Assembly: GCF_026151205.1 (NCBI RefSeq)
Contig: NC_087079.1
Span: forward strand, 1,328,028 to 1,392,027
Length of the DNA: 64,000 nucleotides
Direction: 5' to 3'
Source: Bolinopsis microptera
Taxonomy: Eukaryota > Ctenophora > Tentaculata > Lobata > Bolinopsidae
Shown here: positions 1 to 64,000 of the stretch, in pieces
Position numbering within the stretch: the first letter of the stretch is position 1
Layout: every line of letters starts with the position of its first letter
Made by a program: the position numbers and the translations under genes
The notes under the pieces: generated by a model
Database searches by the model: none
What the model saw: the letters and a program-made list of their open reading frames with translations, nothing else
Told to the model about the DNA's origin: nothing

Positions 1-1264
1 AAATTCCTACATTTGGACTTTTAACGCTTATAACTACACAGCCTTTTGACTTTTGAGGTACGATTTCGCAGTTTTACACGCATGACGCATGTAGAATGTA
101 GATTGTAGAATAACGTGGACAACTTATGTGCAATATGTTAGCTTTATTTCACGAGCTGCTGATTCATGCGGTAATAAGTATCGATTATGGAATACTTTAG
201 TAATATTATTCCATATGGGTCGCAGACTTGTATAAATTATAAATAATTATTATTTCAGGGCATCAGAGATTTTTAAATTTCTCGGACAGAGCCCCATTTT
301 TAGTAGTGAGCCTAGATGGGACGTTCGAAACGGAACACAGTTTCTACTACCCCGCTACTTTGCTACAAAGATACTGCATAAAATATAACTAATTTATTAG
401 AAACAAAATTGTCTTCATGATGTCTTAAAATGTAACCACATTCCAACCAAAAATGCTACAACTTATTTCTAATTAATGCTTTTCATGCTAAGTTACAACA
501 AAGTTACAACAAAGTCTTCGTGTTATAATACATTCCGGTTCTACTCAGTGGCGGAGGTATTATAGTGTTATATAACACTAATTAACCAAAGTGAACCATA
601 ATTGGGTCCGTATTATATGGCATGAAGGGGGTGGTTCGTAGCTCATCAAGCTGTTCAGCTATACACATTTGTAAAAGCTTCTTTGTTGACAAAAGCCTTT
701 GTGATGCAAAGGGAAATGTTACAACTAATTCAGAATTTCCAGGTTCTCTGAAGACCTTTTTACTTACTTTTTACTTACTGTGATTATCTTTCTGGTTAGT
801 TGCTTCATGCACACGTCAATTTCCAGTTGAGTTTATATTTGTAATTAAATATTATTTTATATAAATTATTAAATAAAAGTTCTAAACAAAGGATAGCTTA
901 AAACAACGCCCAGGTCTAATCTTTCCCATCAAAGCTATATTACGGAGATAGAAGAGATCAAAAATATTATTAATAAATAATGTTATTATTATATATTATT
1001 ATTATATAAATTATATTATTATAAAATAAATTTATAGATTTGGTTGCAATTATATATTAGTGTGCTATGTTATAAGTAAAGTTGTTTTGGGATGTTTCTG
1101 TGCTGGTTGTAAGAGTTTGTACACTATACAGAGTATACACGATGGTATAGCATTAGAACTACTAGCCGAAGGATTCTGACGATGTAATGCTAATATTCAA
1201 CTATTTAACTATTTAACTAAGGAACGGTTTTGAAAGGCACGGCAGGGGGTCAGAAACAGTTTAC

Positions 1265-1350
1265 CTTTTAAATGATTCCAGTGGATCGCTCAAATATTCA
1301 AAATACCGTGCTGCATCCTTCATTTGCGACCAGACAATTTTGACAGGTAA
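1265..1350 (-). CDS. Candidate internal exon, unknown protein
   Basis: On the minus strand an AG at 1351-1352 precedes 86 open bases that end at a good GT donor (gtaaac). In phase 0 it reads LPVKIVWSQMKDAARYF, then continues to end in ESFKR. The other two phases meet stops. The candidate exon at 3460-3517 ends in phase 0, so the two would join in frame. They may be 3' exons of the PX-SH3 gene whose last clear exon is at 8277, but the phase link between them is missing (exon 8 leaves phase 1, the 3.46-kb exon needs phase 2). I recognise no family. Only transcript data would settle whether it is real. Confidence 0.35.
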
Positions 1351-2278
1351 CTAGTTTGGTTTTTGTCAATTTTACTGCTAAAATTTTCAAGGTGCACTTT
1401 CGGTTGTAGGTAGAGTTTTACAAAATGAAGCTTAATTTTGTCAGAAACTATTAAAGTGGAAAAAATACACACTTTATGCGGTACACCCTGTATATTCCAT
1501 TTTGTGGTTTCCGTAAAATCCAGAAGCGCCTGTCACTATGTCTCAAATGGCTAAAATGGTAAAACCATGAAATGTTAGGTTTTCGAAATAATATGTGAAC
1601 GATCCCCATTTCCCCGGCCCTAACCCAATATTTAACCTAAACTGAAACAACTGATTAACGTTATCCTGTTCCAGCACCTAATTATTGGCTGCGAAGATGT
1701 CAGACCCAAGAACGTGGTAATTGGGCCCGTGCTTTGTACTCCGATGCTTTATACCCCAAGCCCCAGGGCCTCGTGCCCAGTGACTGGAGGGGGGGCGGGG
1801 GGGGGGGGGGGGGGGGGGCGGGGACAACCCCATCAATTCTCATTAGATTAAAAATTGAGGAATAAATGGGCAAAATGTTGGTTTGCACATATTTTAAATA
1901 AGTTAGTAAGCTTGAAGCACGCTCCTATCTATTCCAGCAAGGCTCATTAATCATTATCCACATTATAACTTACTTGTAGTGCACTACTAAGCTACTACTA
2001 CACGGAGCACCAGGTCATTTAGCAGAATATAATTTTAGTATTGACTGATTGGTAAATGGTAAAACTGATTTCGGAGAGTAAGAGGACTCTACAACAACCT
2101 TAAACATTTCATACTTCCTCCTTCTTCAATTATTTGGACAGTGAAACTCCAATTTGCATTTATTTCCTAATGAGCGGCAATACAGTAGTTTATTTGTTAC
2201 AATTACAATTCCAATACTGCCGTATTTAAACCATAAATTAAATAAACCATTTCCAGCATTAGGTTAGGATTTATATAC

Positions 2279-2340
2279 AGGGTGGGCCAAAAGTCAGTAC
2301 CCATACGTTGGCCTTTATAGCTCAGTCACTGAACAGAATT
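2279..2340 (+). mobile_element. Mariner/Tc1-like terminal sequence
   Basis: The segment opens with cagggtgggccaaaagtcag, followed by a stretch ending in tacgttggcc. The same terminus appears in inverted form at about 13305-13341 and a related start occurs at 11026. This is the kind of end carried by Tc1/mariner-type elements in animals. No partner end was found here, so it is a solo or truncated end. Confidence 0.45.
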
Positions 2341-2540
2341 CACATCTTCATGTTTTATTTCGATTATCATCACAACTATAGCTTTTTTAAACCACCAATT
2401 ACATTACCTTTTTGAGTAATCTTGATAAATCTTGATAAATCATAATAGGAAAAAGTGGCACATATACCACCTAAGTGAGGCCTGTTTGATGCAAAATATC
2501 TACCAAACAAGGTTTAATTCACGATATCTTAATCCACATA

Positions 2541-2655
2541 GGGGGGGGGGGGGGGGGGGGGGCCAAGTGGATATTTGTAGATATTTGTAGATTAATGTAG
2601 AATGGATAATCCACGAAAAAAGTGGATGACATTCTACTTGGCCCCCCCCCCCCCC
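2541..2655. mobile_element. G-capped hAT-like MITE (115 bp)
   Basis: The inverted termini are a G-run continuing into ggccaagtgg on the left and cttggcc plus a C-run on the right. The flanks share ccacata (7 of 8 positions), fitting an 8-bp target duplication as in hAT elements. It has no coding capacity. Its layout matches the larger G-capped element at 56251-57584. Confidence 0.5.
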
Positions 2656-3459
2656 ACATACTACTGAAGAATGGTCGGGAAAGGTTATTTGGACGTGTGG
2701 TACCCCTTCCTGGCCGTTATAACGAAAGTTTCAGTAAAAACTCTAAAATAATCATAGAAAAGAATTCAGAACCAGAAATCTCACTCATCTTACTAATATT
2801 TGCCATCCTAAACAACAACAATTCATGAATCAATAGCCATTTATAGCTTCCTCGCAGTCAATTATGCTAAATCTTGTTTGTTAATGATTGCCAATTTTGT
2901 CATCAGTTCTAGAAAATCTCAATGATCATATAATTTGACATTCCTTCCCAATCAGGAGGGGGCGGAGCAACCCCATAAATACCTATTATTTTGTTTTTTC
3001 AGCATTTTTTCAACTTTTAACATATTATATATGCAATTCTATCCATAGAGCAAGAAGTTTTAATTTGTGTTGCTTTTGTTGCTTTTGAACAAAAATTAAA
3101 AAAGTTTTAGTCGAAAATTTAAAACCAACCTTGACATGAAATTGTAACCTAAAATTTCAAAAAATCATTGTTGCTGGTCAGAATCTTCTAAAACGTCCAG
3201 AAAAGTAACGTTTAGCCTTACGGGGTTGCCCCCCCCCCACCAACTACAATGGATAACTCATCACTCAATAGCCATTTATACTTCCTCGCAGTCAATTATG
3301 ATAAATCTTGTTTGTTAATGCTTGCCAATTTTGCCATCAGTTGACAAAAGTATGAAGGATTGCGTTAGTTATTTCGGACCAGTTGAAAGCTTCTGTGCTA
3401 GGTATGGAAATTTACTAAATTTACTGCAGTCTACATTTTACAATAAGGTGGTAGCTCAC

Positions 3460-3517
3460 CTGGAGCCGACCTGCTGACCTGCTGGTAATAAAGAGCAGCT
3501 GTTCCTTCACATATAGT
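3460..3517 (-). CDS. Candidate internal exon, unknown protein
   Basis: On the minus strand an AG at 3518-3519 precedes 58 open bases ending in ctccag followed by the strong donor gtgagc. In one phase it reads LYVKEQLLFITSRSAGRLQ and leaves phase 0, matching the phase of the next candidate exon at 1265-1350. It needs a preceding exon that ends in phase 2, which I did not find. It may belong to the PX-SH3 gene upstream, but this is inference from splice sites and phase only. Confidence 0.3.
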
Positions 3518-3744
3518 CTCGTAATTATTGCAGCAATATAATATATTCATTTTCATTTACTGTTTACAAACACTTTGTCATTGGTAAATTATATTTACTC
3601 TTTATTGGTCATATTTCTATGCAGAACGACGAATTTCCACTACTTGAAAAGGAAATTAAAAGATTTAGTTTAGTCCAGGGGACGCATTATAGCATAGTGA
3701 ATATCAGTATATTATAGCACTGTATTAAAGCAGTGTTTCTTTCA

Positions 3745-6500
3745 CGCTTAATTATTTAAAACGATTAAATAATACCTTCAATACCTTTAATACCTTTCAA
3801 GTCTTATGAAGATTCTACAAATGGTCTCAAATGTGTCCCTCTATCACGCAATATCACGCAATATCGCACAGTATCACGCAATATCGCACAATATCGCACA
3901 ATATCGCGCTGTATCACGCTGTATCACGCTGTATCACGCTGTATCACGCTGTGTCACGCAGTATCGCACAGTATCACACACTATCACGCAATATCGCACA
4001 GTATCACGCAATATCGCACAATATCACGCTGTATCACGCTGTATCACGCAATATCACGCTGTATCACGCAGTATCGCACAGTATCACACACTATCACGCA
4101 ATATTTAACAGTATATAGCATCAGAGATGTCAAAACAAATTGCGACCTGTCCACGAATTTAACTTGTGATTTGAAGCTTTGAATGATAGTATTGGAATGA
4201 CTAAGAAGCCAAACATTTTGCCGAGTTAGCTGGAGTGTCGACCTTGACATTTCTTTTGAACAGGAGTTAGTGGACCGTAGTAAAACCTTTTCACACTGAT
4301 ACAGCAAAAAGTACTATATATTGTTGAGGGTGTCTAACCTTATTGCTGGACATTGACCACTGTTGAAATTATCTGTGTGTACTGTTTGACTACTTTTATA
4401 CTTAACTTTCATCCGTTTAGGATATTGGAACTACACTCATATCTTAACTCTTATCATTATTATATACACGTACAAATTCAAATCATGAAAATTGCGCCGT
4501 CAAATAGATTTTTGATAAATATCGCTCACTATCAATTTTATCAAAATCATCGATTCAACTATATGATAGTTTCATTAGTCGTTGCTTAGTGCTTACTGAT
4601 TAATTGTCAATAATTCATAATTTTATAAGGCATATAGTTAAATTTTATCAAATGACAAGATTTGCAGCCTCATTTCAAGCATTCACAATCAATGAAATGT
4701 TTTATCTGACTCACATATCATGAGAAGTTTGATATGTCTACCATATAATATGCTCCGCGAACTCATTATAATTAATTTAGTGTCTCTATGTCCTTGTGTC
4801 TCTTTCTTTGTTACAGGTATACCCATAAAAACAAGGACAACACAAATAAAACATTAGATCCCACAGTGAGATTGTGCATTCCAATCCTTGTTACAACACG
4901 TCACAAAACGTCAGGGTCCTTACTCCTTCCTCCTTCCTTGTCAAACAATTCTTTGTATTTTTACTGACCGTTTTCATAGCTCAAAAGGTCCTTACTATGG
5001 TTCCATTCTCTTGAAGTACACACTATTTCTAAATTAACAACATTTCTGCAGAAATGAGAAATCTCTGAATAATTCCCATAATTAGTAAAACGTGCGGTAC
5101 TATATAATTAGTGAGAAATCATCTTGGAAGGTACAATAGTTAAGTAGGTACAATAGTAGTATTGTCGAGACAAGCAAGAACAGATCTTATAACTACAAGG
5201 TCCCCCCCCCCCCCCAAAAAGAGCCAGAGTCTACCTGGCTCATTGTTAGTTGTAAATTGTAAATTGTATTCATGCGATTTGTACAAGACCTGTTATAAAG
5301 GTAAGGTCTAATTGTAATACTATAATTATAATGATAAAAAAACATACCATAGCTTTAGTAATATACGAACTTTGCATTATATAACCTCTCAGTGTTAACA
5401 AGGAACTGTTTGTATGGGTAACACGACATCTGTCCGATAGCCACATCTGTCCGACAGCACTATTTTCTTGTGTTTGAAGTGATATCTCAAATTTGGCCAT
5501 AGAAATTCACTCAAACTTGCAAAAATTATTTGTCTTAAAGCTATCTTTCTATCTAAAAAGTTTCAAGAAAATCGTACGGTAGTATCGGATCCGACATAAA
5601 CTATTTTCCGAATAACTTATTTTCTGAGTCAGACAGATGTCGCCCAATCGTTTGTTTCTGTCTGGTTCTAATATACCGTTACAATAATGAATTTAATATA
5701 TATTATAACCTCTTCCTCAGCGGTTTGCTTGAATTATAACTACTACTTAGTGGGAGGCATGTCGCAATGCGGATATATTGGGAGCCATGTCGCAATGCGG
5801 TACATCGATCTCTTAAAGCTGAACTGCTCAAGACAGTTTTTAGAGGGAAGCTTCTGTTGAGTTATCTTACAGATCTATAACTTACACCACTGTCTTATCT
5901 TACTTTATAATAGTCCAGTCATTTAAGGACATCTACCTGCAAATCTTCAGATACTCTTGAAACTTTCCAAAGGTATGAATAAACGATCTTCAGTTCGAGA
6001 CATTTTTTTTCCGTGGGGAAAACCCAGGAGGACCACGCCCATATTAACACAATGAGGTAACTGACCCTTTGCTTCTGAAGGTCGTAGAGACTTTAAAATA
6101 CGCTTAAACGAAGCTGCATATGCATATTTATATAGGACTTATTGTTCAACATATGGATTCAAATCCTTACTTTTCGAGAAATTCGCCAAAAAACCATTTG
6201 GGGGGTGGCGCTGAGCCCATTTTACTAACTTTTGATAGGATCCTGGATCATGATACAGTCTTCGGATAGGGTGCAAAAGAAGTAAGAACTGAAGATTTAC
6301 AGGTAGATGTCAATAAATTTCCATAAATGACTGGACTATTAACCATATTAAGTAAATTATTTCGTGATATTGCGTGATAGTGCGTGATATTGCATGATAC
6401 TTAAATAGAGGGACACATTTGAGACCATTTGTAGAATCTTCATAAGACTTGAAAGGTATTAAAATTCAAAGGTATCATTTATTCGTTGTAAATAATTAAG
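3745..6500. mobile_element. Long TIR element with ATATCACGCA subterminal repeats
   Basis: About 110 bp at the left (3745-3850) is repeated in inverted form at 6400-6500; both arms include caagtcttatgaagattc and gtctcaaatgtgtccctc. Inside the left arm lies a 10-bp tandem array (variants of atatcacgca and atatcgcaca, about 3842-4105), and a short inverted version lies inside the right arm at 6362-6405. The interior has no transposase-like frame, so this looks non-autonomous. A smaller element (5910-6339) is nested near its right end. Reading frames across the array are by-products of the repeat. Confidence 0.6.
5910..6339. mobile_element. Mariner-like MITE with TA duplication
   Basis: The termini atagtccagtcattta and its inverse bound 430 bp, with TA on both flanks (5908-5909 and 6340-6341). 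The inverted similarity continues inward through gacatctacctg and aatcttcag. No coding frame is present. A TA duplication is the hallmark of Tc1/mariner insertion. Confidence 0.6.
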
Positions 6501-7090
6501 CGCACGAATTACTCAAAGACTTGAGTAATGGAATCGATTTTGCAAATTATATCGATTCCATTACGATTATAGTTTGTCAAACTTGACACATGTCCCAAAC
6601 ATGTACCGTAGAAAATCCCCTCTTAATTCCCAGAAATAAGCTCTCTGTTAGGATGTTATATTATATGCGGTTTCTTTTTTACAAAAATATCCCTCACAAT
6701 ATGATCTCACAGCTGCTTCTTTGTATCGTTTTCTAATCCCAGAATACATACACTAAACACATTAACAGTATATTATGTTGTTTTTTGTAGAGGATCAAGT
6801 CCTCTATAGCTCAGGGCAGACCATATAATAGTGCTGAAGAGATAGCAAGGCTGTGCTAGCTGAGCGTTATTACACGTGAGCTATTAACGTACTTTCTCTC
6901 TGGTATTGTGCAGCTCCGTTATTAAGTGGATCACCACGTCCTCAGTATTGTTGTTAAAAGCTATTAGTAAATTACTTAAGGTCGCAACATGTGTAACACT
7001 CTAATTCTAACGGTTTGGCAACGTGTTTTGGTGGATATATTACATATATATATATTATATATAGCTCTGAAACTCTGGTCACGATAGCAA

Positions 7091-7480
7091 GTGCCTAAAG
7101 TGGATATTTCGCTCCAACTTGATATTATACAGACCTACAGACCCTTGGTCCACCGCATGAAAGAACACGAACGATGTTACAGACTCAACAACGCCATCGA
7201 CGAATCCACAGACAGAATCAAATCAGCCCCTGCACATCATGCCCTGACCACCGGCCACACCATCTCCTGGAACAACATCAAAGTCCTCAAATCCCTCACC
7301 TCACGCTCCCAACTTGACCTCACAGAACACGCAGCTATACAAATACGACAACCAGCTATGAACAGAACAGACCGCGCACCCAAATGTAGTTCCCTCTGGG
7401 ACCCCATTCTTCCTAAAATTGCCAAATCCTTAAAGTCCAGACCATCTGGCATTTCCTTCTCAACCTCAACAGAAGACTAA
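7091..7480 (+). pseudogene. Penelope-like element fragment, GIY-YIG endonuclease C-terminus
   Basis: An open frame of about 129 codons, preceded in frame by a stop, reads RMKEHERC, then HHALTTGHTISWNNIKVL, then AAIQIRQPAMNRTD and SSLWDPIL. The spacing of KEH, HxxxTGHxIxWxxxxVL, a Glu/Ile helix and MNR is typical of the C-terminal GIY-YIG endonuclease of Penelope-like retroelements. The GIY-YIG motif itself and the whole reverse transcriptase are absent, so this is a 5'-truncated copy. About 200 bp of non-coding sequence follows the stop and may be its 3' region. Confidence 0.65.
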
Positions 7481-8276
7481 ATTTTTATTGACATTGTACT
7501 GTAATTTTCACTTTCCCACCCACACCTCCCCCACCCTCCATGCCTGACACCACTCAATCACATATAAGCATTGTCCACCACATCACATTCAGCTGACGAC
7601 GATTAACACATGTTTATTGAAAGCTTCTACAAGTTAAATCATCGTATCTCTTATATGTTTTTAACCCAACTCCACTCAGTTTGATATTATACGAATATAT
7701 CGCAGAAATGGTTTATTTTCGCACTGACAGCCACAGAACTCCCAGCATTTTCAGCAGGTACGTTAATTCTAAGAGTCAGACTCTTAACTTGTGTGTATTT
7801 GCATGAGCATCTTGCAGATGGCGCTTTTTCTGATTCTCGCGAGAAATGGTTCTGAACGGCAATGTTGAAAACGGAAACGCCCACGCGAATATTCTTGCTA
7901 TGAAAATAAATGTAGCTTTAAATATTGTAAGTTAAAAATGTATATTATGAAGCGATGGACTAGTTTAAACCTTATTAAAACTAAGAGCTTCTTTGTTGCC
8001 TCATAATATTGCAAACTTGTCACATTAAGCACTAGTTACTCGCAAAGTATTTTATATTCCTTGTGCAACTGCAACATGATCGCAGCACTAACTAAGGTGC
8101 TAATTAATACTAAACATTTAGAGTAATAACATCAGCTGTATCCCTCCCCAGAATAGGTTATAAGTTACTTATAAGTAAGACAAAGGACTAACTTAGTTAG
8201 TCCTTTGTCTTACTTGATGAATGATTTAATTCGCGGCATCTTAAAAATGAATAAACTCAAAACTTAGAATTCTTAC
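7481..8276. other. Non-coding stretch with a 43-bp palindrome
   Basis: No convincing exon was seen. The one striking feature is a near-perfect palindrome at 8173-8215: 21-bp arms aagtaagacaaaggactaac(t) and their exact inverse, separated by one base. It could be a small fold-back repeat or an element excision trace. Confidence 0.5.
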
Positions 8277-8469
8277 CCGCTGATTTGATCATCTCCAGTC
8301 GTTTTTGCTGCTGTAGTCTCATAGATCTGTCAGCTAGGTTTTCTGAAGTAATTCAATAATTTACCTTTTATAATTGTTCACGCCAATTAGGGGCTAGTTT
8401 CTCGGTGTATTTAGAGGATCGAGCATACAGTAATTGTATAATTTTATGTCGTCTTGAAATTATTTATTT

Positions 8470-8513
<44 letters not shown>

Positions 8514-11500
8514 TTCATTCATTCATTCATTCATTCATTCATTCATTCATTCATTCATTCATTCATTCATTCATTCATTCATTCATTCATTCATTCATTC
8601 ATAATAGGAACGTGATATATGTATCTACATGTTCTGACTACTTATTTATTCTCTAAAAGCTTGACCTATTTATTTATATTCTAAATGTGTCAGAATAAAT
8701 AAAATTGAAGGAAGAAATAAAAGGAAGAAATAAAAGGAAGAATTGAAATTTTAGATCTCCTTTTTGCATTAGCTTGTGGTTAGTCCTTTAAAGGTTTGAT
8801 CTTGTAAAATCGGCAATTTTAATTCTCAAAATAACTTTAATTCGAGAATTTTAATGACCTTACAATTATATATATTAATATATATATATTATAACGGCGA
8901 TTCCTGGAAAATGTTTATTATATTTGCACTCCTGATGGATGGGCCCAGTAGATATGCCTACTGAAGATATAATTACTACTACTACTGGTAGCCAATCTGT
9001 TCCTTTCACGTGATGCAGTGTCTAGGTGCTTTATTGCGACGTGTAGCGAATCATGTTTGATTGGTTTCATTTGCACCTACGAAGGTTCTATTTGTCGTAT
9101 AATACCTTTTTGAGATTTATGTGCTTTATTGCGACGTGTAGCGAATCATGTTTCAATGGTTTCATTTGCACCTACGAAGGTTCTATTTGTCTAAATATAG
9201 TATAACTGTTTATCACGAGGACATTAAATCAATATTTGTATGTGCACACAGCTAGATGAAAGTTATCATTTGTTGCTGATTGGACCCTGGTCATTAGGAA
9301 AGTTTGCACGAACTTTAGAAGATTGTCACAGGAAGAACTTTTAAGATAAGCATATATGATAAATTTTCACATGTCTATAGTTCAACTAATTAAGTTTCGT
9401 TTAATAAAATTTTTGAAGCATTAAGTCGAGGGCAAATCACTCCTACTGAGTCTTATCTAGTGAGTGAGCTAGGAGGTCGCTGAACATATCATTTTAAAGC
9501 CGTATAAATTATATACGCATACCAAAAATCAAATGCGGAAAATTCAAAAATCAAAACAGAAATTTCAATTTTTTTGTCAAAAAACGAATTTTTATGGGTG
9601 TTTCTAATGACCAGGGTCATTGATTAATTTATGCACCGAGGTTATGGTGCTGTGGTCTGTGGGGTTTGACTCACTTTACAACGCATTCCCATGTGATTTT
9701 TTATCTGCAAAGCCAAAAAATCACATTTTCTCCCATAACTTCAAAGGGAAGCATTTTAGGGTGTTTTGTTGTTCATAACTCATATATAAATGTGCTAGTT
9801 GCGGTTATTTTGCACCCTTCAAAAAGTCACTCTAGCACATTCCTATCAAAATTTTAGAAAAATCAGTAAATATTAAAAACGAAAAATGTGCCTAAATTTG
9901 TTGTTTGGCTTTGAGGTCCAATAGATCAGAAGGTGAATGAGTAAAAACATTTTTGAGGGCATCAAAAACTGCGCCAGAATTCAGAGAACAATTTGATGTC
10001 AAGCATCAAATAATCCGATCTTCCCTGACTGACTTTTTGTTAAAATAAGCCTGAAAAGGACAATTTTAGCTTTTTGACTTTAAAAATTCATAACACACCA
10101 GCCTTTTTAGATACGATATCAAGATTTTACACACACCTTGACATAGATGTGAATAAACGGCGAGCAAAATTTCAACCCGATACCGCAAGAAATAATTAAC
10201 TTATAGCGTCTCAACCACAAAATAATATTTTCCGAAAATTGCACTCTTAACCAGGAAATGCTCGATTACAAAAATGGGAATTCTCAAAATAATTTTTTTG
10301 GTGTGGAAACGGTGCGCTAGAAGGTCACTGAACTGCCTATGAGGTCATTAGGTCTGGACAGATTTGGGGTATGCCCCCTTAAGGTTGGACTGGAAATATT
10401 AAAATTTGTTCAGCAGTTAAAAAAATAATCGTTAGTTATTGTTATTTGGTCATGTATCTAACACTTCCCTTTACGATTGGCTGTATCCCAATTCCCAGTC
10501 AACCAGAGTTATCAATAATATTAATTATCGCTACCTGACGATAATATAATAAAGATGTCAAACATGACTCGTGAACTAATTTACTGTTGTCTGTTGTCAC
10601 GGAATCACAGAGATTGAGAAGTTGTCGTCTCTTGCGCTATATACTATATATGAGCGTGTCTTAAACTCTGGTAACCTGTTGCTATGGTATCTAATAGATT
10701 CTTGACTAATAGCTCGTTTCAAAATACTGCTTTCACAGGAGCTTCCTATCTTACGCATTATATTTTTTACTGATAGCTTATATGCGTTTCTGTTACACCC
10801 AGTTCGTCCTGCTCTTATCTTGACTCGTATCCCACTTAGAAACCGACCGGTCTGGGGTCTTGGCTGCCGGACCGGAAACGGCCGGATATCAACCGGAACG
10901 GAACCGGTTTTGTGGAAACACTAGTCCATCGTGTTCAGCGACACCGATTAAAACATGAAGAATTAAACTTTAAGATTACAACTGAACGACAGTTAAGTTT
11001 TTATAAATACTTCGACGTATGCACAGGGTGGGCGAAAAGTCAGCCCAGGTCAAGATTCATGCGAGATGGCGAGACAGGCTCATCGCACAAAATCTTAAAA
11101 TAAACACAGAAAAAAAAAACTAACAAAAAAATGTGTGAGAAAATAGAAAAAATGTAATTTAAAAGTTTTAAGCGACACAAAAATGTACTTTATACTTTGT
11201 AAATTCCGAACTTAGTGTTGTGTGAGATCACGTGGTTAAAGTATAACAACTTTGCCGCGCGCAATTAGTGCGAGATTTTGACGAGTTTAGTATAAATCTC
11301 ACCCCAATATCGCGAGTCTGACTGCGAGATTTCGGCACCCTCTTTCAGCACTACATATCTGGTCGCGCGCTTACATTTTCATAATACTATTCCTCAACTT
11401 GCTGGCCTTTTCGTCTTTATCACCAAGCCGACTTTTCATGGTCATTGAACTTTTGGTATTGATTGTTTTGAATTATTACTGGTTGTGTTACTCTGACGGC

Positions 11501-14500
11501 TTACTTTTCTGTACTGTCTAAGTCTTAAAGGATACTAGTTGTTGTCGATATTAATCGGTTTATAAGATCAAGATTCACAGTGGTTACTATAGTTACCATG
11601 GTTACCATTAAAGGAGGTCCGGTAATGGTCGAAATCTCAAGCAGTGGCGTAACGTTGCCTGTTGGCGCCCCCCTGCCGAAAAAAGCGCCCCCCTGTTGGC
11701 GCCCCCTCCCCTTTTGGTGCCCCTCCCTAAAATTGAACAAATTAGGTGATTTTAAAGAATACGCCGGTAAAATCTCTAAAAAAGTGTGTATCTAGAGCAA
11801 AACGCGCAGTTTTGCTAGTACTTTAGTTAAGTTTTCGAAATTGTCCCACATTCAAACGACGATTTGGCGCCCCCCTAAGACGGCGCCCCCCTGCACAGCG
11901 GGGTCAGCAGGGCCTTTCGTTACGCCACTGATCTCAAGGTACTATTCCTGGCTACAGTCGACTCCATCTTTCTCAGAATATACTTGATACTGCCATAGGC
12001 ACAGTGGATATTTCTTCATTAAAAGTTTGAAAAAGGGTCTCTTCAACTGTAGACCTGACTTATTAATCCTAGCAGGTAATTAACTCTGGATCCTCATCAC
12101 ATTGATTCCATTCTAAATTCTAGCCAAAAACAAAACAAATATTACCAGATAACTCCGTTCACCATAATTTGATATGTTCCAGTATGAACGAGGCCTTCCC
12201 CGGACAAATCCTTAAATGCCAGTTTTCTCTAGCTGAAGTACGAACTGTATAATTTATCAGATAAAGTATATTACAAGGTGCTCTGATGATAATTTTAGTA
12301 AAATAATTAATAATTGCCAAAAGAATGACCGTCGACGAGACTCGAACCCGGAATCAGCTGCTTAGCGGCCGTGCCCTAAACTGGGGCGCTACGTGGGGCT
12401 TGTCAGATATACAATATGTAACATTATAGCCTTCATAAAAATACACACTCAAATTTTTCGTTATGCATGGATCCAAATTACAGCGGCATACTTACAATTC
12501 TGAGATATAAACATCGAGCGACATAAAGCGACATACTTACAATTTCACTTACAAAGGGAAATCTTTTTAAATACAAAGTAATTTGTGGGGCAAGAAATCT
12601 TGCAGGCTGGGGGGGGGGGGGGGGATCGCACTTTTAGTCTCAAAATCCAATCTCATCGCACTTTTTTTAGAATCTTGATAGGGGAAAGTCAGTGGACATA
12701 CGTTGGCCTTAATAGCTCCGCCGTGTTTTATATTTGAGAGCTGTTGCTTTGCAGATGGCATACTTAACTTACTGGCTCGAGGATTCCGTAGTAAAAATTT
12801 GAAAATTTGAATATTTTAGACCACGCTCATTCAATATTAAAACAACTATATTGTTTTCTCTGAACATGCTGAACGTCTAATTGCTTTATAGACGGTAGAT
12901 TATTAAATGTTGCATATGATCTGAAAACATGAGGCAAAACGGATTAGAAATGACGAAGTTATCAAGCATTTTCTGTATTTCGTCTATTAGGTAGACCAAT
13001 CAACTGATCACACGTAATGAATAAACTCGTTATGCTTCATATCTCGGTCATCTGAGAAGCTACAGTTCTAATCTTTTCAGGACAAACGTAATTCGAATGG
13101 CCAAACACAATTCAATAAAATTTAGCTTGATACGACTATCCAAACTATCAAATAAATGCAAAAAATGAACCTTAATTTGAAAAAAATGAACTCGAATATT
13201 TTTCGATTTGACAAATTCCTCGAACCAGTGGTGGTAGTACTTGTCATAAAGTCATACCAAAAAGAATTATTTCAATTGGGCACTCAGCGACTGAGCTATT
13301 AGGGCCAACGTATGTCCACTGACTTTTGGCCCACCCTGTACTTTCACCACTTAGCGCATACTCAGGGCCGTGCACAGGATTTTTGAAAGAGGTAGGTGAG
13401 CAACCGGCGCGAATCGCCGGATCCGAATAGAATGCCGCGAGCGAAGCGAGCTGGGGCAGGGGTCCGGGTCTGGGGGTGCAGCCCCCGGAAAATGTTGTTA
13501 CTTAATTAGGCGCTAAACCAACAGGATATTATCAATACAGCTTATAACATTCTAATACTTTCCAGAAGGTTCAAGAGTCAAGACAGTTGATAAAACACTC
13601 GGTGATATGTAATGTCCGTATTGGAACATTATTTATTTAATTAGTTGCATTGTTTTATGAATCTGGGGAAAAATTTTGAAAATTTGTAGTGTTCCCGTTT
13701 GTTGCGACAAATGTAAACTATTTGGTACTAACTACTAGTTCGTGATATCCACATTTCTGATGACCCCTCTAGCTTTTCTGATACTAGTTAATGTTTTGAT
13801 GTGTTTGATGTCATTCAATCTTTTTACGAACATTTTAAAAAATCATTCCTTACAATTTCATGTTGCTTTACATTGTAAAAATGCTAGGTTCAAATTTCAA
13901 AAAGGGGGAGGCGACCACCTGCGTCGCCTCCCCCTGCGCACGCCCATGTGACGGCTGCCAGACTTTGGGGCCGGAGTGATATGATCCACCATATACGTCA
14001 TCAATAAATTAACATGCAAGCTTGAAGCTTGTGGCGTATAATTATTGATGTGATCCATGGATTGATTATAATTGACCTAGAAATCGGCTAGATCTGGGGT
14101 AGAGTTCATATGACAACTCAAAACGCAACCAAAGCAGTACCAGTGTCAGTTGGACAATTCTGGTCAAAGAAATACTTAATCACACTCAAAACATAACTAA
14201 AGGTGTCTCCTTTCTTAATAAACTAATGGTAGACATTTGTTTTCTATCACCGAAAGTATGATGCAACTTTGGGGAAATATCTTTGGAGCGACATAGAATG
14301 TCCAGTCAGCAATCCAATTGTTGTGTTCTGCGAGGGTGTGAAGGTTCCTGTTGGTAATTTAAGGGATTTGTTCTTCTGGCAACGCCAAGCAGAGGAGAGA
14401 ACGGTGTCATCATATTTCTTGCTGCTGTAGATATATCCGTCAGAATCAAGCACCTGTTGACATCCTCTGAAACCGTTGAGGAACTTGGAGAAGGTAGGCA

Positions 14501-17500
14501 TGACTGTTGATAGAATGCGATACTACTACCTTCTATCACCCAATATTTATACCTAGAAGACCAGATCGGCTCACTCCCCTTGCATGCCTTTGACACGTAC
14601 GTCTCACATCCCTTGATACGAGAACCCCCCTTTAGCAAGAGCTCCCGTCCCTTATGTGATCTACGAGTCGAGCAGTCAGATCATGTTTACTTCTTAATGT
14701 ACAGCTATGATTTACAGAATTGACATGTAAACTCTACCCCAGATCTAGCCCATTTCTATGTCAATTAAATTCAATCCAACGATCACATCACTAATTATAC
14801 GTCACTAATTAGTGACGTGATTTGACCCCTCTTTGGGGGCCGGATCAGTTTCCGGTCCCAAAGTCTTCCAGCGCATGTGACAGCCTACTTCTATAAATTC
14901 TTGCCTTATAAGTTATAATTTCTGGGTTCGTTGACCAGCTTTTAAAGTTTAAACGTGTATGATTATAGTTGTACAATTAAGTAACAGTGCAGCCGTTTCC
15001 TATCCCTAATCGTATTCATAACCTTAAATTTAGCTCTAGCCTTCACTTTCACTATAAACCTTATATTATTCTACTTGTGCTCTCAGGCTCTGGAATCAGG
15101 ACAGTGCCTACCATTACCACCATATATCTTCAGCTGTCACCAATGCATGATTACGTGACTAATTGTATTTATCTTATCCTCGTAAATGTTCCGTTAGTAT
15201 TAATTTTTAATTGTTGTTATTTACCTGCAGATTTGATCATATCTAGACGCTTCTGTTGCTGGACTCGTTGAGAGCGCCTCTTTTTGCGCTGCAAAATGTC
15301 CTGATCCACTCGGAGTGAGGTTATTGGCACTAGACCCTCACTTCCAAACACGTTCCTCACCTGAGGTTATATTAACTAATTAGATAATTAGATGATTAAA
15401 TAGTGTCTTAGTGCAGTGGTAACTCAAACTCAAAGTGGTACTGGTGACTCTCTATTGTTGTTTAATTGCGATTCCGATCAGCACAATATAAGGGGGGAAT
15501 GCAACGTCAATTAATGTCAATTAATGTCAATTAATGTCAATTAATGTCAATGTCAGTTTTGCAAAATTTTGGAATACTGACATTAATTGACACGATATTT
15601 TTCGACCAGAGATTATGTAGTTCTACCATATTTTTAGCACTTTAGAACGTTTATATCATCAATTTATTCACTACTATCACATATGGAAATGTGAAATGTG
15701 AAAAAAATTCAGATCATTAAACAATAAAACTAAAATAATACGGTTTCCCGAAATTTAATTTTCTTAAATGGGCGTGGCCATCCAAGGGCGTGGTTCTCAA
15801 CATCATTAGAACTTAAAACCCACATTAAGGCCACAGGGGGGGGGGGGGTCCGAGGTCAATTTTGAGATTTTGAGATATGTTGTAGAGCTCGATCTAAATT
15901 TTCAAATGCTTTTGTCCTTACCGAAAACAAAGTTTCCTATTTGAAGATATCGCGCGTTGAATTTTGAGGTTTACCTGTAATTCTATTGTAAATGAAAACT
16001 TTAAATGCAATTGTGTTCAAAATCTATCTTCTTTTTCAGTTTATGACTTAGAACCTTGTAACTTGGCAACAATGTTCTTAAAGGTATTTTGAGTTTTTGT
16101 TATGTAACGATTTATGATATCTTGCTCCAAAGCTGAGATATGAGGTTAACCATGAGTGAGAATTACAAAATTTACAAAATTTAAAATGGTTAACCTCATA
16201 AAAAGAGTTAGGAGCAAAATTACAACAATCGTTACATAACAAACTTTGTAATTTATGTCAGGATCATAAGTTCCAAATTTGAGGTGAAATGGATAAAAGC
16301 TCTAGGAGAAGATAGGTTTTTGAGGTGGTAAATAAATTGTTCAGGAGAGTCAAAAGACTATGATTCTGAGAAAATATGTTAACCTCAATTTTCCAACAAA
16401 TAAAGGACATATAATAGTTCTGTTCACATTGGATGGCCAATTGATACCCATTGATAAGTTTAACTTGTGATGAGAGCAACAAAATGTTAAGAACTGGTTA
16501 TTTGTGAGGTTAACTGATTAAAATGGCAATAGTTAACCTCAATTTTACGACAAACTAGGCGCTCTGGGGGGCTAAAGATGGTGTGCAAGCGTCAGATAGT
16601 ACGTGGTCTGCCAACTGGCAAAAAACGTTTTTTCGACCTCGGACCCCCCCCTGTGGCCTTAAACGAAATGCCTTCATGACATTTATATTTGAATAATGAA
16701 TCTTAAACAGCTAACATTACTCCTTCATACTAAAAAAACCGATTCTAGATATTTAACCTGTATTACTTGTACTTACTTGTACTTGAAAAGGTCTCCTCCT
16801 AGTCGTTGGAGTGGCCTGCACCACAAAGTAACTCCTTTCTCCGGTGTATTAGACCTCTCCAGTGAACCCTGTCTGTAGCTTGTTGTTCTGCATCTTCTAT
16901 CGTGATGTTATCGACACCTGTGAAGATTGCTGCATCCTCCCGGACACATGACAACCAGTTTTTCCGAGGTCTACCTCTTGACCTTTTACCATGCTTTGGG
17001 ATCCAGTGCAGAAGATAGTTGGGTATTCTTTCTTCTGGCATCCTCACCACATGGCCAAACCATCGGAGTCTAGCTGCTCGTACGAAAGTATCTACAGGGG
17101 CGATGTTAGCCCGCTTAAGTACATCAGCATTAGATACATGATAAAACCATTTTATTTTCAGGATCCTCCTGAGACATCTATGATGGAACACCTCAAATCT
17201 TTTCATCTGCGTCTGTGTGGTATTCCATACCTCACTTCCATAAAGCAGTATAGTGAGAACAGCCGCTTTGTAAATCCTGATTTTAGTTGGAGTCTTGATG
17301 TTGCGACTGTACCATATACTGCTGAGCTGATAGAATGCCCCAGAGGCCTTTTGAATTCGAGCTGAAAGTTCTTTGTCAATTGTTCCATTCGCACTGATGA
17401 TTGCACCCAAGTAAGTGAAATTGCTGACCTGCTGTATTGGGAGACCTTCCACATTGATGTCCATAGTGTCGTCTTTAGAATACGGCCTCTGCGATGCACT

Positions 17501-20500
17501 TTTGCTGACAACCATGCTCTGTGTCTTGCCAGCATTAATCTTCAGACCCGCATAGGCACTGTATTTGCAGAGAAGGTCAGTGGTTTCCTGCAGCCCCTCT
17601 TTTGAGTTATCTAACATAGCCATGTCATCAGCGTAATCAGTGTCCAAAAGATGTTTCTCTTCTACCCCGGGGGCTGGCAGCTGTAATAAAGCCCCTTTGC
17701 TAATGACCTTGTTCAGTTCCATAAGGTATGCCGAAAAATTCAAACAAAAGTTGAAGACTGGTGGTCCCTGTATATCACCTTGCCCAGTACCCGAGTTGAC
17801 ATCAAACCAACCTGTAACCTCTCCATTGACCCTAACAGCACTAACTGTGTGAGTGAAGAACGCCTTCATAATTCTAATGTACTTGTCAGGTAAGCCGTAG
17901 TGCTGCATACTTCTCCAAATGAACTGCCTGTCAATTGAATCAAAAGCTGCTTTGAAATCAACAAAATTAATATACAGAGGGATATTATACTCAATGCATT
18001 GGTGTATAATACAGCGGAGTGAATAAACCTGGTCAATACATAACCTGTATAAGAAACCAATAAAATATGGGCGTGGCCGGTGTGGACCGAAGATGGAAGA
18101 GTTGAAAGCTGAAATTTGTTTTGTGGTCTTTGAACCTAAGGATCAACAGATAAGAACATACTCATAATTATTCAAGGACATTTTGTTTTTTTGAACCGGT
18201 CTAACTTACAGAGACGTGAATATCTTGAATATTTATCGAATAATGATAATCTCAAATTTCTAGACAAATTAATGTCAATTAATGTCAATTAATGTCAATT
18301 AATGTCAATGTCAGTTTGGGGTTTTTATGGAATACTGACATTAATTGACGTTGCATTCCCCCCAATATAACAATGGAAATTCTCCCGATAAACTAAATAA
18401 TTAATCTAAATTATCACGACAATTTCATGGTATTGCTTGACAGATTCATGTCTCCAGTTCGTTTTCTGAAGTAATCAAATTCTGTTACAATCCTTGCTTT
18501 TCAATAAAAATGTATCTTATTTTCCCCCTAGATTGTAGTCATTATGGACCGCAGAAACTTCTCTGAGTAATCAACACGTCAATTTGGATCACGTGAGAAG
18601 AGACGAGAAAGAGGAAGTAGAAGGATGGCGGTAACGGAGTTTAAGAGCCTGCTCGGAGATGTGGAGAAGATAGGTCCCCCGATCAGATGGCTAGATAAAT
18701 CAATAGCAGCGGTCCTGATACTAGCAACAATATTCGGCACAATTGGCAACTCTCTCTCCATTGTATTCTTCACAGCTGAAGCAGTTAGGAACAGAAACAG
18801 TTTATACTTTAAGAGAGTGTACCAGGTTATCAACATGGTGGACCTGTTGACTTGTATCTCCTTATTCCCTGTTATCGATGCTTTTATTGAGGACCCCGGC
18901 TACCCAGACTTCAGTTCAAAAAGCCCCATATTCTTTGGGAACAGTGTGTTCTGCACAGTGTGGGGGATGCTGTGGGAGATCCTCCCCTCCTTCTCAGTCT
19001 ACCTAGTAGGGGTGTTGTGCATATCTAGACTTGTGCTCCTCACTTGGAAGCGAGCAATAATGGTACCCTCCATAGTGTACCTCTTCATGGCTACATACCT
19101 TCTGATAACCGTCAGTGTAAAGATCTTCCTCCTGATGACGTATGATGACATGGACTACGAGGCCATGTCACGCTACTGTTTCCTGGTGTCACATACTGAC
19201 GAGTATTTCGCACAGAACGAGATAACCACACTAGCAATCATGATAAGTCAGCTGGCACTGCCCATTATCCCTGTCACTGTCTGCTTTGTAATCACCATGG
19301 TCATACTTTTAAAGGACAGAAACAAGATACCAAACACTAATCGAACCTGCCCGCAGCGCCAAGCTGCAATAACCGTCACCATGGTAACATTACTCTACAT
19401 CTTGTTTAACATCCCGGTAGTGGTTAATTTCTCCTTCTTCCTCTGCCACCTGATCTACACGGAGGGGAAATTGGAGTTCGTTGAGGTGTACTCTAACCAA
19501 TACTTATTCTACTACGCCTGGCCCTCTGTCTACGTGGTGTGTGTCGCTATTAACGCAGCGCTTAACCCCTGTGTACTCTTCTGGAGGATGAAGAGGTACA
19601 GGACATTTGTAGTGAACGTTGTAGAGGGCGAATTTCGCGGCAATCCTCATGTGTTGAGCAAGCCAATTGAACCACGGGAGAGGAAAGTACAAGTTGAGAC
19701 CCGCTTGTGAATTAACAGATAAAGGATGAAGGGACCTTAGAAAAAGTTTTTTTCTCGTGCAAATCCTTTTATTACATTAATCGTATAAACCACTTTAGTG
19801 AAATCCGCAAAGTTGTATTTCATTCGCGCGCCGAGATATCCAGCCAAAACAATTTGAACCTGTGACGTCAATTATGTGAGTTGCTCTGATCCGCGCATAT
19901 AGAAATACAGGTAAAATGAGCGTGCGGGCCGACTAAATTACTAATTAAGAATAAATTAACAATTTACGATACTAACGAGCCTATAACCAATGGAGAGGAG
20001 ACTTTTTATGACCGGTTGAAAAAAGAATTATCACCCTACGATAACCATGAGCCGAGATACACCTGGAATAAGATTGAAGTCACACAGAAAGGCATGTAAA
20101 TTATGTATATTTATAGCTCCCAACGTAACACCTAGCAACTCCCTGTTTCGTACCACAGTTGATATATCAACATGTCATATCAACACAACACGGTCCTAAT
20201 AAAAATGGATCGGGTAGGTATGAAATGCATGTCTTCATTCCAGTTGGACAAGCACCAAGCACCAAGCTTTTAAGTTCTAACTCACTATGTGACACTACTT
20301 ATAACGTAAGCAAGATTTGCAACTATTACACCAAGCAATATTATACCAAGCATAGCAGACGAACACATCCACATTCGTTACGCTTTACACTCAAGTCACA
20401 GCAAACTAAAACGGTAAATTATAAATGAGTGTACAACTAAAGGCCGGTACATGCGCAGTACGTGCGTACTCAGATAGGACTAGAGGCGCCAAGGGCCAGC

Positions 20501-23500
20501 TAGTAAAATGTCTTCTACTACATCATACATTCTTTTTAATTGTGTCCATATCGGGTTTCAAACAAGTCAAAACAAAATAGCAGTTTGTGGTTTAGTTAGC
20601 GGATGCTACTTATCTTAGCTATTTATAAATAGAAATGCCTACTACAACTACAAAAATGAAGAAAGCCTTTCTGAGTTACATTTAACTATTATTATTAAAG
20701 AGAATTATTCGTAACTTAGACTAATTCAGTGCAACCAAAGATACCGCTCTCGCAAACGCCAAAGGTAACACGACGTAATTAAAACAGAACAGGACAAAAT
20801 GTTGACACGAGCAAAGGGTGCGCGCGCACGTTGGTCTTAACACATAAGTGACGTCACAGCCCAAAATTGCTATCAGCCAATAGGAGCGCGGCGTGATATT
20901 GCACGAATTATCGATTTCACAGTCCGGCGTATTTTTGGAGTCTACACACTTTCACAGGACTTAAACGCGAATATTTGGAAGTAAATTCTAAGGTCCCCTC
21001 ATCCTATAATGAAACTATCTGTTTTTAAACTATGGAAACCTATTGCTATGGCAACCTGCTAAATTATTTCTTTGTAAAACAGTGTGTTTGGTTCAGAATG
21101 GTAATACTATCAACCAATAACTATTATTCATTAATGATAAGCAGATAGCTGCTTATCATTACTACTTTGTGTAGCTTTTCAACGAAAGACGGTGTGAAGA
21201 ATTTTTCCTGCTGTTTTGATGCTGTTTGTACATTTGGCTAATGTTTTTAATCTTTGGATTTTTAATAGGAATAGCGGGAGAAAATCAGTCTTGTTTTGTG
21301 CTGAGCTGTTATAAAAATGAATTTCATAATATCTTTGTTGTGATTCAAACTCTGTGATTCAATGTGGAACCGTGAAACAGTGTGAAAGTGCTACCGTCTG
21401 ACACGGGGAAGTGTTACGGGAAATTAATTAGTATAGTTCATACTTCTTCTTTATCGTAGGAGGCTGTGGTCATCATCACTATTGGATAGAGTATTGAAAC
21501 CCTGTGCTTACCCCGGTAACATATTAATTAGTGGAGAAAAAAGTACATACTACAGTACGTGTAAAATCCGGATTGGAGTATTGTTTATGAGTATTGTTTA
21601 TGAGTCGCATGGTTGCAAACTACATAACAAATAATTTGAGATCGTGAATACGATGTTGTAACATTAAAACGTTGAGTAAATTCCTCTTCTGATAAGAGCA
21701 TTTTTCCTTGTCGCATCAAACGGGATCAATACAATTTTACACAGAATATATACTACAGTACCCCACAATTAATTGGGCACTTATAAAATGTAGTCATGTA
21801 ATAATTAGTAGTACTAAATATGTGCTACACCCCCCTAATTAGAGATCTCTTATTGCATGTGATAATACAAGGCGTGTACAGTGTACACTCTGTGTAGAGT
21901 GTATACACTCTGTGTACAGTGTACACTCTGTGTAGAGTGTATAACTGAGTGTAGGATTACACGCACAGCTGGTGTGGCAGTTTGAGTGCTTGTTACATAA
22001 AGGAGTAGTAACTAAAGACCGTTATAAGAGATACACTAGTCCGGCTCTAGTACAGGGACAATGGACATGAAAAGGAGCTACCTAGTACCTACAAGTTACA
22101 ACACCTTGTACTAGAGACTTGGAGAGACCTTGTACTAGAGACTTGGAGAGACCTTGTACTAAACACTTGGAGAGACCTTGTACTAGAGACTTGGAGAGAC
22201 CTTGTACTAGACACTTGGAGACCTTGTACTGAACACTTGGAGAGACCTTGTACTAGAGACTTGGAGAGACCTTGTACTAGACACTTGGAGACCTTGTACT
22301 AAACACTTGGAGAGACCTTGTACTAGAGACTTGGAGAGACCTTGTACTAGACACTTGGAGACCTTGTACTAAACACTTGGAGACCTTGTACTAAACACTT
22401 GGAGAGACCTTGTACTAAACACTTGGAGACCTTGTACTAAACACTTTGAGAGACCTTGTACTAGAGACTTGGAGAGACCTTGTACTAAACACTTGGAGAC
22501 CTTGTACTAAACACTTGGAGAGACCTTGTACTAGAGACTTGGAGAGACCTTGTACTAAACACTTGGAGAGACCTTGTACTAAACACTTGGAGACCTCATA
22601 CTAAACACTTGAAGAGACCTTGTACTAGACACTTCAGGAGACCTTGTACTAGAGACTTGGAGAGACCTTGTACTAGACACTTGGAGACCTTGTACTAAAC
22701 ACTTGGAGAGACCTTGTACTAAACACTTGGAGAGACCTTGTACTAGACACTTGTAGAGACCTTGTACTAGAGACTTGGAGAGACCTTGTACTAAACACTT
22801 GGAGAGACCTTGTATTAAAGACTTCGGGAGACCTTGTACTAGACACTTCGGGAGACCTTGTACTAGAAACTTCGGGAGACCTTGTACTAGACACTTGGAG
22901 AGACCTTGTACTAAACACTTGGAGAGACCTTGTACTAAACACTTCGGGAGACCTTGTACTAGACACTTCGGGAGACCTTGTACTAGACACTTGGGGAGAC
23001 CTTGTACTAGACACTTCGGGAGACCTTGTACTAGACACTTCGGGAGACCTTGTACTAGACACTTGGGGAGACCTTGTACTAGACACTTGTAGAGACCTTG
23101 TACTAGACACTTCGGGAGACCTTGTACTAGAAACTTCGGGAGACCTTGTACTAGACACTTGGAGAGACCTTGTACTAGACACTTCGGGAGACCTTGTACT
23201 AGACACTTCGGGAGACCTTGTACTAGACACTTGGAGAGACCTTGTACTAGACACTTGGAGAGACCTTGTACTAGACACTTCGGGAGACCTTGTACTATAC
23301 ACTTCGGGAGACCTTGTACTAGACACTTGGAGAGACCTTGTACTAGACACTTGGGGAGACCTTGTACTAGACACTTGGGGAGACCTTGTACTAGACACTT
23401 GGGGAGACCTTGTACTAGACACTTGGAGAGACCTTGTACTAGACACTTGGGGAGACCTTGTACTAGACACTTGGGGAGACCTTGTACTAGACACTTGGGG

Positions 23501-26500
23501 AGACCTTGTACTAGACACTTGGGGAGACCTTGTACTAGACACTTCGGGAGACCTTGTACTAGAGACTTGTAGAGACCTTGTACTAGACACTTGTAGAGAC
23601 CTTGTACTAAACACTTGGGGAGACCTTGTACTATACACTTCGGGAGACCTTGTACTAGACACTTCGGGAGACCTTGTACTAGACACTTCGGGAGACCTTG
23701 TACTAGACACTTGTAGAGACCTTGTACTAGACACTTGTAGAGACCTTGTACTAAACACTTGGGGATACCTTGTACTAAACACTTGGGGAGACCTTGTACG
23801 AGCCACTTCGGGAGACCTTGTAGAGACCTTGTACTAGACAATGGTAAGATTTTTAAAGCACCACAAATTTAAGCAAACTCGCTTTATCAGATACCACTTC
23901 ACAAACGTTCAACAAAAGTTATATCAGATTATAATGTTATAATGATTAAATACCTGCCAGAATCCAGACGGACAGTTTGACATTCTCAGGACATATATCA
24001 CATCCCCTTCTTTAACAGACAGCCCCTTCTCATCTGGAAAAATAGCATTAGTTCACTAGTTCAGGAAGATTCAGTGACAATATTACATATCATCAATAAT
24101 ATTGAGAGCAGAAAGGGAGTGTCCTGAGAAACTAATCATAATTGTTAATCAAAGTCTGTACAGATGAACAACTAAAGACTACAATGATTTACCTTGATGT
24201 TCAGGTGGCATAGTGCCTGAGAACAGATTAAGTGCAGTACACACACAAATGTAATCCTGCTCATCTTCATTAACGATCACAGTTCCTCCTTTCTGAAAGG
24301 AAAAGAATATAATTATTTTCTATACAACTTCTATTTGCTATAAACATTTCAATTAAGGAATCTAAGAAATTTTGCGAAGTGTTATTGATAATCAAATTGA
24401 TTTGAATCATACAAACTCAGGTATTTTTGGTGACATCAGCAAAGCCTAGAACTTTCCCTAACCAAGCTTTCCCTAACCAAGCTATTAACCAAGCAGTTAA
24501 CAAGTTAAAAACTCTCAGCATATTATAACAGCTCCCCAAATGCAATACTGAATAGGGGGTGATGCAACGTCAATTAATGTCAATTAATGTCAATTAATGT
24601 CAATTAATGTCAATTAATGTCAATTAATGTCAATGTCAGTTTTGCAAAATTTTGGAATACTGACATTAATTGACACGATATTTTTCGACCAGAGATTATG
24701 TAGTTCTACCATATTTTTAGCACTTTAGAACGTTTATATCATCAATTTATTCACTACTATCACATATGGAAATGTGAAATGTGAAAAAAATTCAGATCAT
24801 TAAACAATAAAACTAAAATAATACGGTTTCCCGAAATTTAATTTTCTTAAATGGGCGTGGCCATCCAAGGGCGTGGTTCTCAACATCATCAGAACTTAAA
24901 ACCCACATTAAACGAAATGCCTTCATGACATTTATATTTGAATAACGAATCTTAAACAGCTAACATTACTCCTTCATACTAAAAAAGCCGATTTTAGATA
25001 TTTTACCTGTATAAGAAACCAATAAAATATGGGCGTGGCCGGTGGGGACCGAAGATGGAAGAGTTGGAAGCTGAAATTTTTTTTGGTGGTCTTTGAACCT
25101 AAAGATCAACAGATAAGAACATACTCATAATTATTCAAGGACATTTTGTTTTTTTGAACCAGTCTAACTTACATAGACGTGAATATCTTGAATATTTATC
25201 GAATAATGATAATCTCAAATTTCAAGACATATTAATGTCAATTAATGTCAATTAATGTCAATTAATGTCAATTAATGTCAATTAATGTCAATTAATGTCA
25301 ATTAATGTCAATTAATGTCAATGTCAGTTTGGGGTTTTTATGGAATACTGACATTAATTGACGTTGCATTCCCCCCACTGAATATTAACGCAGCGATACC
25401 ATTCCCAATAAAACCAAAAATCGAATAACCACATATTCTGCATAACTATATCTGTTATCATGTGAAATTTTATAAAAGTCGTAGCTCGTTAATTTTGGAG
25501 ACATCGAATAACCACATATTCTGCATAACTATTATATCTGACAAGTATTTAGTATAATTAATATTGAGTTTACCAAGAACCAGGGTGTGGAAACTGACCA
25601 GCACAGTAGCGGAGGGTTGCGGGTATTTAGGGTTATTTTCTATCGTCCTATCAATGTCAAATATCTTCAAATCATCCACACTTGGCTCCCAAAACCAAAG
25701 GAACGGATCACTCTGAAAGACGTACTTTGTAACATAGTTATGGAATAGTAACAAAAAACAACAATGGTAGAAGATTGTTGGTGATCATTTCCATTTTTGC
25801 CCCACATTTATTGGTGAAGATAAATAAAATGTAAACCTAAAACTTGTAACTTCCAACTAGTTTAAAATGTTCCAATCGCAATGATAGACTACAAATAAAT
25901 AACAGATTTATTTTAACAAATAACAGATTGATTATAGATAAATAAAAGATTTGTTACGTATGTGAATATTATAAAGGAAATGAGGAGAGTATAATACCCA
26001 GGTAAAATGATTCTGCCGTTTTCTGACTTCAGTGCTTTTAAGAAGTGTTAAAGACCATTAAAAAATCCAAAGTTTTCAAGTACTTTAAATGACACATATT
26101 TGACAAATCTTGGCATTTTAGAAGGTTCCAAAAGGGGATCTTTGGGAGCCTGCAATTGATTCTTTAATGGTTTCTGATAGTTTTCAGGGAAAGTTCTTGA
26201 CCCAAAAAGGAAATTTGCGTTAAAGAATTCAGAATTTTAAAAGGTCTTTAAGCACATTTACCAGAAAACGGCAGAATTGCTTATAATATAACGTTACCTG
26301 CTGCATGAAAGTGGGAATACTGAGAAGCGAATCAACAAAGTGCTTTATATGAGGAAGGTGCTTCAGAGCAAAGCTTTCTGTAGTTGAGCGCTCGAATATT
26401 TGGCGACCTATAGTGAAAAGAAGTGCTGAAATCTAGTTCAAATCACAAAATAAACATTTAAAGGTTAAAGAGAATTCATTTCGCATCTTTAGTTCAGCCA

Positions 26501-27200
26501 CCGAGCAGACATTCTATCAGCAGAAAGAGCCAACACAACAGCAAAGTATTTTGTAGACATCCATTTTAGCAGCTCAGGATTGCAATATCCAACTGAATGT
26601 GACTTTTAAAGAAGGCGAGCATTCCAAGCTCACTCACCAAGTTCATGTTTTCCTCCCCTGGCGAACTCCCCAGGAAACACTTTCCACTTAACTTGTGCTC
26701 GCTCTACGGAGCACAATACCCAATTATAATATCTAGACAAGCTATGAATACCTCACATAGCTTAAATGCTGTGCATTAAAACCCAAAAATTAATTATTCA
26801 GTAGACAATAGAAATATTTGCTCACCAGGAAGTTTAACCATGCCACCGTCTTTAGTGATAGCAGTTAACGAACAGTAAAGCTCGTACAACTGATCATAGG
26901 ACCTGCAATAAAATACAGTTACTCATTATTTTATACTTTTATCCGAGCAGACATGTAAACTTTCTATTTCTCTATCATCTTCGCAATGATTACTGAGTCA
27001 GACACTAAGTTACTACAATACTGAGTCTAATGTAAAACTAACCTGTAAACTCTACGAGTGGAACTATCAGTCCACGTGACATCTATCTGATAAGCAAACT
27101 GCTTCTTAGGTTTGTGCACTTTCTTCAGATCTTCTATCAACTCCAACTCAATAATTTGCCCATATGATCGGGTGGGTACTTTACCCCCTGTCTTTGGCAT
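8277..27200 (-). CDS. PX-SH3 protein, NADPH-oxidase organiser-like (multi-exon, 3' end not found)
   Basis: Assembled from splice sites and phase. Exons, in transcript order: 27043-27200, 26826-26902, 26298-26407, 25574-25712, 24193-24288 or 24292, 23954-24033, 15225-15360, 8277-8333. The start is the ATG at 27198-27200, two bases after an AG. The PX domain includes FAYQIDVTWTDSSTRRVYR, SYDQLYELY, HLPHIKHFVDSLL and EPSVDDLK. This matches the phosphoinositide-binding fold of p47phox/NOXO1/SH3PXD2, down to the Px(V/D)DDLK tail. The SH3 domain follows: GLSVKEGDVIYVL, CPSGFWQ, then VRNVFGSEGLVPITSL from the next exon. The tail is basic and glutamine-rich. Such proteins bring SH3 partners to membranes to activate NADPH oxidase or build podosomes. 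The exon 4-5 junction needs an unusual acceptor (aaag) or a missed exon. The rest of the gene lies left of 8277. Confidence 0.75.
8460..8602 (+). repeat. (TTTA)n(TTCA)n microsatellite
   Basis: A run of tetranucleotide repeats shifts from TTTA to TTCA about halfway. It lies in the intron between PX-SH3 exons 7 and 8. The reading frame across it (alternating Y/L/F, then H/S/F/I) is an artefact of the repeat. Confidence 0.95.
9026..9200 (+). repeat. Tandem duplication of about 94 bp
   Basis: The block gtgctttattgcgacgtgta through ttctatttgtc occurs at about 9028-9100 and again at about 9120-9192 with few differences. It is intronic and has no coding content. Confidence 0.8.
9283..9618. mobile_element. 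Small TIR element (336 bp)
   Basis: gaccctggtcattagg at the left is repeated in inverted form at the right (ctaatgaccagggtc). ATTG occurs on both flanks and may be a short target duplication. No coding frame is present; the family is not assigned. Confidence 0.45.
9619..11025. other. Intronic sequence without recognised gene
   Basis: The stretch is AT-rich with no coding-like frame. The part near 10040-10150 resembles the first bases of the window. A short block of CCGGAAC/CCGGAA repeats lies at about 10845-10910. Confidence 0.4.
11026..12680. mobile_element. Interspersed repeat family R1, copy A, with tRNA-like segment
   Basis: It shares long stretches with 29600-33060 and 33795-34985: the block around gcgagatggcgaga and catcgcacaaaat, ggttaccattaaaggaggt, taatcctagcaggtaattaa and gaacgaggccttccccgga, ending in the G-run and tttttttagaatcttgatag. 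On the minus strand at about 12325-12398 it holds a tRNA-like sequence with a B-box (gggttcgagtct) and an A-box-like region. This copy is interrupted by an hAT MITE at 11642-11930. It is probably a composite SINE or MITE-type family; no protein is encoded. Confidence 0.6.
11642..11930. mobile_element. hAT MITE (289 bp) with 8-bp duplication
   Basis: The termini are cagtggcgtaacg and its inverse cgttacgccactg. The exact 8-bp duplication atctcaag lies at 11634-11641 and 11931-11938. CAGTGGCG ends with an 8-bp duplication are typical of hAT elements. Repeated GGCGCCCCCC blocks fill the interior. It is inserted within repeat R1 copy A. Confidence 0.9.
12682..13341. mobile_element. Mariner-like element remnant
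   Basis: aaagtcagtggacatacgtt at the left is inverted at the right, where the complete end tgacttttggcccaccctgt is seen. The left terminus has lost the outer bases. The interior is AT-rich without a transposase frame. The family matches the end at 2279. Confidence 0.55.
13362..13950. mobile_element. hAT-like MITE with CAGGGCCGTGC-type end
   Basis: The left end cagggccgtgcacagg resembles the inverse of the right end (ctgcgcacgcccatg). The right portion contains the hairpin ggaggcgacc...gcgtcgcctcc. These are familiar features of short hAT-derived repeats in invertebrates. No flanking duplication is recognisable. The next element (13953) inserted at or near its right end. Confidence 0.5.
13953..14873. 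mobile_element. TIR element (921 bp) with 8-bp duplication CATGTGAC
   Basis: The end ggctgccagactttggggcc is mirrored on the right (inverse cgctggaagactttgggacc; about 18 of 22 match). The 8-bp duplication catgtgac lies at 13945-13952 and 14874-14881. The inverted similarity extends inward to about 14100 and 14720 around agatctggggtagagtt. Two overlapping minus-strand frames at 14247-14638 show no homology I recognise and are probably fortuitous. Confidence 0.75.
15829..16658. mobile_element. piggyBac-like MITE nested in hAT-like copy 1
   Basis: The ends ggccacagggggg and ccccctgtggcc are perfect inverses, extended by tccgaggtc/gacctcgga. The four-base duplication TTAA (15825-15828 and 16659-16662) is confirmed by the empty site in copy 2. 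TTAA duplication is diagnostic of piggyBac-type transposition. The interior (830 bp) contains several copies of a gttaacctca motif in both orientations and no transposase. Confidence 0.85.
16764..18040 (-). mobile_element. 5'-truncated RTE-like LINE with intact reverse transcriptase frame
   Basis: It is flanked by an exact 10-bp duplication taacctgtat (16754-16763 and 18041-18050). The minus-strand frame is open from the 5' junction at 18040 to its stop near 16799, about 413 residues. It begins inside the reverse transcriptase domain: FVDFKAAFDSIDRQFIW, SGTGQGDIQGPP (the usual RQGD is altered) and the catalytic DYADDMAML. The C-terminal part has CLRRILKIKW and RWFGHVVRMPEERIP, typical of RTE-type elements. 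The 3' tail is a short TACAAG-type repeat. Lack of stops suggests a recent insertion. The endonuclease is missing, so the copy is dead on arrival. Confidence 0.85.
18625..19710 (+). CDS. Orphan class-A-like G protein-coupled receptor
   Basis: A single exon of 361 residues. Seven hydrophobic segments lie at about 27-49, 64-87, 107-139, 146-171, 199-229, 247-277 and 293-319. Class A hallmarks: the GN of helix 1 (41-42), Cys110 at the start of helix 3 paired with Cys185 in the second extracellular loop, and NP in helix 7 (314-315). The DRY motif is replaced by ISR (133-135) and NPxxY by NPCVLF, so activation may differ. The C-terminal tail is short and basic. The ligand is unknown. Intronless, lineage-expanded receptors of this sort are common in cnidarians and other early animals. 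The gene lies within the large intron of the minus-strand PX-SH3 gene. The first ATG was taken as the start; it gives a normal short N-terminus. Confidence 0.85.
   Translation: MAVTEFKSLLGDVEKIGPPIRWLDKSIAAVLILATIFGTIGNSLSIVFFTAEAVRNRNSLYFKRVYQVINMVDLLTCISLFPVIDAFIEDPGYPDFSSKSPIFFGNSVFCTVWGMLWEILPSFSVYLVGVLCISRLVLLTWKRAIMVPSIVYLFMATYLLITVSVKIFLLMTYDDMDYEAMSRYCFLVSHTDEYFAQNEITTLAIMISQLALPIIPVTVCFVITMVILLKDRNKIPNTNRTCPQRQAAITVTMVTLLYILFNIPVVVNFSFFLCHLIYTEGKLEFVEVYSNQYLFYYAWPSVYVVCVAINAALNPCVLFWRMKRYRTFVVNVVEGEFRGNPHVLSKPIEPRERKVQVETRL
19723..21005. mobile_element. TIR element (about 1.28 kb) adjoining the GPCR 3' end
   Basis: aggatgaagggaccttagaa, starting 12 bases after the receptor stop codon, is mirrored at the right end (inverse aggatgaggggaccttagaa). 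Flanking TA is compatible with a mariner-type duplication. No transposase frame is visible. It probably supplies most of the receptor's 3' untranslated sequence. Confidence 0.6.
21006..22108. other. Intronic sequence with short palindromes
   Basis: No gene was seen. A hairpin with 12-bp arms (aatgataagcag) lies at about 21132-21160. A cluster of nested palindromic units (gtgtacactctgtgtaga) lies at about 21875-21945. Confidence 0.45.
22109..23840 (-). repeat. 24-bp minisatellite (about 70 units)
   Basis: Tandem units follow the pattern ccttgtactagacacttggg plus gaga. Left of about 22600 many units are 22 bp; to the right almost all are 24 bp. Because 24 is a multiple of three and the unit has no stop in several frames, long frames appear on both strands (for instance KCLVQGLP repeats). 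I regard these as artefacts: there is no start context, splice support or recognisable domain. The array lies in the large intron of the PX-SH3 gene. Confidence 0.95.
24555..25376. mobile_element. hAT-like non-autonomous element, copy 2 (822 bp)
   Basis: It is an uninterrupted relative of copy 1, with an exact 8-bp duplication actgaata (24547-24554 and 25377-25384). The 10-bp aatgtcaatt unit is repeated about six times at the left and eight to nine at the right, more than in copy 1. It lies in the intron between PX-SH3 exons 4 and 5. Confidence 0.9.
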
Positions 27201-27563
27201 TTCTAAAATATCAGTCAAGTGTTAAGACATACCATTAAATACGTGTTAGAGATGCAGGTGACAGGTGAGCCTAGTTTCAAACAAGCTAGCAAACGGAAAT
27301 AGCTTTTAATTTGCCACTACCTTCATTAAATCTGACAGCTCAATCTAGGTTCTAACATATAAACTATCATGTTATATATAGATTTTGGCGCTGACGGAGA
27401 TCAATCTGACAGATAGTTTTAAAATAACGCCGTACGGACGATAACCGGCGAGAAAAACAATCTAGCAAAACATGTCGCTGACAAACATGACAGGTATTTA
27501 AAATAGGAGCTCGATCAATCTCAATTTCTAACGGCATCATGTCATCTAGTAGACGCTACTTCA

Positions 27564-28310
27564 GTGCAGGATGAATGTAATATTCAGATCAGAAATTTGT
27601 GGTTTATTGCATCAAAACTGTCTTTTAACCTTAAGATTCAGCTTGTTCATGCTCTAGTACTCCCTAGAATTGATTATTGCAATAGCGTATATTTTGGACT
27701 GAGCTCTTATGATTTAAGTCGTTTACAGAAGGTGCAAAATTCTGCTGTAAGATTTATTTTCGGGAGAGGAAGAAAGGCACACACTACTCCACTACTTAAG
27801 AAAGTTCATTTTCTACCAGTTAGATTTAGAATAGATTTTAAGATTGCCCTACTTGCCTACAAGTGTTTAAATAATATAGCTCCTCCTTACTTAAAAGAGT
27901 TGATATTTCCTAGGCAGCAAAGTTTTAAAAATGTACGTCTTGATAATGATTATTTTTACCTTAGTTTTCCGCCCTCTCCTAACTATGTAAACACAGAGAA
28001 AGCTTTTAGTCACTGTGCAGTTAAAGTATTTAATTCCTTGCCATACGACATAAGATCAGCTGAGTCAGTTACATCTTTCAAGACCAAACTTAAAACATAC
28101 TTCTTTTCTCTAGCATTTGATTGATTTTGCATTTACATAGGTAAAATGAACTTGTCTTGTCTAATTTTCAATTAAACTAAGCTCAGTTAATGTAAGAGCC
28201 GCTTTAGAAAGCACTGGAGTTTATCTCCAGGATTAAATTATATCGAGTTATATGATTTAGCTATAAGGCGGTTTATAAATGTTGTAATTATAATTATTAT
28301 ATTATCAGCA
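27564..28310 (+). pseudogene. CR1/Jockey-type LINE 3' fragment
   Basis: A frame of 186 codons to the stop at 28124 encodes the region after the reverse transcriptase core: LVHALVLPRIDYCNSVYFG, LQKVQNSAVRFIFG, LPVRFRIDFKIALLAYKCL and APPYLKELI. This block is shared by CR1/Jockey-clade LINEs in many invertebrates. The catalytic domain and endonuclease are missing. The 3' untranslated part, with a ctggag...ctccag hairpin and an AT-rich tail, runs to about 28310. It lies 360 bp upstream of the PX-SH3 start on the opposite strand. Confidence 0.85.
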
Positions 28311-29108
28311 CGTGTCATCTCGTGTCTTAGGTGACAAGAGGAACATCAAAGCAGACAAGCCAGACGCGATCGACCTCATTCCAGGGATAAACGAACAACA
28401 AAACAGTTTTTAACCAAATGGATGTAACGTGCTCGATCAGTTCAGTGACTCACAAAACTAATTTAACCATTGAACATGATACGAGTAAATATATTCCAGA
28501 TTCAAAAGTGCCGCGTACATTGAACAACTTATTAGCGCTCGATTTGATATCAATTTTGATAATCTTATTTTAAATATTAGTTGCGCGCCACACAAAAAAC
28601 GTACCCTTTGGTTTAATTTATGTGCAATATGCGTTGTACTATTTTTGACATAATGATAAAACGATGAAATTAAACTGATCAGTTTTTGTGTGTTAAAGTA
28701 TAATCATTTGAAATAAATTTGAATAGCCAACATTTAATTTACATAATAATTGACAAAAACGCGCGATACGTATAAAATAAATGTATAACTTGTTTAATTT
28801 TAAACTTTGCTATATTAAATTAACATAAAACCCCAAATTTAAGCGGGAAATCTTATAGAATCATTTAAAAATTTAATCATGCCATGGCCGCGCCCATGCT
28901 ATTGTATTTTAATGAAAAATAAAATAACATAACGGTTACTTCACCTAACCATGTGCTTTCGCGCCACTGCGGGCGCGCTTGTTTCACAAGTAAGGCGGGC
29001 GCGCGCTACTGCAAGCGCAAGGGCTCTGAATAGAGCAGTAAATGTTTTTTTCTCAAAGTGTGGGTATGTCGCTTTTCAAAACTATGGTTATGCACACAAA
29101 TTTGATCC
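28311..29108. other. AT-rich intergenic sequence
   Basis: I see no gene. The reading frame starting near 28951 continues into a MITE whose second copy at 32590 is unrelated to any gene, so it is not coding. Confidence 0.45.
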
Positions 29109-29240
29109 TTGTAGCGCGATGCACTACTGGGTCGCGCGCGCATCAAATAATGCTTCTCGCAACAACTTCGGTAGATCGGCGAGATGCACCACTGTCAACT
29201 GTGCCTCACCGAGCTGCGAAGGATTGACATCGTGGATCAA
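29109..29240. mobile_element. Short MITE, copy 1 (132 bp)
   Basis: It starts ttgtagcgcgatgcactact and ends cacgatg-like in inverse (catcgtggatcaa). It is flanked by an exact 9-bp duplication atttgatcc (29100-29108 and 29241-29249). An inverted copy is at 32590-32710. Confidence 0.75.
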
Positions 29241-29599
29241 ATTTGATCCTAAATATTGCAAAAAGGTAGGTGCGTGCGCGGGTTTACATAAATAATCAAT
29301 ACTGTCTGGAGTTGTCATACGTTGTATGACCCGCCGCGCACGAAGTGCGCGGCTCCCCCTGTATCGTCAGGACGATAAAGGGGCACAATTGGGAAAATGG
29401 GTGATTTATATTTCTTTTATTCCTTGTATTCCTTGTATATGTTTTTGCAGACACAAAAAATGTTCGACTCAAACCTTCTAAAATGGTTATACTTTTACTC
29501 AAATTGAGTCGGTATATAGTATGTGGTTCATTTATTGCCGGTGGATCGGTCTTTCTATACAGTTCTATATCTGGTTTCATGGTACACCGTAGTTACTAA

Positions 29600-29815
29600 C
29601 TGAAAGTGATGAATCTAGGAATGAAGTTCCGAGCCAATTTCGCCATTAAAAGTTTGAAAAAGTGACCTCTTCAACTGTAGAACTGACTTATTAATCCTAG
29701 CAGGTAATTAACTCTGGATCCTCATCAAATTGATTCCATTCTAAATTCTAACCATAAACAACAAAAAACCATTAACAGATAACTCCGTTTACCATTTGAC
29801 ATGTTCCAAGAAAAC
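29600..29815. mobile_element. Repeat R1, copy B, left part
   Basis: It matches 12000-12180 and 34280-34457 (agtttgaaaaagtg, taatcctagcaggtaattaa, agataactccgtttacca) up to gacatgttcca. The match resumes at 32519, so a LINE has split the copy. Confidence 0.7.
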
Positions 29816-32518
29816 AACAATTTCAAGAAAACAACAATTTTATTTAGTATCAGTTAAAGCAGACAAAAACATATTTTATAAATATAACTAGTGCAAACTT
29901 TAGACCATATATATTAGGGGACTTGGAGTAGCAAGAGAGTGACCAGAAAGTATATGTATACTTTTACCAAAAATACGTCGAAATGAATCCAGGGTGATAC
30001 AGGATCTAGGAGTGCAGACCATAAAGTTTACGCACCCACCCTTGCCTCCTGAATTCTTGGTTGGAAAGACAATTATGCAAAATTGGTCGTTTATACTCCA
30101 AGTCCCTTTGTTAATAGAAGTAGTATTATTTATGTCTGGAGTTAGCTTCATTCAGTAATAACAATATCAATATAATCAATATTAATATCAATATCAGACT
30201 AAACTATCAAATAAATAAATTATCAAATATCAATTATTAATTCACTCTGATTAAAAAGTTATAAATTAGGATATCTAATATTTAAGAATTACAACTACAA
30301 GTTGTTAAAAACGCCCAAAATAGATCTGAGATATTTTCAGTCTGTAGTACAATAGTGATAGCAATAGTTTAAATTATGTTATGTGCCGCTGCAATTAGAT
30401 TAAATTACTGTAACTTAAAATTGTTTGGAGTCCAAGTCTCTTTTAAGTCAGCAGCCTGTGATTGTATTAATAGTGCTTTCGTTCTCAATTTTATCAAGTT
30501 AATGGAAGTTTCTAGACAATTACTTGAAGTTAAAATTTTTTTATGAACAGTGTTCCAAAGCTTGGCTGCATTAAACAAAAAGGTATTTGATTTATTTAGA
30601 AGAATAACTGTTAGACTCGTTGCACGGTTTGAAATGTTGATAGCCTCATAAAGGGAGTATGGGCAGTGGTACTTGATAATCTTAGAGAATTCTAAAATAC
30701 AGTGATATTTGTACAAGTTTTGAGCCGTAAGAATTTTTAACCTATTAAAAATGGGTTTCGTATGCTCCTTTTCAAAATGTTTATGGCCTAGTATTTGCAT
30801 GCCATATGGTCTAGTTCTTGCACATGTTGATTGTTTATCTAGATATGAGTCGAGATCACCAAAAAGGATTCTTATACAGTGCTTCTGTGTGATAAAAAGA
30901 CTATCATTTGACCGTTCTTTGAGGACAACTCCCCAAACACTTATACCATAGCTTAGATGTGATTCAAATAGAGCATTATATATTTTTAAATATAGTTCAG
31001 CAGGTATCGGGTGCCGAATTCTACAGATTGCACCAGTCATGGACCTCAGTTTTTTACGGATGTAGTGCATGTGGGCAGACCAGTTTAGCTTACTATCTAT
31101 AACAACACCTAAGAATTTGGTATCCTTGACTTTAGTGATAACCTTACCATTGATGAATATTGATCTAGATTCATCTAGCAGGGTACCAAATGGTCTAGTC
31201 CGTGCACAAGTGTCATCATATTCAGAGGCAGGTTTAAAATGGATGTAGCAGCATTTTGACATGTTGATATGAAGTAGATTACATTTCATATAAATCGAGA
31301 CATGTTTAAGCACTAAGTTGGCTTTTTTGTATGTTGCTTCTCTAGACGGTCCTGATATGAAGATATTAGTGTCATCAGCATAAAGTACAAATTTCACTTC
31401 ACTGTCTGAAAAACAGTTTACTATATCGTTCATATACAGTAGGAAGAGTAATGGCCCTAGAATTGACCCTTGAGGAACCCCGAATTCCACATCCATTGTT
31501 TCTGATGGTACATCGTTATACATCACATACTGCTTTCTGTTAGTCAAGTAGCTTTTTAGTAAAGTTAGTGCTGTGCCCCTAATACCATAGGAATTTAGCT
31601 TGCTTAGAAGAATATTATGATCAAGGGTGTCAAAGGCTTTGCTCAAGTCAATGAATATGCCTAGGACATGTTTATTCCTAGCCAGGGACTTTGTAACAGA
31701 GTCTATAGATTTGTGTAGAGCATGGGCGGTAGAATGGCCTTTTCTAAATCCAAACTGCGAGTCTGTTAGTACACCTTTAGATGTGAAGAAATTATAGAGC
31801 CGTTTGTAAATGACCTTCTCGAAAATTTTTCCAAATAAAGGTAATATTGATACAGGCCGATAATTTTCAATACATTCCTTATTGTCTTTCTTGTAAATAG
31901 GAATAACTTTACCAGTTTTAAAAATACTTGGGAATGTTCCACTTTGTATACATATGTTGTAAAGCCTAGCCAAGGTACCAGCGATGAGCTTTGCCGATTT
32001 TTTTACAACGATTATAGGAATGTCACTTGCCTTGCCATTTTGAAAATCTCTGATGACCTCGATAATCTCATTTTCATTAGTTTCTTCTAGGTATATGGAG
32101 TCAGACACTGAGTTAGACATGAATTGAGCAAATGATTCTACTGGTTCCAGAGAAATACTATTGTTCGACAATACATTTCTATTGAGATTGCTTGCAAGAG
32201 ATGTAAAGTATTCACAAAATTTGTTAGCAATTATTCGTCTGCAAGTAATTCTCTGGCCATCTATGACAAAATCGTCCTTACATCTAGACATATTCTTACC
32301 ACGGAGTTCATTGATAACTTCCCAGGTCTTTTTTGAGTTCATGCTGTACTTCTCGAATTTTCTAGTATAGCACATAGCTTTTGCCATATTTATTGAGTTT
32401 TTGAGAAACTTGTTGAATTCCTTGTAGCAGATGTGCTTGTTTTGATCCCCGTCAGGTAGTTTTAATGTACAAGTCTTCTTCCATTCGAAATACAACCTAG
32501 CTTTCTTGTCTATGGAAT
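29816..32518 (-). mobile_element. 5'-truncated CR1/Jockey-type LINE inserted in repeat R1
   Basis: The minus-strand frame runs from the 5' junction at about 32518 to the stop near 30405, about 700 residues without interruption. Visible motifs: NYRPVSILPLFGKIFEKVIY, QFGFRKGHSTAHAL, FIDLSKAFDTLDHNILLSKL, FGVPQGSILGPLLFLLY and the catalytic YADDTNIF, followed by the CR1-like C-terminal domain (ISVWGVVLKERS, ILFGDLDSYLD). The apurinic endonuclease is missing because of 5' truncation. The first codons of the apparent open frame (PSRICPEKASFTL) come from the flanking repeat, not the LINE. The 3' untranslated part extends to about 29816. An uninterrupted frame points to a young copy. Confidence 0.85.
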
Positions 32519-33060
32519 TAAGTGTGAACGAGGCCTTCTCCGGACAAATTCTTGAAGGCAAGTCTTCTCTAGCTGAAGTCCGAACAGTATTGATTCACGA
32601 TGTCAATCCTTCGCAGCTCGGTGAGGCAGTGGTGCATCTCGCCGATCTACCGTGGTTGCGAGAAGAATTATTTGATGCGCGGCGCGACCCAGTAGTGCAT
32701 CGCGCTACAAGAACAGTATAATTTATCTGATAGTGTATTACTAAGGTGCTCTGCTGATAATTGTAGTAAAGTAATCAATACATGCTAAAAAAATGACCTC
32801 TGACGAGGTTCGAACCGGGATGAGCTCAATAACATAAGCCGCCTTAGCCACTGTGCTACTAGAGGCTCAGCAGATTTACAATATGTAACGCTATAATCTA
32901 TATAAAAATACGCGCACGCAAGTAACTTTTCGTTATTTATGGATCCGAATAAAAGCGACATACCCACAATTCTGAGAAATAAACCTTGCGTGACATAAAG
33001 CGACATAATCGCAATTTCGCCCACACATTTGCTAGAACACCTCCTCGGATAGAGCAAAAC
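32519..33060. mobile_element. Repeat R1, copy B, right part, with tRNA-like segment
   Basis: It continues R1 after the LINE, from gtgtgaacgaggcctt. On the minus strand at about 32790-32865 lies the best tRNA-like segment of the family: gcctct pairs with agaggt, the A-box is tagcacagtgg and the B-box is ggttcgaacct. The anticodon arm is imperfect, so I do not call it a functional tRNA gene. A 121-bp MITE is inserted at 32590-32710. Confidence 0.65.
32590..32710. mobile_element. Short MITE, copy 2 (121 bp)
   Basis: It is an inverted relative of 29109-29240, here flanked by an exact 8-bp duplication gaacagta (32582-32589 and 32711-32718). The empty site is visible in R1 copies A and C, where the single gaact(c)gta continues directly. 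Confidence 0.8.
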
Positions 33061-33794
33061 GGTTACCAGTATTTTATTTGTTGCATTCTCTTTGAAAAGT
33101 AATTAAAATATATATTTAAAACCCATGAAGTCTGAAAGAAGTCAATGCAGAAATATAAATTGTCTTTTAACCCTATGTCATAGGGATGTTTTGAAATTTA
33201 CTTCATGGGCCTGGCACGCACGCATACAATGCCAAATACGCGGCGCTTTTTTCAAGCTTCTCGCATTCGAAATTGAATCCGCTCTAGCTAAATTGTTTGC
33301 CCAAATGTTTTAATTTTTTAGCGCGATGCACAAATGCATGAATGGGATGTGCCGTGCATCAAGTAATGCTTTTCGCAACTGACAACTACTTTTGTTGGTC
33401 ATTGGTTCATAATAAAATATTTTGCTCAGCTCAAAATTATCGCCAACCTTAATTTCAGTTAAGTCTTACCTAGATTGCTAGTCTATTGCTTGCTCCTCTC
33501 ACGTAATTCGAGAAGCTCAAAAAGAGCGCCGCGTGCATTAAGGAAAACAAAATCCCCTTGCATTCGCTCCCTGCAAACCTCTCACCGACAAAAGTATCCA
33601 TTTTGTATCGTAGACTCCAAAATATGCGTACGTAGTACGGGAGGGTATTCTTACAAGATTCAAAATCTTTTCACCCCATCATTACTGTTTCCTGATTGTT
33701 CGGCTGAGTCAAACATGGTCGCCCCAAGCTTCCCCCCCCCCAAACTGCCGATGTCTATTCTTCGATGACTGCATACAATACCATTACCATAGCA
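33061..33794. other. Intergenic sequence, no gene seen
   Basis: Frames at 33125-33313 and 33475-33768 show no domain, splice context or similarity I recognise. Part of 33320-33380 resembles the short MITE family (gcgcgatgca, aagtaatgcttttcgcaac). Confidence 0.4.
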
Positions 33795-34985
33795 GAGCCC
33801 AGCTCAAGATTTATGCGAGATTGCGAGCCGGACTCATCGCACAAAATTTGTAAATAAATGAGGAAACAGAAAAAGTTTAACTTAAAAGTTGAGGTAATTA
33901 GGAACTTAACATGTATTTTATACTCTTAACGTGTATTTTATCACTTGTTTATAGCGTGAAAACTTCGACGTAACGCGCGGGAGATTTTTGCCAGATTTTT
34001 GCGAGTTTCGTTTAAATCTCATAGCTAGGCTCACGATATCGTGAGATTCTCCGCGAGATTTCGGCACCCTCTTTCAGCACTACATATTCGGTCGCGCGCT
34101 TGCATTTTCATCGCTTTTCAGCGTGTTTATTCACTGCACTGTCTAAGTCTTAAAGGATACTAGTTGTTATAAGATCAAGATTCACAGTGGTTACTATAGT
34201 TACCATGGTTACCATTAAAGGAGGTACTATTCCTGGCTACAGTCTACTCAATCTTTCTCAGAATATACTTGATACTGCCATAGGCATAGTGAATTAAAAG
34301 TTTGAGAAAGGGTCTCTTCAACTGGAGAACTGACTTATTAATCCTAGCAGGTAATTAACTCTGGATCCTCATCACATTGATTCCATTCTAAATTCTAGCC
34401 ATAAACAAAACAAACATTACCAGATAACTCCGTTTACAATAATTTGACATGTTCCAGTGTGAACGAGGCCTTCCCCGGACAAATCCTTAAATGCCAGTCT
34501 TCTCTTGATCTTAGTTCTCTAGATGAAGTACGAACAGTATAATCTATCGGATAACGTATATAACAAGGTGCTCTGATGATAATTTTAGTAAAATAATTAA
34601 TAATTGCCAAAAGAATGACCGCTGAAGAGACTCGAACCCGAGTCAACTGCTTGGCGAGCGCGCCCTAAACCATCGGGCTACGTGAGGCTTACCATAATTA
34701 CAATATGTAACATAATATAATTCATAAAAATACGCACGTAAATTTTTCGTTATTTATGGATCCAATTACAGTGACATACTTTTCGCTTACAAAGGGACTC
34801 GCGAAATCTTTTTAAATAGAAAATAATTAGTGGGGCAAGAAATCTTGCAGGCTGGAGGGGGGGGGGGGGGGGGGGGTGGGGAGTACATTTCGCCACTGCA
34901 CGTGACACATGAAAATCGCACTTCTACTGTCAAAATCCAATCTCATCGCACTTTTTTTAGAATCTTGATAGGGGTAGCAGAGAGT
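33795..34985. mobile_element. Repeat R1, copy C
   Basis: This is the most continuous copy: from gcccagctcaagatttatgc through ggttaccattaaaggaggta and the tRNA-like minus-strand segment (34613-34687, B-box gggttcgagtct), to the G-run (34857-34877) and tttttttagaatcttgatag. It lacks the hAT MITE seen in copy A, the LINE seen in copy B and the 121-bp MITE. Confidence 0.7.
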
Positions 34986-35565
34986 TAATTAATTAATTAA
35001 ATTATTCCAACGTACATTACAGTTACACACAGGCCTAGGGCCTCGTGTATGTAATGTGTCACAGGCGACAGCAAACAAAAACAAAAACTTATAACATGGG
35101 TGAAACAGGACACCACACGTGTAAGATCTCAGCCGCGCTGTATCATAGCAGTCAATAGTTCAAATTGCAAGGTGTCCTGGAAGACCAAATCATATAAATT
35201 ACCTGTAGTGGATGCGCTTGATGTGCTTTGTACCGTTTACAATTAACTATGTGTTAAAACTGCGCGGCTTAGTTTTCCAAACGAGGATTGGACACCCTAC
35301 AACACAAAATTTCACAAAGATCATGTGTGTGCTTACATTCGAACGTTTGAGTGAATAAAGAGCTTTATGTTGCGGTTAGGTATTTCCGAATACTATTACT
35401 AATCACTATTTCTATTTACAAGCACCAGCCATCAGATAATAATTTTAGGGCGTCCACAGACGCCTGAACACCCTCAATAGCTGCCATTGGAACCATTATT
35501 GATGGTTAAATGAGGAGGGGTCCTGCCAAAAGGTCAATAATCTTCTTAGGATACCCTTTAGCAGG

Positions 35566-37421
35566 AGGTGACCGGGATTCCCGGTACCGGGAATCCCGGT
35601 ACCGGGATTGGCAATTTTGAGCTATCCCGGTCCCGGTCCCGGTCCCGGTAAACCGGGTCAAGTCACATTTTTCATCCCGGTTGCGGTCCCGGTCCCGGTC
35701 AAATGCTGATTTATGATCCCGGTCCCGGTCCCGGACCCGGTTAATTCAGGATTCTTGGTCCCGGTCCTGGTCCCGGTCAATCACTCAAATTTGCTGGGAT
35801 TTTGACCGGGATCTTTTACATAATTTCATTCACTGTGATTTTAAGTTTTTACTTTCATTCATTGTGAATTTCATCTTTAAACAACCTCTGAGCCAAATAA
35901 AACAATGTTTAAAATTGCTAAACAAGTTTAGGTAACTAATATCGTTACATAACTCATAAGTGCAAACTAACATCAAGTTTTCAACTCGGGCTACGCCCAA
36001 TTGTCAATTGGAATTGGAGAATGAAACTGTTGAATAATTTGAGGGATCATTGATTGAGGAATGAGGAATGATGGTGAACATTATTGGTGTAGTACATTAG
36101 GCACATGCCCCATATTGACGGGTTTTTTCTATTTTTTTCTAATTTAATATTCTAGTTATTACTTATTCAAATTGTTCAATTATAATGTAAATGAAAGTTG
36201 CAGCTTTCAATATGAGAATACCAGTTTTGGTCCCGGTCATCCCGGTCATCCCGGTCAAATCCCGGTCATTCCGGTCATCCCGGTCAAATCCCGGTCATCC
36301 CGGTCATCCCGGTCATCCCGGTAAAATTGGATTGTTGGTCCCGGTCCCGGTAAGATAGAAATCCCAGAAATTATTGGTCCCGGTCCACAGTGGGCCACCA
36401 GGCTATATTAGGTCCAAAAATGAGTTAGTCAGTTTAGGATGTATTTTAAATAATTTGATAGGAAAATAATTTCCCTACAGAATGTAAAAAACCGAAATTA
36501 AAAATTCCATATGGTTTAACCGCTACACGGCTGCGAAATTTGCGATTTTTCAAAAATTGATTTTGTTTCTTTTTGGCAGTGAAAAATAGCTCTTACTCAA
36601 TGTCTGTTCCTTAAATAAGATTATATAAAGTAAATTGACTCCTTTTATATCTCCAAACAACTCTCAAACCTTAATTTATTGGAAAAAACCTTAATAGGCT
36701 ATCTAATTTAGCTGATTTTTGACATGGGCCTGAATTTTTGCCCCATTTTTAGGCAAATTTTTGGCCTTCCAGCACAAAAATAGTTAAATTGCCGGCCTTT
36801 GCCGCCATATTCCTTGGTACCATTTGAAAGCTTAGAGGATTCCCTACAACATATAAAAAAATTGTGGGGGGCATCCGTGGGCATTTTTTTAAATGCCGAT
36901 TTTTTACCAATTTATTGGCTAAAACTATGTTATTTGGGGCTTGTGCCCAAATATGGGCATACAAATTTTTGTTATAACTCGGCCATCTTTTGTTCAATCT
37001 TGATGAAATTTTAAATACAAGTCCTGGAAGCGTTCAGCTACAAGTGAAGCATCTCAAAACTGGTTTTGTGGCTTATGTAAGGAATTTTGAATTTTTGGGA
37101 ATTTTGGGGCTAAAAATTCAAGGAGTATAATTCAAAATTCCCCAATTTTCTCAGTTTAAGTGTTAAGTAGGGTCTTGAAATTGGTTTAGATCGTTTTTTT
37201 GGGCCAAAGCAGTCTATAGAACACCTTTCAGACATATTTGGATGGTACTAACATGTCTAATATAGCCTGCCCCCCTATTCTGGCCCACTGTGCGGTCCCG
37301 GTCCCGGTCACGGTAAATTGATAATCTCAGTCCCGGTCCCGGTCCCGGTCAAGTCACATTTTGTATCCCGGTCCCGGTCCCGGTCCCGGTCAGGCCTAAA
37401 ATCATGTCCCGGTCACCACTG
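35566..37421. mobile_element. CCCGGT-rich TIR element with nested MITE
   Basis: The left end aggtgaccggga and right end tcccggtcacc are inverses, and both subterminal regions consist of imperfect CCCGGT tandem arrays with interspersed AT-rich spacers (35577-35820, 36225-36385, 37293-37410). A 907-bp element (36386-37292) interrupts the array. No protein is encoded. The family is not assigned. Confidence 0.6.
36386..37292. mobile_element. TIR element (907 bp) nested in the CCCGGT array
   Basis: cacagtgggcca at the left mirrors tggcccactgtg at the right, with gctatatta/taatatagc just inside. Because the flanks are CCCGGT repeats the target duplication cannot be read. The interior is AT-rich and non-coding. 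Confidence 0.75.
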
Positions 37422-37882
37422 CCCCCAAAAGTACCCCAAATATTTTTTTACGCATTGATGAATGCTCCCCTAAGGCGGACTGTATACACTATACATAGTA
37501 CTATATTACTTGTTGATTAATAATTAACACCCATACATAGTGTTCTTGTAAAATCACACTCAATGGAAATGTGGCTTGGATTCTTGATTCTTGATTGGTA
37601 ACAACTGTTTCTTAAAACATAGCCTGTCGTACAACACGTTGCTGGATAACAAAGACTGTATATCCCCAAATGTGTCTTGTAGCTCAAATTTTAGGCTACT
37701 GCACTAAATGAAAGTCTTAACTAGTATGTTGTTGATAGTTCGATTGATAATAGATCATAACTTAAAACTGTCCTATGCTATGCATATTTTCAAATCACAT
37801 TGACGTTCAACCCATTAGGTCACCTATGCATGAATATCTCTGAAAAAACTTATCTACAATATTCTCATTAGCAGGCTCAAAA

Positions 37883-40800
37883 ATGGCATCAGCTACTAAT
37901 GAAACTAGTTCATTAGATACAGATTTGCAGAGGATTAGGTTGGAAGAGAGGCATCTGCAAAAATTTAAAGCAGAGAAGATAGCTGAAAAGTGGCGTCAAC
38001 AGGACAAATATATCGATTTCTTAGAGGATAAGTTAGATCAACTGAAGGACCAATCTAAATCAAAGTTAGATTCGCAGAATCAAGATTCAACCAGAAGAGA
38101 AAATATTTTGATTATGAGACTTGCAAGCAAAGAACAGGAGGCCCAAGATATGATAAACCAAATTCAGGTAATGCTCTATAGTCTCAAAATGTATCTATAT
38201 TATAAAAGAAGTCTTCAAAGTTCATGAAATAATTACAAGATGTCATGTATGTTCTTATATATTTATTTAGATTTCATCTGCATTTGGTTGCTATTTTTGA
38301 AACATTTAACAACAAAACTTATCTACTCAATCTACAATTTTTAATCAAATGCAAATTTCAGGAACTGAAATGTTCTCTGGCTCCTTCAACAAGTAACTTG
38401 CGGACAACCCTATTGGATCCTTGTGTAAATTTGCTTTTCCAGAAGATGCAATCTCAAATAAAGGAACTCCAGGGTAAGCTAGCAAAAGCAGAAGAAGAAC
38501 TCAATGCATGGTCTTTTACTGCTGACAGTGTGACAGGAAAGGTTAGTTCTTATCTATTTATTCATACTATTTTTCGACTATGGTCATCATGAAAATAGAG
38601 AAACAAAATATCATCCTACTCATATTATTCTTATGTATGTTCTGATTTGGCAACCAAAGCCAGATGTTTATAGTATCATTCTTGGTAAATGGTAAGTCTC
38701 TCATTGAATCTAAAGTTTTTCCTAACTAGTTTTTTATTTCAGAAACTGATGGGGAAATGCAGAATGTTGATTGACGAGAACGAAGAGTTGGGACGTCAGT
38801 TATCACAGGGTCGTGTAGCTCAGCTTCAAGCTGAACTGTCTCTGCAAAAGAGTGCAAATGAAGAAATGCAGAAGAATTTGGATGAAATGACTGGATTTGT
38901 TCTTCAGCTAGATGAGGAAGTGAGTCTTAATATGTGGATATTTTAGTTAACTCACAGAAAAAGTGTTTTTATTTCAAGATTTGTACCATTTCATAGTTTT
39001 GTGCTCTTATTGAATTTTTACACTACAATTTGCATTATACATTTTAATGTTACATTTTCACAGGTCGAAGGCATGCAGGCAACTATATTGCATCTACAAC
39101 AGCAACTTAAATACACACAAGACAAGTTGAAGACAGCAAATGAAAAGCTAGAAAAAAATTCTGAGGTGAATTTTCAAATTTACTTTTAATTATTTTTGTT
39201 TTAGGCTTTTCCATTTATGGGTCCATGTAATTGCGGTCATCGCTTGCGATGAGCTTCCGTGTTTGGTTGCCCATCAAATTTTACAGATGGTGTATCATCA
39301 GTTCGTATTATTAAATTTAATTTCTCCATTTCTGTAATCAGTAAAATTTGAAAAGTATTTAATAAAAAAAAGTATGTTTACGTGAAACAGTTTATTGCAA
39401 TTAATAGTGGCTGGCTGAAGTTTTCAAATGATCTATGTTGCATAAATTTCGGCCTCAAAAAACCGCTCTCCTTCTTTTACCTCTCGTCATTTTAATTGTT
39501 GAAAATAACTAGCTTGTTTTAGGATAAAAGAAGGGATGAAGCAGAATCGTCATCTAAAATCAAATCAGAAAAGTACGACGATGATGAGAAGGTAAGGATT
39601 AGATAAAACGTTAAAAGTCCAGTTTTGTTTTTATATTAGTTCTGTAACCTGGTCCTTTCATTTTAGCCTACTTATTACTTACATATTTTATCAATGCCCA
39701 ACTTTTATTATAACTGCAAAACGTCTTACTGTAATTTGTAATTTGTTTAAACTCAGGTTAAAAAGTACCCACGATCACTAAAATTTTAGTTAAGTAAGTT
39801 GAAGCTTGCTGTTTCAAAACCTTGCCTGAACCCATTTCTTGCAGCAATTGATGATTTAGTAAAATTTATGTTTGCCATAATGTCTAACATTTGCTTCACA
39901 CTAGTTTTAACCATGACATAATCTTATGGTGTAAATGGCACTTGGCATATTAACTGATTACTGAATAACGTTTTAATAAAGTTATTATTTTTAAATGCAA
40001 AATGAAGAGGTCATACTACAGACATTGAAGTGCACTATCAGTAAAGCATAGAATACTCTAAATTTGCTGCTGATAGAGACGCATATATTGCTTAATCATA
40101 AAACCTTCAAGATCTAGTCCTAGACTGCTCAGGAGCTTAAAAATCCATTAAGAATTATCATTACTCGCTATTTTAAAAATAACTTCATGATTTCAGCTTA
40201 GTATCGTTTGTTTAAATTCCTTTTTATTACTGCGCCCTTTCTTTTTCAAAATTTGCTTTAATCACTGAAACAATAACCATTGATTGCTCTTTCAAACTGT
40301 TTTACGTTTGTCCTCGACTGTTGAATTACTGATCTAAGCCACAATATATACCATCAGATTTGAAAAATTCAAAGAAGTGATATTAAACTTTTGATTCGGG
40401 TTCAGCTGGGACTAGATAAGACCTCAGTCGTGTAATGGGTACATGTAATAGGTACATGTAGCATGGTTATGATATGTAACCAAACTTATAAATCTCTAGA
40501 AAAGGGCAGGTTATTCTCGAATGAAATATCAAAATTTAGTAGTGGAACAGCAATACTAAGGTAATGGGACTACTGCGGACCCTCTACCGGCCAAACCTTG
40601 TTAACAAAGCCGCAGTCAAGGTTCGGTGAACGGTAGTTAAAAGCGCTTAAGGGACATAAGTCAAATTGGTAGAGCAACATCATGTAGTGGACGTCTTAAG
40701 AAATGAGGAGTAGGTAGAATGTTAGGTTGCTCCTTTATAAATCGTCTTTTTCTCCGATAATAAGTTGACATCAAGTCTTGAAAATTATTCGAGAAGAATC

Positions 40801-41705
40801 TCGAAATAATTTAGTTGCAGCGTGCCACATGGCTATCTAAACTGCAAACCCTACCCATTGCTGAGCAAGGCCTTTATCTTCTCCGACGAGCGGGATCATC
40901 AATAATGAGGTCTGATCGTCATCTTCTTACAGCGTTCGATGTCTGTGTGAAGGTAAAATGGTGATATCCTCTGGATCAGGCAGAGGTTGAGTGTTATCGG
41001 GATTATTTCTTTAGTAGTGGAACAGCAATACTAAGGTAATGGGACTACTGCGGACCCTCTACCGGCCAAACCTTGTTAACAAAGCCGCAGTCAAGGTTCG
41101 GTGAACGGTAGTTAAAAGCGCTTAAGGGACATAAGTCAAATTGGTAGAGCAACATCATGTAGTGGACGTCTTAAGAAATGAGGAGTAGGTAGAATGTTAG
41201 GTTGCTCCTTTATAAATCGTCTTTTTCTCCGATAATAAGTTGACATCAAGTCTTGAAAATTATTCGAGAAGAATCTCGATCAGACCTCATTATTGAAATA
41301 TCAAAATGTCCTGAACGTCTTGTTGAACTGAACATCAAGATATATTTCAGTTCTAGTATCCAATATAATCAGAACTTAACCTAATTATTTTCATCATACA
41401 TATTGCAATCACAATAGTGCTTTAGCATTGCCCCTGCGTTTCTAACTATTAGTAATGATACTAATAGTTTAAAATGGGTAGACTAACTTCCTTGGCAAAT
41501 GCTCCTTTCCAGTTGGACCCAATTATGAAATTTGGCATTATATGAGAGAAAACTTAATCAAGGTATTTGACAGCAGGATAAGAGGAAACGGTCAGAAGAC
41601 GAGGAAGAAGTTGTTAAAAAGAAGAAAGATAAGGTGAGAAGTAAGTCAGGCAAGGAAAGTAAGAGGAATAAACATAAGGATAAGAGCCAAAACGATGAGA
41701 ACTGA
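37883..41705 (+). CDS. WTAP: WTAP, regulatory subunit of the m6A RNA methyltransferase complex
   Basis: Six exons: 37883-38167, 38362-38541, 38743-38919, 39064-39165, 39523-39591, 41574-41705; 314 residues. All introns are GT-AG in phase 0. The protein is a long coiled coil. Diagnostic stretches are LLDPCVNLLFQKM, ELNAWSFTADSVTGKKLMGK, CRMLIDENEELGRQLSQGR and FVLQLDEEVEGMQATILHLQ, which align with human WTAP and fly Fl(2)d. WTAP anchors METTL3-METTL14 in nuclear speckles and links it to splicing. The C-terminal 65 residues are a basic/acidic low-complexity tail, shorter than in vertebrates. The start ATG lies 8 bases after an AG in a splice-acceptor-like context. The last intron (2 kb) contains a direct-repeat element (40536-41294). 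Confidence 0.95.
40536..41294. mobile_element. Direct-repeat retroelement-like insertion with structured repeat
   Basis: Two identical 270-bp direct repeats (40535-40804 and 41010-41279) flank about 205 bp, and the block is bounded by a 13-bp direct repeat gaaatatcaaaat (40523-40535 and 41295-41307) that looks like a target duplication. An 18-bp stretch at 40899-40916 recurs inverted at the right end (41279-41296). Within each repeat, complementary segments could form a pseudoknot, and gagcaac/gttgctc could form a hairpin. No protein is encoded. It resembles a terminal-repeat retroelement, or a Penelope- or retrozyme-like unit, in miniature. It lies in the last intron of WTAP. Confidence 0.6.
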
Positions 41706-42260
41706 TATAATCTTCAATGTTTATAATATGTATAATTTTGAAATGGTCTTATCAAAAATGAGTGGGTAACATCTGTGGAACTTGTTATATTTTCTTATTT
41801 TTAAATTAAACATTTTTATGATTACGTTCCACATAGACATGAAGAATTATAAACTATTTTCCTTGAACCTGCATCTTGAAAAGGCCTATTTCATGATTAA
41901 GCCATTAAGTTTTAAAGCAATTTTGAACGTTTTGTCCTTCAGACCATACAGCGTAATTATTATTATGTTATAATATATTTATTCATGTTGCTAATTGTTT
42001 TTATTATTTGAATCAGCATTATCATGTAGCTGTTTTAATTAAATTTTCAGGTTATTGTGCTTATCTGTGAAATAAGATATTCGAATTAACAAGTCCAATC
42101 CAACTAAACTAATAACTAATTTTGTATTCTAAATTTATAGCAAAGGTGATGTTTGACTGTTTTCTAACCATTCCTACACTAGATTTAAAATGAAGTATTT
42201 CTGTATTTAATAAACAATTCCTTGACTCACACCACAATCTGTTTACAATAGGTCAGTAGA

Positions 42261-44024
42261 ATGTCTGGCGAAGTAAGCTTACCTCGCCGGAAAAGTGCGC
42301 AACGAGCAGGCAACTCCCTCAAAAAGTACGTGGTATTCCAATCTGGAGGAGGAAAAGAAGAAGACAGTGATGACAGTGATGGGTTTGTAGGAGATCAGAT
42401 CTCATCTGAATCCTCCAGTGATAATGAGATTGAGGTAGCTGAGAGTAACGAGGACGGAGGAGCAAGTGCTGACGAGGAGCTCTCTGATGAAGGGGAGACT
42501 GTTTTCAATTCCCCTCACCGCCGGAGGTCCATCTGGGATACTGCCGCTGCAATCAGGGACATCAGGAAGGATAACATGGTGGTTTATGGTGGTAAAATGT
42601 CCTTTTTGGAACCAGTAAGCTTGGAACCTGTTGAATATGATGAGCAAATAAATATATCAGTTAACGGGGAGCAATTATCTGCGTTTTCCAGTATTGATTC
42701 AGAGAATATCAGTATCGGCTATGCTGGAGGTACCGCAGTCTTAGCAAGATGGATTCCAAACAGCACGTTTGTTTGTCTAGCTGTTTGCAATTCCTCGCAC
42801 ATAGTGACTTACAAATCTCCAATTATTGACTCTATTCAGTTGTGGAGCTATGAAGACGGACAGCTCACATTTTTATACTCACTAAAAGTTCCTGTTTTCT
42901 ATGACCTAGTAGTGTATCCATACAGGACTGAGGATTCTTCAAATTTTACCCTTTGCATAAGTTGTCAAAACTGTGTCAGAATGTTTAGTCTACCCACTAA
43001 AAAACCAGACGGCTCAGCATTACATTTCCGAGCAGAAGAGCCGTCCCTCCTGCTAAAAATAGGAACCTGTCATGATAATCTTCAAGTTGCTAAACTTAAT
43101 TGGTCTTTGTTTAATGACAAGGTCCACCTATTAGGTGGGTTAAATAATGGGTATATCGTGATATGGACTATAGGTAAACATACTGACGAGGGGGTCACTG
43201 CATTGTTACCGAGTCAGAAGGTTTGGGCGCACTACGGACACCCTATATCTGATATATCAGTATTCCCACAGACACAGAACCTATTTTGTACAATTGCACA
43301 AGATTCTCGAGTAAAGTTCTGGGATCTGAAGAATTTACGATACTGCTTGTACTCACAGACCAGACCCCAGAAACAGCTCTTGCTTCCGTCTCAGAGTCAT
43401 TGGTGTGCTTTTTGGAGCAGCGTTCTGGTTCTTTCTATGATGCCGGTGAGAGAGATCAGTTCAAATAGAGTTCATGCAAATACAAGCTTATGGCAATTAC
43501 CAACAGCTCCATTGCACAATCCTTCCCAAAAAGTTTTGAATATTACTCTTCCGCGGATATTTTGTAATGACCTTAGTGGTATCTCACCGCGATGTTTTGA
43601 TTTCTGTGATGCAACCTCCACTCTGGCTATTGGGTTCCAGTTGGGAATGGTTGCTTTGTTTAGAGTTTCAAATCTGTGGATTTTGCCACATTCCAAGGAG
43701 AGATGTCTTAAATCTGGCAATTTCCTCTACTTGAATACGGCTGCTACTGCAAAGATCAATGTTGATGTTTCCAAGGAATTTAAAGATGATCAAGATTTTA
43801 TAAACCATTTTGAGTTCAGCCTTCCAATAAAGCTATCTTCCACATCCCCACCAAAGTTATCTTCTGTTCCAGAATTTTCTAAAAAGGCGTTAACTTCAGT
43901 GACTCACGTGGAATTACAAAAATTTGACTCCACGAACAAAAGTTTATGTGTCAATTACATGTCGGGACTGTTTCAAGTATTGAAGCCTCCTGATTCTTTA
44001 TCTGATCCCAAGAACACATTTTAA
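42261..44024 (+). CDS. WD40 protein, probably TFIIIC subunit GTF3C2-like
   Basis: A single exon of 587 residues. The N-terminus (1-90) is basic then very acidic and serine-rich, followed by RRRSIWDTAAAIRD. From about 120 onwards the sequence has beta-propeller character with WD-type repeats: SIQLWSYEDGQL, LGGLNNGYIVIWTIG, then HYGHPISDISVF followed by CTIAQDSRVKFWDLKNLRY, and a late repeat CDATSTLAIGFQLGMVALF. The KFWDL repeat followed by a leucine-rich QKQLLLPSQSHWCAFW segment recalls GTF3C2 (TFIIIC110), a subunit of the factor that recruits RNA polymerase III to tRNA genes. The overall length is shorter than vertebrate GTF3C2. The gene follows WTAP by 555 bp and its ATG lies 9 bases after an acceptor-like AG. 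A polyadenylation signal is at about 44092. The family assignment is tentative. Confidence 0.6.
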   Translation: MSGEVSLPRRKSAQRAGNSLKKYVVFQSGGGKEEDSDDSDGFVGDQISSESSSDNEIEVAESNEDGGASADEELSDEGETVFNSPHRRRSIWDTAAAIRDIRKDNMVVYGGKMSFLEPVSLEPVEYDEQINISVNGEQLSAFSSIDSENISIGYAGGTAVLARWIPNSTFVCLAVCNSSHIVTYKSPIIDSIQLWSYEDGQLTFLYSLKVPVFYDLVVYPYRTEDSSNFTLCISCQNCVRMFSLPTKKPDGSALHFRAEEPSLLLKIGTCHDNLQVAKLNWSLFNDKVHLLGGLNNGYIVIWTIGKHTDEGVTALLPSQKVWAHYGHPISDISVFPQTQNLFCTIAQDSRVKFWDLKNLRYCLYSQTRPQKQLLLPSQSHWCAFWSSVLVLSMMPVREISSNRVHANTSLWQLPTAPLHNPSQKVLNITLPRIFCNDLSGISPRCFDFCDATSTLAIGFQLGMVALFRVSNLWILPHSKERCLKSGNFLYLNTAATAKINVDVSKEFKDDQDFINHFEFSLPIKLSSTSPPKLSSVPEFSKKALTSVTHVELQKFDSTNKSLCVNYMSGLFQVLKPPDSLSDPKNTF

Positions 44025-44574
44025 AATGATTGGTATAGTACTGAAATTCGTTCCAGAGTTTATTTTTAAGTCTGCACCTGTGGCCTGAGGCTAATAAATA
44101 TCTTTATTATATAAGTTTTTCTCATATTTTAGACTTAATGTGAATTACTTCTGATACCGGTTGCAATATTTATATTTGAATTTGTGTCCATGTTTGAAGG
44201 AACAATTATGATTTAGACTGCCTGGCTAGTGGCTATCGTTAACGTTTGATGACTTGTTTATTTTTAAGTTATATTTATTTATTTGTATATAATTTACGCA
44301 TCCATTATTTTACTATTTAAATGACATATTATCTAGTAACTACTGGACAGGCTAAATAATAACAATTCATAGCGTGGTAATTTATTTCATCAGCCTTTGT
44401 TATTGATAAAAATATGTACATGAAGGCTATAAATTTAAATTTGTCATAAGACTATGTTTTCGCCTAGTAAGAGTGAAATTATACTTATTAAGTGTATAGT
44501 AAATAACTTAATATTATAAATCACTAAGTTGTACATTAATTAATTATAATTTAGCAGTTTACAGTTACACTGGA

Positions 44575-46902
44575 ATGACTGACTCCAAGTCGGAAGTTGG
44601 TTTCGATTTCGAGTTTAAAGTTGTTCTCGTTGGTAGGTTTCTTTTTCAGTTTTTTTATTAAACTTATTTAATCGTTGAATCATATTTCGAGATATGTTGA
44701 AATGTTGAAATGTTGGAAAGTTGAAATTTTTCAGGTGATGCAGGAGTTGGTAAGACCAGTGTGCTTCGTCGTTTTATAACCGGTTCTTTTGCTCGTCGGA
44801 GAGGCAGCACTTTTGAAGATGCTAAGCACAGTAAAACTCTCCAGATAGATGGAAAACAAATAGCGGTACATATTATACATATTTATATTATACATACATT
44901 ATTTATACATATTATACATATTATGCATATTATGCATATACATATTATACATATTACGCATATTATGCATATTATACATATTATGCATATTATACATATT
45001 ATACATATTATACATATTATACATATTATACATATTATACATATTATACATATTATACATATTATACATATTATACATATTATACATATTATACATATTA
45101 TACATATTATACATATTATACAGGTTATACATATTATACATATTATACATATTATGCATATTATACATATTATACATATTATACATATTATACATATTAT
45201 ACATATTATACATATTATGCATATTATACATATTATACGGTACATATTATGCATATTATGCATATTATACATATTATACATATTATACGGTACATATTGC
45301 TCTCTTGCGGGAATCTTACTGACACTCATCTGAGTTTTTGATAATACTCCAAGCTGTTAATTTAACTCATTGATTCCCATTGGGAATTAATCATTGCGAT
45401 AAATCATTTGAATACTTCAATACATTTTAAGATCAAGTCACTTGGCTTCTCTGTACATTTCACAAGTTTCTCATTGTAATTGTTTCACTTTCTCTTTCAC
45501 TTTAATGAATACCTTCAGTTGGATATATGGGACACAGCAGGACAGGAAAAGTTCAGGACGTTAACCACTAGTCACTTTAGACGTACTGACGCAGTTATTT
45601 TTACATACGATATAACTTCTATGGACTCATTCAGGAACATTAATTACTGGCACGAGACAGCTAAAAAGTAAGTTTGTACATAATTTAGATATTAAGGTAC
45701 AGTATATTCTTTTAAGTTCATTGTTAGGTGATGTGTCGATGGACTCTGGACGTTAGCTTGACGTACTTCTTGTACATATTTTAAAGTAGCTTAAGGTCCA
45801 CTTGACAGTTGACGCGTGGCATAAGTGATAAGATCCAATTAATTTAGAAACTCTGTTCACTTTAAAAAAATCATATTTGAAATTAGTGCATTTCCTGAAC
45901 TGTAGAAACATAAATGATTATGAAAAGACGACGAAGGTTTTGATTGGCAATAAGAAAGATCTAGAGAATTTGTCGAGAAAAGTGTGTTCCGACGACGCAG
46001 ATATTACGGTGAAAACGAAAGGAATGTGTGCGTTCTTTGAAACCAGTGCAATGGAATCTGAAAATATAAACGAGGTTTCTGACATCGTAATAGCTAATAA
46101 GTGTCAAGATGAAGGTCATCTTTAATGTTTTCATTATAAGCCATGCATCGAACTCTCTGAAAGTGATAAAAATGTGATACATAATCAATATTCAACATAA
46201 TCAACCATGTTTCATTAGTTTGATGTGTAAGGTACATGTAATGTTTCAATATCAGAAGATGCCCTGACTCTTGTGTTAATAAATGTCAGATTTATTGCTG
46301 TAATAAATTACACTGTCAAACGTGTGATGAGTCATTGATTTCAATTTATAAAATAGATCTAATCTAAAAATAAATTATAACAAAACAGATCTAATGTTCC
46401 GATTATCGTGATAATGGGGTATCATAAAATCATTAAAAAATAAAATCATTTAAAAAGTTGCTATATTGGACATTTAGAGGTGCAATAGCGAAAATTGTGA
46501 ACGAAAATAAAACGTTATTTATTCTAATAAAGTGGTACAGTTCACCACATGAAATAATATCAACAACTTTTACTCACAAAATGTTTACAGGTGTTTGAGT
46601 TGATCGCCAGGACACTTAAAAACCAGAAAGAAAGTGAGGGAGTTTTCACGGGGATTTATGGAGGAGATCAGAACATTAAACTCGAAGCCTCAACAGTATC
46701 TTCACAGGTAACTAGAACATGAGATTTATTTATTAGGATAATTTTAAGGTTTATACTGTTCGGAATTTCACGTTTACTTTACAGCATGATTCGTAATGTT
46801 ACTTACTACAGCTACGATTTTGTTGAAACAGCAGGTATGTTTGAAGTTTCTGATCTGATTTTACCACAGGGTGGTTCTGGTAGCGGGTGCGGTTGTTACT
46901 GA
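44575..46902 (+). CDS. Rab GTPase A, divergent switch I (tandem pair)
   Basis: Six exons: 44575-44632, 44735-44865, 45519-45667, 45906-46074, 46591-46707, 46870-46902; 218 residues. Small GTPase motifs: P-loop GDAGVGKTS, WDTAGQEKFRTL, NKKD and ETSA, with C-terminal GCGCY as prenylation site. Closest in type to Rab19/Rab43, vesicle-traffic regulators of the Golgi region. The switch I/effector region reads GSTFEDAKHSK where Rabs normally have STIGVDF, and switch II is HFRRTDAVIF instead of YYRSAQGVI, so effector and GEF binding may have changed. Exon boundaries match those of Rab B exactly, showing tandem duplication. Intron 2 holds a 9-bp repeat array. Confidence 0.9.
44866..45300 (+). repeat. 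ATTATACAT 9-bp tandem array
   Basis: About 45 units of attatacat and variants (attatgcat, attatacgg) lie in intron 2 of Rab A, immediately after the splice donor. Apparent frames such as IIHIIHI and YNMYNM come from the repeat and are not coding. Confidence 0.95.
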
Positions 46903-47878
46903 CTCGAGGGGTGGCTCATAGATAGTAGCTGCTTGGTGTCACAAGTCACATGAACATTTTCACAGTATGACAATCATGCCTTTTAAAGATTAGAATATAT
47001 CGGTTTTAGCTTTTTATAATGTCATGTGATTTGAGCATCAGCTTATTATTTATGTGCGACCAATACTGTGGGTATTGAAGATTCTGGTAAGTGCATCGCC
47101 TCCCCCCGTTAAGGGATCTGTATCAATGCCGTTTCAATTACAAATTGCAAATTCTTTCTTTGATTTAGCAATTCGATGAGACGACCCTTCTCTCTTTTGT
47201 TCGTTACTTACCATAGTTTTTAGAGAAAACGAGTCCGCTCAATTGGTTTCACCGTTAAAGTTGAGAGCATTTCATCACCATTGTTTTACTAAACGCATGT
47301 GTGTTTCCGCTCAATTGGTGGGAGCTTCACCGTTAAAGTTGGGAGCATTTCATCACCATTGTTTTACTAAACGCATGTGTGTTTCTAGTATCGGAATGGT
47401 CCAGAAATGTCTTGGTTCTGCTGTCGTGGTCGGAACAGAGCGGTTCAAATCGAGTTTAACCATCATCGAGTTTAAACGATATTTATTTTGAATCGGTATA
47501 ACGAATTGTTTGACCTAGACACTGCTAGGACATTTTTTAGTGTTTATATTTTGCTGTTCATTGTTTATATTTTATGTTAAAAAGTTTAACAACGTATGCG
47601 TAAGTTCATTGAAAGTTTCTTTATTTCGATGTTCATGTTTTAAATTTTAATTCTGTTTTACGTTTTCCTGGAATTTCTCTATTGAATTCACGAGCATCTG
47701 TATTTTGAATGTTTGATCAAGGGGGTTAAGTATAAGGGGGTATAATGTGTGTCCTTCCAAAGGTTTTTCAAATCGGTCAAAAGGCTACGCATACAGAAGA
47801 AAACTTTAGGAAGATTATGAAATCAAATATTTAATCTTTCATATCTAAACGATTTGACCGAATTTTATCCCTATAGGA
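46903..47878. other. Intergenic spacer between the Rab genes
   Basis: No gene was seen. A block of about 75 bp (cgctcaattggt through catgtgtgtttc) is duplicated in tandem at about 47236-47306 and 47308-47384. The plus-strand frame over it is a by-product. Confidence 0.6.
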
Positions 47879-49733
47879 ATGGCCGGATCCAGGCCTGACG
47901 AAAACTTTGATTTCCTGTTTAAAATTGTATTGATTGGTAAGTGGGGATTTATTTGATTTTATCATTCCAATAATTCCTACAATAATATAATATTCAATAA
48001 AATATCAGATGTTTTAATTCTGCTTTAATTCGAAAACTTGAAAATGTCAAGCAAGGAAAACATTAGAGTCTTAACCAAATATTTGCTATGTCCACACTCA
48101 TAAAATTAGACACCACATTCCACATTGTACTATGCTATATATATATATATCAGTACTCACTAGGATATAAATGAAATATAAAATGTAGTGATATTATTAT
48201 GTAGACAGTTAGCTGTGATGAGATACTCAACTCTTCTGACATATCGTTGTATTTGACTGCTTTTATAATATTATCATTAGTTTATCACAGCCACTGAGCC
48301 ACTTGTTTAAAAATACATCATTTATATAATAAGTATTGAATAATAGGCAGGTAAAATGGTAAATATACGAATTAGCTAATTAATTAGCTAATTAGCTAAT
48401 ACGTGAACACTTGCAGGTGACGCTAATGTTGGTAAGACATGTGTGGTACAACGTTTCAAGACCGGGTCCTTCACTGAGCGACTGGGCAGCACTATCGGGG
48501 TAGACTTCTCTATGAAAACCCTGGAAATCGATGGCAAACGAGTTAAGGTACTAATACCAAGAAACTTGAGATTTTGAAGCATGTTTGGTCACAAAGTGTA
48601 GATAAAACAACATCAGCTGCGCAAACTTCGTGATTGAAAGTTTGATTCTACTTTTGCTTTCCAGTCGTTACCTACCATTCAAGTACATTTCTGGGATGTT
48701 TGGATTACACACCTCTGAGTTTAAGTTTAATCTTAATAATGGTGTTATTCAATTTATTATTATTATTTCCTGATTTACCATTATTTCAGCTACAAGTATG
48801 GGACACAGCCGGACAGGAGAGATTCAGAACCATCACTCAGAGTTACTACAGGAGCGCTCAGGGCGTTATCATAGCTTATGATATAACCAACAAAGAGACT
48901 TTTAGAAACGTTAAAAACTGGCTAGAGGATGTTCAGAGGTAAATTCATTAGGATTAGTTCTCTCTTTTTAAGATATCACAGAGTATCGCTTTAGATTATC
49001 ACTAATTAATGTTTATTACTAATTTATCTGTGTCACTAGTTCCTCTCACTAAAGTTATTATTTAAACGCACAGGTACACATCAAAAGACATCTGTAAAGT
49101 GCTGATAGGCAACAAACAAGACTTGGAACCATTGCGAGAGGTAACGACAGAGGACGCTCAAACTATGTCAGATATTCATGGAATGTTGACCTTCCTGGAG
49201 ACCAGTGCCAAGGAGTCAACTAATGTTAACGAGGTTTCTGTCTTTGTGTTCTAATCTTATGTAAACTGAGATGGACGGATATTTAGTGTTTATTTTAGCC
49301 GCACATATCTTGAAATTGGATCTTGGTGAATTCTCATTACAATCTTTCAAAGACACTGATAACTTAATGATAACTTATTGATAACTTAATGATAACTTAA
49401 TGATAACTTATTGATAACTTAATGATAACTTAATGATAACTTAATGATAACTAATCTATCTTGCAGGTGTTTGAGTTGATCGCCAGGACACTGAAGAGAC
49501 AACACGAGGGGGGAGAACCTCTCATCCAAGGTGGAGATGGTAACATTAAACTTGGGACCGGGGGTTCTTCACAGGTAAATCTATTTTTAGTAACAGGAGT
49601 TGTATTTCATATTGAGATTTATATTGCCAGAGTTCTCCCCTACAATTTGACATAACTGGTACAATTTGATGTTAGTGAGCTGATGAACATGTTACCTCAG
49701 GTGAATGCTGGGTCTAGTTATGGATGCTGTTAG
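47879..49733 (+). CDS. Rab GTPase B, Rab19/43-like (tandem pair)
   Basis: Six exons: 47879-47936, 48417-48547, 48790-48938, 49074-49233, 49467-49574, 49701-49733; 212 residues. Complete Rab motifs: P-loop GDANVGKTC, switch [40 protein letters not shown] and ETSAKES, ending in a GCC prenylation site. The canonical Rab set and the [11 protein letters not shown] segment place it near Rab19/Rab43, which act in Golgi-to-surface traffic. Exons 1, 2, 3 and 6 are the same lengths as in Rab A and all five introns fall at the same positions. This copy looks the more conserved of the pair. The ATG lies two bases after an acceptor-like AG (47875-47876). A 12-bp repeat (gataacttaatg type) lies in intron 4 at about 49358-49452. 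Confidence 0.95.
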
Positions 49734-50763
49734 TACTCTTCAGTACGGACTCCGGTAAGTCTGTTTAGTGCATCGCCTTCACTCATGTAGCCTCAATCAG
49801 TTTCGTTTTAACAGATCTTTTATTGAACTTTATTGGATTTATTGGAACACGAATTAGATTGGTAGTTTGTATGACTGTGTATACGTGTAATAGTTTTTTA
49901 ACGTTTTTGGGGTAGTTTTGATAGTTGGACAGTGCAATATTGATGAGCTGCTCAAGATAATGTGTACGCGGTGCACGTGGTAATGTGTAAACGTTGTAAT
50001 ACCTTGGGTTACATTACTCTTTAAATATATTATATTCGACTGAGATAACTCGAAAAATTGCATTGTTGAATGCAATAGATTATGAAATTTCCCGATACTA
50101 CTAAAATATTACAGATTTTCCCCAAAATCCGCCAAATTTAGCCCACCTTAATTTATAATTATGTAACCTAAGGTATTATGCTCTGAGAATTATCTCTGAT
50201 ATGTATACTTCCATTGCATGAACCATGACCATTGTTATTTCAAATCAGACTAAAATGCTTACGTTTCAATTTAAAGTAGAGCGAATCGATTGTTTGTTCT
50301 GCAGATAAATGTATTTTTGATTGTGTTGTTTAACTAACCCAGCACTCCGTTCAAAACAGAATGCCTTACAATTAACATCTATCTATAGAGCTACTTATTG
50401 AAGTTGAAGAATTAAGAATTATGTGATATTAGAATTGTATGATATCTCAGTTATAATTTGTTTTGTACATATATTTTCACTTTTTTGTTTTACTGATCTC
50501 AATCAAGTGACAAGTTTAACACACCCTACTTTACTTAATACTATACTATACTACCCCTGGTGTTTCTCATGAGAAAAAACAACTTCGTGGCAATATGGTC
50601 ACTAAGAACTATCCAAAATGTTGTTTAGGGAGCGCGCGTGCAAGTTGATCGTTATGAAAGGACCCTAAATCCATTCCAAAATATCACGTGATTGCGCGCC
50701 TTGTGTTGTATTCGTGTAGTTGTAGTCGTGTACTTTCTTAATAGTTAGGGAATAATGCAAAAT
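49734..50763. other. Rab B 3' region and spacer
   Basis: AT-rich sequence with no recognisable gene or repeat. It probably includes the Rab B 3' untranslated region. Confidence 0.4.
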
Positions 50764-51307
50764 GTCTGGGAAAAAATTTGCAACAAGCTGATTTTTACAG
50801 GAATGTGTTGTCCATAGTGTCAGGAACCACCCCAAAGAGTTTCCAATCTGGATCTGTTGAGCAAAAAAAGTTACAGCCAATTTTCTTCAGGCGCGTATGT
50901 CAGCCTGAGGACCGCACTTGAAAAACTCGTAACTATCGTAATAAAGATCCCCAGGAGCACCATAGGGAGTGCAAAATGACCGCAATAGTGACATTATATG
51001 GGGCGAATCAGTGTTTTAGGGTCGTCAGATCTTTACTTATTGAGATAATTTCATTTTTATAGGCTAACGTCTCAAAAATTTACTAAAATTTTGAAATTTT
51101 ACTTAAATTTGGAAATTTAGCAAAATTGTTGTACAATTAAAACATGGTCTAGTTATCAATATTCAAATTCTAAAATTTACTTTCAATTGTCAATTGATCC
51201 TTATATTAGTATAGTAAATAATATACATATCACATCAAATTCTGTAAAAAAAGGTCCTGAATTATTAGCATGGTGTCTTTGATTGGCAACTATTAGGTCA
51301 CTTCTGG

Positions 51308-52680
51308 CTATCCTATTTCCTCAGATTTGTTTGATTCTCCTGAATCGTCCTGTCTTTCGGGTGCATTAGTGCAACTTAATCCTTGACATTGGCCACATGC
51401 AGGTAGACATTTAAAGCCATACTTCCGGCAGGAACACCTTAAGTACTTACAAGGGTTCTCAACCTCCACAGAGCAATTGCAGCAAATGAGGTTGAGCATC
51501 CCTGCCGGGGCAATCGCAGCTTTAGTCGGGATTGGCCGGTAGTATCCTTCAGAACTCATCTCCCATCCATAATGTAGTGAATTTAGACTTGCAGTGTCGA
51601 GTGTCACCCAGTTATGGTACTTAAGATATGATCTTAATATATGCTCAGTTGCAGAGGATGTAGACGGTGGTAGCCTTGATGGGTTGAGTTTTTTTTTTGT
51701 TGCTATCATTCTACTGTAGCTGAGACATCTGAAAGTTTCAAGTGCCTTGATTTTATCTCCATAGATATGTTGAAACAAGGAGAGGCCAGCTTCAATTACT
51801 TCATTTGTTGAAACTCTCACAGAGAGTAATGATGCTAAATGACCCTCCTCATGAAAAGAAACTGCCTTTTTCAATATCTTCACCTTACCAAAGCCATGTA
51901 TACTGCTGACCGTGTCACATCCTGAGAAACTGTGAACAAACAGTAATATGCGTTTTATGTTGGCATCAAGAGCATTTACTATTTTACTGATCGAGTGTGA
52001 GCCGTTTCTGGTCGTCATCACAATTTCATTGTGATTCTCAGTAAAATGATGAATAACGAGGCAAAGTATATCAGTATCCTCTGCTTTTACCTCAACATCT
52101 TCGTAGAAGGACAAGTTTAAAGCTTTACTAGCTACCATGGTATCAGCATCATCAGTAGCTACATGTACTTCAATTCCATGTTCTGTAAAAACGTTCGACA
52201 GAAGCTTTATAAGCTCATGCTTGTTCTTTGAGTTGCTGAACAGTTTTTTCATCGGAACTGTGCACACAGTAGTACTTTTAATAGCTATATCAGAGCAGTA
52301 TAGCAGTATGCCTTGATTCTTCGCTGATGCTCATGATCTTTTGTTGATCGGGCATAGCCATCAAACACAACAATCACTTTCCGCTGTTCGGATTTCGGAA
52401 CTAGCTTAAGGTATTCATTAGCTATGTCGCCGTATGTTTCAAAGCCTGTGAACGAGGTAACTTGATAGAGTAGCCATCCACCATCAATTATTAATGGGGA
52501 GGATGGGTTGCTAAATGTCACAGTACAATCAACAACATTCTTGAGGTATTGCCCAAGGGCTGCCTTGTTTGCCTTTCTCAACATCTGCTCATTGTTTAAA
52601 AGACTCATCGGCATTGCTGTGAGCTCATATTGGAAGCTTTCCTCCAGTGTAGACTCTCGTTCAGATGCGAAGCAGGTCGA
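51308..52680 (-). pseudogene. PIN-like mobile-family protein, minus copy (frameshifted, lacks N-terminus)
   Basis: It reads SFQYELTAMPMSLLNNEQML, then SSPLIIDGGWLLYQV, KVIVVFDGYARSTKDHEHQR, a frameshift near 52280, HVATDDADTMVASKAL, VKAEDTDILCLVIHHF and FSGCDTVSSIHGFGKVKILK. The cysteine-rich C-terminus is CKYLRCSCRKYGFKCLPACG. The aspartates in IIDGG, VVFDG, DDADT and EDTDIL are spaced as in FLAP/PIN nucleases. Proteins with this layout occur in many near-identical copies in cnidarian and arthropod genomes and behave like mobile-element genes. The function is unproven. The frameshift and missing N-terminal region make this copy a pseudogene. Confidence 0.65.
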
Positions 52681-53630
52681 GGTCAGTACTCCAAAGCTCT
52701 ACGGCTGTATCTTGAGCAGATTACCGTACTTGAGATTCAGTATGGGGCACTAGTCAAAACGTTCAAGGTCGTAGGTCTGCACACAGTTCGATATAATGAA
52801 CACGAGTGGTCTGGTGTGTGGACAGACCTGTCGATCGAACAGCGACTAATGAAGGCTGCAAAGTCATCAGGGGGTTTGTCTGGAGGGAGAATGCGAACTC
52901 ATGAATCTGCCCATAAGTTATGGACTGCAACCCTCAATCAAATGGCGTTGATAAACGAGAGTGTCGATGAAGCTATTGCAGACTTATCCAATAAAAGAAC
53001 AACAACAAAAGTTTCTCAGGATGTGACACGGTCAGCAGTATACATGGCTTTGGTAAGGTGAAGATATTGAAAAAGGCAGTTTCTTTTCATGAGGAGGGTC
53101 ATTAGCATCATTACTCTCTGTGAGAGTTTCAACAAATGAAGTAATTGAAGCTGGCCTCTCCTTGTTTCAACATATCTATGGAGATAAAATCAAGGCACTT
53201 GAAACTTTCAGATGTCTCAGCTACAGTAGAATGATAGCAACAAAAAAAACTCAACCCATCAAGGCTACCACCGTCTACATCCTCTGCAACTGAGCATATA
53301 TTAAGATCATATCTTCAGTACCATAACTGGGTGACACTCGACACTGCAAGTCTAAATTCACTACATTATGGATGGGAGATGAGTTCTGAAGGATACTACC
53401 GGCCAATCCCGACTAAAGCTGCGATTGCCCCGGCAGGAATGCTCAACCTCATTTGCTGCAATTGCTCTGTGGAGGTTGAGAACCCTTGTAAGTACTTAAG
53501 GTGTTCCTGCCGGAAGTATGGCTTTAAATGTCTACCTGCATGTGGCCAATGTCAAGGATTAAGTTGCACTAATGCACCCGAAAGACAGGACGATTCAGGA
53601 GAATCAAACAAATCTGAGGAAATGGGATAG
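52681..53630 (+). pseudogene. PIN-like mobile-family protein, plus copy (internally deleted, frameshifted)
   Basis: It starts with ALRLYLEQITVLEIQYGALV and WSGVWTDLSIEQRLMKAAKS, then GGLSGGRMRTHESAHKLW, the region that precedes the nuclease domain in this family. At 53011 it jumps into the C-terminal half (CDTVSSIHG equivalent), so the nuclease core is deleted. Compared with the left arm it has a one-base deletion in the gagggtcat(t)tagc stretch near 53098 and a shorter A-run near 53243, both shifting frame. The last 99 codons (53331-53630) are open and almost identical to the minus copy. Confidence 0.65.
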
Positions 53631-54502
53631 CCAGAAGTGACCTAATAGTTGCCAATCAAAGACACCATGCTAATAATTCAGGACCTTTTTTTACAGAATT
53701 TGATGTGATATGTATATTATTTACTATACTAATATAAGGATCAATTGACAATTGAAAGTAAATTTTAGAATTTGAATACTGATAACTAGACCATGTTTTA
53801 ATTGTACAACAATTTTGCTAAATTTCCAAATTTAAGTAAAATTTCAAAATTTTAGTAAATTTTTGAGACGTTAGCCTATAAAAATGAAATTATCTGAATA
53901 AGTAAAGATCTGACGACCCTAAAACACTGATTCGCCCCACATAATGTCACTATTGCGGTCATTTTGCACTCCCTATGGTGCTCCTGGGGGTCTTTATTAC
54001 GATAGTTACGAGTTTTTCAAGTGCGGTCCTCAGGCTGACATACGCGCCTGAAGAAAATTGGCTGTAACTTTTTTTGCTCAACAGATCCAGATTGGAAACT
54101 CTTTGGGGTGGTTCCTGACACTATGGACAACACATTCCTGTAAAAATCAGCTTGTTGCAAATTTTTTCCCAGACGGTCCTGTATTAATGTTAATTGTCCC
54201 TAACTATAATGTTTCATGCATAATTAGTGTTAATTCATTGGTTAATTATGAACATAATGTTGGATATGCCCTACCCCTTGCTCCATCAAGGGGTATTACT
54301 ATTCAATAAGTTTCACAGTTTACAAGAGTGGCATGACGCGACGTGTTCCATAATGATTAATGCACTTGACGGAAATACACTATCATTAATCAGGGATGGC
54401 CGTTTCCGACAAATCTCTGTTGTGTACTATCTTTTAATTTCGGCGGTGCAAATTGGCCTATTATTAACAGAACATTTATAAATTTGGCTTATCATTCAAG
54501 CA

Positions 54503-55252
54503 ATGGCAGATCATGATGAGCCGGCAGATTTTGCTAACGACGATATTGGAGACGATGGAGATAATGACTTTGAGCCTGTTTTCGATACAATAGATCCTGA
54601 CCAAGCTCAAGCTGCCGAAAAACAGGTGGATATGATTTTAGTTCTTTAGCCATATGAAGTATCGATTTTCCAGTAAAGCATGTTGATTTTGTTTTTAGAA
54701 TGGTGTTCATGATTTTTCACCATACTGATTTTGCCGATATGCACTAAAAAAAGCCAAGGCATGGACAGATTTTCAATGTTCGATTGAGGGCACAGCAAAT
54801 TACACCTTGTTTCCAACAATGGTTCAATGTGTATTTAAACTAGAAACAGTGAAGAAGTGATCTTAATCTCCCCCGTCAGGTGGAGCCCAACAAGCGTATC
54901 ACAACAGCGTACATGACAAAGTACGAACGAGCCCGGATCCTGGGAACCAGAGCACTGCAGATATCCATGAACGCGCCCATCATGGTGGAGCTCAAGGGAC
55001 AGACTGATCCGCTGGAGATTGCCAGACAGGTAGGTTATGTTGGGATGATAAAGATGAGTCATGATATTTTAGGAAAATTATCTATTCTGTGACACGATAT
55101 TGATAATCTTCCAATGGGTTGAAGCTGCAAGAGTTAAAGATTACTAATTACAGGAATTGAAAGAGAGAAAAATTCCACTGATCGTCCGGCGGTATTTACC
55201 TGATAACAGTTTCGAGGACTGGAGTATTGACGAGCTCATTATTGACTACTAA
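54503..55252 (+). CDS. POLR2F: RPB6, subunit shared by RNA polymerases I, II and III
   Basis: Three exons: 54503-54625, 54880-55029, 55154-55252; 123 residues, close to the usual 127. The N-terminal 40 residues are acidic, as in all animal RPB6. The conserved core reads [54 protein letters not shown] and [21 protein letters not shown]6 binds the clamp and is needed for assembly and stability of all three nuclear polymerases. Introns are GT-AG. The ATG lies two bases after an AG in acceptor-like context (54499-54500). Polyadenylation signals are near 55430. It follows the Rab pair, separated by the 3.4-kb inverted element. Confidence 0.97.
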
Positions 55253-55593
55253 GACAAAATCAAATGTATTGTTTCTCACTGAGTTCTACGGAGAAGACTT
55301 TTCTGATTTCTTGCTCTTTTTTATTTTTAAACTGTTCTTTTTTCCTCGTAACTTGTCAAAATGGTGACTCCTGAATGTCACTGAAGTTTTAGATCATTCA
55401 AGTGACTTATTTATTAATTACTGTATTTGAATAAAATTTTATTACAGACTTTTAAAATCCCACAGTGTTTATTCTATTTTTTTGGTGTCAAATTCTGCCT
55501 AAAGATTATATTTTATCTGATTGTCCAACATTTTTCACTTTTGGCTGGACAAGATTGATTACAGGTTCAAATTATTTCTGATATATTATTTTA

Positions 55594-55744
55594 GGGGTTG
55601 TTCACATATTATGTAATCAGCCGAGGGGGAGGGGGGTTTCCAAACGATTACGCTAGTGTAATTTTGACACAATAGCTATGTGTAAAAAGGATTACGGAGG
55701 GGGAGGGGGTTTTAAAAGTGATCACGTAATATGTGAACGACCCC
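55594..55744. mobile_element. Harbinger-like MITE (151 bp)
   Basis: ggggttgttcacatattatg at the left mirrors the right end (inverse ggggtcgttcacatattacg). TTA lies on both flanks (55591-55593 and 55745-55747). A TTA/TAA duplication with GGG ends is typical of PIF/Harbinger elements. Each half also carries a G-rich block (ggggagggggg). It lies between RPB6 and the TMEM167 gene. Confidence 0.8.
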
Positions 55745-55831
55745 TTAACAAATATTTTTGAGTGTAGGTTTAATTTCAAGAAGTGTTCGTTGAAGGGATC
55801 CCAGGGATTGATACACAGATCACAGCACGAT

Positions 55832-57719
55832 ATGGTAAGCTTTCATTATCTACTGACAATTAGTTTTCAATTTGTAGTACAAATAAAAAGTATATATTTT
55901 CTTTATAAATTAATAAAATTAAGTATATTTTCTCGTAGGTTCTGGCTCCTCAATAACCTCAGTATCCAATTTCAGTCAGCTATATTCAGTTTCCAGAGCT
56001 TGCTGGTGGTCGCTTGTCTGATGATCTGTACATGCACCTACATCAGACAGCACATGCCTTCACTGCTCGACAAAAATAAGAAGGGGTCAGTTTGAAATTA
56101 ATTATTACAAAAATATTTATTAATTTATTGTTTATTTAATACATTAATCCCACAACTTTTTTGTAATGTTTTGTTGAGGTTTATTGGATTAGTTTTATCG
56201 ATTAAAAGGCCGATGAAATTTATGTCAATCCGTTGGTTTTGTAATTTTATGGGGGGGGGGGGGGGGGGGGGGGGGGGGCCAATGGCATAAATGGAGAAAA
56301 TGGAGAATTACTCATAGGTTTTTCCGTTTTCTCCATAGAAATAGTCTCCATTTTATGCCATTTTATGCCATTTTATGCCATTGAAAACCTAAAAATTTAG
56401 AATTTCGAGAAAAATTATTTAAAAAAAAGATATTTTCGGCCAATAATGAACAGAGTATCAACTATCATGAAACAATATGGAGAAAAGTGGTTTTCAGAAA
56501 AATTTTGAAAAATGTTGACTTAGAAAATTTTCGGTCCGAGTCATTTTCGATGCGTACATCCCGTATCGAGAGCTCCCGATTCCGAGCTCGTGTTGCAAAG
56601 GGGAGGCCTGCCTTCCGAGATCGCATTACCTCGAGTCCAAAATTGTGTATCGAGGGGAAAAAAATATTTTTGGCAAATAATGAACAGGGTAGCATGAAAC
56701 GTGGAGAAAAGCGGTTTTCAGAAAAAATTTGACCGAACAAATATTTTCGGCTTATAATGAACAAGGTAGCATGACGTGGAGAAAAGTGTTTTTCAGAAAA
56801 ACTTTGAAAAATGTTGACTAAGAAAATTACCCCTCGGTACACAATTTTGGACTCGAGGCTTCCCCCTGGTAATGTGATCTCGGAAGGCAGGCCTCCCCTT
56901 TGCAACACGAGCTCGGAATCGGGAGCTCTCGATACGAGAAGTACGTATCGAGAATGACTCGGGCCGAAAATTTTCTAAGTCAAAATGTTTCAAAGTTTTT
57001 CTAAAAACCACTTTTCTCCACGTTTTATGCTACCCTCTTCATTATTAGCCGAAAATATTTTTTTGGTTTTTCGGTTTATCGAAGTCTGCACCTACCCCTC
57101 GATAGTCGATACACAAATTTGGACTCGAGGCTTCCCCCTGGTAATGCGATCTCGGAAGGCAGGCCTCCCCTGCGAGCTTGTTTCGACTTTCGAGGATGTA
57201 GGTCTCACTTCTCAGTGCCTATTACTCTCCCCTATTACTCACTCCTGCTGTAGCCTGTAGAAATAACTTTACACTAGGCTTGAGTAATTATGAGTTTTCC
57301 TGAAGTGTGCCTCTACTAACCTAGTATAAGCATCTAGTAGCCTACTATGAGCTTTCATAAGCTTGTTACGCCCCTAGTAAGCGTAAATAAACATGTTAGG
57401 ATGTCCAATTTAGGTGTTAAATGGTGTTCAAGATGAAATTTCGAAGACAAAATTCATGGCATAAAATGGAGAAAGTGGAGAATTACTCATGGGTTTTTCC
57501 ATTTTCTCCATAGAAAAAGTCTCCATTTTATGCCATTTTATGCCATTTTATGCCATTTTATGCCATTGGCCCCCCCCCCCCCCCAATTTTATGTTGACGT
57601 AAATATGTTTCAGGATTTTGGGAGTATTCTGGAAGAGTGCCAGAATCGGAGAGAGATTATCACCGTTTGTAGGGGTCTGGTGTGTTGCCATGGCATTTGG
57701 TGTTCTCTTCATACAGTGA
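55832..57719 (+). CDS. TMEM167A: TMEM167/Kish, Golgi-associated small membrane protein
   Basis: Three coding exons: 55832-55834 (the ATG alone), 55976-56085, 57614-57719; 72 residues, exactly the length of human TMEM167A. The sequence reads [20 protein letters not shown], then [32 protein letters not shown] and a C-terminal hydrophobic helix [11 protein letters not shown]. There are two transmembrane helices with a conserved loop. In fly and mammals Kish is required for the secretory pathway at the Golgi. Exon 1 is otherwise untranslated, starting after an acceptor-like AG at 55779-55780. The second intron is stretched to 1.5 kb by an hAT-like element. The gene was recovered by splicing because neither exon gives a long frame on its own. 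Confidence 0.93.
56251..57584. mobile_element. G-capped hAT-like element (1.33 kb) in the TMEM167 intron
   Basis: The termini are a 28-base G-run continuing into ccaatggcataaatggag and, at the right, ccattttatgccattggcc and a C-run. The exact 8-bp duplication aattttat lies at 56243-56250 and 57585-57592. Inside are inverted blocks of about 200 bp each (56478-56635 versus 56870-57022, around gaggcctgccttccgagatc), so a transcript would fold into a long hairpin. Frames across these blocks are not genes. The subterminal unit gccattttat is repeated three to four times. Confidence 0.85.
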
Positions 57720-58135
57720 ACACTGACCACGGGCCTGTTTTTGATAGAGATCTCTGATTTGCTATTTATTGGGGTACTGTAAACTGTTTACTTCAGATTT
57801 TAATTTCTCCTATTTTAAACGCGGATTGATAACAATTATATGTACGATCAGCGAAGATAAAATATGCATTTTTTTCATTGAACCATCAACTTATTTTGAC
57901 TTTTCGGCATTTAATTTTTGCAAACATTTATAATTATTATTTAAATACTTACGTAAGTTTAAAATTAATGGGAAATCTGTGCTCTCCTAGTTATTTCGTC
58001 TCTAACGCAATATTATGATATCGTACGTGACTTGTAAATTTTGTTTTATATTAGACTGAAATTACCTTCCACTTGTGTCAGACTAGGGATAGTTTTATTG
58101 TTTAACTTATTCTCTTAAGAACCATAGAACCCATT
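57720..58135. other. TMEM167 3' region and spacer
   Basis: AT-rich sequence with no recognisable coding or repeat content. It is presumably the TMEM167 3' untranslated region and intergenic spacer. Confidence 0.4.
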
Positions 58136-58142
58136 GATATCT

Positions 58143-58146
<4 letters not shown>

Positions 58147-58185
<39 letters not shown>

Positions 58186-58284
58186 GAGGAACCTGCCAAA
58201 CCCCAGGACACCAGGAGGATACCACCGGCAAAGCGGCTAATAGTACCCTCCGGTCTGTGTTGTACCGAAGAAGCTGAGTTAATC
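58147..58284 (-). mobile_element. Short SINE with poly-A tail and 11-bp duplication
   Basis: Flanked by an exact 11-bp duplication gatatcttctt (58136-58146 and 58285-58295). A poly-T run of about 34 bases at the left is the poly-A tail of a minus-strand insert about 105 bp long. The body includes ggagggtactattagccgct and ggtatcctcctggtgtcctg. These are the marks of LINE-mediated retrotransposition. I cannot assign the source RNA. Confidence 0.8.
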
Positions 58285-58407
58285 GATATCTTCTTGTAAC
58301 TCCATCCATTTCACTAGTCACTTCAATTTTAATTACATCTAATTTGCTAACATCTTACAGTTCAATAACTCTTTTAAAATCAATTTCCACCTTTCTTCCA
58401 AGCGTAT

Positions 58408-59611
58408 ATGGTAGAGAGAACCCGACAGTTTAAGGTTGAAGTAAAGAAACAACGTAACCTCTCTGGAACTACAGGAGTAGACTCTAACATCCTACCAACC
58501 AAGTCGCACCACACCCAGTTTACTAAAAACGCTACTAGCGTCCTCCACACTATCAAACAGGTTACTTGATTCTCGTCCGTTTGATGAAAAACGACGAGTA
58601 AATCATTGCTATTAGGTATTCAGTCACTGTCATGATTTGTTGGTATACCGCCCCTACCGTGCTTATTTAATCAGTTAATTAATTAATTGATTAATAAGTT
58701 AATTGATTAATTATCGCAGCTAGATGAGCTAGTGGAAGAAACACGTGAGAAATACATAGGATCTCCCTGCAGCAATGAGTTCTCTAGTCTCTCCGATCGA
58801 CAGAGGTAATTCATCCTCTTAACTTCATATTAAAAATGTTGTTTGTTTGCTATTAAAAAAAGTTGTTTGAATGCTTTTGATGTGGCTGATAACAGGCAAC
58901 AGCACATTTATTATTTACTAATGCCTACTTAATAAATTCTCTAGACTCTAATTACATTATCTAGCAAATAAGTAATTCTGTATAATATCTATCAGGTTGG
59001 ATATAGACATGTCAGCTAACATGTTTATGGTTCAATGTAAGGACGCTATCTCTTCTCTTTCTAAAAGAGTCTCCGATACCAACGGTTCGTGAAGTTATTT
59101 TACATCGTCAATAGTTATAACTTTATAAGCTCTGATATTTTACCATAATTTGTATATTGACTGTTGTTTTAAAAGAACAAATTGTTCTCTCAGTTCAATA
59201 AATTTGGTAAGTCCTTCTCTCAATCACTCTTGTATTATCAGGGCAACTGAAGACACACCAAGAAGGAGTGATATTCGTGCTGACCCACTGTCTGAAGCTG
59301 ACGTGTGACAAGTACTCTAAAACTAAAGCTATCCACGTGAAGCAGACGTTGGAACAGCACAGACTTGCTAAACTCAGCTCACATCGCAACACTATTGACA
59401 AGATACGGAATATGGAGCAGGTAATTTTAGATTAGGTTGGGGTGGGGCGGGGTGGAGTGGAGTGGAGTGGGGTGGGGTGGGGTGGGGTGGGGTGGGGTGG
59501 AGTGGAGTGGGGTGGGATGGGGTGGGGTGGGGTGGGGTGGGGTGGGGTGGGGTGGGGTGGGGTGGGTACACTGAATTCACTTGCTTTACTTTACAGTCAC
59601 TGAATGACTGA
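58408..59611 (+). CDS. Syntaxin-18-like protein, N-terminal domain only
   Basis: Exons: 58408-58560, 58720-58805, 58996-59084, 59242-59420, and a tiny last exon 59597-59611 that adds SLND and a stop; about 173 residues. The sequence aligns with the N-terminal helical region of syntaxin-18, an ER SNARE for Golgi-to-ER traffic: FTKNATSVLHTIKQLDELVE, TREKYIGSPCSNEFSSLSD, RLDIDMSANMFMVQCKDAIS, LTHCLKLTCDKYSKTKAI and VKQTLEQHRLAKLS. Full-length syntaxin-18 is about 335 residues and ends with a SNARE helix and a membrane anchor; neither is found before a polyadenylation signal at about 59689 and the convergent gene at 59873. Either this is a truncated paralog, or the real 3' exons lie elsewhere or were lost. 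The ATG lies five bases after an acceptor-like AG. Confidence 0.75.
59436..59567 (+). repeat. GGGGT/GGAGT G-rich tandem repeat
   Basis: A pentanucleotide array (ggggt with ggagt variants) lies in the last intron of the syntaxin-18-like gene. Runs of four G every five bases make it a strong G-quadruplex candidate in the transcript. The proline/histidine/threonine frame on the opposite strand is an artefact. Confidence 0.9.
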
Positions 59612-59872
59612 TGTTTACATAATACATATTGGCACCAGCTTCATAAATCTTAATGACACGGGAGATTGATTTTTTTATTCGATATTTAAATAAAAGCATG
59701 TAACGTATTCTCCAAGTTAATGTTTAGATTTGATTTGGAATTCGTATTTCGGTTTACTCTCTAGAACAATATACATTACACATATGTCATAAAATCATCG
59801 TAAAACAAATTAAAGTATACGTACAAAATATAAACGTTCTTAAATTTTCTTATCTTAATATTGCAAATAAAA

Positions 59873-62800
59873 TCAACTATATGATATTATTCTGACGGAA
59901 TCTTTAACTTCTTTCAACAAATCATTCAATCCTGACACTTCATTCACTGATCGAATATTTGAACGTAGTAAAATAACTGAACAATATACTCTTGCTCTTG
60001 ATATCATCAGGTAAAGTGGAGCTATTCCAGTCTCCTCAATTCTAGCATCTAGTAAAACTATAGCTGCAGGGTATTCAGCTGAATAACAATCCTTGACGTC
60101 GAGAACGTCTATATTCCCATCAGATGCCCTATCTGCAACTGTCGTTATTTCAGGAAACTCACTGGACAAAGAGGAATCCACCACTACTCCGCACGACACA
60201 CCTGTTTTACATAGCTTATCAAGTTCTTTAGTCAAGATAGCAACAATCATTGAACCATCATCCACCAAGTGAACAACAGTCCGAGGTCCATGTATGTAGT
60301 GGCCTGGTCTGAGCATTGGAAAAACTATGTTTGGATCTCCTGATTTCACTTCCTGAGATAACCGTCTTCTTATTTTAGTTAGGTTATCTGCTATATCCCG
60401 GGTATTTCTTAAGTTCAGAAATAATGTAACACAACAGGGGAAATCTAGTATGAAATTCGACTGGGCTCTCATCTTATATTCATTAGACACGTGCATCTGA
60501 GTTGAATCGCACGTTAACCAGACCAAGCATGATTTTTTCGATGATTCATTGAATCTCTTCTGCAATTCTTCCGTTATCTTTCCATTTTCAGGGTGGTTTT
60601 TTAAACCTGCCTGAAAATCATCAAGAAACACATGTACGTTTTTCAAAAAACGGGTTTTGATCAGCTCACTAAGCATATCCTCTGAAGAAGCAGACTTCCT
60701 TATTGGTATCTGAACTAACACTAGCTGAAAAAAGGCAGACCATTTCAAAGATTTCATGTCCATCACCTTGTAACTGAGTCCTGCTTCTTTTAACGGATCT
60801 TCATACCCTTTAATATTCGATTCGCTATACTTGTTTCCCTTATAAATGATCAACACAACTCTATTGTTTTCGTTAGATTTGATCAACTTTATGATTTTAG
60901 CTAACAAGATGATAGTTTTTCCCGAACCAGAAGGTCCATTTATCAGGAGCAATTTCTGATCGCTAATGAAGGCTTTATGCTGTTCGGCTGTCAAATGTTC
61001 AATTTTGAGAAAGTCCTTAAAAATATTAGTTCCATCAGCGAGATTAGCAGCTTCTATATCTAAAACGTTGATCACGTTTGGGTTCTTAGGTTGGTTTTTG
61101 CTGAGATATGTTATCCTCCCTCTCCTCAGCTCCTCATCTATGTCCTTTACACACTTTCCCAAACTGCACTTTAGTTCATCACACTGGTTCTTATCAGTGC
61201 GCCAGATTGCAAGTAGTATCTCTTTAGCCACCTCAAAACCAGCAATTACAGGAACACCCCCGGATATTGAATCAGTGCGCCAGATTGCAAGTAGTATCTC
61301 TTTAGCCACCTCAAAACCAGCAATTACAGGAACACCCCCGGATATTGAATCAGTGCGCCAGATTGCAAGTAGTATCTCTTTAGCCACCTCAAAACCAGCA
61401 ATTACAGGAACACCCCCGGATATTGAATCAGTGCGCCAGATTGCAAGTAGTATATCTTTAGCCACCTCAAAACCAGCAATTACAGGAACACCCCCGGATA
61501 TTGAATCAGTGCGCCAGATTGCAAGTAGTATATCTTTAACCACCTCAAAACCAGCAATTACAGGAACACCCCCGGATATTGAATCAGTGCGCCAGATTGC
61601 AAGTAGTATCTCTTTAGCCACCTCAAAACCAGCAATTACAGGAACACCCCCGGATATTGAATCAGTGCGCCAGATTGCAAGTAGTATCTCTTTAGCCACC
61701 TCAAAACCAGCAATTACAGGAACACCCCCGGATATTGAATCAGTGCGCCAGATTGCAAGTAGTATCTCTTTAGCCACCTCAAAACCAGCAATTACAGGAA
61801 CACCCCCGGATATTGAATCAGTGCGCCAGATTGCAAGTAGTATCTCTTTAGCCACCTCAAAACCAGCAATTACAGGAACACCCCCGGATATTGAATCAGT
61901 GCGCCAGATTGCAAGTAGTATCTCTTTAGCCACCTCAAAACCAGCAATTACAGGAACACCCCCGGATATTGAATCAGTGCGCCAGATTGCAAGTAGTATC
62001 TCTTTAGCCACCTCAAAACCAGCAATTACAGGAACACCCCCGGATATTGAATCAGTGCGCCAGATTGCAAGTAGTATCTCTTTAGCCACCTCAAAACCAG
62101 CAATTACAGGAACACCCCCGGATATTGAATCAGTGCGCCAGATTGCAAGTAGTATCTCTTTAGCCACCTCAAAACCAGCAATTACAGGAACACCCCCGGA
62201 TATTGAATCAGTGCGCCAGATTGCAAGTAGTATCTCTTTAGCCACCTCAAAACCAGCAATTACAGGAACACCCCCGGATATTGAATCAGTGCGCCAGATT
62301 GCAAGTAGTATCTCTTTAGCCACCTCAAAACCAGCAATTACAGGAACACCCCCGGATATTGAATCAGTGCGCCAGATTGCAAGTAGTATATCTTTAGCCA
62401 CCTCAAAACCAGCAATTACAGGAACACCCCCGGATATTGAATCAGTGCGCCAGATTGCAAGTAGTATCTCTTTAGCCACCTCAAAACCAGCAATTACAGG
62501 AACACCCCCGGATATTGAATCAGTGCGCCAGATTGCAAGTAGTATATCTTTAACCACCTCAAAACCAGCAATTACAGGAACACCCCCGGATATTGAATCA
62601 GTGCGCCAGATTGCAAGTAGTATATCTTTAGCCACCTCAAAACCAGCAATTACAGGAACACCCCCGGATATTGAATCAGTGCGCCAGATTGCAAGTAGTA
62701 TCTCTTTAGCCACCTCAAAACCAGCAATTACAGGAACACCCCCGGATATTGAATCAGTGCGCCAGATTGCAAGTAGTATCTCTTTAGCCACCTCAAAACC

Positions 62801-64000
62801 AGCAATTACAGGAACACCCCCGGATATTGAATCAGTGCGCCAGATTGCAAGTAGTATCTCTTTAGCCACCTCAAAACCAGCAATTACAGGAACACCCCCG
62901 GATATTGAATCAGTGCGCCAGATTGCAAGTAGTATCTCTTTAGCCACCTCAAAACCAGCAATTACAGGAACACCCCCGGATATTGAATCAGTGCGCCAGA
63001 TTGCAAGTAGTATCTCTTTAGCCACCTCAAAACCAGCAATTACAGGAACACCCCCGGATATTGAATCAGTGCGCCAGATTGCAAGTAGTATCTCTTTAGC
63101 CACCTCAAAACCAGCAATTACAGGAACACCCCCGGATATTGAATCAGTGCGCCAGATTGCAAGTAGTATCTCTTTAGCCACCTCAAAACCAGCAATTACA
63201 GGAACACCCCCGGATATTGAATCAGTGCGCCAGATTGCAAGTAGTATCTCTTTAGCCACCTCAAAACCAGCAATTACAGGAACACCCCCGGATATTGAAT
63301 CAGTGCGCCAGATTGCAAGTAGTATATCTTTAGCCACCTCAAAACCAGCAATTACAGGAACACCCCCGGATATTGAATCAGTGCGCCAGATTGCAAGTAG
63401 TATCTCTTTAGCCACCTCAAAACCAGCAATTACAGGAACACCCCCGGATATTGAATCAGTGCGCCAGATTGCAAGTAGTATCTCTTTAGCCACCTCAAAA
63501 CCAGCAATTACAGGAACACCCCCGGATATTGAATCAGTGCGCCAGATTGCAAGTAGTATCTCTTTAGCCACCTCAAAACCAGCAATTACAGGAACACCCC
63601 CGGATATTGAATCAGTGCGCCAGATTGCAAGTAGTATCTCTTTAGCCACCTCAAAACCAGCAATTACAGGAACACCCCCGGATATTGAATCAGTGCGCCA
63701 GATTGCAAGTAGTATCTCTTTAGCCACCTCAAAACCAGCAATTACAGGAACACCCCCGGATATTGAATCAGTGCGCCAGATTGCAAGTAGTATCTCTTTA
63801 GCCACCTCAAAACCAGCAATTACAGGAACACCCCCGGATATTGAATCAGTGCGCCAGATTGCAAGTAGTATCTCTTTAGCCACCTCAAAACCAGCAATTA
63901 CAGGAACACCCCCGGATATTGAATCAGTGCGCCAGATTGCAAGTAGTATCTCTTTAGCCACCTCAAAACCAGCAATTACAGGAACACCCCCGGATATTGA
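59873..64000 (-). CDS. SF1-like P-loop NTPase with massive 26-residue repeat N-terminus (partial)
   Basis: The minus-strand frame is open from the window edge to TGA at 59873-59875; the true start lies outside. The N-terminal part is about 36 tandem 26-residue units (AKEILLAIWRTDSISGGVPV and six more residues). After the last unit the sequence changes at KNQCDELKCSLGKCVKD. The C-terminal 400 residues show superfamily-1 helicase-like motifs: EHLTAEQHKAFI (Q-like), Walker A LLINGPSGSGKTIILL, Walker B HVFLDDFQ, motif III VWLTCDSTQM, LRNTRDIADNL and motif VI YLMISRARVYC. Such domains occur in Schlafen-like and DUF2075-type proteins. Helicase activity is unproven. There are no frameshifts over more than 4 kb, so selection or very recent expansion keeps it open. 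The gene converges on the syntaxin-18-like gene. Confidence 0.75.
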   Translation of the reverse strand, partial: SISGGVPVIAGFEVAKEILLAIWRTDSISGGVPVIAGFEVAKEILLAIWRTDSISGGVPVIAGFEVAKEILLAIWRTDSISGGVPVIAGFEVAKEILLAIWRTDSISGGVPVIAGFEVAKEILLAIWRTDSISGGVPVIAGFEVAKEILLAIWRTDSISGGVPVIAGFEVAKEILLAIWRTDSISGGVPVIAGFEVAKEILLAIWRTDSISGGVPVIAGFEVAKDILLAIWRTDSISGGVPVIAGFEVAKEILLAIWRTDSISGGVPVIAGFEVAKEILLAIWRTDSISGGVPVIAGFEVAKEILLAIWRTDSISGGVPVIAGFEVAKEILLAIWRTDSISGGVPVIAGFEVAKEILLAIWRTDSISGGVPVIAGFEVAKEILLAIWRTDSISGGVPVIAGFEVAKEILLAIWRTDSISGGVPVIAGFEVAKEILLAIWRTDSISGGVPVIAGFEVAKDILLAIWRTDSISGGVPVIAGFEVVKDILLAIWRTDSISGGVPVIAGFEVAKEILLAIWRTDSISGGVPVIAGFEVAKDILLAIWRTDSISGGVPVIAGFEVAKEILLAIWRTDSISGGVPVIAGFEVAKEILLAIWRTDSISGGVPVIAGFEVAKEILLAIWRTDSISGGVPVIAGFEVAKEILLAIWRTDSISGGVPVIAGFEVAKEILLAIWRTDSISGGVPVIAGFEVAKEILLAIWRTDSISGGVPVIAGFEVAKEILLAIWRTDSISGGVPVIAGFEVAKEILLAIWRTDSISGGVPVIAGFEVAKEILLAIWRTDSISGGVPVIAGFEVAKEILLAIWRTDSISGGVPVIAGFEVVKDILLAIWRTDSISGGVPVIAGFEVAKDILLAIWRTDSISGGVPVIAGFEVAKEILLAIWRTDSISGGVPVIAGFEVAKEILLAIWRTDSISGGVPVIAGFEVAKEILLAIWRTDKNQCDELKCSLGKCVKDIDEELRRGRITYLSKNQPKNPNVINVLDIEAANLADGTNIFKDFLKIEHLTAEQHKAFISDQKLLLINGPSGSGKTIILLAKIIKLIKSNENNRVVLIIYKGNKYSESNIKGYEDPLKEAGLSYKVMDMKSLKWSAFFQLVLVQIPIRKSASSEDMLSELIKTRFLKNVHVFLDDFQAGLKNHPENGKITEELQKRFNESSKKSCLVWLTCDSTQMHVSNEYKMRAQSNFILDFPCCVTLFLNLRNTRDIADNLTKIRRRLSQEVKSGDPNIVFPMLRPGHYIHGPRTVVHLVDDGSMIVAILTKELDKLCKTGVSCGVVVDSSLSSEFPEITTVADRASDGNIDVLDVKDCYSAEYPAAIVLLDARIEETGIAPLYLMISRARVYCSVILLRSNIRSVNEVSGLNDLLKEVKDSVRIISYS
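61193..64000 (-). repeat. 78-bp coding tandem repeat, 36 units to window edge
   Basis: The period is exactly 78 bp: 2808 bp equals 36 periods. Units are identical except at two sites: codon 3 is GAG or GAT (Glu/Asp) and codon 1 is GCT or GTT (Ala/Val). The Val variant always carries Asp and lies next to another Asp unit, in two places (about 61455-61545 and 62540-62630), suggesting block duplication. The array continues beyond 64000. Confidence 0.98.

Follow-up and report, generated by a model that had tools for sequence, protein, structure and literature searches.

The 64,000-nucleotide stretch of Bolinopsis microptera DNA analyzed here (the window) carries a minus-strand gene whose in-window part occupies positions 59873..64000 and which continues past the window edge. 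The whole gene would extend from window-equivalent position 66956 to 59873 (C8:1394983-1387900, minus strand), and its sequence and profile matches reveal a NERD-like nuclease domain, then a tandem array, and then a helicase domain. The original prediction had proposed a repeat protein of more than 900 residues ahead of a motor. This layout gives way to one in which the array is flanked by a NERD-like nuclease and a helicase. In the window, positions 59873-64000 form an uninterrupted frame of 1375 residues that ends in a stop codon at 59873-59875. This stop belongs to the C-terminal unique part (59873..61192, minus strand), which was delineated by its open frame, Pfam matches, family profile, and motifs and which holds the SF1-like helicase domain. 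Upstream of the array lie 256 residues of unique sequence that begin with Met, immediately preceded by an in-frame TGA. A location of the gene inside an intron of a syntaxin-18-like gene, which two flanking plus-strand stretches presumably resemble, received no confirmation from Pfam or PDB and was set aside.

The array is built from units of 78 bp, each encoding 26 residues (DSISGGVPVIAGFEVAKEILLAIWRT). Its in-window portion (61193..64000, minus strand), read from the contig sequence and by Tandem Repeats Finder, amounts to 36 units (period 78, 36.0 copies, 99% matches, score 5560). The array crosses the window edge, and the contig (G000:C8) holds 64 units that reach C8:1394212, or window-equivalent 66185. 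Thus, the approximately 36 units initially counted are the in-window share. Among the 63 units after the first one, with the last one counted, 54 are identical, and a search with the unit across the 264.65-Mb genome produced matches in this array alone. Five distinct substitutions occur among the units, all of them amino-acid changing and too few for a selection test on the array. The plus strand also has an open frame, of 1013 residues, in which the unit has no stops. The first 113 residues of this frame have no Pfam match at 0.1.

Identical variant units reappear at several positions, as is true of a real array, and both array ends run into unique coding sequence in the correct frame. Given these features, and because a 5-kb array fits inside long-read length, it is very improbable that the assembler misjudged the array and that the true unit number is far lower (or higher). 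An error of this type would nevertheless be in keeping with the fact that an array of such kind cannot be placed with short reads. As given in the assembly description within PMC10232365, the published B. microptera assembly was made by wtdbg with Illumina polishing.

The gene is one of a large family: the genome contains 117 helicase matches and 141 N-terminal matches, some of the genes are split in two, and one paralog has C-terminal ankyrin repeats. The N-terminus of the window gene matches NERD (PF08378) at 14.8 bits (E 0.042), below the cut-off of 22.1. Paralogs L017 (29.4 bits), L041 (33.3), L042 (23), L043 (25), and L044 (22.3) score above this cut-off, and L032 (21.3) is under it. In the family alignment (A1), PF08378 is matched at 0.01 or better by 25 of the 27 rows (best 6.7e-9), and the remaining two rows represent the two halves of the window gene. 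YEAEV, YDY, and IIEVK are conserved in that gene and correspond to the E ... D ... ExK nuclease residues that we take to be the NERD nuclease motif. NCBIfam gave no match to the N-terminal part, and no Schlafen core was matched there.

The proposal of an SF1-like motor is upheld by the family profile, which finds PcrA with an E value of 0.0017 and aligns the stretches surrounding what we presume to be helicase motifs I, II, III, and IV. The motor motifs originally named (GPSGSGKT, FLDDFQ, LRNTRD, and SRAR) are present, such that the window gene has Walker A as GPSGSGKT and motifs III, IV, and VI as CDSTQ, LRNT, and SRAR. Motif II is FLDDFQ, which departs from the SF1A consensus DExQ. Because DDxQ stands in place of DExQ, motor activity is not certain. 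This departure is common to the family, as motif II reads DDxQ or DDxH in 34 of the 35 sequences surveyed (several partial) and DEAQ in L044. A Walker A match is found in 32 of these same 35 sequences.

Searches with individual models were less uniform. UvrD-helicase (PF00580) scores 23.2 bits in the window gene, with one unit included in the query, and 21.6 in L017 (cut-off 23). ResIII (PF04851), from another helicase class, scores 22.5 bits with that same query and 24.6 in L017 (cut-off 22.5). The Schlafen lead was not sustained, since SLFN-g3_helicase (PF09848) reaches 14.5 bits in the window gene and 16.9 in L017, both under the cut-off of 24. NCBIfam returned for the motor generic P-loop or helicase matches alone, far under their cut-offs. 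Filing the window gene under STAND/NACHT was rejected on scores of 17.3 bits against a cut-off of 26.7 for PF05729, 22.9 against 34 for PF25199, and 18.5 against 24.8 for PF24883. Paralog L043 exceeds the NPHP3_N cut-off (31.3 versus 24.8 bits) over residues 330-386 only, and L017 (23.6) is below it. Among the 27 rows of A1, NPHP3_N is matched in 24 (best 6.1e-8), nSTAND_NTPase5 in 20 (best 2.8e-6), and UvrD-helicase in 21 (best 9.4e-6). The filing of the motor is not clean, because matches to P-loop families outside SF1 are equal or stronger, mostly round Walker A.

The NPHP3_N and nSTAND matches round Walker A in many members are relevant to the possibility that the array is a ligand-binding solenoid that switches a nuclease and a STAND-like NTPase, comparable to the repeats of NLR-type receptors. 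Within the unit, amphipathic-helix propensity peaks at FEVAKEILLAIWR and the stretch VPVIAG is strand-prone, and the paralog ending in ankyrin repeats would also be in line with a repeat-protein sensor. However, the units are near-identical and so offer no variation for specificity, and motifs III, IV, and VI favor a helicase. Moreover, six units searched by sequence against PDB gave no convincing match (one, E 1.1). The Pfam matches of these six units (P7_N_core at 8.7e-10 over 16 residues, DUF433 at 5.3e-7, and others) cover short stretches from unrelated families; two exceed their cut-offs, and we discounted them all as probable periodicity artefacts. A sensor of this design is therefore quite unlikely. 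For repeat proteins in general, AlphaFold 2 is reported to be capable of predicting beta-solenoids with high confidence that are nonetheless unrealistic (PMC11795689).

The reading frame was originally described as perfect. This description holds in the window and fails beyond it, where one odd unit, lengthened to 79 bp by an additional T within a T run (C8:1393198-1393276, window-equivalent 65171-65249), splits the frame in the assembly. The 79-bp unit may be an error, or it may mark a dead allele. Met is absent from the standard unit, and the helicase part has its first one only after Walker A, so a real break would mean that the motor is not made whole from this allele. Perhaps the gene was already lost, and the array reflects neutral minisatellite growth in a pseudogene. 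Members of the family do die, given that 14 of the 117 helicase matches contain stops (the other 103 have no internal stop). Still, we consider the loss of this gene somewhat unlikely. Apart from the 79-bp unit, the gene reads through without stops or frame breaks, both in its unique parts (256 N-terminal and 439 helicase residues) and in the remaining 63 units, and the motifs sought are all kept. Furthermore, an extra T in a T run of a long near-identical array is a plausible consensus error.

The segment that forms the unit is present once in all 23 of the long-frame paralogs aligned, which indicates that amplification occurred in this gene and agrees with the earlier proposal that a segment adjacent to the motor was amplified. 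The ancestral segment is flanked at both ends by a 6-bp direct repeat. This repeat, read from the sequence as ACTGAT on the coding strand, is located at the array 3′ end (61193..61198, minus strand), and its partner copy lies beyond the window edge, where the first unit has its 5′ end. Amplification probably ran through this direct repeat. The suggestion of a coding minisatellite likewise fits, in that the units are tandem and in frame within an open frame, the 79-bp unit excepted. Other family members also vary between the two domains. A three-gene subfamily carries 233-298 residues of different repeat-rich sequence between the nuclease and Walker A, and in one paralog 219 bp between the domains have been duplicated in frame. 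These related genes argue that the inter-domain stretch tolerates changes in length.

We also considered whether these single-frame genes represent a foreign family. This idea was abandoned because glutamate-receptor genes of this genome can be built likewise, with 10 of 32 matches in open frames of more than 900 codons. In a sequence search, an iGluR fragment (L051) from the genome matched ML032222a, a Mnemiopsis receptor, at 4.2e-34, and the next other entry followed at 1.4e-22. Long queries taken from two further iGluR loci ranked vertebrate-type receptors first, at a threshold perhaps out of reach for short ligand-domain entries. A pattern scan of viral contigs yielded 57 matches, none of them a relative, and a pattern scan of genome contigs yielded 413 with no close relative, including two weak relatives whose similarity is confined to the region round Walker A. 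None of the 296 genomes in the phylum of one weak relative gave a match at 1e-8, a threshold too strict to be telling because the centre genome itself matched only at 4.5e-7.

Recent paralogs exhibit different substitution patterns in the two halves of the protein. For seven tree-disjoint recent pairs under a strict setting, pN/pS is 1.56 (95% bootstrap 1.22-2.08) from Walker A to the end and 0.60 (0.47-0.79) from the N-terminus to Walker A, with the halves picked after a prior scan, members that were drawn from genes in long open frames, and a calculation without a term for gene conversion. By comparison, glutamate-receptor pairs from the same genome (six from four genes) have whole-gene pN/pS values of 0.43-0.66. 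The window gene is at most 46% identical to any tree row (its N-terminal part is 53% identical to C8:374151, which is not in the tree), and so these values concern paralog pairs rather than the window gene itself. At the level of coding sequence, they show that the relatives change fast, in a manner seen in immune genes. Diversifying substitution and family expansion lend indirect support to a putative defence role.

With a probability of roughly 50%, we favor the view that the array is a coding minisatellite of recent origin, in a nuclease-helicase family that is diversifying, probably serves defence, and has a length-tolerant stretch between its two domains. The first duplication could have arisen by slippage or unequal exchange between two ACTGAT copies separated by a multiple of three nucleotides. 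Slippage, unequal exchange, or gene conversion might then have driven later growth and homogenisation. The motor would bring the proteins onto nucleic acid that is foreign or abnormal, and the NERD domain would then cut this nucleic acid, presumably in defence against viruses or mobile elements. If the stretch between the nuclease and the motor serves as a length-tolerant spacer, then the array would alter reach or assembly with both active sites untouched.

It is tempting to speculate more broadly that NERD nuclease-SF1 helicase proteins make up a large innate defence family in ctenophores and that this family evolves fast. The motor surface would diversify under selection, and nuclease-motor reach would be tuned as segments between the domains amplify in tandem and in frame, in this instance producing a tether of ~1660 residues. 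We offer this larger picture as a doubtful one.

A literature search with the whole words ctenophore and NERD (plural forms not counted) found none among the papers covered, and the term NERD is absent from the main text of a study of the immune repertoire of Mnemiopsis (PMC11797021). The locus draws attention to a large animal family that resembles nucleic-acid defence, with apparent signs of an arms race, and to a natural experiment on nuclease-motor separation. Translation of the array would place a near-perfect polymer of 26-residue repeats inside a cellular enzyme. Without translation, the locus would be a clean example of a minisatellite within a gene that is being lost.

Several known systems share parts of this architecture. 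Bacterial NERD-domain helicases (PF08378 plus UvrD-like; PADLOC NERD+UvrD, C3a187) likewise combine both domains in one protein, and their motif residues are kept in the ctenophore family, with weak profile similarity between C3a187 and the family (E 0.019). The ctenophore genes differ in forming a large family in an animal genome and, in the window gene, in having an array between the domains. In PADLOC, the motor matches best to GajB, the UvrD-like helicase of the anti-phage system Gabija (14 of the 23 matches listed, best 3.7e-6), and the best of these spans ~50 residues round Walker A. Gabija has its nuclease on a second protein, which comes from another family. Group III Schlafen proteins are found in animals, and in them a nuclease-type N-terminal part leads into an SF1 helicase-like part. 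The ctenophore proteins resemble them in these two parts and in having an animal host, but the N-terminus here is NERD-like and SLFN-g3_helicase remains under its cut-off. For PcrA/UvrD SF1A helicases, motifs I to IV of the family align with PcrA, whereas motif II is DDxQ here and DEYQ there, the E value is only 0.0017, and the accessory parts are unmatched. Finally, the array has in common with coding minisatellites a unit length that is a multiple of three, near-identical copies, and a direct repeat at its ends. It differs from them in its position between a nuclease and a motor and in repeating a conserved inter-domain segment as 64 units.

The array at the end of the window is best read, with a probability of about 0.9, as an inter-domain segment that was amplified in tandem in one member of a large family of genes for NERD-like nuclease-helicases. 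Tandem Repeats Finder assigned its in-window part (61193-64000, minus strand) 36.0 copies of a 78-bp unit (99% matches, score 5560), and this part lies in an open frame of 1375 residues (59873-64000, minus strand), which confirms that the array and its frame inside the window are real. The original prediction had counted about 36 units, but the window end falls within the array. A one-unit query against the whole genome (264,652,675 bases, 232 contigs, in which the window is G000:C8:1328028-1392027) returned 64 contiguous matches at C8:1389220-1394212, of which 54 agree with the query at 100%. Of the 64 units in these 4993 bp, 63 measure 78 bp and one measures 79 bp. The first unit has three amino-acid changes. 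Among the 63 that follow, 53 are identical, as is the last save for three trailing bases included in the split; the variants are five units with E to D, two that combine this change with A to V, one with E to K, and the 79-bp unit.

The frame had been described as unbroken across the array. It is open throughout the window, but the 79-bp unit, which lies beyond the window and has a single T added within a T run, splits it: followed from the N-terminus, the frame stops within the length of this unit, and the helicase-side frame opens inside it. In the helicase part, Met first occurs behind Walker A, and the standard unit has none. The Bolinopsis microptera assembly was made with wtdbg and Illumina-polished (PMC10232365). 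If the genome used here is that assembly, it is plausible that a one-base error was left uncorrected in a 5-kb near-identical array. Among ionotropic glutamate receptors of this genome, a fragment (L051) finds ML032222a, a Mnemiopsis leidyi name, at 4.2e-34, the next other entry reaching 1.4e-22; longer queries taken from L050 and L052 have vertebrate-type kainate receptors as their top matches.

On C8:1391500-1400500, the frame runs on past the array into a unique stretch of 256 residues, which opens with a Met directly after an in-frame TGA. The repeats thus do not form the N-terminal part of the protein, as had been supposed, and the whole gene would span C8:1394983 to 1387900. The NERD match of the N-terminal 282 residues reaches 14.8 bits, below the cut-off of 22.1. 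In a 27-row alignment of the family, PF08378 matches at 0.01 or better in 25 rows (best 6.7e-9), and the other two rows hold the halves of the window gene itself. NERD-type nucleases are expected to carry E, D, and ExK residues, and the window gene keeps these as YEAEV, YDY, and IIEVK.

The motor is assigned less cleanly. Queried together with one unit, the helicase half reaches 23.2 bits against UvrD-helicase (cut-off 23) and 22.5 against ResIII (cut-off 22.5). Across the 27 alignment rows, matches were obtained to NPHP3_N (24 rows, best 6.1e-8), UvrD-helicase (21, best 9.4e-6), nSTAND_NTPase5 (20, best 2.8e-6), ResIII (18), and SLFN-g3_helicase (16, best 2.9e-4); in the single-member tables shown, most such P-loop matches sit round Walker A, a region common to many P-loop families. 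The STAND-type models among them speak for a rival explanation, in which the array would be a ligand-binding repeat sensor that switches the nuclease and a STAND-like NTPase. We consider this reading improbable. One paralog (L043) exceeds the NPHP3_N cut-off, and the window gene falls below those of Schlafen, NACHT, nSTAND, and NPHP3_N. The alignment profile matched PcrA in the PDB (E 0.0017), aligning the stretches that hold motifs I, II, III, and IV, and CDSTQ, LRNT, and SRAR stand at the places expected for SF1 motifs III, IV, and VI. Of 35 sequences, 34 show DDxQ or DDxH at motif II, and the remaining one shows DEAQ. Among PADLOC matches of the motor, 14 of 23 are to GajB (UvrD-type helicases; best 3.7e-6). 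Because of the PcrA match, the placement of motifs III, IV, and VI, and the GajB matches, the motor is called SF1-like, less cleanly than the nuclease part is called NERD-like. The superfamily-1-like NTPase of the original prediction is upheld to this extent, but Schlafen, among the families it named for a profile search, does not reach the cut-off in the window gene.

The tandemly amplified segment belongs to a gene with many relatives. In the genome, 117 matches were obtained with the helicase half (103 without an internal stop) and 141 with the N-terminal part; split matches count some genes twice, and such counts are otherwise lower bounds. On inspection by eye, roughly 85 of the 117 helicase rows fall in open frames 700 to 870 codons long and are readable in one frame; since 10 of 32 glutamate-receptor matches in this genome likewise occupy frames longer than 900 codons, single-frame genes are not peculiar to the family. 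In a 31-row tree, the window gene groups on a long branch with the paralogs L032, L020, L015, L012, L014, L016, and L017 (98/94) and then with L018 (99/96), and its top identity there is 46%. A locus outside the tree, C8:374151, whose helicase half has stops, is 53% identical to its N-terminal part.

An ILLAIW-type segment occurs once before a CSLG-type motif in all 23 aligned paralogs whose frames reach at least 690 residues. The 64 copies are thus derived, and the proposal that the unit was amplified from a segment adjoining the NTPase holds. As far as these sequences indicate, the 64-copy state would have arisen on the window gene's own branch. On the coding strand, ACTGAT ends the sequence before the first unit and also ends the last unit, before the unique helicase sequence, and the unit length is the exact distance between these two copies. 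Given 6-bp repeats at a spacing of 78 bp, slippage or unequal exchange between them would produce an in-frame duplication. Reading from the array ends, we infer that amplification may have begun this way, 6 bp being short.

Length changes were also seen among 38 inspected paralog loci (L012-L045 and L053-L056, of which L041-L045 and L053-L056 were hand-picked, mostly for long frames). In a subfamily formed by L042 (C1:1590500-1595000), L053 (C1:1496300-1500300), and L055 (C7:1986400-1990400), 298, 233, and 236 residues separate the LTTEQ segment from Walker A, and the stretch before Walker A is repeat-rich, its period in L042 being 14 residues. A duplication of 219 bp (100%) lies between the nuclease and the motor of L036, whose frame stops before motif VI; L040 has a 201-bp duplication within the nuclease part. 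In-frame length change between nuclease and motor has thus occurred more than once, with frames still open. By eye, L041 has a second nuclease-like stretch; the Pfam search reported one NERD stretch only. L043 (C7:17767500-17772000) carries C-terminal ankyrin repeats, roughly three nearly identical units of 99 bp at the margin of the sequence retrieved. L054 and L056, likewise chosen for their long frames, yielded no tandem repeat row. Near the N-terminus of the L042 subfamily is a hydrophobic segment that, by eye, could be membrane-spanning, and two members start with an MTDMSHTDMSH repeat.

As a protein, 64 standard units have a computed GRAVY of 0.83, a pI of 4.6, and a mass of about 174 kDa, and the strongest amphipathic-helix signal of the unit is at FEVAKEILLAIWR (moment 0.55). 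Six units gave one PDB match (E 1.1); their Pfam matches look like periodicity artefacts and were set aside.

Plus-strand stretches flank the gene on both sides (window ~59279-59420, and 4345-5090 of L009, a stretch holding the flank beyond the array) and resemble exons of a syntaxin-18-like gene, an identity for which Pfam and PDB gave no confirmation. Given this resemblance, the window gene may lie in an intron of that gene, on the opposite strand. A TGGGG array of ~26 copies (59438-59566) is close to the gene's 3′ end, and a short coding-like stretch, VQMLEMENESMYSELTALSSE, occurs three times at L009 4403-4764 with long G runs between. Elsewhere, the window holds a 24-bp tandem array (22103-23822, ~72 copies, 91% matches) with long open frames on both strands, two minus-strand reverse-transcriptase frames (16799-18142, RVT_1, E 3.4e-16; 30405-32594, RVT_1, E 1.1e-36), and an inverted duplication of near-identical protein stretches, LNPSRLPPSTSSATEHILRSYL... 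(51308-52330, minus; 53238-53630, plus), the longer of which had no match in a Pfam search.

Whole-gene dN/dS in 14 close paralog pairs runs from 0.39 to 1.46. For seven tree-disjoint pairs, pN/pS was obtained by simple counting methods, and the split into two halves was post hoc, chosen after a regional scan of these pairs had suggested the contrast. With the strict setting, which removes eight residues round each gap and every codon carrying three changes, pN/pS is 1.56 from Walker A to the end (95% bootstrap 1.22-2.08) and 0.60 before Walker A (0.47-0.79); unfiltered with equal weights, the values are 1.47 (1.23-1.80) and 0.55 (0.46-0.66). By region, the strict setting gives 2.63 (1.60-4.99) for residues 601-716, 0.61 (0.42-0.90) for the NERD core, and 1.41 (0.93-2.39), not clearly above 1, for residues 367-446 alone. 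The motor half is at 1.07, 1.08, 1.29, 1.30, 2.73, and 3.35 in six pairs, and in the seventh nine amino-acid changes stand against zero synonymous ones. In the N-terminal half, six of the seven pairs fall below 1, and L023/L029 stands at 2.29 (one synonymous change). The repeat region of L042/L053 has a ratio of 1.76 on few changes. As a control, seven glutamate-receptor loci from this genome were entered, of which four (L052, L057, L058, and L059) passed the identity and length limits; the resulting six non-independent pairs, at pS 0.065-0.093, have whole-gene values of 0.43 to 0.66, each upper bound below 1. If the seven family pairs were neutral at their pS, 44 stop changes would be expected; the compared frames have none, partly by construction because the pairs were chosen as open frames.

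It is probable that this NERD-like nuclease-helicase family works on nucleic acids, and a role in defence is a fair guess. In the main text of a paper on the Mnemiopsis immune repertoire, the term NERD was not found, and the repertoire described there includes 38 NACHT genes (PMC11797021).

What the first reader, a model, noticed from the sequence alone, without database searches (positions are those of the whole stretch)
59873..64000. About 36 near-identical 26-residue repeats fused to a superfamily-1-like P-loop NTPase
The array is perfectly in frame (78 bp), almost invariant at the nucleotide level, and directly continuous with an intact NTPase domain with Walker A, DDF, LRNTR and SRAR motifs. 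The last unit runs straight into unique sequence, so the unit probably derives from a segment next to the NTPase that was amplified. A repeat protein of over 900 residues before an SF1-type motor is not a layout I know. It could be a sensor or scaffold in a defence-like NTPase, or an expanding polymorphic coding minisatellite.
Basis: partly seen in the sequence, partly recalled or inferred. Interest (0 to 1): 0.85.

Follow-up and report, generated by a model that had tools for sequence, protein, structure and literature searches.

The report
64-copy coding repeat splits predicted nuclease-helicase
One gene of the comb jelly Bolinopsis microptera, belonging to a large family of predicted nuclease-helicase proteins, carries 64 almost identical copies of a 26-residue segment that its closest relative found here has only once; the copies likely arose by repeated DNA duplication that began between two matching six-base stretches, and if translated would push the two enzyme parts far apart.

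Summary
The array is real: 36 units of 78 bp (61193-64000) run straight into an SF1-type NTPase frame (59873-61192, minus strand). In the assembly (Bolinopsis microptera) the window cuts the array: it has 64 units and follows a 257-residue N-terminal part resembling the PD-(D/E)XK nuclease domain NERD. The gene belongs to a large, intronless-looking NERD plus SF1-helicase family (109 helicase-side and 91 NERD matches genome-wide). Its reciprocal-best relative P0016 (74-79% identical) has exactly one unit, at the same place, in the connector between nuclease and helicase. The expanded segment is bounded by a 6-bp direct repeat (ACTGAT), as expected of a microhomology-mediated duplication; 78 = 3 x 26 keeps the frame. 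I read it as a coding minisatellite that turned a short connector into about 1,660 residues, predicted to uncouple nuclease from motor. A second family member (P0086, source unnamed) carries an unrelated array, 15 perfect 30-residue copies, elsewhere in the protein, so such arrays arose at least twice. Caveats: one unit has an extra T that breaks the frame, no RefSeq product was found, the assembler was wtdbg2, no reads or RNA were available, and an AF2 beta-solenoid for the bare repeats is probably an artefact.

The parts
61193..64000 (-). Array, 36 units of 78 bp (26 residues, SISGGVPVIAGFEVAKEILLAIWRTD); continues beyond the window to G000:C8:1394212 for 64 units in all
   Evidence: window; assembly
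61193..61270 (-). Last (C-terminal) unit, consensus type, joined directly to the helicase-side connector KNQCDELKCSLG
61193..61198 (-). ACTGAT, 6-bp direct repeat at the array's 3' (C-terminal) boundary; its partner stands just before unit 1, outside the window (beside C8:1394212)
   Evidence: the 5' and 3' boundary sequences share exactly this hexamer next to the breakpoint
59873..61192 (-). Helicase-side connector and SF1-type NTPase domain through the stop codon (439 residues + TGA)
   Evidence: fold from the relative's model
60914..60937 (-). Walker A motif GPSGSGKT

Best explanation
In one member of a comb-jelly family of predicted NERD-nuclease/SF1-helicase fusion genes, a 26-codon piece of the connector between the two domains is present 64 times in tandem instead of once, an expansion that likely began as a duplication between two ACTGAT hexamers and grew by slippage or unequal exchange. 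SHOWN: the 64 units, their near identity, the hexamer at both boundaries, one unit at the same place in the reciprocal-best relative P0016, no such array flagged in the other family members examined, conserved catalytic motifs in the family. INFERRED: the first duplication was microhomology-mediated and stayed in frame because its length was 78 bp; the interior was then homogenised, leaving the founder-like unit at the N-terminal edge. PREDICTED, untested: in the normal protein the unit is a loop plus a helix in a connector that holds the nuclease near the motor, so that nucleic-acid binding or NTP hydrolysis by the motor can gate the nuclease; with about 1,660 inserted residues a translated product would have the two domains on a long tether and largely uncoupled. 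Whether a full-length product exists depends on whether the one-base insertion in the thirteenth unit from the N-terminus is real.
Against: One unit of 64 has an extra T (T3 to T4) that, if real, ends the product at 594 residues, after the nuclease part, 12 units and part of the thirteenth; downstream there is no Met before Walker A, so the helicase would have no ATG-started product. No protein of 257-2,406 residues identical to this NTPase was returned (about 7,990 candidates scored in each), whereas six other B. microptera family members are listed as NCBI entries. The nuclease half scores below Pfam's NERD cut-off (14.8 against 22.1) and differs at 6 of 33 nearly invariant positions (one, M1, probably an alignment effect at the start), tied with L019 and behind only L030 (7) among 40. 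AF2 on 10 bare units gave a beta-solenoid (pLDDT 72.9, pTM 0.72; the other four models 67.4-47.7), against the helix in the relative's model. All substitutions between units change the residue, so there is no sign of purifying selection inside the array. A second, unrelated array in P0086 shows that such arrays are not tied to this connector. No reads, RNA or second individual were available.
Confidence: 0.72

Rival explanations
1. The gene is dead or dying: the one-base insertion is real, the helicase is not translated, and the array is a neutral minisatellite in a pseudogene of an expanding family.
For: 79-bp unit at C8:1393198 and no Met before Walker A downstream; NERD below cut-off and 6 of 33 nearly invariant nuclease positions changed; no RefSeq product found; some other family members carry stops (for example L018).
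Against: Both flanking parts are otherwise open with no stop; helicase positions are kept except two shared with P0016; the nuclease D, E-x-K and Q are kept; the extra base lengthens a T run in one of 64 near-identical units of a wtdbg2 plus pilon assembly, where short-read polishing would hardly place reads uniquely (inference).
Confidence: 0.3
2. The copy number is an assembly artefact: the true allele has far fewer (or more) units.
For: Tandem repeats are a known source of assembly error (PMC6868369, title and abstract start in a search listing); wtdbg2 was used (PMC10232365, passages).
Against: The array is 5 kb, within long-read length; substitution variants recur at scattered positions rather than in one repeated block; the unit matched nowhere else in the assembly at that search's sensitivity. 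This rival changes the number, not the existence of an amplified unit.
Confidence: 0.25
3. The array is a selected, working feature: a hydrophobic, amphipathic loop-helix repeat that makes the protein polymerise or serve as a variable-length scaffold, a diversifying segment of an innate-immune family.
For: Unit GRAVY 0.83, helical moment 0.40 for FEVAKEILLAIW against 0.21 at the strand angle; a second family member, P0086, has 15 perfect copies of another 30-residue unit; L034 and L038 carry tandem duplications before the connector; the family is large and partly clustered. Raised from 0.12 to 0.15 after P0086 was recognised.
Against: The array is absent from the relative P0016; substitutions inside it all change the residue; no expression or variation data; one frame break; P0086's array lies after Walker A and that protein lacks the SRAR motif, so it may be a damaged gene too.
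Confidence: 0.15
4. The array is spliced out as an intron made of coding repeats. Each unit carries a GT (CCT-GTAATT) and, 18 nt on, an AG (TTTTGAG), so splicing between two units would remove 78k+18 nt (one more if the 79-bp unit lies inside) and rejoin the two halves in frame, even across the extra T.
For: Read directly from the unit sequence.
Against: Both sites look weak against the general GT-AG consensus (recalled); 39 of 49 paralog loci show one uninterrupted frame of at least 650 codons.
Confidence: 0.05

Closest known systems
Bolinopsis microptera uncharacterised proteins LOC134824910, LOC134824719, LOC134816381, LOC134815876 and the unnamed relative P0016
   Same: NERD-like part, connector, SF1 helicase, one long open frame; P0016 shares the very unit, once
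   Different: none of the five has the array; lengths 669-750 residues
P0086 (1,034 aa, source unnamed), a relative with its own array
   Same: NERD-like N-terminus (18.9 bits, below the 22.1 cut-off), connector, Walker A, and a near-perfect in-frame array
   Different: other unit (30 residues, 15 perfect copies at 526-975), other place (after Walker A), no SRAR motif; best B. microptera matches only 36-37% identical (top two rows)
NERD (PF08378) proteins, including bacterial NERD+UvrD fusions such as PADLOC candidate C3a187, and Nhi
   Same: nuclease and SF1 helicase together, by the label of C3a187; four of four intact paralogs tested pass the NERD cut-off
   Different: PADLOC matches of P0016 cover only 27-63 residues around Walker A (C3a187 E 0.0052, Nhi E 0.0025): analogy of layout, not membership
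UvrD/Rep-type SF1 helicases; Schlafen helicase domain
   Different: Schlafen group 3 profile below cut-off; nuclease part not compared structurally
Hachiman HamAB (sensor helicase restraining an effector nuclease)
   Same: the idea that a helicase gates a nuclease (PMC12278908, abstract start in a search listing)
   Different: two separate subunits; used here only as a model for coupling, no sequence comparison made
Coding VNTRs such as the LPA kringle IV-2 array or prawn Rlec lectin repeats
   Same: tandem amplification in a coding region (PMC11462820, PMC7536079, abstract starts in a search listing)
   Different: here a connector helix between two enzyme domains; variation between individuals unknown

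Membership tests
Coding minisatellite | Tandem units of roughly 10-100 bp inside a reading frame, unit length divisible by 3 | tested here: met
   78 bp, 64 tandem units between two coding parts; 63 of 64 keep the frame
Coding minisatellite | Unit number varies between individuals | not testable with these tools
   one assembly only; P0016, from another, unnamed source, has one unit
Coding minisatellite | Transcribed and translated through the array | not testable with these tools
   no RNA; no RefSeq product found
NERD nuclease-related domain (PF08378) | Profile match over curated cut-off | tested here: not met
   this gene 14.8 bits against 22.1; four of four paralogs tested (L011, L017, L020, L022) pass. 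A divergent member of a family whose other tested members qualify
NERD nuclease-related domain (PF08378) | PD-(D/E)XK residues D, E-x-K, Q | tested here: met
   nearly invariant D97, E110, K112, Q136 of P0016; this gene reads KYDY, EVKN, KQRE and none of the four is among its changed positions
Superfamily 1 helicase | Q motif, Walker A, Walker B, motif III, Arg motifs | tested here: met
Superfamily 1 helicase | NTP-driven translocation or unwinding | not testable with these tools
   no assay
Schlafen group 3 (PF09848) | Profile match over curated cut-off | tested here: not met
   14.5 bits against 24; 15.9, 18.1, 15.3 and 14.2 in four paralogs
Bacterial anti-phage NERD+UvrD (C3a187), Nhi, GajB | Match over most of the profile | tested here: not met
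   P0016: stretches of 27-63 residues around Walker A; P0001: up to 84 (GajB) and 134 (AbiLi) residues

The most novel reading that the evidence does not exclude
Comb jellies have a large, so far undescribed family of NERD-nuclease/SF1-helicase fusions that works like bacterial nuclease-helicase immunity and repeatedly grows coding arrays; in this member the connector has become a fast-mutating length dial, unit number setting how tightly the motor restrains the nuclease, with 64 units giving an unleashed or polymerising form.
Probability: 0.12. Interest if true: 0.85.

Novelty: new variant of a known kind. Interest (0 to 1): 0.58.

Why it matters
It is a clean case of a large coding repeat whose single-copy relative, breakpoint hexamer and founder-like unit can all be read, so the birth of a coding minisatellite inside an enzyme can be followed. 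It also points to a large NERD-helicase family in a ctenophore that my paper searches did not find described, with a pairing of domains known from bacterial defence candidates and with a second, independent array in another member. The insertion would be a natural test of whether such fusions need their two halves close together.

Tried and rejected
Array as an N-terminal repeat protein: rejected, a NERD-like part precedes it. Mobile-element cargo: NOT excluded for the family. Of 463 similar flank pairs among 900-bp flanks, 314 join loci on different chromosomes and 148 the same one (1 within a locus); of those of 300 bp or more, 79 and 56, involving 34 loci. This gene's own flanks matched no other locus's, and comparing its two flanks gave only two 22-bp matches (E 0.11 and 0.39); I made no systematic search for terminal repeats or target-site duplications. 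Beta-solenoid for the array: set aside because AF2 is reported to fold perfect repeats into confident but unrealistic beta-solenoids (PMC11795689, abstract and outline), four of five models were less confident, and the relative's model has a helix there; not disproved. Viral origin: the viral structure search returned mostly helicases and replicase polyproteins, TM-score by query length 0.38 or below in the 50 rows shown; no support. Relaxed constraint on the nuclease half: 6 of 33 against 2 of 46 nearly invariant positions, but overall identity to P0016 is higher in the nuclease half (79%) than in the helicase half (74%), so I do not claim it. Other arrays: a scan of all 134 retrieved proteins for three or more copies flagged seven: P0085, P0088, P0095, P0108 (ankyrin domains), P0053 (acidic run), P0132 (10-residue period) and P0086; a two-copy scan of these and of the paralog frames had flagged P0086 earlier but I first misread it. 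Family counts are lower bounds (one search scored 91 of 315 candidates), and I fetched 49 paralog loci besides this one. Papers: 0 papers with ctenophore, NERD and helicase; PF08378 occurs in none of the 10 rows listed of 5,866; 1 paper, a sorting-nexin review by its title, listing only; listings.
Full report
What is there. The minus-strand frame 59873-64000 is open for 1,375 codons and contains 36 units of 78 bp at 61193-64000; 30 of 36 are identical. The window is G000:C8:1328028-1392027 of a 264.65 Mb, 232-contig assembly. The organism is Bolinopsis microptera: the open frame of locus L011 matches RefSeq LOC134824910 at 99.7-100%, and the contig length given for that record, 16,350,194, is the length of contig C13. 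The published assembly is listed with 265 Mb and 346 scaffolds (PMC11797021, passages) and with 13 chromosome-scale scaffolds (PMC10232365, passages); the number of contigs held here is smaller.

The window cuts the array. In the assembly it has 64 units, C8:1389220-1394212: 54 match the consensus, 6 have one substitution, 2 have two, 1 has three, and 1 is 79 bp. Upstream is an ATG at C8:1394983 and 257 residues before unit 1 that include KYDY, EVKN and KQRE, the pattern of a PD-(D/E)XK nuclease. Read in frame throughout, the product would be 257 + 1,664 + 439 = 2,360 residues; as assembled, the 79-bp unit ends it at 594, after 12 units and part of the thirteenth.

How the array arose. P0016, 669 residues on a 574-kb contig with no source name, is the reciprocal-best match among the proteins in hand and has the 26-residue segment once: NVTD-SISGGTSVIAGFEGVKEILLAIWCTD-KNQCDELKC. 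None of the other fetched paralog frames or retrieved proteins was flagged with this array. At the DNA level the 5' boundary (AATGTAACTGAT|TCAATA) and the 3' boundary (TGGCGCACTGAT|AAGAAC) agree over exactly ACTGAT beside the breakpoint. A duplication between the two hexamers of a single-copy ancestor gives a 78-bp unit; 78 is divisible by 3. Growth by slippage or unequal exchange and homogenisation are inferred from near identity. The N-terminal unit, the most divergent, keeps Val where 61 of 64 units have Ala; P0016 and paralogs L012, L019 and L027 have Val, L011 Met, so the founder-like copy is probably at that edge.

It is not the only array in the family. P0086 (1,034 residues, source unnamed) carries 15 perfect copies of a 30-residue unit at 526-975, flanked by imperfect copies, after its Walker A at about 364; it has no SRAR motif, and its two best B. 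microptera matches are 36-37% identical and end before the array. Unit and place differ, so this is an independent birth. L034 has a tandem duplication of period 73 (40 of 40 compared residues identical) and L038 one of period 67 (70%), both before the connector. Family loci share flanks across chromosomes (314 of 463 flank pairs), so dispersal by a mobile element is open.

What it would do. In the relative's model the unit comprises residues without regular structure (203-214) and a helix (215-227) between the last nuclease-side helix and the helical stretch leading to the helicase. A compact connector would let the motor gate the nuclease, as a helicase restrains a nuclease in Hachiman (PMC12278908, abstract start); about 1,660 inserted residues would loosen that. 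This step is a prediction. The shape of the repeats is unknown: the AF2 beta-solenoid is of a kind reported to be unreliable (PMC11795689, abstract).

What speaks against a working gene. The extra T (T3 to T4) in one unit breaks the frame, and no Met lies between it and Walker A. No protein of 257-2,406 residues identical to this NTPase was returned. Six of 33 nearly invariant nuclease positions are changed, tied second-highest of 40. For a working gene: catalytic residues kept, helicase positions kept apart from two shared with P0016, and an assembly route (wtdbg2, pilon) that could leave a homopolymer error in a near-perfect repeat. I leave this open.

Verdict. It is a coding minisatellite grown from one connector segment of an otherwise ordinary member of a large NERD-helicase family: a new variant of a known kind, interesting for its readable origin, for a second independent array in the family, and for the family it reveals.

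Noticed in passing
genome-wide (G000), for example C13:8008064-8056547: 91 NERD matches and 109 SF1-helicase matches of one intronless-looking nuclease-helicase family, partly in tandem clusters; my paper searches found no description in ctenophores (14, 58, 59).
   Followed up: partly
protein P0086 (residues 526-975): A relative with its own coding array: 15 perfect copies of a 30-residue unit after Walker A, no SRAR motif.
   Followed up: partly
flanks of 34 of the fetched family loci: Flank matches of 300 bp or more between loci are more often between chromosomes (79 pairs) than within one (56): a hint of mobile or segmental dispersal.
   Followed up: partly
L034 (C5:21991857-21993218), L038 (C12:10403760-10405148): Family members with tandem duplications of period 73 (identical over the 40 residues compared) and 67 (70%) before the nuclease-helicase connector.
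   Followed up: partly
L018 (C8:374871-376301) and L012 (C8:213279-214718): L018 has nine in-frame stops and shares a 3' flank 97% identical over 669 bp with L012: probably a recent duplicate with one decayed copy.
   Followed up: no
proteins P0085, P0088, P0092, P0093, P0095, P0108: Some relatives of the helicase part are proteins with ankyrin repeats (Pfam accessions listed; names recalled).
   Followed up: no
window 22103-23822: A second long array, 72 copies of 24 bp (91% matches), with open frames of 386-429 codons on both strands; the one frame scanned gave no Pfam match over its cut-off.
   Followed up: no
window 30405-32594 and 16799-18142, minus strand: Two open frames with reverse-transcriptase domains (PF00078): retroelement copies or remains.
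   Followed up: no
window 59438-59566: 26 copies of TGGGG (plus strand) about 300 bases beyond the 3' end of this gene.
   Followed up: no
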